DNA of 33,579 bases, from positions 1 through 33,579 of the forward strand of contig JAUMVG010000040.1 of the NCBI GenBank assembly GCA_030530315.1, in the 5' to 3' direction. Under the pieces are notes generated by a model, which did not search any database, was not told where the DNA came from, and saw nothing but the letters and a program-made list of their open reading frames with translations. Positions 1 through 33,579 of this stretch are shown piece after piece. The stretch's first letter is position 1; each line of letters starts with the position of its first letter. The DNA comes from Clostridia bacterium (GTDB lineage Bacteria; Bacillota; Clostridia; Christensenellales; Aristaeellaceae). The position numbers were made by a program, and so were the translations under genes.

Positions 1-45
1 TTCGGGACCAAAAGGTCGCAGGTTCAAATCCTGTCACCTCGACCA
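1..45 (+). tRNA. tRNA-Pro (CGG), 3' part, cut by the window start
   Basis: The first bases fit the anticodon loop TTCGGGA, with anticodon CGG at 3-5 and G37 after it. The 3' half of the anticodon stem follows (CCAAA), then a 5-nt variable loop (AGGTC), a T-arm (GCAGG, TTCAAAT, CCTGT), the acceptor strand CACCTCG, discriminator A and an encoded CCA at 43-45. Anticodon CGG with G37 indicates proline, reading CCG codons. The D-arm and 5' half lie outside the window. tRNA 3' ends are common integration sites, which fits the recombinase remnants at the other end of the window. Confidence 0.9.
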
Positions 46-86
46 AAAACCGGAACAGAATGTCACGTTCTGTCCGGTTTTTTTCT
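46..86 (+). terminator. Rho-independent terminator after tRNA-Pro
   Basis: Starting right after the CCA, an arm around ACCGGAACAGAA pairs with TTCTGTCCGGT, with one bulge and a loop of about 7 nt. It is followed by a run of seven or more T. An A-run on the other side means it could also stop minus-strand transcription arriving from the large array. Confidence 0.8.
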
Positions 87-203
87 ACCTTTTGCACAAA
101 AATACCGGATTTTACCGGATAGTGGACATTTCGGATACACCCGGACAGCAACCGATTTTGTCGGATAAATGTACATTATGTCCGGTTAACAGAGAAAAAC
201 CGG
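71..203. repeat. Cluster of CCGGA-type short repeats beside the tRNA (possible att/arm-site region)
   Basis: TACCGGAT occurs twice ten bases apart (103-110, 113-120). TGTCCGGTT occurs at 71-79 and 179-187. Related forms are TTCGGATA, CCCGGACA and GTCGGATAA between them, and AACCGGTC at about 198. The stretch is AT-richer than the array and no gene is seen in it. Closely spaced repeats next to a tRNA 3' end resemble arm-type binding sites of tyrosine integrases. That role is inference. Confidence 0.4.
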
Positions 204-270
204 TCGCTTTCAGTCATAAACAGACACGACCAAATGGTTCATGAATCCTTGGAAACACGACAATTTGGGT

Positions 271-390
271 TTATTCATCCAGTTTGGTATCGAGCCAAAC
301 AGCCAGATAAAGCGAAATACCAGAAAAGGCCAAAACCACGCAAAAAAGCACCGCGATCCAGTCGTCGCGGGGCTGCTGTTGCTCTGCCAT
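271..390 (-). CDS. Small single-pass membrane protein, 39 aa
   Basis: This reading frame starts MAEQQQPRDDW and contains one hydrophobic segment (about residues 12-32, IAVLFCVVLAFSGISLYLAVW), followed by a short charged end. It lies 20 bp downstream of a 32-codon open frame on the same strand and is the last plausible gene of the minus-strand array before the tRNA. The ribosome site is weak (GGACAG about 5 nt before ATG). An in-frame longer version beginning at 558 is possible but its first 56 residues look non-coding. No family is recognised. Confidence 0.45.
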   Translation of the reverse strand: MAEQQQPRDDWIAVLFCVVLAFSGISLYLAVWLDTKLDE

Positions 391-410
391 TTGCACTGTC
401 CGTGCAGCTT

Positions 411-509
411 TCAAGTCCGGGGTTCTTCTCTTTCGCCACGCTGACCGCTGTCGAGGGCACGGCGCTGGTCGTGATTCATGTTGTAATAGGCGGGTTTGAA
501 CAGATTCAT
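411..509 (-). CDS. 32-codon ORF resembling the N-terminus of a HEAT-type protein; probably a relic
   Basis: A good ribosome site (GGGAGG, 7 nt before ATG) precedes a frame that starts MNLFKPAYYNMNHDQ and stops after 32 codons. The opening resembles the start of the 688-aa protein just upstream (MGLFTPKWM), so this may be the decayed start of a related gene, or a real micro-protein translated with the following membrane peptide. An in-frame ATG at 542 with its own GGAGAGG is an alternative start. The stop lies 20 bp before the 39-aa frame. Function unknown. Confidence 0.35.
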   Translation of the reverse strand: MNLFKPAYYNMNHDQRRALDSGQRGEREEPRT

Positions 510-609
510 GGCGATGCCTCCCAATCGATGATGGAATTCCATACCTCTCCTGATTCATATAAACTGTCCAGTATCGCAGACGTCTCTTTGCGCCGTCGGA
601 CGTGAACGG

Positions 610-2667
610 CTAAAGCCTGCCATAATGCTCCAGGTACAGTCGGGCGTGGATGTCGCGCAGCGATTTTGGCAGTGACGCGAACTGAAGCAGCGCCTGGGTG
701 AACGCGGCGCTGGCCTGTTCAGGCGGCCAGAAGCCCGTCATGGCGCGATAGTGGTTGCGGGCAGGCACGCCGCTGAATGCCAGGAAGAACATTTCGATGG
801 TCGCGCGGTCACCTGTTTCATGCGGGATCATCATCTTCTGTGCAAGCCGGCTGCAAAGCCATGGCAGGTTTTGAGCCTCCCGACCACCCTCGCCCAAAAG
901 GATCAGCTCCATCAGCTGGCGGGGCGTCAACCGGTTCACGAAATCCCCGGCGGCTGAGCCAGACAGCGCGTTATAGCCGCCGGACGACCCTGTCCGGGCA
1001 GCGGCAGAAGCCTTCGCGGTGGCACCGGTCCTGCCGGATCCTGTACGCCCGATGCCCCGGGCGGCGTAATACTCATCCAGCTTTTCCCGGCGCGCGGAAT
1101 CGGAATAATGGCGCTGTCGGGCGATGAAGTCGTCGGCCGCATGACTGCCCAGTGCCTTTATCGCCCCGGCGATGTTGGTACGCTCCACTCCATCCGGCAG
1201 ACTGCAAAACACCTTCTCCAGCGCTGCGACGTCCTTTACTTTCAGCAGCTTGTCCAGTGCCGCCCTGTGCAGTGCCTCGGGCAGCGTCTCGTCCAGCGTG
1301 AGATCGGCCAACGTATCCGCGTCGTTCATCCGGGAGATGGCCAGGGCACGGGTCTCGGCAGCACGCCCACTACGTGCGACCTCCGCGAGCAGTGTCTGAT
1401 CGGTCAGCTTTCTGAGCGCTGCCCGCGCCACCTCGCCATCCCCGGCGGCCTCGAAGACCTCCCTGAGCAGCGCCTGATCGCGCAAATGGTTCACAGCCGC
1501 GGCGCGCAGGGCGGGGGCGTAATCGCCCCGGGCGATCTTCTCATGGAAGGCCTCGTCTTTCACCTGCCTCAGGGCGGCGAGTCGCGTTTCGTCGTCCTCA
1601 GCGGCCTCGAAGCGCGAGATCAGTGTGTCGTCGTCCACATTCTCCCGCTCCTTCCGGGGCCGGGACGTTTTCTGGACGGGTGCGCTCTGTCTGTCCGGCT
1701 TTGACCGGACAACCTGCGGGGCGTCCATCAGGAACAGCAGCCGGGAGCGGTCGGACTGGGCGTGCCTGGCGAGCGTGAGCAATACCTTCGCCATGTCCTC
1801 CAGTAAGCCCTTTCGATCGAACATGGATTGGGTGAGCTGCACGCCGGGGCTGACGCTGACATAGTAAAGCCTGCCCTGGCGGAGAAACTTGACATAGCCC
1901 GGGTTTATCCACGCGCCATAGGGGTGCCACAGCACGCTGTTGGAGGAGCATTCCACGGCATACTGGGCCTCGTACACGCGCATGTTTTCGTCCATCGGCT
2001 GCTGCCGCTCCAGGGCTCGCGCGTCCGCCTCGCTGATCCAATAGGGTGTGACCCGCATGGCCCAGGTATTCTGGATCGCTTCAAAGGTCTCGCCTTCACC
2101 CTCTGCCCAGTCGCAGCGCTTTGCGCTGGCGGGGAGGGCGGGCGGTGACGGCGGTTCGCTTTTTATTGGGGCGGGCCGCTTTGGCGCATTGGCTTTCACC
2201 TTCGCCGCGGCCATGTCACGCACCCGGGAATCGCGGCTCTCGTCGGCCACCTTGCGCAGGGCGTCCAGGTCAGTGAGGCACTGCACCGCCAGCTCGCGGT
2301 TGTCGGCCAACTCGTCGTTCAGCGCGATGCGCGCCAGCAGCGACTGGTTCGCAATCCGGGCGATGACGGTCTTGCGGTCAGCACAGGTGAATCCGGTGCC
2401 GTCGCGATAGTCGGTGTTCACGACGCGCTCCAGCAGCTCCTGCCGGGAGATGCGCTTGAGGACCAGCTTTTTCGTCGTGTCCATGTATCGCCCGTGGGCA
2501 TTTTCGATGGCGTCCAACAGGAAAGCCTGATCTTCAATGCGGCTGGCCGCCGCCTCCTGTACATCCGAACGGTGCGCTTTCTCGAAAGCCTTCTGCAGCT
2601 TCTTCTGGTCGGTCAGCTTTCTTGTCTCCTCAGGGTCTGTCATCCATTTAGGCGTAAACAATCCCAC
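610..2667 (-). CDS. HEAT-like repeat protein with an embedded copy of the 172-aa domain
   Basis: The protein is about 685 aa, predicted cytoplasmic, with no signal peptide or membrane segment. An N-terminal block (about 15-165) and a second block (about 350-540) consist of short helical repeats of the form 'L..VA....D..VR..A...L.D...L', typical of HEAT/armadillo-like scaffolds. Between them (about 187-320) lies a domain closely related to the whole 172-aa protein at 14943-15461, sharing 'DARALER', 'EAQYAVE.S.NSV.WH' and 'VQLTQSM.DRKG'. A Gly/Ser/Thr/Ala-rich linker (about 541-575) leads to a final helical domain of about 110 aa. GTG at 2667 is chosen because GGAGG sits 8 nt upstream and the product then begins MGLFTPKWM. 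The GTG at 2676 would touch the ribosome site. Probably a protein-protein scaffold; partner unknown. Confidence 0.85.
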   Translation of the reverse strand: MGLFTPKWMTDPEETRKLTDQKKLQKAFEKAHRSDVQEAAASRIEDQAFLLDAIENAHGRYMDTTKKLVLKRISRQELLERVVNTDYRDGTGFTCADRKTVIARIANQSLLARIALNDELADNRELAVQCLTDLDALRKVADESRDSRVRDMAAAKVKANAPKRPAPIKSEPPSPPALPASAKRCDWAEGEGETFEAIQNTWAMRVTPYWISEADARALERQQPMDENMRVYEAQYAVECSSNSVLWHPYGAWINPGYVKFLRQGRLYYVSVSPGVQLTQSMFDRKGLLEDMAKVLLTLARHAQSDRSRLLFLMDAPQVVRSKPDRQSAPVQKTSRPRKERENVDDDTLISRFEAAEDDETRLAALRQVKDEAFHEKIARGDYAPALRAAAVNHLRDQALLREVFEAAGDGEVARAALRKLTDQTLLAEVARSGRAAETRALAISRMNDADTLADLTLDETLPEALHRAALDKLLKVKDVAALEKVFCSLPDGVERTNIAGAIKALGSHAADDFIARQRHYSDSARREKLDEYYAARGIGRTGSGRTGATAKASAAARTGSSGGYNALSGSAAGDFVNRLTPRQLMELILLGEGGREAQNLPWLCSRLAQKMMIPHETGDRATIEMFFLAFSGVPARNHYRAMTGFWPPEQASAAFTQALLQFASLPKSLRDIHARLYLEHYGRL

Positions 2668-2764
2668 GTGTGTCACCTCCGCACTCTGATCGTCTCATTT
2701 CATTCACGCGACCCGGCACCCGTGAAAGACCGCCGGAGCCCTCCATCGCGTTGTGCGCGGTCGG

Positions 2765-3559
2765 TCAAAACATCATGCCCATCTTCCGGTAGGTTTCGAA
2801 TTGCTCCTTTATCTGGGAGAGGTAATCCTCGTCGAAGCGGGGCAGGTCGTCGGCGTTCCAGGGCAGCGCGGCCAGCCTGTCCAGATGCTTCCTGCGCAGC
2901 CCTTTGTAGGTCAGAATGCCAGCGGCAATCGATACAACGATGGGCAGGAAGGCTAAGGCGATCTGCGCTCCCTGCGGCGTGAACCCGGCCATAAACGGCA
3001 CCATGCCCAGGAGGCAGATGCCTAAACCCAGGAAGATGGCTATCCAGCCCGCGCGTTCAGTGGAAAGGCTTTCGCACCAAGGCTGGGTTTTGCCACACTG
3101 AGGACATTTGACACGGGTATCCTTGCTATACTCCTTCCATCGGTAGGGGAAGGCGGTCAGGCGGGCCCTATCCTGATCGACCTGCCCCTGGGTCTTATTG
3201 ACCTTTGAATTCAAGTAGTTCTCAAGCGGGCTACCCGCTTCCACGCGGAAAGTGTCCGCCTTGTCCTCCTTGCCCGTCTCCAGGTATTTCTTCAGCTTGC
3301 CGCTGGCCACGATATCCCGGTAGTGTTCCAGCCGCTTCTCGGCGTACTCCAGCTCGAAGGGCAGATTGGCGCTGGCCTGAAAGCCGGAAGCCAGCTTCAT
3401 CGCCTGTCCCTGTGCCGCGTTGGCATAGCCGCCCTTGAAGGCGTAGCCCGCGGAGACGACGGCGGCCTCTTGGCGAATGGTTGCGCCGCAATAAGGACAG
3501 CGGCAGGTATAGGGCACGGCGAGGGTCGACGTGCTGGTGCTGATGGTGGTAGTACTCAT
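2765..3559 (-). CDS. Zinc-ribbon membrane protein, 264 aa
   Basis: A Ser/Thr-rich start (MSTTTISTSTST) leads into CxCPYCG (Cys 19, 21, 24). A second knuckle, CPQCG, follows at about 152-155, so the two CxxC pairs probably bind one zinc. Between them is a charged, helical region of about 120 aa. Two membrane helices follow (about 172-192 and 198-218) and then a 45-aa charged tail. ATG at 3559 is used because GGAGGAG lies just upstream; an ATG nine codons earlier has no site. It shares its architecture (ribbon, helix, ribbon, membrane hairpin, cytosolic tail) with the genes at 4355, 13275 and 16533, but lacks their 'SVLN' tail motif and is the most divergent member. Function unknown. Confidence 0.82.
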   Translation of the reverse strand: MSTTTISTSTSTLAVPYTCRCPYCGATIRQEAAVVSAGYAFKGGYANAAQGQAMKLASGFQASANLPFELEYAEKRLEHYRDIVASGKLKKYLETGKEDKADTFRVEAGSPLENYLNSKVNKTQGQVDQDRARLTAFPYRWKEYSKDTRVKCPQCGKTQPWCESLSTERAGWIAIFLGLGICLLGMVPFMAGFTPQGAQIALAFLPIVVSIAAGILTYKGLRRKHLDRLAALPWNADDLPRFDEDYLSQIKEQFETYRKMGMMF

Positions 3560-3582
3560 TGCTTTCTCCTCCTTACCCTGTA

Positions 3583-4311
3583 TCAATCTTCCTTTTCGGT
3601 CTCATTCGACGGGGTCATGCGGTCCAGTACGCTCTGCCGCACCTGGGACGGCTTTACCGTGTATTCGACCGCTCCGGAGTGCGCTCCGAGAGCCTTTGAG
3701 TACAGCGTGTATTCCTCCCGCAATCGAGCGTTGCCGTCTTCCACATCGTATATCCAGCAGTACGCCTTTTCGCTGGTACCTGTCAGGATCGCGCCGCCGT
3801 ATCTTTTATTGACGTATTGCGCACTCTCCCACATGTGCGTGCACCAAAGGCAGATCGTCCGTGCCTCGCTGAGCGCCTCCTGAGTCAGCGGCTTTTCGGG
3901 CCAGGAATACATGACGTCTGTGAGCTCGGTGACGTCAAGATGGGTTTTTTCATCGGGCCGCGTCTCGACATGCAGTATGATCCAGGGCTCCCTGACGGCG
4001 GCCGAGCCTCCCTCCAAAACCGTGTCCCTTGTGAGATACTTCGAAGCGTCCTCCGCCAATTGCATGACAAGGGGATTCTCCTGCAGCGCCTGACGTGTCG
4101 CCTGTTCATTCGCTCTCTGTTGCCGATCCATCTGAAACCCACTGGCGAAGCCAACAATCGCGGACAGGACGAAGATTGCCGCGAAGACTCGCCGGGCCCT
4201 TTTGTTCTTCAGGAGCATCGATGGGGCCAGACTGATCAGCATCGGGATCATGGACGCGAAAGCAAGAACACCCCACGGCGTGGCGAAGAGCGTATTGAAA
4301 AAAACCTTCAT
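3583..4311 (-). CDS. Membrane-anchored protein of unknown function, 242 aa
   Basis: Two hydrophobic segments at the N-terminus (about 12-34 and 42-60) are followed by a soluble domain of about 180 aa carrying 'CLWC' near residue 154 and a second Cys near 184. A ribosome site (AGGAGG) precedes ATG. The stop is 23 bp before the start of the zinc-ribbon gene at 3559, so the two are very likely co-translated. No family is recognised. The topology (short membrane hairpin, then a globular domain) recurs at 5222, 9182 and 13940. Confidence 0.8.
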   Translation of the reverse strand: MKVFFNTLFATPWGVLAFASMIPMLISLAPSMLLKNKRARRVFAAIFVLSAIVGFASGFQMDRQQRANEQATRQALQENPLVMQLAEDASKYLTRDTVLEGGSAAVREPWIILHVETRPDEKTHLDVTELTDVMYSWPEKPLTQEALSEARTICLWCTHMWESAQYVNKRYGGAILTGTSEKAYCWIYDVEDGNARLREEYTLYSKALGAHSGAVEYTVKPSQVRQSVLDRMTPSNETEKED

Positions 4312-4354
4312 GGTACGGATACCTCCTGTCTTTTCGCCTCTCGATCAAAGCCTC

Positions 4355-5002
4355 CTATCCCCGCCTAGGAATGTCCACATGCCGCATACCGCCGATGACC
4401 GGCATCAGCGTTGCCTCCATGTGGGGGTTCAGCACGCTGCGGTAGCGCTTCTCCATCAGCGCGGGGTCGGAATAGGCCTTCTTCGACTTGCTGCGGTTCA
4501 CGAGGACCCCCGCGACGACGGCGAGGATGCTCACCCACTCCCCGATCATCACCACGCCGGGGGACACCTGGGACCGGCCGTACGTCAGCGCCATGACCAG
4601 ACCAAAGGCGATTGCCAGCGCGAAGAACAGCCCGACCAGCCTGAGCGCGAACAGCCTGGGATACAGCGTCTTGCGCGGTTCGACGTCCACGACCTGGCGG
4701 ATGCCGCAGTGGGGACAGGCGACGTATTTGCTCGGGCTCCTGCCCTTGTCGTCCAGCAGGGCGTTCAGCTGTCCCTTTTGAAGGCGCTCCACGAGAAAGT
4801 TCATCTGGCTGCCGGCGGACGCCGCCAGGTTTTGCTGCGCGATGGCGCCCGCGCCGGAGCTGTTGTAGCCGCGCACAGTGGCCTGCGAGGAGAGCAGGGC
4901 GGTCTTGTTTACGGTGCCGTATTGCCCGCATTTGGGACAGGTGAACGACAGCACGACGGGGACCTTGACGGACGCGGTGGAAGTGGTATAGGCTTTTGCC
5001 AT
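4355..5002 (-). CDS. Zinc-ribbon membrane protein with 'DPALMEKRYRSVLN' tail, 215 aa
   Basis: CxxC pairs occur at Cys 22/25 (TCPKCG) and 96/99 (ACPHCG), separated by a polar stretch of about 70 aa. Two membrane helices follow (about 118-140 and 147-168). The tail carries KKAYSDPALMEKRYRSVLN (about 174-192), which is clearly shared with the 213-aa protein (13275) and the 223-aa protein (16533). Start ATG has AAGGAGAG upstream. The paired CxxC motifs are expected to form a zinc ribbon; the partner or substrate is unknown. The 219 bp upstream contain no recognisable gene. Confidence 0.85.
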   Translation of the reverse strand: MAKAYTTSTASVKVPVVLSFTCPKCGQYGTVNKTALLSSQATVRGYNSSGAGAIAQQNLAASAGSQMNFLVERLQKGQLNALLDDKGRSPSKYVACPHCGIRQVVDVEPRKTLYPRLFALRLVGLFFALAIAFGLVMALTYGRSQVSPGVVMIGEWVSILAVVAGVLVNRSKSKKAYSDPALMEKRYRSVLNPHMEATLMPVIGGMRHVDIPRRG

Positions 5003-5221
5003 GGAGATTCTCTCCTTTCAACGCATGATGGTAAGGGGTGGCCTGGGAACATTCAGCGCGAAAACACGGCGGTCACGCCTCAGGATTCAGATCCTTTCTT
5101 TGAATGCTTTCACTTTAGGTCTGTTCCCTGCCTGGTGTGGATGTTCACATGAAATCATGTGTGCAATGGACTGTCGTGATAATCATTGTCATCGGAACCG
5201 GCCCCTGAAATCGGCCTTGAC

Positions 5222-5944
5222 TTATTGGACGGCCTCAGCCATTGACGCCTTCACGGCCTTGACGATGACGCTGTCGGGAATCGGCCCGCCGCCGCCGTCC
5301 TTCGTCAGGGGATCGCCATCCACGACCTCGATGCGTACGACCTCTCCTTTCTCAACATCGTAATACCGAAGCTTCACCCGGTACTGGTACGCGGTGACGC
5401 TCTGGCCCACCTGCTTGCCGAATTGCTTGAGCACATACTGTCCACTGTCGATGGTCTCATAGTCGGAGACGACCACCACGGTTTGGAGCCGGTCCATCAT
5501 GCCGCGGGTCAGCCGGCTCTCCGAGCGGTACCTTATGGAATACTCATGACTGCTGTCTTTTCGCCGTACAATGATATACGTCCCGGCCGTCAGTGTCCCG
5601 TCCTCCGAGCCTCCGCTATTCCCGGCTTCAATGGCAGCTTGGATCCGAGTATCCTCCATCACATTCACAAACAGCAGCGCCCGGTCATTCAAACCAAAAT
5701 ACAGGCCCAGTCCCAGCGCAGCGATGAAGCCGACGCTAAGCACCGCCAGCAATGCGGTCGAGCCTTTCTTCCCCTTTTTCCGTCTGATAACCAATGCCAG
5801 GATCAAAGCGGCAAGAAGAATTCCCGCCGCCAAAAGCAGCGGATGGACGTAGTACAGGAGCACCCCCGCGATTCCTATCACCGCACAGGCAGAACCGATC
5901 CCAAGCATTTGTCCGGTGCTGATGATTTTTACTCTCTTCGCCAT
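5222..5944 (-). CDS. Multi-pass N-terminus plus extracytoplasmic domain, 240 aa, unknown function
   Basis: Three hydrophobic segments (about 13-31, 33-51, 61-83) with a Lys/Arg-rich loop between the second and third (RRKKGKKG) are followed by a soluble domain of about 150 aa. That domain has a DUF-like beta-rich look (alternating hydrophobic residues, 'GTYIIVRRKD', 'YQYRVKLRYYD'). The start at 5944 is preceded by AAGGAGGG; earlier in-frame ATGs have no site. The basic loop predicts a cytoplasmic loop and an external C-terminal domain. Not recognised. Confidence 0.8.
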   Translation of the reverse strand: MAKRVKIISTGQMLGIGSACAVIGIAGVLLYYVHPLLLAAGILLAALILALVIRRKKGKKGSTALLAVLSVGFIAALGLGLYFGLNDRALLFVNVMEDTRIQAAIEAGNSGGSEDGTLTAGTYIIVRRKDSSHEYSIRYRSESRLTRGMMDRLQTVVVVSDYETIDSGQYVLKQFGKQVGQSVTAYQYRVKLRYYDVEKGEVVRIEVVDGDPLTKDGGGGPIPDSVIVKAVKASMAEAVQ

Positions 5945-6061
5945 GAATTTCCCTCCTTGATATTGGACGGCCAATGCCCCGCATACGGTCATCCCCTTTC
6001 CCTCGACTTTCTCAGCACCATGTGCCTTGGACGGCACTCACGGCGCAGGTTGGGCCGCGAC

Positions 6062-6283
6062 CTACTGCGTGGTCAATGCCATAATGGCCAGGCCCACGGC
6101 GGCGATGCCCAGAAACAGCAGCACCAGTAACCACTTCTTTTTGCGTCGCTTGGGCGTGTCCGCGTACTTGACCCGGCCCATGCGCTCGGCCTTCGAATAG
6201 CCGGAGAGGATGTCGGGGAAAAAGAACATGCCGATCAGGCCGGTAAATGCGATGATCAGTCCGATCTTATTGAGAATCTGCAT
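6062..6283 (-). CDS. 73-aa two-helix membrane protein, copy 1
   Basis: Helix 1 (about 5-26) and helix 2 (about 51-70) flank a strongly basic loop containing KRRKKKW, so both termini probably face outward. The gene at 10772-10993 is a near duplicate: 66 of 73 residues match, as does most of the 30-35 bp upstream including the ribosome site AGGAGGGA. The copies sit about 4.7 kb apart in the same orientation. Function unknown; the size and topology suit a small accessory subunit. Confidence 0.82.
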   Translation of the reverse strand: MQILNKIGLIIAFTGLIGMFFFPDILSGYSKAERMGRVKYADTPKRRKKKWLLVLLFLGIAAVGLAIMALTTQ

Positions 6284-6398
6284 GGATCGTCCCTCCTGTT
6301 TCTGCCGTCGATATGGGGTGGTATTTCAAAAGCTTCTGTATCACCCTGTTATCGCCGATCCCTTTTGTTCTGCCCCGGCTTCCGGGAGGCTGCCGGTT

Positions 6399-8495
6399 TC
6401 AATAAGTGGGAATGCCGTTCGCGTTGCCAAACCAGCTGCTCGTGACCATGAACAGGTCCAACAGTTTGGGGTTCGGGTACACATCGTACTTTTTACCGCC
6501 ATTCGCCAGCGACTCGGGCGGGTCGGCGATCACCCTGCCGATACGCGCCACACACTCGCCCGTGTCGATGTCATAGGCGTACACGTCGGAGACGCAGCGA
6601 TAGCCCTTCGAGCCATCGGAGTAATCGCCCACATACACATAGTCCGTGATCCACGCGATGATCAGCAGCTCCGCCTCATCGACGCTGGCGGGCGTGTTCG
6701 CCGCCAGCACGCCCCTGAACCGCTCACCATCGTCGTCCTCGAACCAGCGGTAGGCGTCCATCGGGAAGACCAGCGCGTCCGAATCGCGGGATTCGTAGGC
6801 GATCAGCGCCTTTTTGCCCTCCGGCTTTCCATGGAGGTCGGGGGAATTGGAGCGCGCGAAGCGGGTCTTGTCAAACCGGGCGTCCTCTATGGCAAGGCCG
6901 GTATCGTAGGACGGGTACTTGCGAACGAAGCTGCCGTCATAGGCCGCGTCCCAGACCGTCGTCGCCTTGAGGAAGGCGTCGGGGTCGTCGCCATCCCCGG
7001 GAAGCAGCATCGAATACGCCTCCTCATAGTCCACCCGGCCCGCGTCGATGAGCGCCGAAGCAGTGGCGATGTCCCGTTCCGCATCGCCGGTGAAATGGCG
7101 GCTGTTGAGATGGCCCCAGAGCAGGCCGCGCCCGGCGATGCGGTCAAGCATCTCCTGGCTCTGCTCCTCCGACATGGTCTGGTTGTTCCCGGCGGGAAGG
7201 ATCCCCTGGTATCCCCGCATCAGGGCGCGCAGCGCGTTGGTTTTCACTGTCTCGCCGTCCGTGTTCGAAACGCTGATCTCCGCCTTGCACCAGTCCCCGG
7301 CCTCGGGCAGCTGATCGACCACTTCCACAAGGAACCGCTCAAAGTCCCGATTGCTCAGGTCGATGCAAAGCCTCGTCAACAGATATTGATGCGGGCTCTT
7401 TGCGAATTGCAGCCGCTGGTCGTTCGTGTAGGACAGCATCTGCTCCGTCCATTCGTCGTAAGAGCACATTTGCGCCGCGTATTCGGGGAACGCGTCCGTG
7501 TCCGCAAGGGCGTAAAAGTCCCGCAGCAGCGCTATACCGGCCTCGGTCAATTCCGCGCTGCCGGCGCGGGGAGCCGCCTCACGCAAGCGCTCCAGCCGCT
7601 CGGCGAACGTCATTTCATCCTTCGCGAGCGCGGCGAGAGCCTGTCGGTCGGCCGCGAAGGCGTCGTACTCCTCCGCGTCCTCCGCTGACAAGTCGTCCCG
7701 GGGATCGTCGGAGATGCCGATGACGGTGAATCCCAGCTGCCGCAGGTTGAACGCCAGCTTGGCGGCATCCAGATCCCCGCAGAGGTGGGTCAGGTCGATC
7801 TGTGTTTCGGCGGGATCGAGGCTCTCGATGCCCCTGACGTGGGTACTTCCGACGAGCACGAGCCGCGTAAGGCCGGAGAACGCCTTGAGTCCCGACAGGT
7901 CGGTGTAATCGTAGTTGCCGTTCCTCCCCGAAACCACGACGGCGCCGAAGGGCGCGCGGATCGTTCCGCCGTCCGCGATGTCCGCCAGGTAGTCGAGGTT
8001 ATTCTCGCTGCTGTTCTTGGCGAATTGCACCTCCTCGACGAAGTCCAGCCGTTCCAGGCTCTCCCGCCACAGCGAGCGCTGCGCGACGGCACCCGAACTC
8101 ATCGAGGGAACGTCCAGCTCCAGCGTCTTCACGGGCGAGGTGACGTTCAGCGAGAAGGCCTCCAGCAGCGATTCGATGCCATTTCCCGGGGCTTCGGCTT
8201 TATACCAGTTCAGACTGACTGCGTTGATCTCGCGCCTATCCAGGGCCGTCTCCATGATTTCAAACAGTGCGGCCCAATCCAGGTCGGGGTGGGCATAAAG
8301 CATCAGCTGGTCACTGTCGTAGCGATACCCGACGCAGCCAGAGCTGAAGCCGGAAATCTTCTTTCCCTGCTTCTGGATGAGATTATACGCGTCCCCCGCG
8401 GGCGTGGCGGCGCTGGTCTGCGGCACCTTCTTTGCGCAGCCGAACAGGGTCAGTGTGATCGCCAGGGCCAACAGGGGTGAGAGCCACTTCTTCAT
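6399..8495 (-). CDS. Large lipoprotein, 698 aa, unknown function
   Basis: An N-terminal lipoprotein signal (MKKWLSPLLALAITLTLFGC) has its lipidated Cys at residue 20, so the mature protein should be anchored to the outer face of the membrane. Residues about 80-250 contain segments with a leucine-rich-repeat look ('LSGLKAFSGLTRLVLVGST'). A helical, acidic middle part (about 265-500) and a beta-rich C-terminal domain with many aromatic residues (about 520-690) follow. AAGGAGGAATG precedes the start. A GC-rich hairpin without a T-run lies just after the stop. No enzyme motif is seen. A substrate-binding or surface recognition role is inference only. Confidence 0.85.
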   Translation of the reverse strand: MKKWLSPLLALAITLTLFGCAKKVPQTSAATPAGDAYNLIQKQGKKISGFSSGCVGYRYDSDQLMLYAHPDLDWAALFEIMETALDRREINAVSLNWYKAEAPGNGIESLLEAFSLNVTSPVKTLELDVPSMSSGAVAQRSLWRESLERLDFVEEVQFAKNSSENNLDYLADIADGGTIRAPFGAVVVSGRNGNYDYTDLSGLKAFSGLTRLVLVGSTHVRGIESLDPAETQIDLTHLCGDLDAAKLAFNLRQLGFTVIGISDDPRDDLSAEDAEEYDAFAADRQALAALAKDEMTFAERLERLREAAPRAGSAELTEAGIALLRDFYALADTDAFPEYAAQMCSYDEWTEQMLSYTNDQRLQFAKSPHQYLLTRLCIDLSNRDFERFLVEVVDQLPEAGDWCKAEISVSNTDGETVKTNALRALMRGYQGILPAGNNQTMSEEQSQEMLDRIAGRGLLWGHLNSRHFTGDAERDIATASALIDAGRVDYEEAYSMLLPGDGDDPDAFLKATTVWDAAYDGSFVRKYPSYDTGLAIEDARFDKTRFARSNSPDLHGKPEGKKALIAYESRDSDALVFPMDAYRWFEDDDGERFRGVLAANTPASVDEAELLIIAWITDYVYVGDYSDGSKGYRCVSDVYAYDIDTGECVARIGRVIADPPESLANGGKKYDVYPNPKLLDLFMVTSSWFGNANGIPTY

Positions 8496-8561
8496 CCGTC
8501 ATTCCTCCTTATGCCAAGGATTCACTCATAAAACCATCGATACAGCTCGAGATCGGTTGTT

Positions 8562-8706
8562 TACTGTGAAGCCTCTTCTTCTCCGGCGCTTTCCTTTGCG
8601 CAGTCGACGCAGCAGAGCTTGCCGCATACCGGGCAGTTCACATTGTCAATGGCGATTCTCCATGCGCGCTGTCGATGGCTGCGATTCGGTCTCGGATCGA
8701 ATTCTG
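8562..8706 (-). pseudogene. Relic: zinc-knuckle fragment with lipoprotein-type tail
   Basis: Reading on the minus strand, an open frame without a start ends in NVNCPVCGKLCCVDCAK and then SAGEEEASQ-stop. CPVCG...CVDC is a four-Cys zinc knuckle like those of the neighbouring ribbon proteins. The last six residues (EEEASQ) and the nearby bases match the end of the lipoprotein at 11063. This looks like the surviving 3' end of a deleted or recombined gene. The frame can be followed upstream to about 8706, where it overlaps the end of the 131-aa gene; that part looks non-coding. Confidence 0.5.
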
Positions 8707-9102
8707 TTAATCTGCCTCGTCAAGCGCGGGATCTCTCATGACCCTCAAGAGAGACCAGTCCGCCATTTCGATGCTGCCTTCGAATTCATTGTACCGGGGA
8801 TTCGCAATCACCAGGATCGCACCCTCCTGAGGGCATTCGTCGCTCATGAAGTTGATGATCATGCTGTCTTCGCCGTTGCCGGAAAAGAGATTGATGGTTC
8901 CGGTATCATCCGCCGCGACCGCCAGAACGGGATTCAGGATTTGGGTGACCTTCAGCAGGAGCATGCATTCGCCGCATTCCCCCTTAGCGTCCAGCCACTC
9001 CTGAATCGCAATGAACCTGGGGGATTCATCAGCCCGGGCAATGCATGAAAGTGAAACGAGGATGAGAACAAAGGCAAGCGCCAGTGTGATGGTTTTCTTC
9101 AT
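8707..9102 (-). CDS. Small secreted protein, 131 aa
   Basis: A typical signal peptide (MKKTITLALAFVLILVSLSCIARA, cleavage near residue 24) is followed by a domain of about 105 aa. A CGEC pair near residues 43-46 and a further Cys near 89 may form disulfides. The ribosome site is modest (AAGGGG). The Cys in the signal region lies in 'LSCIARA', which is a poor lipobox, so secretion by signal peptidase I is more likely than lipid anchoring. No family recognised. It lies between the relic at 8562 and the 285-aa membrane protein. Confidence 0.75.
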   Translation of the reverse strand: MKKTITLALAFVLILVSLSCIARADESPRFIAIQEWLDAKGECGECMLLLKVTQILNPVLAVAADDTGTINLFSGNGEDSMIINFMSDECPQEGAILVIANPRYNEFEGSIEMADWSLLRVMRDPALDEAD

Positions 9103-9125
9103 TGATGGTCAACCCCTTTCGCCTT

Positions 9126-9147
9126 CTCCCGTCCGGGATGACGGGAG
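9126..9147. other. Intergenic hairpin, perfect 8-bp stem
   Basis: CTCCCGTC (9126-9133) and GACGGGAG (9140-9147) are exact inverted repeats around a 6-nt loop, 35 bp downstream of the stop of the 285-aa gene and before the 131-aa gene. No T-run follows on either strand, so it is not a standard Rho-independent terminator. It may stabilise or process the polycistronic RNA. Confidence 0.55.
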
Positions 9148-9181
9148 TGATCTCTCAATTCATTCGTACAGGGCTGCACTC

Positions 9182-10039
9182 TCACGCCTCCTCGCCGTGC
9201 CAGTCGTCTCCCAGCACGGTGCGGAACACCGCGCTCCAGTCCATGCCGCCGGAGAAGCCGGATTCCCGATAGTGCTCGTTGTCGGACTTCTCCGGTTCGC
9301 GGTAGGCCACGCTCACCGGCGCGGTGGCGGTCTGGGTGCGCAGGTCCACGGCGAACATCATGGTGTCGGTGCCGTAGAACGGCACGTCGACGCGCCGGAT
9401 CGCGCCGGTGCCGGTGTTGCGTTCCTCCCAGGGCACGCTGTACAGCAGCGTGTTCTCCCCGTAGAAGAACACCGCCGTGTCGGCCTCCTTCAGGCTCCCG
9501 GCCAGGCGCCCGAGGTCCAGCCCTTCGTACCAGATCACCTCGCCGCCGCTGCGCGCCTGCTCGAAGCTGGTGTATATCCGGGGATTCGTCTCATCGTCGA
9601 TGAACTGGCAGAACACCAGTTTCTCACCATATTCCACCTCTCCCACGGCCAGCTCCCCGGCCTTGCCCTTCTGTCCCAGCGCCAGGAGCGCCTTTTCGTC
9701 GGCGGCCTTGCCGCTGAAGGCGGCGAACATCTTCCAGTAGTAGTTGTTGATCTTGCCGTCGCTGTAGCAGGCGTACAGCGTCCCAATGCCGATGCCGATG
9801 GCCAGCACCACGCTGACCAGACAGGCGGCGATGCGCAGGCCCCTCTTTTTGGGCAGGTAGCGGAACACCGCCGCCAGCAGCGGGATCAGCGCCCCCACGC
9901 AGAACATGGCCGGCATGGTGTCCATGAAGAAATGGTAGGGCTCGCCGTACTTCCGGTGGATCAGATACAGCCCCAGGCCGACGGCGCCCAGCAGGATCAC
10001 CCAGAACAGAAGCTCCTTCCATAGCGTCCTCTTTTTCAT
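9182..10039 (-). CDS. Membrane protein with external domain, 285 aa
   Basis: Three hydrophobic segments occur in the first 92 residues (about 9-26, 38-60, 69-92), with basic residues between the second and third (PKKRG). A soluble domain of about 190 aa follows. It has alternating hydrophobic strands and a Trp-rich end ('GMDWSAVFRTVLGDDWHG'). Start ATG has AAGGAGGAG upstream. The gene follows the zinc-ribbon gene at 10071 by about 30 bp, so they are probably co-transcribed. No family recognised. It resembles the products at 3583, 5222 and 13940 only in topology. Confidence 0.8.
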   Translation of the reverse strand: MKKRTLWKELLFWVILLGAVGLGLYLIHRKYGEPYHFFMDTMPAMFCVGALIPLLAAVFRYLPKKRGLRIAACLVSVVLAIGIGIGTLYACYSDGKINNYYWKMFAAFSGKAADEKALLALGQKGKAGELAVGEVEYGEKLVFCQFIDDETNPRIYTSFEQARSGGEVIWYEGLDLGRLAGSLKEADTAVFFYGENTLLYSVPWEERNTGTGAIRRVDVPFYGTDTMMFAVDLRTQTATAPVSVAYREPEKSDNEHYRESGFSGGMDWSAVFRTVLGDDWHGEEA

Positions 10040-10070
10040 GAACTCTCCTCCTTTACAGGGCCTCGTTGTT

Positions 10071-10691
10071 TCAGGGCATGGCGCGCGGCATCCGCTTCAC
10101 CTGCTCGATGGACAGGTATTCGCGGTCGCCGGCGGCCCGCTTGTTCATGTAATAGGCGGCAAAATGGCTCATGGTTTCCTCCGACGGGGCCACGAACGGT
10201 TCCCGCACCCCGGCGGCATACTGCTTGTGTTGCTTGTTCTTCTTCAGGTGGGTCACCAGCGTGGCGATGGACGCGATGGGCAGGCCGAAGAACACGGCGA
10301 TCAACAGACATATCACACCGATGGAACCCCACAGTCCGACGCGGCCGAGGGAGCCGACCAGGCGAACGGCGCCGATGACGCCCGGAATCAGCAGCAGTGC
10401 GCAGACGATGCTCGCGATCAGGAACGTGGGCTTCGGCTTCTCTGCGGCCTTCTGTTCCTGCTTCGCCTCATGCGCCCGCTTTGCGCACGCCAGGCAATAT
10501 CCGACGTACAGCGGCGTGATGTCGGTGTAGGTGGTCGTGGTGGTTCTGACCTTGGTATTGATGTCCTGCACCTTGGTGCTCACATGGGTGTTCAGAGCCT
10601 TGCCGCTGTAGACCGTCACAGGCACAAGCCCTTCGCCGCACACCGGGCAGAGCCCTGTGTCGTCGTAATAATAATCCGCGATCTTCTTCAT
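10071..10691 (-). CDS. Zinc-ribbon membrane protein, 206 aa
   Basis: CPVCG (Cys 15/18) and CLAC (Cys 66/69) are separated by a Thr-rich stretch, and together make a probable zinc ribbon. A charged Lys/Glu/Gln-rich segment (70-88) leads to two membrane helices (about 90-110 and 120-146). The C-terminal 60 aa are basic and helical. It shares the layout of the other ribbon proteins but not their conserved 'SVLN' tail, and its first knuckle sits closer to the N-terminus. AAGGAG precedes ATG. Function unknown. Confidence 0.8.
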   Translation of the reverse strand: MKKIADYYYDDTGLCPVCGEGLVPVTVYSGKALNTHVSTKVQDINTKVRTTTTTYTDITPLYVGYCLACAKRAHEAKQEQKAAEKPKPTFLIASIVCALLLIPGVIGAVRLVGSLGRVGLWGSIGVICLLIAVFFGLPIASIATLVTHLKKNKQHKQYAAGVREPFVAPSEETMSHFAAYYMNKRAAGDREYLSIEQVKRMPRAMP

Positions 10692-10771
10692 GGGTGTTTC
10701 TCCTTGCTGCCGAGATAAGAGCGAGGCGCCAGGTCTCGTTCCGGATCGTGAGATTCATACCCGACCGCGGC

Positions 10772-10993
10772 TTACTGTGCGGTCAGTGCTGTGATGACCA
10801 GGCCCACGGCGGCGATTCCCAGGAACACCAGCACCAGCTGCCACTTCTTTTTGCGCCGCTTGGGTGTGTCCGCGTACTTGACCCGGCCCATGCGCTCAGC
10901 CTTGCTATAGTCGGAGAGGATGTCGGGGAAAAAGAACATGCCAATCAAACCAGTAAATGCGATGATCAGTCCAATCTTATTAAAGATCTGCAC
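10772..10993 (-). CDS. 73-aa two-helix membrane protein, copy 2
   Basis: This is the near-identical partner of the gene at 6062-6283 and differs at seven positions (4, 28, 52, 56, 66, 68, 72). It starts with GTG instead of ATG, with AGGAGGGA upstream. The upstream 30-35 bp are also conserved between copies. It lies between the lipoprotein gene (11063) and the 206-aa zinc-ribbon gene. The substitutions are mostly hydrophobic exchanges inside or next to the helices, while the basic loop is unchanged, which suggests that both copies are still under selection. Confidence 0.82.
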   Translation of the reverse strand: MQIFNKIGLIIAFTGLIGMFFFPDILSDYSKAERMGRVKYADTPKRRKKKWQLVLVFLGIAAVGLVITALTAQ

Positions 10994-11062
10994 GGATTAT
11001 CCCTCCTGTTTCTGCCGTCGATATGGGGATACTTTCCCCTGCATTCTCTCTTGGTCGGTCTT

Positions 11063-11977
11063 TTACTGTGAAGCCTCTTCCTCCGCAGCGCCTTCTGCCG
11101 CGGGGATATCGACGCTCTGCTCAAAGAGGATCGTCTCCCCGTCCGATGATTGGATGCGCACCGTGACAGTTCCGCCGGCAAAGGTCTTCATCGGGTCGCG
11201 GAACATGAGGTCGTTGCAGGCCCATTCAGACAGCAGCGCGCCTTCGGTGCCGTCGTTCATGATCGCCTGATAGGCGAGGGTAAAGTGAGCCATCTGCATG
11301 AATTGCAGGTGTTGCAGCGTGCTGTCCGCCAGCTCCTGGAAGTCCACGATCGTCAGGGATCTGGGGGCAGCGTCGTAGAGCCACCCGTCCAGCGGCGCAT
11401 CGGCGATGACGTATTTGCCGTCCTTCAGGTAATCTTCCGGAACGAAGTACCCTTCATCGGTGTCGTCCTCGCCCTTCGGGGCGGTGTAAGCCGTACCGCT
11501 GGCTCTGCCGTTGCCCGAAGCGCTGAGCAGCACCCGGAGTATGGCCGGACCGTCTTCGCCCCCTGCGCCGTCGGCGATAGCCGCCGTGAAGGAGAGCTTC
11601 CCGTCTTCACTCAGCGTCAGGTCCCTGACGTAGGTCCCCTCCTTTGCGGTCTGTGCGTACTGCACGATCTTATCCATGTAAGGGAAGGGCTTCGCGATAG
11701 TCTCCGCTTCGTCATACCGACCCTCTGCAAGCGCGGCCTGGGCCGCCTGATAGCCGGCATTACGCGCATTCTCCGCCTTCTCCGCAGCATCCTTGTAGTT
11801 CTTGCGTCCCAGGCTGAAGTAGAGCTGCCACGCCTCGTGGTAGTTTCCCTCGGCTTCCAGGGCAGCGGCCTGCTCGTACTTTTTCTGTTCCCCACAGCCA
11901 GTCAGCACCAGCGCGATCAGCAGCAGCACGGCGACGCAGGCGACCGCCCTTGCAGTTCTTCCAACGTTCTTTTTCAT
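11063..11977 (-). CDS. Lipoprotein with TPR-like N-terminal region, 304 aa
   Basis: A lipobox (LVLTGC) places the lipidated Cys at residue 28. Residues about 32-95 contain two or three TPR-like helical pairs ('YEQAAALEAEGNYHEAWQLY', 'AAQAALAEGRYDEAETIA'). The rest (about 110-290) is a beta-rich domain. The tail is acidic and ends EEEASQ, as does the relic at 8562. ATG at 11977 is chosen for its AGGAGG site; an ATG 12 codons upstream has none. Such lipoproteins are common in clostridia and are usually unassigned; TPR units imply protein contacts. Confidence 0.85.
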   Translation of the reverse strand: MKKNVGRTARAVACVAVLLLIALVLTGCGEQKKYEQAAALEAEGNYHEAWQLYFSLGRKNYKDAAEKAENARNAGYQAAQAALAEGRYDEAETIAKPFPYMDKIVQYAQTAKEGTYVRDLTLSEDGKLSFTAAIADGAGGEDGPAILRVLLSASGNGRASGTAYTAPKGEDDTDEGYFVPEDYLKDGKYVIADAPLDGWLYDAAPRSLTIVDFQELADSTLQHLQFMQMAHFTLAYQAIMNDGTEGALLSEWACNDLMFRDPMKTFAGGTVTVRIQSSDGETILFEQSVDIPAAEGAAEEEASQ

Positions 11978-12013
11978 GGCGGTTCCTCCTTTCCTTATGT
12001 CCTGTCGAATCAA

Positions 12014-12028
12014 CCCCGCGAAGCGGGG
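12014..12028. other. Intergenic GC hairpin, 6-bp stem, 3-nt loop
   Basis: CCCCGC (12014-12019) pairs exactly with GCGGGG (12023-12028). It sits between the 101-aa gene and the lipoprotein gene, 37 bp before the latter's start, and is not followed by a T-run. It could attenuate or process the transcript. Confidence 0.5.
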
Positions 12029-12088
12029 CGCTTTGGTTCCCGGGGCCTCGTCCTCGTATCCCGAAGGTTTCCACTCCCTCGGGGCGCG

Positions 12089-12394
12089 TCAGTATTTCTT
12101 CTTTTTCAGCAGGCTTCCGCCCACGATGCCCAGCAGCGCGAACGCGCCGAAGCCGATCCACATCTGGCGGCTGCGCTGAGAATGAGCCAGCTTCTTTATC
12201 TCGTCGAAGCCCGCGGAAATGCCGCCGCCCGACGACCAGGCCATGGTGCCGTCGAAACTGTTGTCGACAAAGCTGTAGACGCCCTCGGTGCTGCCGGATT
12301 TGACCTTGACGGTCTTCTGGGTGACGCCCAGAATGCCGTAGACGAGACCCGCCGCCGCGGCGACGAGCAGTATGATTGCGATGGCCTTGCGCAT
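12089..12394 (-). CDS. Small membrane protein, 101 aa
   Basis: An N-terminal hydrophobic segment (about 4-24) could act as an uncleaved signal anchor. A polar Ser/Gly-rich section (about 30-65) follows, then a second helix (about 78-95) and a KKKKY terminus, predicting both ends inside and the middle outside. Start ATG at 12394 has AAAGGAGGAT upstream; a longer frame from 12457 lacks a site. Not recognised. It could be a small subunit of the neighbouring membrane proteins, which is inference from position only. Confidence 0.78.
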   Translation of the reverse strand: MRKAIAIILLVAAAAGLVYGILGVTQKTVKVKSGSTEGVYSFVDNSFDGTMAWSSGGGISAGFDEIKKLAHSQRSRQMWIGFGAFALLGIVGGSLLKKKKY

Positions 12395-12462
12395 GGTGTG
12401 ATCCTCCTTTGGTTGGCTTTGGCAGTAGCGGTGACAAGGAACACTGTTTTGTCCCAATGTGG

Positions 12463-12522
12463 ATCATAACGATACCATCCGGGTATCAGAATCCACAGCC
12501 ATTGTCAGCATGGCAATGGCTG
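12463..12522 (-). promoter_or_regulatory. Two adjacent inverted repeats and a possible -10 box before the 101-aa gene
   Basis: CAGCCATTG (12496-12504) and CAATGGCTG (12514-12522) form a perfect 9-bp stem with a 9-nt loop. GATACC (12471-12476) and GGTATC (12482-12487) form a second stem. Just beyond, on the minus strand, is TATGAT (12463-12468), a good -10 box, but the matching -35 (TTCTGA, 17-bp spacing) is weak. The first hairpin could end the upstream message or bind a regulator. Confidence 0.35.
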
Positions 12523-12550
12523 AAGTGTTTTGAGGGCGGTACGAGGCTCA

Positions 12551-13198
12551 CTATCCCTTCCGGACCAGCCTGCGCGACTGCTCGGGCACTGTGGCCGCCA
12601 AGGCGATGAGCCGCGAGCGCAGTTCATCGCCCGGCTCGAAGTTCTGCCTCGCCGAGCTGAGATCCCCCTGCGCGGCCAATCGCGCCGGGACGCAGAAATA
12701 CCCCGCGTAGCCTGCGCCCGTCTCGCCCAGCTCCGCCTTCCGGGCGGCGATCTCGGCGTCAAACACCTTTTCGTTCAAAGCCTTCTTGATGTAGGGTTCC
12801 AACGCCTCGAAGGAAGCGATAGACGCGATCTCCGGAGCCGCCTTGGCGCTCTTCACGGTGAGGTAGACGCCACCAATCAGCGCTGCGACTGCGCACACCA
12901 GAATGAGGTAATTGGGACTCTCCTCCGGCTTTTTCAGGATGAAGGTCAACACGGCGGCAATCGCGCCAATGACGATCAGTGCGATGCCGAATGCCGGAGA
13001 GGCGCTGAACTCCAGGCTGTCCTTGATCTCCTTGCCCGTGATGGAGGCGTCCACAGGGTCCTTCAGAAAGCGCTTGATGTAGACTCGATTGCCGTTGCGC
13101 GTCTCCTCCTTTCGGGCGACGACATAGGTCTCGCCCCAGACGGCGTCGTTCGGCACGTTCTCCCGCACCCACGCGGGCAGCTTGTCCTGCTTACTCAT
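12551..13198 (-). CDS. Two-helix membrane protein, 215 aa, unknown function
   Basis: A hydrophilic N-terminal part (about 1-65) is followed by two membrane helices (about 69-90 and 97-117) and a helical, charged C-terminal part of about 95 aa. That part contains 'FEALEPYIKKALNEKVFDAEIAARKAEL', which is probably amphipathic or coiled. Start ATG at 13198 has GGAGGATTG upstream; the longer upstream extension has no ribosome site. It follows the zinc-ribbon gene (13275) by about 75 bp. It lacks CxxC motifs, so it is not a ribbon paralog despite the similar size and membrane hairpin. Confidence 0.8.
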   Translation of the reverse strand: MSKQDKLPAWVRENVPNDAVWGETYVVARKEETRNGNRVYIKRFLKDPVDASITGKEIKDSLEFSASPAFGIALIVIGAIAAVLTFILKKPEESPNYLILVCAVAALIGGVYLTVKSAKAAPEIASIASFEALEPYIKKALNEKVFDAEIAARKAELGETGAGYAGYFCVPARLAAQGDLSSARQNFEPGDELRSRLIALAATVPEQSRRLVRKG

Positions 13199-13274
13199 AA
13201 ACAATCCTCCTTTTGATTCTATCGTTCCTTTGGGTGGCCTCAAAAAAACTGTTCCTGCATCTGATGGTACTGCT

Positions 13275-13916
13275 TCACTCCCCCGATCCCATGTGGATGC
13301 GACCCAGGCCGTAGGGGGACATTTCGGCGTAGACGGCATCGTTGAGCACGCTCTTGAAGCGCTTCTCCAGCAGCGCCGGGTCATCGTAGGCCGATTTGGA
13401 ACGCTTGCTGACGAATACGGACGCCAGCGTGATGAGCGCCGCGGCGATCAGGGTCGGAACCAGAAACCACACCGGACCGGTCATGGAGGGAATGCCTTTC
13501 GAAGCAGCCATAAAAATGAGCACGAGCCACACATACAGAACCACAATGATGAACGGCACAAACCACTTTGGCGTGAGTATTCTGCGCTTGCAGCCAGCGT
13601 CCGGAATGCTGATGATCCCGCATCCAGGACATTTGAATGGAATGGTGCGGGCCCTGATCTGGTCCTTTGAGCCGCGCAGGATGGCTCTGTTCTTCTTCAT
13701 GGCTTCGGCGATCTGAGCAAGCTGGGAATCGGCATTGGCAGCCAGCCGATTCCGGGCTGCGGCTTCGGCACGTTCGGGGGCGTAGTGCTGCACGCTCGCC
13801 TGGCCGGTCATGCGCATATAGCGGGTCAGGGCAACGTCCTTTCCGCACTTCGGGCAGCGGAAGGTGATCACCACAGGGGCGTCCCATGTGGCGGTGGCGG
13901 TGGTACGGGTCGGCAT
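13275..13916 (-). CDS. Zinc-ribbon membrane protein with 'SVLND' tail, 213 aa
   Basis: Cys 21/24 (RCPKCGKD) and 96/99 (KCPGCGII) make a probable zinc ribbon, with a helical Ala/Arg-rich stretch between them. The sequence 'IPDAGCKRR' after the second knuckle, the two membrane helices (about 118-138 and 148-170) and the tail (DPALLEKRFKSVLNDAVYAEMSPYG) all recur in the 223-aa protein at 16533, making these the closest pair in the family. ATG at 13916 has GGAGGTATC upstream. It begins 23 bp after the stop of the 286-aa gene, so the two should be co-translated. Confidence 0.87.
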   Translation of the reverse strand: MPTRTTATATWDAPVVITFRCPKCGKDVALTRYMRMTGQASVQHYAPERAEAAARNRLAANADSQLAQIAEAMKKNRAILRGSKDQIRARTIPFKCPGCGIISIPDAGCKRRILTPKWFVPFIIVVLYVWLVLIFMAASKGIPSMTGPVWFLVPTLIAAALITLASVFVSKRSKSAYDDPALLEKRFKSVLNDAVYAEMSPYGLGRIHMGSGE

Positions 13917-13939
13917 GATGATACCTCCATTCAATTTGT

Positions 13940-14800
13940 CTATTGTGCATACAGCGCCCGGATGTACCCCATGGCGTCGCTCTGCTTGCAGTTCACACCC
14001 CTGTAATCCGACGAGGGGCCGTGTTTGACGCGATCCAGCGACGACCATTCCTTCGTATCGAGGTTGAAGAAGTACAGGTCATAGTCGTAGTCGTGCTTGT
14101 AGTGGCCATAGTTTTTACCACCGCTGCGTGAGGTCACGACGGGCTGGCTCACGGTCATGTGCCTGACGGCAATGATTACGGTCTTCAGCTTCGATACATC
14201 CTCCTGGGCCAGGTAGTAGCGCTCCAGGTGTGCGCCGCCGGCGCTGAAACGGACGACCTGATTGCCGTCCTTGCCGGCGGCGTCGTACCAGCAGAACAGG
14301 TAAGGGGAGGGATAGTGTTCGGTCAGACTTCTGGCATCCTGGACAAAGTCAAAGCCCTCCGCGTGGACCGAGCCGCTGTTGTCCTCGAAGGCCTGCTCCA
14401 GCTCGGCGATCCGCGCATCCCTGCCCAGGTTGTTCTTTGAGACCATATCCAGGCCAAAGGCGCCGGCGGCGACGATCACCAGCAATACCAGGGCGGCCAC
14501 GCGGATTCGCTTTTGCCCACCGCTCTTCCACAGGGTCTGCGTGGATACGCCCAGCATCAGCAGCGGGCCGCCCAGGCATATGTACCACCGGCCCCCGAAG
14601 AGCCACAGCAGAAGCCCGAACACGAGCGCGCAGCCGAAGGGTATGCCGTACAGCTGCTTCTTGCCATTCCCCCCCAGCTTTTCATGCATCACGCCCACGC
14701 CCAGCACCGCGCCGAAGCACAGTATGGCCTGGAGGAGGTAGCCCATGGTGTACAGCCACACCAGCAGGCCGACGGCTACGAGAATAATGATGGTTGACAT
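13940..14800 (-). CDS. Polytopic membrane protein with external domain, 286 aa
   Basis: Four or five hydrophobic segments occupy the first 118 residues (about 2-20, 22-38, 51-68, 71-90, 99-118). The following domain of about 165 aa contains 'YLFCWYDAAGKDGNQVVRF' and a Tyr/Asp-rich strand ('HYKHDYDYDLYFFNLDTKEW'). The domain style resembles the last part of the 285-aa protein at 9182 (display of a value, then 'F..D..T'), but homology cannot be claimed by eye. The ribosome site (GGGTGAG) is weaker than its neighbours'. Confidence 0.8.
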   Translation of the reverse strand: MSTIIILVAVGLLVWLYTMGYLLQAILCFGAVLGVGVMHEKLGGNGKKQLYGIPFGCALVFGLLLWLFGGRWYICLGGPLLMLGVSTQTLWKSGGQKRIRVAALVLLVIVAAGAFGLDMVSKNNLGRDARIAELEQAFEDNSGSVHAEGFDFVQDARSLTEHYPSPYLFCWYDAAGKDGNQVVRFSAGGAHLERYYLAQEDVSKLKTVIIAVRHMTVSQPVVTSRSGGKNYGHYKHDYDYDLYFFNLDTKEWSSLDRVKHGPSSDYRGVNCKQSDAMGYIRALYAQ

Positions 14801-14942
14801 GATGTGATCTCACCCTTCCCTGCATTTCGTGATGAATCCCCTGCCCGGGACGACCAGAGTTCCCTCCGGCAGATGCGGGTACCACAGCGGACTCGATTGA
14901 CGCACACAGAGTCTTTGCGTTTATCCTCGTCGTACCGCTGTG

Positions 14943-15461
14943 TCAGGTCTGATCATACAGATTGCCGTCAAGCGTGAACACCAGCGTGTCGCGGTCGGTT
15001 CCTGCCTGCTTGGCGAGGCAGACCATGATCTTCGCCATGTTGTTCAGGTCGCCCTTGCGGTCATACATCGACTGGGTGAGCTGCACGGTGGGGGACACGT
15101 TGACGTAGTACAGTTTGTCACGGTAGAGGAACTTGGCGTACTTGAAGTCGATCCACGAGCCGTGCTCATGCCAGAATACGCTGTTCGCGGATGCTTCCAC
15201 GGCATACTGCGCCTGTTCGATGCCGGAGGAGGGCGCCATCGGGTGCGCCCGTTCCAGAGCGCGCGCGTCTTCCACGCTGATGCGATACGGCTTGACGCGT
15301 ACGCCCCAGGTCTTCTCAATCGCGTCCAGTATCTTTGCCGTATCGGCGCCAATGGCCCACGCGCAGGCCTTGGCGCTGTCCGGCAGCCAGACCGGCTCCG
15401 CGGTGGCGGCCTGCGGGGCAGGCGCGGTCTTCTTCTTTTTCAGAAAGTCAAAGATTCCCAT
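14943..15461 (-). CDS. Stand-alone copy of the domain inside the HEAT-type protein, 172 aa
   Basis: A short basic start (MGIFDFLKKKK) and an Ala/Pro linker precede a domain (about 25-165) that aligns over its whole length with residues 187-320 of the protein at 610-2667: 'TWGVRVKPYRIS..DARALER', 'EQAQYAVEASANSVFWHE', 'LYYVNVSPTVQLTQSMYDRKG'. No membrane segment is present, so it should be cytoplasmic. Start ATG has GGAGGC upstream. Having the same domain free and embedded in a scaffold suggests interaction or a fusion event. The domain family is not recognised. Confidence 0.85.
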   Translation of the reverse strand: MGIFDFLKKKKTAPAPQAATAEPVWLPDSAKACAWAIGADTAKILDAIEKTWGVRVKPYRISVEDARALERAHPMAPSSGIEQAQYAVEASANSVFWHEHGSWIDFKYAKFLYRDKLYYVNVSPTVQLTQSMYDRKGDLNNMAKIMVCLAKQAGTDRDTLVFTLDGNLYDQT

Positions 15462-15654
15462 CAGAATGCCTCCTTTGAATGATGTTATTTTCTGAACATG
15501 TGATGCAGTTTTCGCAGGCCGTGCCGCTCAGGGGAAGGTGCCCAATATGTGCACCTGTATCAGAGGAGACATGGCTGTGTTCGACCTTCACCCGACACAC
15601 CGTGTCGACGCGTGCTGTCCGCGCTGCCGCGAATGAAAACCCCGTGGGCGGCCG
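15448..15654 (-). pseudogene. Possible relic frame with CxxCxxC motif between two genes
   Basis: Directly after the stop of the 248-aa gene the same frame stays open for about 68 codons. Its second half reads like protein (KVEHSHVSSDTGAH, then TACENCITCSENN) before running into the start of the 172-aa gene. There is no clear start or ribosome site. The Cys cluster resembles zinc knuckles elsewhere in the array. It may be a decayed gene end or chance. Confidence 0.25.
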
Positions 15655-16401
15655 TTACTTCAACTTCGAAGCGTAGGCGTGCGTGGCAAAGCGAAACGTC
15701 TCCGGATCAAACGACTGGTACCCCAGCAGAGATTGCATGATGTAGATCTGCAGCTCGGTAAGCTCAACGCCGACCTCGACGGATTCTCCCGGCGCAAGCT
15801 TACCCAGGAAAGCGTCAGCCTTGAACGCGACGGGAAAGGACGGCGCATCGTCACCGTTGCCCTCAATCAGGAAGAATCCGCCGCTCCCCGAGCACTCCCT
15901 GCTCCCTGCGTTTGTCACGGTTGCACTGATGCGCAGGGTCGGCTCCCCGCCATCCAGTGTGATGACCCCACATTTTTCATCAGATACGGAAAGATCCTTC
16001 GACGCGTCGGTCAAATCCGGAAAACCGAAGCACTCTGTCTGCGGCGCGCCGATGTCGCTCAATTGTTCGGGCACAATTGTAACCGGTTTGGTCGTACACC
16101 AGACGTAGCTCAAATGTCCCGGCATGATGAATCTCGGCGAGCATGAATCCATAAACGCGGTCGTCAGCGCATTCCCTTCACCATCAAGCAAGGGAACGTC
16201 GAACGAATCGAAATAAAGGGGAATATCATCGTTGTTCTGTACCAGGAACAGGGAGCCTACCTGTAGCCGTCCATCCTGCAGGAGTTCGACAAAGCTACCT
16301 TGCGGCTGATAGATGAACAACGCCTCCTCCTCAGCCAGAGCCATGGTCGCGCAGAGAATCGCGAGAGCGCAGATGAGCGCCAGAGAAATCCTTTTTCCCA
16401 T
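15655..16401 (-). CDS. Secreted beta-rich protein, 248 aa
   Basis: A signal peptide (MGKRISLALICALAILCATMALA, cleavage near residue 23) leads into a mature protein of about 225 aa. Alternating hydrophobic and polar residues suggest a beta-sandwich: 'GSLFLVQNNDDIPLYFDSFDVPLLDGEGN' near the start and 'LAPGESVEVGVELTELQ' near the end. The latter is typical of immunoglobulin-like 'DUF5067/DUF4352-type' extracellular domains, which have the same 'N.....L.....V.....PG' pattern. That assignment is tentative. GGAGG precedes ATG. Confidence 0.8.
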   Translation of the reverse strand: MGKRISLALICALAILCATMALAEEEALFIYQPQGSFVELLQDGRLQVGSLFLVQNNDDIPLYFDSFDVPLLDGEGNALTTAFMDSCSPRFIMPGHLSYVWCTTKPVTIVPEQLSDIGAPQTECFGFPDLTDASKDLSVSDEKCGVITLDGGEPTLRISATVTNAGSRECSGSGGFFLIEGNGDDAPSFPVAFKADAFLGKLAPGESVEVGVELTELQIYIMQSLLGYQSFDPETFRFATHAYASKLK

Positions 16402-16449
16402 GAAGCAAACCTCCTCACTTTACTGATAAATTCTTCACGCGAGGCCCAA

Positions 16450-16524
16450 TCAGAAATCCTCCCGGTCGGAGCCCACGCCCTCGGCGGCGGGGCTGTCTTC
16501 CTGCATGTTCACAGTGATTGAGAC
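16450..16524 (-). pseudogene. Relic: C-terminal tail of the 818/1399-aa secreted protein family
   Basis: About 24 codons read VSITVNMQEDSPAAEGVGSD then REDF-stop. They match the final residues of the proteins at 18977 (TITVNVQENNPDAEGVGSD...) and 21524 (TITVNVQEDNPDAEGVGSD...). The fragment starts just after the stop codon of the unrelated 223-aa zinc-ribbon gene and has no start of its own. It is a clear footprint of a third family member removed by recombination, with three codons lost near the end compared with the intact copies. Confidence 0.75.
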
Positions 16525-16532
16525 GGCGGGAG

Positions 16533-17204
16533 TTATTTCTCGGAACCGATGTGGATCTCGTCGAAGCCATACGGCGTCATATCGGCATACATTGCATCGT
16601 TGAGGACACTCCCAAACACCCTTTCCATCAGTCGCGGATCATTGTAGGCCTTTTTCGAGAGGCTTTTGTCGACCAGAAACAGCGCCGTGGCGATGGCGAG
16701 ACAGGCGAGGAAGACGTATAGCGCCTGGAGCCGGAACGGGCCGGACAGCCTCAAGGACCCACCGAGGGCTGCCAGGAAGGCTGCTGTCCCACCAACGACC
16801 AGCAGCGTGAGCAGCGCCCACTTGATCAACCTGTGCATCAACAGCCCGCGCTTACAGCCCGCGTCCGGACGGTTTATGATGCCGCAGGCGGGGCAGCGCA
16901 GAGGCGGCCAGAAGATGCTGGGCTTATCAGGCCGGTCCATCAGAGAAGCCGTGTTGTGCTTCAATTCCCGAACCGCCGATTCCAGCCGCCAACCCATTGA
17001 TCCTGCCATTTCGGCTTCAGCTCTGGCGCTGGCAATCTGCCCGGCTCCAACCTGACGCCCCTGATCGTTTCGCAGGGTCACCTCGGTTGAGAAGTTCAGA
17101 TATCGTGTGATCTCCGCGTCTTTGCCACATTTTGCGCAGCGGAAGTGAATTTGCACCGGGCAGCTGGACGACGCGCGTCCGGTGACAGATACGACTTTTG
17201 CCAT
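16533..17204 (-). CDS. Zinc-ribbon membrane protein with 'SVLND' tail, 223 aa
   Basis: Cys 23/26 (RCAKCGKD) and 104/107 (RCPACGII) form the predicted zinc ribbon. Two membrane helices follow (about 127-148 and 158-178), and then the tail (DPRLMERVFGSVLNDAMYADMTPYGFDEIHIGS). It is the closest relative of the 213-aa protein at 13275. The two share 'GII..PDAGCKR' and the end 'IHxGS', which the 215-aa protein at 4355 lacks. Start ATG has AAGGAGGAT upstream. Its 3' end directly adjoins the relic tail at 16450, which suggests a recombination junction immediately after this gene. Confidence 0.86.
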   Translation of the reverse strand: MAKVVSVTGRASSSCPVQIHFRCAKCGKDAEITRYLNFSTEVTLRNDQGRQVGAGQIASARAEAEMAGSMGWRLESAVRELKHNTASLMDRPDKPSIFWPPLRCPACGIINRPDAGCKRGLLMHRLIKWALLTLLVVGGTAAFLAALGGSLRLSGPFRLQALYVFLACLAIATALFLVDKSLSKKAYNDPRLMERVFGSVLNDAMYADMTPYGFDEIHIGSEK

Positions 17205-17305
17205 AGCGAAATCCTCCTTTATGGTCTTGCTGGTCAGAAAAACACCTCAGTCCGTCTTTGATTTGGCGCAGAAGAGCTGTTCCTCCCGTTGTCCGTTTTT
17301 CGCAT

Positions 17306-18799
17306 CTATCCTTTGCAAAGCCAGATATTCTCGGGAGAAATATCCATTACAGCGGACAAAACGCTTTCCATACTGACGATAAACCAGCGATCCCCATAGC
17401 GTACCAACTGGGGAGCGACAAGGTATTCCTCGCCGTCAACGGTAAACAGCGCCGCGATATCCGCGAGTTCGTCCGCTCCGTACATCACGCGGTACTTCTC
17501 CAGGGTATTTCTGATGCCTTCTGAAGCCGCATACTCAGGCGCGACGGCCTCCGGAGCCACAAAGCGGATATCGTCCAGGGTGCCCAGCCGATCCACGCGG
17601 CCCAGGTCAAAAAGGGCGGACACGGCACGCGCTTCCTCGTCGCCACGCACACCCAGCGCGCGCTTGGTCATCCATTCCTGCGAGTCATAGAACGCGCCGT
17701 TCGTGGCATAATTGACCATGCCGGAGCGCAGGCCTTCCAGCCGCCATTTCACCATCATGCCCATATCGATCTGCTCCAGCAGCGGGTTGTCGTCAGGGAA
17801 AACCGGCCAATTACCGGCGCCCTGATAGTAGGAGCGGCCCAGGGCCACACTGCGCAACGTAGCATGCCCGGCCAGGCTCTCCCAGGCGAAAGCCTCCATC
17901 ATCGTGTTCAGGCTGTTCTTTTTGAGACCTGACAGATACAGAGCCACCGCCGCCTCCGGGGTGGTGCCGCCCGTCTCCCGCCACGGCAGGGCCAGGTCAA
18001 CCGGTGCCGGCGTCTCACCCGGCGCTGTTCCGGAATCTGAAGCCTCTCCTGTCAGACGGAATGCTCCCTCGTCGCCATACAGGTGAGAATAGTTTGACAA
18101 CGAGCCAAAAAGACTCACGATGTACCAGCTCTCCCCATACCGGCCCAGCATCGGCGCGCAAGCGTATTCCTGGCCACCCAGGGTAAAGAGCGCGGCCCGT
18201 TCACAGACCTCCTCCGCCCCATAGAGGATGCGGAAACGCTCCAGCGCTTTCAGGCTTTTCTCGCCGTAACTGCCCCCTGTGGCCTTCTCCGGCGTCAGCA
18301 CGCGAATGTGATCCATTCCGGCAAGGCGATCCAGTAATGAAAGATCAAAAGATGCCAGCAGCGCATCCGCCTCCTCCTCTGTTTTGATGTATCCGGATCG
18401 CAGTAAGTGAGCAGGCCGGTCTTCGCCCTTCTGCGCATCCTCATGAAGAGTCATCTTTGCAAAGGACAGGCTCAGGGCTTCCACCCTCCCGCCCATGAGC
18501 AGCGCTTCGTCGATCTCGCTCAGGAGTCCGGCGTCTCCCGGGAAGGCCGGCCAGCCTTCAGGACTATAGGAGTGAGAAGACTGCAGGATCTCAGTAAACC
18601 GATCCCCGACGCGGCATTGCTCCCAGGCGAACGCACCGAAGGCTTTGTTAAGATCCAGGTCCTGAAGGCCCGACAGAAAGGCCATTACAGCCTCTTCCGG
18701 CGTGGAAAAGCCGGGGCTGCTCCATGGTGCGGCTGCTTCTCCCAGAGCAAATGCAGGCATCAGGACCATACACAGGAATAATGCGATCAGACGTTTCAT
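17306..18799 (-). CDS. Secreted protein of two tandem homologous units, 497 aa
   Basis: A signal peptide (MKRLIALFLCMVLMPAFALGEA) is followed by two copies of one unit: about 28-237 and 276-485. Matching positions include 'TPEEAVMAFLSGL'/'TPEAAVALYLSGL', 'GWPAFPGDAGLLSEID'/'NWPVFPDDNPLLEQID', 'DRLAGMDHIRVLTPE'/'DRLGTLDDIRFVAPE', 'YGAEEVCERAALFTLGGQEY'/'YGADELADIAALFTVDGEEY' and 'GRYGESWYIVS'/'VRYGDRWFIVS'. A short Pro/Gly linker joins them. The unit starts with a helical 'PEEAV..FL..L...D' region like those of clostridial NTF2-like or DUF4878-type extracellular domains; this is tentative. GGGAGG precedes ATG. Confidence 0.85.
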   Translation of the reverse strand: MKRLIALFLCMVLMPAFALGEAAAPWSSPGFSTPEEAVMAFLSGLQDLDLNKAFGAFAWEQCRVGDRFTEILQSSHSYSPEGWPAFPGDAGLLSEIDEALLMGGRVEALSLSFAKMTLHEDAQKGEDRPAHLLRSGYIKTEEEADALLASFDLSLLDRLAGMDHIRVLTPEKATGGSYGEKSLKALERFRILYGAEEVCERAALFTLGGQEYACAPMLGRYGESWYIVSLFGSLSNYSHLYGDEGAFRLTGEASDSGTAPGETPAPVDLALPWRETGGTTPEAAVALYLSGLKKNSLNTMMEAFAWESLAGHATLRSVALGRSYYQGAGNWPVFPDDNPLLEQIDMGMMVKWRLEGLRSGMVNYATNGAFYDSQEWMTKRALGVRGDEEARAVSALFDLGRVDRLGTLDDIRFVAPEAVAPEYAASEGIRNTLEKYRVMYGADELADIAALFTVDGEEYLVAPQLVRYGDRWFIVSMESVLSAVMDISPENIWLCKG

Positions 18800-18872
18800 T
18801 CCATATCCCTCCCGAGTCGTTCCGTTTCAAAGGTCTGGTTCATTTAACCATCGATCCTTTCCAGTGTGTCGC

Positions 18873-18924
18873 GGGGGCGGTTCCGTACACATTCCCCATA
18901 GAAAAGCATATCAAAACCGCCCCC
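18873..18924. other. Long-loop inverted repeat, 10-bp stem
   Basis: GGGGGCGGTT (18873-18882) and AACCGCCCCC (18915-18924) match exactly around a 32-nt loop, about 50 bp after the stop of the 818-aa gene and before the 497-aa gene. There is no T-run. It could be a structured RNA spacer or binding site; the stem is unusually GC-rich. Confidence 0.5.
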
Positions 18925-18976
18925 ATGTTCCATTCTGCCGGCCAGGTCAGGCATGGAGTTTACGCTGTTTCCCGTC

Positions 18977-19849
18977 TTAGAAATTATCCCAGCTCTCCCA
19001 ATCCGATCCCACGCCCTCGGCGTCGGGATTGTTCTCCTGGACGTTTACAGTGATGGTGGAGCTGTAGTTCTTCTTGAGCTGGACCTCCTGCTGACCGTCG
19101 CCGAAGGTCATGATCTCATAGTAGCCCTCGCTGCCGAAGGCCTCCTCTTCGCCGTACCAGTTGTGGCCGGTGCCGTCCTTGATGACGTAGGTGCCCGCGG
19201 GCAGGGAGGTCTTGGCCTTGCCGGTGCCGCCGATGAACATCGTGCGGGCCAGCACGCCGTCGGTGGTGTAGATTTTCACCAGCATGGCGGTGTCCGGATC
19301 GGTGTTGAACTGCACGGCCAGCTCGGTGCTGCTGCCCTTGATCTCGGGGTTCTTGTACAGCACGCCGGTCTTGGGCCATTTCTGCACGCAAGCCCCGGCG
19401 CGGGACTCCCAGTCGCCCCAGCCGCTCTGCTCAAACAGATCCCTGGCCGAGGCGTATTTTCCCTGGGCCACCAGCGCACAGGCGCGCATGTAGTCGTACT
19501 CGCCAGAGTCCATCTGCCCCGCCAGCAGCGCGTCGGCCTCGTCGGGATTTGTGACCATCAGCAGCCTCGGCAGCAGCGCGGCGTAGCCCCCTGCATCCAG
19601 TTCTTCGGTTTCGGGAAGTCCGAAGGCCGCCTGCACGGCGTTCAGCGCGGCGATGGATTTTGACCCGACATTCCCGTCCACGGCGATGTTCTGCCCGAAG
19701 GCCACCAGCGTCTGCTGCACGCCCCTGGCGGCGTCGCCCTTGCTGCCCTTCCGGATGACCTCGCCGGAGAGCAGCGCGTCGTAGGTGGCGCGATAGGTGT
19801 CGTCATTCAGCGCGGTGAGCACCTCATCGATGGAAGCCTCTCCGGCAGG
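18977..19849 (-). repeat. Long direct repeat, copy A: 3' module of the 818-aa gene
   Basis: These roughly 870 bp encode residues 529-818 and match 21524-22393 at high nucleotide identity (long runs are identical on inspection). Both copies are in the same orientation about 1.7 kb apart, so homologous recombination between them could delete or swap the variable parts of the two genes. Confidence 0.8.
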
Positions 19850-21433
19850 CTCCAGGGTCGGCTCCGGCGTGGACGCAGGTGGGGAGGCCACGCGCGCGGC
19901 CTCCACGAGCTCCGTCAGCCGAACCCTCGCGTCCGCGGCATGAAACTGCCCGCTCGCCTCGGAGGACTGAGTAATGCCATTGGCGGTCTGGACAGTGAGG
20001 GTCAGGGGCGGTTCCTCCGACACCACCATCTCCTTATATTGCACGCCCGTCTCCAGGTCGAACAGTGAAAGCCAGGTATTCGTCCGATGCGCCGCGATGT
20101 TACCGTACCAGCCTACATGCACATATGTGGGATAGATGATCGCTGCCCAGCGGGCCGATTCAAAATCGTCTGCCCGGTATTCACGGGGAAAACCCCATGT
20201 GTCATCAGAATCGGCCGTGAGTATCTGGCTCGGATTGGCATCCTCGCTTCCGGAGGAATAGTAGGCCACAACCACATCCCCGGTGCACACCGCCTTGTCA
20301 ATGGAGGTCCCGTTTTCATTGAGCGCCCGCCTGTGAAGCTCGTTCAATGCAACGATGTCCGCCGGCACAGGTGTTGAGGTGGGCTCGGGTGTGAGTTCCG
20401 GCGTGGGAGACGGTGTGGGTACAGTCAGTGCGTACCCCTCCTTGGGCAGCCCGCTCAGCGGGTAAAGCACGCCGTCATACAGCAGTTCAAAGTCATCCTC
20501 GTCCCCATCGCACTGGAAGACATAAGTGAGATCAAAGCGCCAGACGGGCGCCCCGTCTTCCGCATCAAAGGGCAGAATGACGCGCTTCGGCAGATCCTGC
20601 GTTCCGTCCGCCTTGCAGCGCAGGGCCAGTGTCGGGGCGATTTCTTCTTTGATTCTGTCATAGGTCAACGGCTCCACCAGAGAGTGAAGGCGCAGGATAA
20701 ACAGGTAAGTGCCGCTGCCGGGCATCAACCCAATGGTGTTGACCAGGAGGTCCCAGTTTGTCCATTGAGACGCGAAGAGTTCCAATTCAAAGCTTTCCTC
20801 ACCGCCGTTCCATTCGACGCGGGTCTGGCCCGCGTCCGCATGCCGATAGTTTTCTGCCGCGGGCTCAAGCGTGGGTTCGGGGGTGGGCTCAGTCGATTCC
20901 GCGCCCGCGAGGGTCGGCGCATTGGCCTGTGGGACGATCGGATCGCCCAGCGGGGTGGATGACGGCTGCGCCGCTTCAGCAGGGGCATCTTCCCCGGCGG
21001 GAGCGCTCGACCTGCCCTCCTTCCCTTCAGCGGCCTTTTCACACTCGGCGGTGTAGGCATAGCTGCCGCCATTGGCGAAGGTGGTGGTGATGTCCAGCTT
21101 CAAAACGCCGTCCTCCAGCGCCCAGGTGCCGCCACACGCGCTGATGCCCAGGGTGTTGTCGGCGGGGATGTCCACGGAGAAGGCGCTGTCGTCGCTGGAG
21201 ATGGTGAAGGGATAGCTCTCGTGGTAGCCGCCCTGGTCGAAGGTGTACTCGCCGCTGCCGTCGCCGTTGATGGTCGCGGTCAGGTCGATGGCCGGGCCGC
21301 CGTTCTTCGGCGTGCCTACACCTGTCCATTCGCCCATCAGCGCCTCCGGGATGGAGGATCCAGCTTCGGCCGACGCGGACAGGGCGCAGAGCAGCAGGGC
21401 CAGGACAATCAGGATCGCAAACAGCCTTTTCAT
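18977..21433 (-). CDS. Modular secreted wall-binding protein, 818 aa
   Basis: A signal peptide (cleavage near ASA, about 22) is followed by a lipocalin-like beta module (28-131, 'GEWTGVGTPKNGGPAIDLTAT'). A Pro/Thr/Glu linker (about 180-192) leads to a module (205-332) also found in the 1399-aa neighbour (ending 'VLYPLSGLPKEG'). A second PT linker (340-357), a unique domain (about 360-510) and a third linker follow. Then come a peptidoglycan-binding domain (PG_binding_1, 557-625, 'GSKGDAARGVQQTLVAFGQNIAVDGNVG'), a TPR-like pair and a beta domain ending in the tail GVGSDWESWDNF. No hydrolase domain is seen. It should be secreted and held by cell-wall peptidoglycan. RBS AAGGAGG. Confidence 0.9.
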   Translation of the reverse strand: MKRLFAILIVLALLLCALSASAEAGSSIPEALMGEWTGVGTPKNGGPAIDLTATINGDGSGEYTFDQGGYHESYPFTISSDDSAFSVDIPADNTLGISACGGTWALEDGVLKLDITTTFANGGSYAYTAECEKAAEGKEGRSSAPAGEDAPAEAAQPSSTPLGDPIVPQANAPTLAGAESTEPTPEPTLEPAAENYRHADAGQTRVEWNGGEESFELELFASQWTNWDLLVNTIGLMPGSGTYLFILRLHSLVEPLTYDRIKEEIAPTLALRCKADGTQDLPKRVILPFDAEDGAPVWRFDLTYVFQCDGDEDDFELLYDGVLYPLSGLPKEGYALTVPTPSPTPELTPEPTSTPVPADIVALNELHRRALNENGTSIDKAVCTGDVVVAYYSSGSEDANPSQILTADSDDTWGFPREYRADDFESARWAAIIYPTYVHVGWYGNIAAHRTNTWLSLFDLETGVQYKEMVVSEEPPLTLTVQTANGITQSSEASGQFHAADARVRLTELVEAARVASPPASTPEPTLEPAGEASIDEVLTALNDDTYRATYDALLSGEVIRKGSKGDAARGVQQTLVAFGQNIAVDGNVGSKSIAALNAVQAAFGLPETEELDAGGYAALLPRLLMVTNPDEADALLAGQMDSGEYDYMRACALVAQGKYASARDLFEQSGWGDWESRAGACVQKWPKTGVLYKNPEIKGSSTELAVQFNTDPDTAMLVKIYTTDGVLARTMFIGGTGKAKTSLPAGTYVIKDGTGHNWYGEEEAFGSEGYYEIMTFGDGQQEVQLKKNYSSTITVNVQENNPDAEGVGSDWESWDNF
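21041..21352 (-). repeat. Direct repeat, copy A: lipocalin-like module
   Basis: This stretch encodes residues 28-131 of the 818-aa protein and matches 25010-25327 (residues 133-238 of the 1399-aa protein) at high nucleotide identity. Together with the 3' repeat it brackets a variable centre. Confidence 0.78.
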
Positions 21434-21523
21434 AGGGTCAGCCTCCTTATGTCATGGACGGCTCTATTGACAACCTTTCTTGCTTTTGGCGCCATCGAGA
21501 ACCGTCCGTTGACTCCCGTTCTT

Positions 21524-22393
21524 TTAGAAATCCTCCCAGCTCTCCCAGTCCGAGCCCACGCCTTCGGCGTCGGGGTTGTCCTCCTGCACGTTCACGGTGA
21601 TGGTGGAGCTGTAGTTCTTCTTGAGCTGGACCTCCTGCTGGCCATTGCCGAAGGTCATGATCTCATAGTAGCCTTCGCTGCCGAAGGCCTCCGCCTCGCC
21701 GTACCAGTTTTTCCCCACGCCGTCCTTGATGATGTAGGTGCCCGCGGGCAGGGAGCACGTGGCCTTGCCGGTACCGCCGATGAACATCGTGCGGGCCAGC
21801 ACGCCGTCCACGGTATAGACCTTCACCAGCATCGCGGTGTCGGGGTCGGTGTTGAACTGAACCGTCAGCTCGGTGCTGCTGCCCTTGATCTCGGGATTCT
21901 TGTACAGCACGCCGTTCTTGGGCCAGGGCTGGACGCAGGCCCCGGCACGCGCTTCCCAGTCGCCCCAGCCGCTCTCCTCAAACAGGGATTTGGCCGAGGC
22001 GTATTTCCCCTGGGCGATGAGGGCGCAGGCGCGCGTGTAGTCGTATTCGCCCGCGTCCATCTGTCCCGCCAGCAGTTCGTCGGCCTCTTCGGGATCCGCG
22101 ACCATCAGGAGCCTCGGCAGCAGCGCGGCGTAACCCTCGGCGTCCAGCAATTCCGTTTCGGGAAGCCCGAAGGCCGCCTGCACGGCGTTCAGCGCGGCGA
22201 TGGTCTTGGGACCCACGTTTCCGTCCACGGAAATGTCCTGACCGAAGGCCACCAGCGTCTGCTGCACGCCCCTGGCGGCGTCGCCCTTGCTGCCCTTCTG
22301 GACGACCTCGCCGGAGAGCAGCGCGTCGTAGGTGGCGCGATAGACATCGTTATTCAGCGCGTCAAGCACGTCGTCGATGTCGGCCTCCCCAGC
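21524..22393 (-). repeat. Long direct repeat, copy B: 3' module of the 1399-aa gene
   Basis: This is the partner of 18977-19849. It covers the peptidoglycan-binding domain, TPR-like pair, beta domain and acidic/aromatic tail. Confidence 0.8.
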
Positions 22394-25300
22394 CTCCTCG
22401 ATGGGCTCCGGGGTGGGCTCGGGCGTCGGCGTCGCCGTGGGTTGGGGTGTCGGGGTCGGGGTCGGCGTCGGGGTGGCTTCCGGCCGCAGGGGTTCGCCTT
22501 CCTCGGGAAGACCTGCCAGCGAATAGAGCACGCGGTCGCAGAGGAAATCCCAGCTCTCCAGAGGCGCCCATTCTTCGGAGTGATAGACGATGTCAAACGC
22601 CTCGATCGGGGTCTCGCTGCCCGCCTCAGCGCCCGTGATGACCGCGTATGGGGCGACCTCTGCCCCGGACGGCGAGCGGAGCTTGAACGAATCCTGAATG
22701 GCCATGATCCCGTCGTGGGTGATCGTCCCGTTCACCGGGGCCAGGCGCACCACCATTTCACAGCCGTTGGCAAAGCCCGGAAGGGACAGGAAACCGTTGG
22801 TCAAGTCCCGGATGTTGTTGGTAAACAGCTTGAATTCAAAATCTGCCGGGCTGTCCGGACAATGCACCACGTCGCCACCGTATTCAAACTCCGGCACCCT
22901 GGCGCGCGCCTCCTCCGGCAGAGCATCCACTGCCTGCTGATCGTAGTGGATCGCGATCAGCGTTCCCGCGTCCACGCGCCCGGTCGGATTCAGCCCGCAG
23001 GCAGTCTGCAGCGCCTTCACCGCGTCTTCGGTCTGCGCGTCATAGAGCCCGCTGGCCTCGCCCGATAGGCAGCCCCTGTCGATGAGCGCCTGCTGAAGCG
23101 CCGCGACGCCTTCGCCCTGAGTGCCGGGGTTCAGACCCCATCCGTACCAGCTGAGAACGGCATCCACAAAGACTGCCATCTCGGGGGTGTTTTCCAGCTC
23201 CGGCGGAAGCCTCCAGTTCTTTGAACCCCCATTGGTTGTGATGGTGTTTCCCGGATTCTGAGTCAGCGAGAAGCCCGTTCGGTTTTCGAGATGGCTGAGC
23301 TGTACGGCTTCAAGTGTCACGGTGCTGGAATAGGCGGAGCATCTGTAGGTGCCCTGACCATAGGTCGCATAGAATTTGTAGGTCTGACAGGCGGAGATCA
23401 GCACGTCGGCACTGTCAGGGTCCTCCACGAACCGGATCGTCCGGCCCGATGCCTCTTCGATCTCCTCCATCCACTCTTCCAGGTATCTGGTGATGGAATC
23501 CACCAGCCCCTTATCGCGCACCTTGTACATGTCGTCGCCATTGATGCCCACGTCGCAATCCGCATGGGTGACCATGTAGGCGTTCAGCGGCTGGGGATGG
23601 GCGGGAGCGTACACAGGCATGCCGTCCGTGATTTCAACGCCATAGCGCTCCGCCAGGTGCTGCGCCGTGTCGTAACCCGAGGACGAGCGCTCCTCCCGGG
23701 CCATGCCGGGTAGGATGGCGGGTTCTGCTTCCGCTTCTCCTTCCGCTGTTCCCGGCATATTGTCAAGCCGCAGGCGGATCACCGGGCGGACCGCGACATC
23801 TTCCACGTACCCTTCAACCAGGGTATCGCCGTAGACCTTGCCATTCAAGCCGACACCGTCGCCGCGCCGAGTATTCCTGAAGTGTCGCAGCCACCATTGA
23901 CACGTTCCCGATTCAGATACATCCGCGCCTCTGGCGATGGCGAATTGCGTCGGTTCACACATCCGCTCCGCATCAGAAGAGAAGTATCGACGCGCCTCCT
24001 CAGCGGAGAGCAGATAGACCTGATCGCGCGTGGCAACCTCATCATCGGCGGGAGCGGAGAATACACCGTTTACAGTGACGACGGATGTTTCAATCCTCGC
24101 CTGCTCATCCGCCGCGAAGGCCGTGTTCAGAAAATCGTCGTTCAACCATACGTGCAGTGAACAGTACCTCCAGTCTGCGCTGCCAAAGCGATAACCGGAT
24201 TCATTGCAGGGCTTGGCATCCAGTCCATACCGGCTGATCAGCGTTGCCACTGCGTCCTCTGTATCCAACACGATCCACTCGATGGGCTCGGGACCGTTGG
24301 CATCGTCGCCGTCCTGCTCATAGCGGCCGAAGGTCACGGTGTCGCCGACTTCGACGGACGACGGCTCCTCCGCGGGCTCCTCGACAGGTTCCTCGACAGC
24401 TTCCTCCGCGGTCTCCGCCCTCGTCCCCATGGGAACGAAGCCCATGATGACCTCCAGGTCCGTTTCTCCCGCCTGGGAGGTCAGGCCGTTGTCCATGGTC
24501 TGACTCTGGATGTCCACATGGGTGACGTAGGTGAGGGACAGGGCATCACCCTCCTGGCCCACGGTCATCTCGATGTCGCCGGGCATAAGGCGCAGGGTGT
24601 CGCCGTTCAGGGTATATTCGTCATAGCCCGTCAGATCCAGCTCCGGCACGGAGAAGGGCAGCTGGGGCACAGCCTCGATCAGTCCGTTCAGATCGATGTC
24701 CGTGTAGACTGTGTTGTACGCCAGGATCAGGAGATTGCCATAGGTGCTGCCGCCATTCAGGCTCAATCCGCCATCGATGGAATAGGGGCTGTCCTCGCTG
24801 AGGGTCTTGAAATGGATCGTGTCCAATTGCCATTCCCGATCCGCCCAGGCGGGTTCATCCGCGACGCCGTCACCAGCCTGATCTTCTCCGTTGGTCCCGG
24901 ATGTCGTGGGGAAACTCGGCTGAACAGGCTGTATGTTCGGTATGACGGGCTGGAATCCCGCAGGGTCAGATGCGTCCGCGACGCCGTCAGCAATGGCCTC
25001 CGCTTCCGCCTTCCCGCACTCGGCGGTATAGGCATAGCTGCCGCCATTGGCGAAGGTGGTGGTGATGTCCAGCTTCAAGACGCCGTCCTCCAGCGCCCAG
25101 GTGCCGCCGCACGCGCTGATCCCCAGGAGGTTATCCACGGGGATGTCCACGGAGAAGGCGCTGTCGCTGCTGGAAATGGTGAAGGGATAGCTCTCGGTGT
25201 AGTCATCCTGGATGAAGGTGTATTCGCCGGTGCCGTCGGCGTTGATGGTTGCGCTCAGGTCGATGGTCGGCCCGCCGTTCTTCGGCGTGCCCGTACCCTG

Positions 25301-25723
25301 CCATTGACCGACCAGTTCGTCGGGGATCGCCGGTTCCGCATCCGGGTTTTCCCACAGCATGATGGGGTTCTCAGCATCCTGGGTGGGAATCATCAGTATG
25401 GAATCCGGCAGCGTGTCCCGGTCAAAGCGGTAGGTCACATCAGCGCCGAACAGTATGTCCTTGTCCGAGGCATGCAGCCTTTCTTCGCCATAGACCGGCA
25501 CGATGTCAGCCGCCAGCTGAACGCCCTCCGGTCCAATGGCCATCGTCTGCGCCATGCCGTTGAGGGCCACGTACAGTCGTCCGTCCTTAATCTCTACGCT
25601 CTCCAGGGAGATGTGATACTGGTTCCCGTTCATGGCCACATCCGCCGAGCCGAGTTCGGCCAGGGCGGGCAAGGGGCAGATCAGCAGGGAAAGGGTTATC
25701 AGGATTGCAAGCAGCTTTTTCAT
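21524..25723 (-). CDS. Giant modular secreted wall-binding protein, 1399 aa
   Basis: A signal peptide (MKKLLAILITLSLLICPLPALA) is followed by a unique beta region (24-130), the lipocalin-like module (133-238), a beta region (295-405) and an acidic EEP-repeat linker (436-454). A DUF6273-like domain comes next (456-653, 'VTFGRYEQD...PIEWIVLD', 'VWLNDDFLNTAF', 'VRPVIRLRLD'). A Cys-containing domain (680-845) precedes a first peptidoglycan-binding domain (860-928). The module shared with the 818-aa protein (958-1075), a pure PT linker (1083-1108), a second peptidoglycan-binding domain (1138-1206), and the shared C-terminal region with tail GVGSDWESWEDF complete it. Two wall-binding domains imply firm wall attachment. 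RBS AAGGAGG. No catalytic domain is recognised. Confidence 0.9.
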   Translation of the reverse strand: MKKLLAILITLSLLICPLPALAELGSADVAMNGNQYHISLESVEIKDGRLYVALNGMAQTMAIGPEGVQLAADIVPVYGEERLHASDKDILFGADVTYRFDRDTLPDSILMIPTQDAENPIMLWENPDAEPAIPDELVGQWQGTGTPKNGGPTIDLSATINADGTGEYTFIQDDYTESYPFTISSSDSAFSVDIPVDNLLGISACGGTWALEDGVLKLDITTTFANGGSYAYTAECGKAEAEAIADGVADASDPAGFQPVIPNIQPVQPSFPTTSGTNGEDQAGDGVADEPAWADREWQLDTIHFKTLSEDSPYSIDGGLSLNGGSTYGNLLILAYNTVYTDIDLNGLIEAVPQLPFSVPELDLTGYDEYTLNGDTLRLMPGDIEMTVGQEGDALSLTYVTHVDIQSQTMDNGLTSQAGETDLEVIMGFVPMGTRAETAEEAVEEPVEEPAEEPSSVEVGDTVTFGRYEQDGDDANGPEPIEWIVLDTEDAVATLISRYGLDAKPCNESGYRFGSADWRYCSLHVWLNDDFLNTAFAADEQARIETSVVTVNGVFSAPADDEVATRDQVYLLSAEEARRYFSSDAERMCEPTQFAIARGADVSESGTCQWWLRHFRNTRRGDGVGLNGKVYGDTLVEGYVEDVAVRPVIRLRLDNMPGTAEGEAEAEPAILPGMAREERSSSGYDTAQHLAERYGVEITDGMPVYAPAHPQPLNAYMVTHADCDVGINGDDMYKVRDKGLVDSITRYLEEWMEEIEEASGRTIRFVEDPDSADVLISACQTYKFYATYGQGTYRCSAYSSTVTLEAVQLSHLENRTGFSLTQNPGNTITTNGGSKNWRLPPELENTPEMAVFVDAVLSWYGWGLNPGTQGEGVAALQQALIDRGCLSGEASGLYDAQTEDAVKALQTACGLNPTGRVDAGTLIAIHYDQQAVDALPEEARARVPEFEYGGDVVHCPDSPADFEFKLFTNNIRDLTNGFLSLPGFANGCEMVVRLAPVNGTITHDGIMAIQDSFKLRSPSGAEVAPYAVITGAEAGSETPIEAFDIVYHSEEWAPLESWDFLCDRVLYSLAGLPEEGEPLRPEATPTPTPTPTPQPTATPTPEPTPEPIEEAGEADIDDVLDALNNDVYRATYDALLSGEVVQKGSKGDAARGVQQTLVAFGQDISVDGNVGPKTIAALNAVQAAFGLPETELLDAEGYAALLPRLLMVADPEEADELLAGQMDAGEYDYTRACALIAQGKYASAKSLFEESGWGDWEARAGACVQPWPKNGVLYKNPEIKGSSTELTVQFNTDPDTAMLVKVYTVDGVLARTMFIGGTGKATCSLPAGTYIIKDGVGKNWYGEAEAFGSEGYYEIMTFGNGQQEVQLKKNYSSTITVNVQEDNPDAEGVGSDWESWEDF
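22400..22477 (-). repeat. Pro/Thr codon microsatellite in the wall-spanning linker
   Basis: This encodes residues 1083-1108 of the 1399-aa protein, an alternating P-T run with a few Q, A and E. The DNA is a simple repeat of ACCCCGACGCC-like units and so is prone to length change. Such linkers usually cross the cell wall. Confidence 0.8.
25010..25327 (-). repeat. Direct repeat, copy B: lipocalin-like module
   Basis: This is the partner of 21041-21352. It encodes residues 133-238 of the 1399-aa protein, including the identical block 'GISACGGTWALEDGVLKLDI'. Confidence 0.78.
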
Positions 25724-25789
25724 GGGTCCAGCCTCCTTGTCATGATTGCTGTAGAACGTCGCTGAGCCAATATTTCAATGGCATGAAAT

Positions 25790-27493
25790 CTATGTAACCG
25801 GCGTTTCCTTCCAGTTCCAGCCGCGGTCCTCCGCGACCTCCTGGGCCTTTGACCCGGCGGGTACCCATGCGGTGAGGTTGGGGTCCGCCGAAGTGCCCAT
25901 TGCAAAGATGTCTACGGACCACGCCGAAGCCGGGAACCATACGGCCTCGAGCTGCGGGCAATCAGAGAACAGAAAGCCTCCAAACGCCTCGATGGTCTCC
26001 GGGAAGCGGACCTCCCGCAGCGCCTCCAGTCCGGAAAAGGCCCCGGCATGGACGATGGTCACCGGGCAGCCGCCCAGCGTTTCCGGCACGCTGAGCTCCG
26101 CTTCCGAACCGGTGTATTCGAGCAGCACGGCCTGGTCGCCCACGATGCCGTATCGCCAGTCGCCTTCCTCGTGAAAGGATGCCTCGGGCATGTCCTCCGG
26201 GGTCGCGCAGGCGATAAACGGCATGTCATGGCTCACGGCAAATTCGGCGGCATAGCTGCCCTCCGGGGCGCAGACGATGAGCGCGTCGATCCACAGCGAA
26301 TTGGCGATATTCTCCACGCTGGCGGGCAGCCAGGCGCACAGCAGGTCGCCCCTGTCCAGCATGCCCCACAGGCCCTTCACGCCCTCCGGGATCGCGACGC
26401 TGGGACAGTCGAAAGCCGTCTTTCTGAATGCGTCGCTGCCGATCTTCTTCAGCGTCGAGGGCAGATTTACCGCTTCGACCCGTTCCACGCCCGTGAACGC
26501 CTCCGCGCCGATGGCCTCCAGGCCCTCGTTCAGATCCAGCCGTCTGAGTGCGTTGGGGTATTCAAAGGCCTTGTCCGCGATGCGGCGCAGCGAGGCAGGA
26601 AAGTTGATCTCGCGAAGGTCATAGCACTCCATGGCGCCGATGCCGATCCACTCCACGTTTTCCGGCAGTACGAGCGATCTCAAATGGAAGCTGTTACACT
26701 TCTCGATGCCGACGACGGGAAGGCCTTCCACCTCGGCCGGGATCTCGAAGCTTTCAAAGTCGCCGTCCAGCCCGACCAGCGCATAGCCGTTCGCGGTCCT
26801 GCGGAAGCTGGCCGTCCCCTCGGGATACTCCAGGGTGAGGACGCTCTGGAAGAAGGGGCGAACGCCGCTCCAGACCTCCTCCATCGGGATCGACGCGGCC
26901 ACCAGCCGGCTCCCCACGCCCATGGCCGGCGGATCGTTGGAATCGCTGTACAGCCGAACGGCCTCGCCGCCCTTCGGGAACGCCGTGACGGTCGTGATGC
27001 TGTCGAAGGCCTCGCCGCCGATGTAGTTGCTGTTATGTCGAAGCGTCCTGCGCACATAGAGCACTGCCTCGGCCTCCGCAAGGCTTCGCGCCCGGTTGGG
27101 CTCCGGCAGCCGCGCCTGGAAGTCGCCCAGCAGCGACAGCTCGCCGGGGCCGTCCTCCCCGTAGAGCGCTGAGCAGTCTTCAAAGACGGCAATGAACCGC
27201 GCCCCGGCCAGCGCTTCGGGCAGCGTGTCCACGCCCTCAGCCTCACCCGCTCCGGGCCGCAGGTCGGCGGATAACTCCTCCTTCAGCGGAACGATCAGCG
27301 ATTCCTTCCAGCCCGGTGTGTCCAGCGCCGCGGCCTCGTCCGTCGCCAGCGCGTCCAGAGCCGCCAGCTGTTCATCAAGCGTGGCACACAGTTTCAACGT
27401 CTCAGCGGTTGCCGCCACGACATCCTCAGCCAGCGCAGGCAAGGCGTAGGACAGCAGGAAAAGGGCAATCAGGATCGCAAGCAGCTTTTTCAT
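25790..27493 (-). CDS. Secreted BspA-type leucine-rich-repeat protein, 567 aa
   Basis: A signal peptide (MKKLLAILIALFLLSYALPALA) precedes a helical 'ATLDEQLAALDALA' segment and an N-terminal domain (about 30-225) shared with the 561-aa protein at 29069. LRR_5 repeats occupy about 234-425 ('LRSLVLPENVEWIGIGAMECYDLREINFPASL', 'LRRLDLNEGLEAIGAEAF') and again about 449-545 after a non-repeat insert. LRR_5/BspA repeats are found on surface adhesins of gut and oral bacteria. There is no visible anchor (no LPxTG, wall domain or C-terminal helix), so it may be released or held by a partner. GGGAGG precedes ATG. Confidence 0.88.
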   Translation of the reverse strand: MKKLLAILIALFLLSYALPALAEDVVAATAETLKLCATLDEQLAALDALATDEAAALDTPGWKESLIVPLKEELSADLRPGAGEAEGVDTLPEALAGARFIAVFEDCSALYGEDGPGELSLLGDFQARLPEPNRARSLAEAEAVLYVRRTLRHNSNYIGGEAFDSITTVTAFPKGGEAVRLYSDSNDPPAMGVGSRLVAASIPMEEVWSGVRPFFQSVLTLEYPEGTASFRRTANGYALVGLDGDFESFEIPAEVEGLPVVGIEKCNSFHLRSLVLPENVEWIGIGAMECYDLREINFPASLRRIADKAFEYPNALRRLDLNEGLEAIGAEAFTGVERVEAVNLPSTLKKIGSDAFRKTAFDCPSVAIPEGVKGLWGMLDRGDLLCAWLPASVENIANSLWIDALIVCAPEGSYAAEFAVSHDMPFIACATPEDMPEASFHEEGDWRYGIVGDQAVLLEYTGSEAELSVPETLGGCPVTIVHAGAFSGLEALREVRFPETIEAFGGFLFSDCPQLEAVWFPASAWSVDIFAMGTSADPNLTAWVPAGSKAQEVAEDRGWNWKETPVT

Positions 27494-27554
27494 GATGTCA
27501 ACCTCCCGATAGTATCGTCAGAGCGTGTCTGCACTTTCAGTATTCCATTGAGCG

Positions 27555-29000
27555 TCAGTCCTGCACCCGCAGTTGCCACAGGCCGCTCGTTGACAGGAGC
27601 AGGCCCGCTTCGCTCCAGCTCATCATGTGGATTCCCGTGCCTGCGCCCATGACCCATCGGTCGGTTTTGCCCAGATCGACACCCTGCACGGGCAGTACGG
27701 CCATGTCCTCCAGCCGAACCATCAGCAGCATGGTCTCGCCGTGCCGCGCGCCGTTCATCATGGCCAGCACCGCGGCATAGCGCCCGTTCGGAGACAGCTT
27801 GACATCGAGTATCTGCATGTACCGATCCGCAAACTGCATCGCCCATTCCTTCGGGGTATCGGGCAATTGCGCCATGTCGAGCGTCTCAAACTGTTGTGTG
27901 TCCGCGGAGAGCACCCACAGGGTTTCCGCCCCTTCGGAGAAGCCGTTCGCCGCACTCAGGCGCTGGAGGCCCAGATAGCCGCCCGGAATGTCGGCCGTGA
28001 TGAACGCGCCGCGCAGCAGCGCCCAGCCTGATTCGGCGGAGCAGCAGGCGCTCGCGACCCGAAGGCGCCAGAAGTCTCCCTTCATCAGCAGCTCCCGCGT
28101 TTCGACCGAGCCGTCCGGCGCGATGCGTGCCAGCGCCTGCGGATCATCGTTCTTGCGGCAATCGAGCAGCGCGAAGATATTACCGTCCGCCAGCATCGCC
28201 ATGGCGGGCAGACTGTTGACTTCAAAACCGGCGCAGGGCGTCGCCTCAAAGGTCTCCAGGTCGTAGCGCACCAGCGTATATCGGTCGTCGTACCGATGCG
28301 CGACGGCCATGGCGTAGAAGGCGCTGTCATCCCTGGCAAAGCAGCCACCGATCCAGCAGCCGCCATCCTCGCTCAACAGCTTCGGGTTAAAGGCGTCCAG
28401 CGCAAACAGCTCGCCGGTTTGCGTGTCGACCATAAGGGGTGCGCCGAATTCGACACGCCCTTCCCGTAGCACGCGCATGCCGTTCACGACACAGCAGTAG
28501 CGGCCGGTGGGCGACCAGATCGCGCCCTCCTCGCCCATGCCGAAGGGACCCGCGCCCAGATCCTGACCGAAATAGAAGCGATGATATACCTTGTCCATAA
28601 GGCCATAGGCATCCTGGACGCCCCGATCCTCCCGGGGCCAGATGATCGCCAGGCGATCGGGGGACATGGCAAAGGGCAGCGCGGCCCCGCCGACGGCCAG
28701 CAATCCAATGCCGGATTGACCGTCCGGGGCATAGCTGAACACCGCCAGTTCCGCCTGCGCCAGCACGGCGCGCATTTGCGCCTCATCCATCGGCTCGATG
28801 CCGGCAAACTGCCACAGCTCGTCCGGCGGCGCCACGATCTCGCAGGTCGCCAGGTCCGGCAGCGGGAAGTTGGCCTGCGTATACTTCACGCGGCCCGCCT
28901 CGAACGCGGCGTCCAGCGCGTCGTCAAAGCCCTCCGCCAACGCGGGTAGGGCGCAGAGCAGCATGGAAAGGATCAACAGGATCGCAAGCAGCTTTTTCAT
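27555..29000 (-). CDS. Secreted propeller-like protein, 481 aa
   Basis: A signal peptide (MKKLLAILLILSMLLCALPALA) precedes a roughly 455-aa mature protein with recurrent four-strand patterns such as 'AIWSPTGRYCCVVNGMRV', 'FARDDSAFYAMAVAHRYDDRYTLVRYDLET', 'AMLADGNIFALLDC' and 'KLSPNGRYAAVLAMMNG...MVRLEDM'. This 'SP.GRY.AV' signature is typical of WD40/YncE-like beta-propellers. No catalytic motif is seen; a ligand or protein platform is the usual role. It sits between two LRR_5 paralogs and shares their leader sequence and AAGGAGGG site. Confidence 0.83.
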   Translation of the reverse strand: MKKLLAILLILSMLLCALPALAEGFDDALDAAFEAGRVKYTQANFPLPDLATCEIVAPPDELWQFAGIEPMDEAQMRAVLAQAELAVFSYAPDGQSGIGLLAVGGAALPFAMSPDRLAIIWPREDRGVQDAYGLMDKVYHRFYFGQDLGAGPFGMGEEGAIWSPTGRYCCVVNGMRVLREGRVEFGAPLMVDTQTGELFALDAFNPKLLSEDGGCWIGGCFARDDSAFYAMAVAHRYDDRYTLVRYDLETFEATPCAGFEVNSLPAMAMLADGNIFALLDCRKNDDPQALARIAPDGSVETRELLMKGDFWRLRVASACCSAESGWALLRGAFITADIPGGYLGLQRLSAANGFSEGAETLWVLSADTQQFETLDMAQLPDTPKEWAMQFADRYMQILDVKLSPNGRYAAVLAMMNGARHGETMLLMVRLEDMAVLPVQGVDLGKTDRWVMGAGTGIHMMSWSEAGLLLSTSGLWQLRVQD

Positions 29001-29068
29001 GGGGCCACCCTCCTTGTACTTCTATACGCTGTCGTCATTTGACCGGGATGCGTGTTCGAGCGGTCAAC

Positions 29069-30754
29069 TCATTCCGCCGGGAACCAGGCTTCCTCCGCGC
29101 CCGGGGTCCAGACTTCGTGGTGCGGCCAGCCGCTGTTTCCGTCTGGCTGTTCAAAAGCGGAAGAACCTTCCTGCGCATAGAGGACTGCGTCAACTCCGCA
29201 GGAGTACACCGCCGACGAACTCAGTTCCGTCACTGACGCCGGTATAAACACAGCCTCCAGCTCCTCGCATTTATACACCGCACTGCCCTCCACCTTTCGC
29301 ACCGTGTCTGGGAACAGCACGGCCCGCAGGGCATCGTTCTTATAGAAAGTATCTTCCCTGACGATGGCCACGGGACAGCCGCCCAGGGTATCGGGCACCC
29401 GGACGCAGGTCTCATCGCCTGAATAGCCAGTCAGGATTGCCTCATCCTCCAAAATGGCATACTCAAAGCCGTCCTCAACGGCATACATGGGAATGGACAT
29501 GTCCTGCGCACGCTCGCAGGGCACCCATTCATAGCCCCTGTACTTTGCCAGGCGCGCGGCGGCGCTGTCCTCGGGAGTGTAGATGCGGATGCCGCCGTAG
29601 TCGAACAGGTCGGTGCCAAAGGTGGTCACGCTCGCAGGCACAAAGACGCAGAGCACGCGGCTGTAGTGCATCAGAAAGTAATCCTTCAGCGCCGTCACAC
29701 CCTCGGGCACCACGATGGCGGAACAGTCTGCCCCCTTGAGCACGCCCCGGCCCATGGTCTTCAACGTGGATGGCAGTGAAAACGCCTCGCCGCTGCCGTG
29801 CATCAAGGCAAAGTCGCCGATTTCCATCAGACCCTCGTTCAGGATCATTTCGTCCAGACCCTCGGGTACATCTTTCTCGATCCGACGCAGCGTCGAGGGG
29901 AAGTTCATTTTGCGCAGGTTTTCCCCTTGCACTGTCTGTATCCAGACGATGCCCTCGGGCAGCACCAGCTCCTCCAGCGCATCGTTCCGGCAATCTTCAA
30001 TGCCCACGACCGGGTATCCCTCCACTTCTGCGGGAATCTCATAGCGTGTGAACTCGCCCTCCAGCCCCGCCAGGCAGCAGGTCTGGCCGATGATGCGGTA
30101 GGTGGCCGTCCCCTCGGGATACGATACCTCGATGACCCCGTAGAACCACTGCCGCACACCGCTCCACAGGTCGGAGAGGGAGAGACGCTCGCCGCTCAGG
30201 CTGCCGTAGCCGGTCACCGGAGGCGTCGTCAGGATGTGGTAAGCCGTGGTGAACACATGATCGCCCCGGTGGTAGACATAGGCATAGTAATTCCGGTTGG
30301 ACGCAAAGCCGATATAATCGTCGCGCGACTGGGTGGTGTGCACCAGACACAACACGGCGTCGGCCTCCTCCAGCGACGCGGCGCGCATGGCCTCCGGGAT
30401 ACGGACCTGCCAGTCGCCCAACAGGCGGTAAGTACCTTGGTCATCATAAATGGCGATGAACTTCGCGCCCTTGAAGTCCTGGACGGAAAGCTCCGCTTCC
30501 TCCATTTCCGTTTTGAACAGCAGATCCCCCGGCAGCGGTTGCGCCGGTTCGCAGGTCAGGGAGGCTTCCCACCCACCGTTCTCCAATTCGGAGGCGCATT
30601 CTAATGAGACCTCATGGAGCAGCGCCAGCTGTTCGTCGAGGGTGGCAGCAGTCTGCACGGACTGCGCCGCGGCTTCCAGAGCGCCTTCTGCAGTTGCGGG
30701 CAAGGTGCAGAGCAGCAGGGCAAGCGTTATCAAAATTACAAGCAGCTTTTTCAT
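29069..30754 (-). CDS. Secreted BspA-type leucine-rich-repeat protein, 561 aa
   Basis: This is a full-length paralog of the 567-aa protein at 25790: same signal peptide type (MKKLLVILITLALLLCTLPATA), same 'TAATLDEQLALLHE' segment, same N-terminal domain ('AKFIAIYDD', 'LLGDWQVRIPEAMRAASLEEADAVL'), then LRR_5 repeats (about 235-400 and 445-530). The repeats are more degenerate than in the paralog, and overall similarity is moderate by eye, so the duplication is old. It is the first gene of the minus-strand array. A candidate promoter lies 100-140 bp upstream. RBS AAAGGAG. Confidence 0.88.
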   Translation of the reverse strand: MKKLLVILITLALLLCTLPATAEGALEAAAQSVQTAATLDEQLALLHEVSLECASELENGGWEASLTCEPAQPLPGDLLFKTEMEEAELSVQDFKGAKFIAIYDDQGTYRLLGDWQVRIPEAMRAASLEEADAVLCLVHTTQSRDDYIGFASNRNYYAYVYHRGDHVFTTAYHILTTPPVTGYGSLSGERLSLSDLWSGVRQWFYGVIEVSYPEGTATYRIIGQTCCLAGLEGEFTRYEIPAEVEGYPVVGIEDCRNDALEELVLPEGIVWIQTVQGENLRKMNFPSTLRRIEKDVPEGLDEMILNEGLMEIGDFALMHGSGEAFSLPSTLKTMGRGVLKGADCSAIVVPEGVTALKDYFLMHYSRVLCVFVPASVTTFGTDLFDYGGIRIYTPEDSAAARLAKYRGYEWVPCERAQDMSIPMYAVEDGFEYAILEDEAILTGYSGDETCVRVPDTLGGCPVAIVREDTFYKNDALRAVLFPDTVRKVEGSAVYKCEELEAVFIPASVTELSSSAVYSCGVDAVLYAQEGSSAFEQPDGNSGWPHHEVWTPGAEEAWFPAE

Positions 30755-30866
30755 GGATTCAGTCTCCTTTGGTGCCGTCGTGGTTTGAGTACGCGTTCCA
30801 AGGGCTCGCTTCGATCGTCAGAAACCGGAATTGAGGAAAGCGTCTCCCAGATATTTCTATATTATC

Positions 30867-30930
30867 ATTTTACCATACCGAAACACAATGACAATACCAA
30901 TGACTAATTTTTCATTGACAAATCATTGAC
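30867..30930 (-). promoter_or_regulatory. Candidate array promoter overlapped by four CAATGA/TCATTG elements
   Basis: On the minus strand TTGTCA (30889-30894) and TAAAAT (30867-30872) are spaced 16 bp in AT-rich DNA, a good vegetative promoter. CAATGAC occurs at 30886-30892 and 30898-30904, and the inverted form TCATTGAC at 30912-30919 and 30923-30930. The first element covers the -35 box and the others lie just upstream. This layout suits an operator for a dimeric repressor or activator. Start of transcription would be near 30860, about 105 nt before the first gene's ATG. Confidence 0.55.
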
Positions 30931-30936
30931 TTTTTC

Positions 30937-31107
30937 TTAATTGGTACGGAGCACAGCGAGCAGGTTATTGAAGTCCTCACGCAGCGCGGCGACAGTGGTG
31001 GCACCGCTGTCAGGCACATCGGGAAGGATCATGCAATCCCTGCAGGGAATGTCGAACAGTCCCTCCGCGCCTTCCACAGTCGCTCCGGGCTGGAAGGTCA
31101 GCTTCCC
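30937..31107 (-). pseudogene. C-terminal relic resembling a phage head-fibre protein
   Basis: The last 56 codons of a longer open frame read GKLTFQPGATVEGAEG, then ATTVAALREDFNNLLAVLRTN-stop. 'GATVEG' followed by 'ATTVA.L..DFN.LL..L' resembles the C-terminus of phage head-fibre proteins as I recall them. Upstream of about 31107 the base composition changes sharply and the frame stops looking like the same protein. The rest of the gene is absent, so this is a prophage remnant cut by the AT-rich insert. Confidence 0.5.
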
Positions 31108-31213
31108 GCCGATGACGATTATCAAAACCAAAATAAAATCACAACCTTTCGTTATCAGTTGGGAATATAGGCAAGAACCATGAGAAAAGTGTTTGGGATA
31201 ATTTTGGTTATGT

Positions 31214-31612
31214 TTATTTCTTGGATATACCACAGAATTCCAACAGTGATCCATCAGGATTCCTCCACTTTTTGTTGACCTTGGAGTCGCTTTCGCTTTC
31301 AATTGTTGCAAGTGCCTTCACCTCGTCTTCTTGGGTAATATCAAGGTAAACCATAGTAGTTTCAATCTGTTTATGTCCTAAGAGAAAGGAGATCTGAACA
31401 ATGTTCATACCATCTTCTAACCAATGAGAGGCTTTCGCATGACGAAACTGATGCGCATGGAGTGTCAAAGGAACCTCTTCACATGTTTCATGTGCCAAGC
31501 GAGCATATTTCTTCAACATCTTATCCACTGCTGCTGCTGTCAACTTACCAAAGGCACCAACATTGCGGGAATAAAACACATATGCCTCCGGATTAGGGTG
31601 ATTCCCATGTTG
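31214..31612 (-). pseudogene. Tyrosine recombinase/integrase, C-terminal fragment
   Basis: The frame contains HAHQFRHAKASHWL (HxxR box), LLGHKQIETT (LGH box) and TTMVYLD (catalytic Tyr), the hallmarks of the C-terminal catalytic half of XerC/D- or Tn554-type tyrosine recombinases. The first catalytic Arg and the N-terminal DNA-binding domain are missing. Upstream of about 31612 the frame runs into sequence belonging to another gene. Its codons are clearly AT-richer than the surrounding array, which marks it as foreign. It should be inactive. Confidence 0.85.
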
Positions 31613-31767
31613 CCCTGCATGTCGCAATAGGCCAGGTCCCGGGTGGAGAAGTCCCGTTCGATCTTCTCCACGGCGGGGTTCTGCGGCGACTCCCGCGCCA
31701 TCTTCATCAGGCGCTTTACGTTCGCGGATAGCGGCCTGCTGCGTGCCGGATTCTTGATGGTATTCAC
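31600..31767 (-). pseudogene. Truncated small gene downstream of the serine recombinase
   Basis: Starts with GTG at 31767, overlapping the TGA of the serine recombinase by the GTGA arrangement typical of translational coupling. It encodes MNTIKNPARSRPLSANVKRL and about 35 further residues that look genuine (KIERDFSTRDLAYCDMQGN), then enters the tyrosine-recombinase sequence out of frame near 31600-31615. The intact gene was probably a recombinase accessory factor; that is inference from position. Family not recognised. Confidence 0.55.
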
Positions 31768-33579
31768 GTTCTTCCTCCTTTCTCGCCGTCGTCGTGAGCA
31801 TTACCGTCGCCTACAGCCCCGGAGAAACCAGCCGCGTCCTCGGCGGCAATCATGGCCTCCAGCATCTGCTCCTGCATGGCTTCGACGATGCTCTCATCCA
31901 CGCGGTGGTCGTCCCCGAGCACCCGCGCCTCCGCCATGACCTCCCATTCGCCTTCATCGTCGATAGCCGGGAGCCGGACGTCGCCGTCATGCTCAAAAGC
32001 CGGGGTGCCGAAGTGCCTGCGCTCGTATTCAGCCAGTTCCCGGAGCCTGCGCTCCATGTCCTCGGTATCAACGACCTCCTGGGGCTCGTCGTCCTCGGCA
32101 CCGTAGAAAATGCCCCTGGTGTCCTCGTGCCGTATCACTTCCTGCACAGGCGCGTCCTGATCGGCATCGGTCCCTTCGAGGTCCTGCTTCTTCCTGATGG
32201 GAACGCCCACGTAATTGTCCAGGTCGAAGAACAGGATGGTTTCATTGTTCCGGGTGCGTATCGTCGCCGGGGCCCTGTAGCTGTAAGCAGCGTCCCATTC
32301 GAGTAATTCGTACAGTATGGAGCAGAAGGCTTTCCCGCCCAGCCACCTGGACTTGCCCCTGTCCGTTGCCCAGCGGATGGCATTGGGGTGATCCGGGGCA
32401 CAGGGACGGACTGCCAGCATCCGCTCCACGGGATTGAGCAGTACCTCCACATACAGCTGGCGCTGCATCTCCACACCGTCTTCCCGCATTCCTGAGCGCA
32501 TGAGCCGGGATATGCAGGTGCTGGTGAAGGAGAAGCCCTCCGGCGTAAACTTCACATAAGGATCAAAGGCATGTGAGAACATGCTCCCGCTGACGATCTG
32601 GAAGCCTATCCTGATCTGCGGCGCGGCCTCCTGCTGTTCTTCGCTTGGGGCTGTCCCTTCCAGCTGCGCCTTCACCGCTTCCTCCGCCTTGGTGAGCACG
32701 CGGGCGATGCGCTGTATGCCGCCGTCCTCCGTCAGGCCGGGCAGCCGATGGCCGCCGTCCGGAAGATACTCGGTCTCCAGGTCCACTTCCAGCTCGCCGT
32801 CCATCAGCCCCATGGCGATGTTGCATACCCGGAAGTATTCATCGGCATCATAGCCCGCCCAGCTGCGGTTGATGGAGATGTAGCCGGTCAGCGCTCCGTG
32901 GTCGATGACCCGCATGGGCAGGTATCCGCCGGTGTGGCCAAAGTTGTGGCTGTTCAGGATGCGCTGGGCAGCGTTCCACTGGGCGCGGGTCACAATGGGC
33001 TCGTGGTGCCCTGACTGGTAGTATCGGTTCTTGCCGCCGGTGTTGCGCACCGACTTGTGATTGTGGAAGTCAGGTGTCCACGTCTTCCTGGCCAGCACAT
33101 CTCCGCAGTAGCGCTCATTGCGCATGGTGACGGCGACAACTGTACTCGTCCAGCGCGTGTTCACCTTGCCGGTAACCTTTCTCAGGCCGGTAACCCGGCC
33201 CAGGTCGGTAAGCGTTTCCGCGATCTCCTGGGTACTCCTGCCGTTGAGCAGCATGTAGTACATCAGGCGGACGGTCATGGCTTCCTCATCGTTGATGCGC
33301 AGCACCTTCCTGTGCCCGCCGAACCCGTCCGGGACTTCCACCCGGTCGTAGCCCAGCAGAGCAGGAGTGAGGAAGCGTCCGCGACTGAAGCGCCATTCGA
33401 GCGACAGCAGCATGGCCTCGCTCTTCATGTGGCTCTCCTCCTCGGCGACCATCGCCAGAACGAACAGGATGATGTTGCTGGTGGTGTCCAGCGTGTTCAG
33501 GTGCTCCTGTTCAAAGAATACCTGGAGGTTCTTCACGGAAAGTTGTGGGATTGTAGCCAAGGAACAGGTAGAGCAAGAA
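31764..33579 (-). CDS. Large serine recombinase, 5' end outside the window
   Basis: The visible 605 codons open with the end of the resolvase catalytic domain ('VFFEQEHLNTLD', 'LFVLAMVAEEESHMKSEAM', the helix linking catalytic and DNA-binding parts). A 'recombinase' domain follows (about 55-220: 'LGYDRVEVPDGFGGHRKVLRINDEEA', 'MRNERYCGDVLARKTWTPDF', 'YYQSGHHEPIVTRAQW'), as in TnpX/CcrA-type proteins. The C-terminal 380 aa are long and acidic, with no clear zinc-ribbon Cys cluster. The catalytic Ser lies outside. The frame is open to the window edge, so the TTG at 33560 is not the start. It probably moved, or moves, an element with its right part beyond the window. Confidence 0.88.
   Translation of the reverse strand, partial: SCSTCSLATIPQLSVKNLQVFFEQEHLNTLDTTSNIILFVLAMVAEEESHMKSEAMLLSLEWRFSRGRFLTPALLGYDRVEVPDGFGGHRKVLRINDEEAMTVRLMYYMLLNGRSTQEIAETLTDLGRVTGLRKVTGKVNTRWTSTVVAVTMRNERYCGDVLARKTWTPDFHNHKSVRNTGGKNRYYQSGHHEPIVTRAQWNAAQRILNSHNFGHTGGYLPMRVIDHGALTGYISINRSWAGYDADEYFRVCNIAMGLMDGELEVDLETEYLPDGGHRLPGLTEDGGIQRIARVLTKAEEAVKAQLEGTAPSEEQQEAAPQIRIGFQIVSGSMFSHAFDPYVKFTPEGFSFTSTCISRLMRSGMREDGVEMQRQLYVEVLLNPVERMLAVRPCAPDHPNAIRWATDRGKSRWLGGKAFCSILYELLEWDAAYSYRAPATIRTRNNETILFFDLDNYVGVPIRKKQDLEGTDADQDAPVQEVIRHEDTRGIFYGAEDDEPQEVVDTEDMERRLRELAEYERRHFGTPAFEHDGDVRLPAIDDEGEWEVMAEARVLGDDHRVDESIVEAMQEQMLEAMIAAEDAAGFSGAVGDGNAHDDGEKGGRT

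Follow-up and report, generated by a model that had tools for sequence, protein, structure and literature searches.

Among Gram-positive bacteria, PspA and PspC, the alpha-like proteins and the MSCRAMMs are examples of mosaic modular surface proteins. The two adjacent genes analysed here resemble them in having an apparent signal peptide, a probable wall-attaching part, swappable and presumably exposed modules, and recombination between lineages. However, their products P0001 and P0002 differ from the PspA/PspC type in that they match no sortase or choline-binding family (Pfam, up to E 0.5), and wall contact is predicted from the sequence to be made by a PG_binding_1 domain that forms part of a C-terminal module ending in a conserved tail. 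To our knowledge, the modules called here LIP, DUF6273, FEL and MID are not modules of the PspA/PspC, alpha-like or MSCRAMM families. Antigenic variation by gene conversion operates in Neisseria pilE/pilS, Treponema TprK and Mycoplasma vlhA, which have in common with the pair constant flanks around a variable core and repeats able to guide recombination. In contrast to these systems, no silent cassettes of the pair were found in the draft genome, both its genes are fully open and their ends are unhomogenised. Rhs and CDI are polymorphic secreted proteins with swappable domains, likewise composed of a constant and an exchangeable part, but the variable part of the pair is central instead of forming the C-terminal tip, and no toxin family was found in Pfam and NCBIfam scans. 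BspA-type LRR proteins (PF13306) are matched by the neighbours P0003 and P0006, which share the leader of the pair, whereas P0001 and P0002 have no LRR match. The C-type-lectin-like retroelement proteins described in the accessible parts of PMC10743442 and PMC11792537 have DUF6273 in common with P0002 and with several relatives of the pair; here, however, DUF6273 is one of many modules of wall proteins, in a genome in which a reverse transcriptase search found none. No report on the protein family defined by the C-terminal module (CT) was found among the titles returned by our literature search. We consider it probable that the two genes are members of a mosaic surface-protein family that diversifies between lineages, with a C-terminal module that probably holds the protein at the wall and cores swapped by recombination between lineages.

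Organisation of the gene pair

The window, i.e. the whole stretch of 33,579 nt that was analysed, is one entire contig of a draft genome (G000; 144 contigs, 94% complete, 6% contaminated) of a Clostridia bacterium whose relatives are ruminant-gut species. The genomes of its genus are draft assemblies with between 50 and 470 contigs, and the three named relatives within it are MAGs, one of the three from sheep duodenum. As the original prediction had it, two adjacent ORFs of 818 and 1399 aa are present, both on the minus strand like all features located below: gene 1 (P0001, 18977–21433), with the order signal peptide, LIP, FEL, MID, CT, and gene 2 (P0002, 21524–25723), with signal peptide, U1, LIP, U2, DUF6273, U3, PG_binding, FEL and CT. 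Both reading frames are open throughout. The N-termini look like signal peptides when read by eye, and the two proteins are predicted to be Sec-exported and wall-associated, with a likely anchoring in the wall and a putative surface-binding role.

The same gene row starts upstream with the BspA-type LRR_5 protein P0006 (29069–30754; PF13306, E 4.1e-16), followed by P0005 (27555–29000), without Pfam match, and P0003 (25790–27493), again of BspA-type LRR_5 (PF13306, E 4.9e-23); all three are secreted. The Shine–Dalgarno and signal-peptide leader of gene 1 (21358–21460) is related at the DNA level to those of P0003, P0005 and P0006 (74–82% nt) as well as to that of gene 2 (78%) and is thus not specific to the pair. 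Promoter and terminator scans gave counts that did not stand out from shuffled sequences (4 vs 3.8 and 4 vs 8.9). The strongest promoter candidate, at 30894–30867 upstream of P0006, is by itself no evidence. Recombinase genes, one a fragment and one open to the contig end, start 5.5 kb from gene 2, and a PADLOC search of 6 proteins at E 0.01 returned no defence system.

The CT modules lie at 18977–19872 (gene 1, alpha) and 21524–22416 (gene 2, beta). The near-identical 3′ module originally predicted is a real block of 896 columns, but its copies are only 86.7% identical, with a dS of 0.38. Similarly, the LIP block exists in both genes (21033–21352 and 25008–25327; 322 columns), but at 87.3% and a dS of 0.32 it is not near-identical either, and it occupies the 5′ end only in gene 1, from aa 28, while in gene 2 it is internal, starting at aa 133 after the 108-aa U1. 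The name lipocalin-like corresponds to a Lipocalin_4 match of 16.3 bits (E 0.019), below the cut-off of 22.4, in the gene 2 copy only. The signal-peptide codons have a dS of 0.35. The CT and LIP blocks of the two genes are repeated in direct order, as had been proposed.

CT is composed of a peptidoglycan-binding, a TPR-like and a beta-rich part and a conserved tail, and has no Pfam name apart from its PG-binding part. PG_binding_1 scores 81.4 bits over two stretches of P0002 and 22.2 bits in P0001, 0.8 bit under the Pfam cut-off of 23, and the best match of the CT profile to a PG-binding protein of solved structure has an E of 4.8e-6. The tail reads GSxxExWxNF-stop in gene 1 (18977–19009) and GSxxExWxDF-stop in gene 2 (21524–21556). 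Its pattern occurs just twice in the draft genome, in these two genes, and a general sorting tail was therefore rejected.

Among the core modules, FEL alone is common to both genes (20414–20821 in gene 1, 22469–22903 in gene 2; 36%, E 2.3e-12; 30% aa in global alignment), which bears out the prediction of one diverged shared module. Divergence along the gene alignment is hence non-uniform, with 86.7 and 87.3% at the ends against 30% aa in FEL, or 47% nt in FEL against 86–88% in LIP and CT. MID (19886–20377) is absent from gene 2. Conversely, U1 (25334–25657), with relatives in the genomes G025, G011 and G012, is absent from gene 1, and gene 2 further contains U2 (24428–24853), the DUF6273 domain (23774–24238, aa 496–650; PF19789, E 1.9e-14), U3 (23138–23695) and an extra PG-binding domain (22952–23119, aa 869–924; PF01471, PG_binding_1), so that the DUF6273 and additional wall-binding domain announced for the longer protein are both there. 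U3 combined with PG also occurs as separate genes of ~290–320 aa in G018, G023, G013 and G011. DUF6273 is described as C-type-lectin-like in the accessible part of PMC10743442 and, there and in that of PMC11792537, as a hypermutation target in gut phages, the variable region being located at the C-terminal end of the domain. A gut-bacterial peptidase with an N-terminal DUF6273 and a likely wall-anchoring motif appears in the corresponding part of PMC12402451. A domain so described would fit a binding role, and the pair may be regarded as putative antigens or adhesins.

Core modules in related genomes

In the relatives the same modules recur in different order or number while the 3′ end remains recognisable. 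The core kit of CT genes comprises U1, LIP, U2, DUF6273, U3, FEL and MID. We counted 11 assigned core architectures among 24 full-CT genes, five of which have no assigned core; the count omits four of 28 full-CT genes that are cut at the 5′ end, and the sample is non-random, the 20 family-level stretches having been hand-picked among strong CT matches. It also includes three LIP-FEL-MID genes, one of them on a suspect contig (L006, see below), and a U2 gene of G011 that possibly belongs to a frameshifted longer gene. Several of the relatives' CT genes, like P0002, contain DUF6273. A phage-borne origin was rejected: of 77 pattern matches in viral contigs three were confirmed, each over 35–36 residues of the PG-binding part, and phage records match P0002 just once, in DUF6273.

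Core replacement is best documented in the sister genomes G014 and G027, which carry an orthologous gene on long contigs with the same gene downstream in both. Amino acid/nucleotide identities are 87/90% in FEL, 53/62% in MID, 83/88% in PG and 96/95% in the TPR-beta part, and a 1552-bp block across CT and the 3′ flank is 93.5% identical. The (G014,G027) clade receives support of 100/99 in the FEL tree and 98/93 in the CT tree but is rejected for MID (AU p = 4.7e-5), in a test whose clades were named after the identities had been seen. The FEL, MID and CT trees have 10, 9 and 15 rows; they leave out the suspect gene of G007 and its third CT gene and include two of the 20 family-level stretches. 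These alignments and trees show that MID was replaced between the two genomes at one locus, a clear case of a swapped core module. P0001 and G027 are sisters in the MID tree at a support of only 64/4, which is too low to point to a donor of the G027 MID. Relative to the host genome, the recA region of G027 is 93.8% identical (G014–G027 recA, 92.6% nt) as against 53% nt for FEL between P0001 and G027. Since G000 is 6% contaminated and recA disagrees with rpoB (97.9–98.9% between G027 and G000), recA was taken as the yardstick and little is drawn from rpoB; other parts of G000 gave few DNA matches in G027.

Explanations for constant ends and unlike cores

The original prediction saw in the pair a diversification locus at which recombination between direct repeats can create chimeras or delete a gene. 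Mosaic cores do exist between lineages (11 assigned architectures, MID replaced between G014 and G027), as the comparison with relatives brought out, but switching within a strain is without support. The direct order of the repeats would allow a population to produce chimeras or lose a gene repeatedly, in the style of antigenic variation. However, the divergence of alpha and beta (dS 0.38) and the longest exact tracts between the gene ends, 57 nt in the CT copies and 50 nt, argue against recent gene conversion between the window copies: tracts of these lengths were reached in 200 and 134 of 2000 codon shuffles, i.e. there is no surplus of long exact tracts. The CT of G014, G027 and G025 differ from those of the window by a dS of 0.37–0.43, much like the 0.32–0.38 within the pair. 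No further complete CT and no reservoir of silent or partial copies was found in the draft genome (94% complete), where P0001 matches five places, the sole one off the window contig being a PG-binding part on another contig, C118. An invertible element or shufflon was rejected as well: there are 31 inverted pairs, and none of the 25 longest is regularly arranged around the modules. Two CT genes occur together in only two of the 39 stretches examined, and one of the two is the contig L006 (JAFWBZ010000310.1, sheep duodenum).

This contig has the very form predicted for a recombinant. L006 is a mosaic: it begins as alpha, 814 nt without mismatch, and switches within a 44-nt common tract to the 3′ end of beta; there follow an identical intergenic sequence, gene 1 with two mismatches up to position 2626, and a third CT allele. 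However, its nt 1–79 are repeated exactly at 2548–2626. The default k list of MEGAHIT contains 39 and 79. As the 79-nt self-overlap and the 44-nt junction are compatible with assembly k-mers, either join can be an artefact of the assembly graph, and the chimera itself may be spurious; the joins suit an assembly origin as well as a biological one. MEGAHIT 1.1.1, and IDBA-UD with k 90–124 for single samples, were used, according to its accessible part, in a MAG study of the ruminant gut with sampling consistent with the title of the L006 contig. Another potential sign of activity, a G012 gene split over two contigs with an exact 99-nt overlap inside LIP, is likewise consistent with an assembly branch. 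We thus consider an active locus of this kind unlikely. The same low probability applies to the bolder proposal of a live chimera generator in a gut commensal, in which recombination between the direct-repeat ends of the pair would give rise to new wall-protein cores inside a population. L006, with tandem gene 1 copies bearing different CT ends, would then be a captured recombinant.

A plain tandem duplication without exchange, in which the ends are strongly constrained and the cores relaxed or under positive selection, could account for the similar dS of LIP, CT and the signal-peptide codons (0.32, 0.38 and 0.35) and for a FEL that is homologous yet very divergent. The CT tree groups P0001 and P0002 at only 80/90 support, and the FEL tree keeps them as possible sisters (AU p 0.28; long branches); as this sisterhood is not rejected, faster core evolution without exchange is possible for their FEL. 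Nevertheless, the cores are unlike in kind, MID being confined to gene 1 and U1, U2, DUF6273, U3 and the second PG to gene 2, FEL falls far behind LIP and CT in nucleotide identity, and in the sister genomes the MID topology conflicts with those of FEL and CT, all of which makes duplication without exchange rather improbable. That repeated modules were joined wrongly in the window itself might be suspected because the window is one entire contig among the 144 of the draft, the more so as the contigs of relatives are interrupted at these modules. Yet L006, from another bin though perhaps not from an independent sample, agrees with the window without mismatch in the 3′ end of beta, the 90-nt intergenic sequence and the start of gene 1, the CT copies share no exact tract longer than 57 nt, and both ORFs are intact, and misassembly of the window is accordingly given very little credence. 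Least probable by far is that variation is driven by hypermutation of DUF6273 by a diversity-generating retroelement, even though the domain is such a target in the gut phages of the partially accessible reports cited above. Two RVT_1 candidates were scored in G000 and none passed; at least one RVT_1 is present in five of 13 searched genomes and none in eight, including G014, G025, G012, G022 and G102, which have CT genes. Moreover, a retroelement would leave the exchange of whole modules unexplained, and P0001 has no DUF6273.

A probable mosaic wall-protein family

The reading that we favour, a mosaic family diversifying between lineages, could operate as follows. Wall attachment is probably the role of CT, with its PG-binding, TPR-like and beta-rich parts and its tail. 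The exposed, exchangeable part would consist of the N-terminal and central modules, including the C-type-lectin-like DUF6273. RecA-type homologous recombination between related lineages may swap the core DNA, with CT as the anchor of exchange on the 3′ side and FEL, LIP or the leader on the 5′ side. The pair in the window would most likely represent duplicated ancestral ends, LIP and CT being of similar age, and one of the copies would have had its core replaced, in an order of events that is itself conjectural.

Modules like these can break or cross-join short-read assemblies, and apparent chimeras in MAGs then need confirmation by long reads. G014 and G027 provide a concrete sister pair in which a core module has been exchanged between conserved neighbours. 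More generally, throughout one family of gut-type Clostridia a single C-terminal module is combined with many different cores. Should contact with the host, feed particles, phages or competitors be made by the cores and their lectin-like DUF6273, the protein family would offer a handle on how the surface of commensal bacteria diversifies.

Shared ends and divergent cores of the adjacent pair

The minus strand carries a row of five secreted-protein genes, P0006 (29069-30754), P0005 (27555-29000), the LRR protein gene P0003 (25790-27493), P0002 (21524-25723; 1399 aa) and P0001 (18977-21433; 818 aa), which may form one operon since they are separated by gaps of only 61 to 90 nt. The leader of P0001 is 82% identical in DNA to that of P0005, 77% to P0003 and 74% to P0006 in a non-exhaustive genome search (the P0002 leader is absent among its listed matches), and 78% identical to that of P0002 over a 92-column blastn match; at least four further short matches occur elsewhere in the draft genome (E≤0.001). 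The window makes up contig C126 of this genome (G000; 3.58 Mb, 144 contigs; 94% complete, 6% contaminated). Its named relatives comprise three MAGs, one a sheep-duodenum 'Clostridia bacterium' and the others RUG genomes that carry the labels Clostridiales and Lachnospiraceae. A second locus partly similar to the row lies on another contig of G000 (C118; L052, 7180-13491), where a 1112-aa protein ending in the PG-binding part of the constant C-terminal module (CT), without the TPR-beta part, precedes a 925-aa protein that resembles P0003.

P0001 and P0002 share a 3′ block (86.7% over 896 columns) and a lipocalin-like block (LIP; 87.3% over 322 columns) in blastn, and on the chromosome these repeats follow the order end, start, end, start, as had been described. 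Both modules that were claimed to be constant are thus present, but the lipocalin-like one does not mark the start of both genes, being internal in P0002, behind U1. In Pfam, the 3′ modules of the two proteins match PG_binding_1 (slightly below cut-off in P0001), and the additional DUF6273 and wall-binding domain of the longer protein are borne out, the latter as a further PG_binding_1. The single diverged module expected in both cores is FEL, the sole further shared module, with 30% protein identity. For the beta-rich part of CT, NCBIfam offers only a T9SS sorting domain, at a score below threshold (E 0.0012, 18.7 bits vs 23).

The shared ends appear to be of similar age and not of recent origin, because dS between the two genes is 0.38 for CT, 0.32 for LIP and 0.35 for the signal peptide (22 codons), comparable to the CT of relatives (0.37-0.43 for G014, G027 and G025 against the two window copies). 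There was no sign of recent conversion between P0001 and P0002 in CT or LIP, the longest exact tract being matched by codon-shuffled controls in 200 and 134 of 2000 trials, respectively.

Elsewhere in the window, a tyrosine-recombinase fragment (matching the catalytic half only) and a large serine recombinase with a reading frame open to the contig end (31214-33579) adjoin a GC dip to 48% at 30501-31500, and a mobile element may end here. Small proteins with CxxC pairs and hydrophobic segments, zinc-ribbon-like by eye and with any Pfam matches below cut-off, are encoded at 2765-3586, 4355-5002, 10071-10691, 13275-14048 and 16533-17204. In G014 and G027, too, such a gene lies 3′ of the CT gene. 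A 172-aa protein (14943-15461) resembles by eye residues about 190-320 of a 688-aa protein (610-2676), a further shared module.

A mosaic family with a replaced core module

P0001 was matched somewhere in 24 of the 28 genus genomes, and the complete C-terminal module, defined as a match from about residue 518-535 or earlier through 818 of P0001, in 12 (G000, G007, G008, G011, G012, G014, G016, G021, G022, G025, G026 and G027). A CT profile matched 189 of 200 family-level genomes at E≤0.001; among the matches listed, the weaker ones are mostly confined to either the PG-binding or the beta part, and complete ones are patchy. The tail GSxxExWx[DN]F is exact in 11 of 15 aligned rows, with small changes in the other four, and within G000 a degenerate form of the pattern recovers P0001 and P0002 only (control 0).

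The 39 stretches examined (the window, L006, L037-L053 and L178-L197) contain 28 genes with full CT and eight with the TPR-beta part only. Among the 24 full-CT genes uncut on the 5′ side, the core is LIP-FEL-MID, FEL-MID or U3 in three each and U2 or U1 in two each, while U1-U2-DUF6273-FEL, U1-DUF6273-LIP-FEL, U1-LIP-DUF6273-DUF6273, U1-DUF6273-FEL-MID, U1-DUF6273-DUF6273 and the U1-LIP-U2-DUF6273-U3-FEL core of P0002 itself occur once each; five cores have no assignment. Outside G000, the longest single match to the P0002 core among those listed covers 384 of 1078 residues (G025). In G018, G023 and G013 the U3-PG stretch of this core forms a gene of its own (about 290-320 aa), and in G011 such a gene adjoins the CT gene. 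On a G011 contig (C392; L042, 277-3178), U1-LIP-MID and U2-CT occupy two overlapping frames, which may be separate genes or a single gene with a frameshift; a U3-PG gene comes next.

The clearest comparison is the CT gene of the sister genomes G014 and G027, which lies on a 400-kb and a 155-kb contig, respectively, and is followed in both by the same gene (zinc-ribbon-like by eye). In 60-nt bins, nucleotide identity is 89-95% in FEL, 52-75% in MID and its linker, and 87-100% in CT and the downstream flank; amino acid and nucleotide identities are 87/90% for FEL, 53/62% for MID, 83/88% for PG and 96/95% for TPR-beta. The 5′ ends are unlike, with LIP present in G014 only. The MID of G027 is closer to that of P0001 (59% aa) and the MID of G014 to that of G026 (59%) than they are to each other. 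A G014+G027 clade is supported in the FEL (100/99) and CT (98/93) trees and rejected for MID (AU p 4.7e-5; clade picked after the identities had been seen), where G014 groups with G026, G024 and G009 (96/97) and P0001+G027 receives only 64/4. P0001+P0002 is not rejected for FEL (AU p 0.28) and is supported at only 80/90 for CT. Judged from these alignments and trees, and for a clade chosen post hoc, a core module has been replaced between conserved neighbours in two species.

Possible sources of variation

The original prediction implied chimeras, and a sheep-duodenum contig (L006; G007:C193, identical to JAFWBZ010000310.1) may be a real one. It begins with the P0001 CT (alpha; 814 nt, 0 mismatches), switches to the 3′ end of the P0002 CT (beta) within an exact 44-nt tract (771-814), and continues with the same 90-nt intergenic sequence and, as far as position 2626, with gene 1 (2 mismatches); beyond lies a third CT allele, 85.5% identical to beta and 88.2% to alpha (dS 0.23-0.31 to the window copies). 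For comparison, recA of G007 and G000 is 89.8% identical. However, the first 79 nt of L006 are repeated exactly at 2548-2626. Gene 1 copies in tandem would account for the contig as well, and its joins may equally be artefacts of a k-mer graph, since such a self-overlap is the trace expected from a branching node at k=79 and the 44-nt tract could be crossed at k=39. The default k list of MEGAHIT includes both 39 and 79. The contig probably originates, judging from its sample name, from a study of sheep and other ruminant guts that included duodenum, although the label RGIG is absent from its main text; the sections available describe assembly by MEGAHIT 1.1.1, naming no k options, and also by IDBA-UD at k 90-124 (PMC8199421). 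In G012, the CT gene is divided over two contigs with an overlap of exactly 99 nt inside LIP, which fits an assembly graph where LIP has multiple neighbours through strain mixture or duplication. Another assembly break at CT was seen in G037 (C128; L178), which ends 4 nt past the stop codon. The downstream flanks of L006 and the window are 87% identical and differ in gene content (L006 3435-4465 vs window 13940-18799), with P0004 and two further genes (15655-16401 and 14943-15461) missing in L006.

Retroelement hypermutation offers another conceivable source of variation, as DUF6273 is reported, in the passages available, to have a fold like that of C-type lectins and, in retroelement target proteins of gut phages, to contain the region that is hypermutated (PMC10743442, PMC11792537). 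A search of G000 found no reverse transcriptase (RVT_1), so such variation is not indicated there, and we consider it extremely improbable. RVT_1 matches occur in 5 of 13 group genomes (G011, G021, G027, G037 and G077; L217-L225).

Proposed function and diversification

P0001 and P0002 are most likely wall-associated binding proteins. CT would anchor the protein through its peptidoglycan-binding domain, and the lipocalin-like, DUF6273, FEL and MID modules would be displayed, presumably exposed for ligand binding. Surface proteins of mosaic, modular make-up are already known, and judged by Pfam, NCBIfam and literature searches, the CT proteins look like an undescribed family of this type. The window pair probably reflects an old duplication of the ends with subsequent replacement of the core. 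In the family, modules are shared and shuffled, and diversification is more likely driven by homologous exchange between lineages, in which the conserved modules would serve as landing sites for a presumed recombination machinery.
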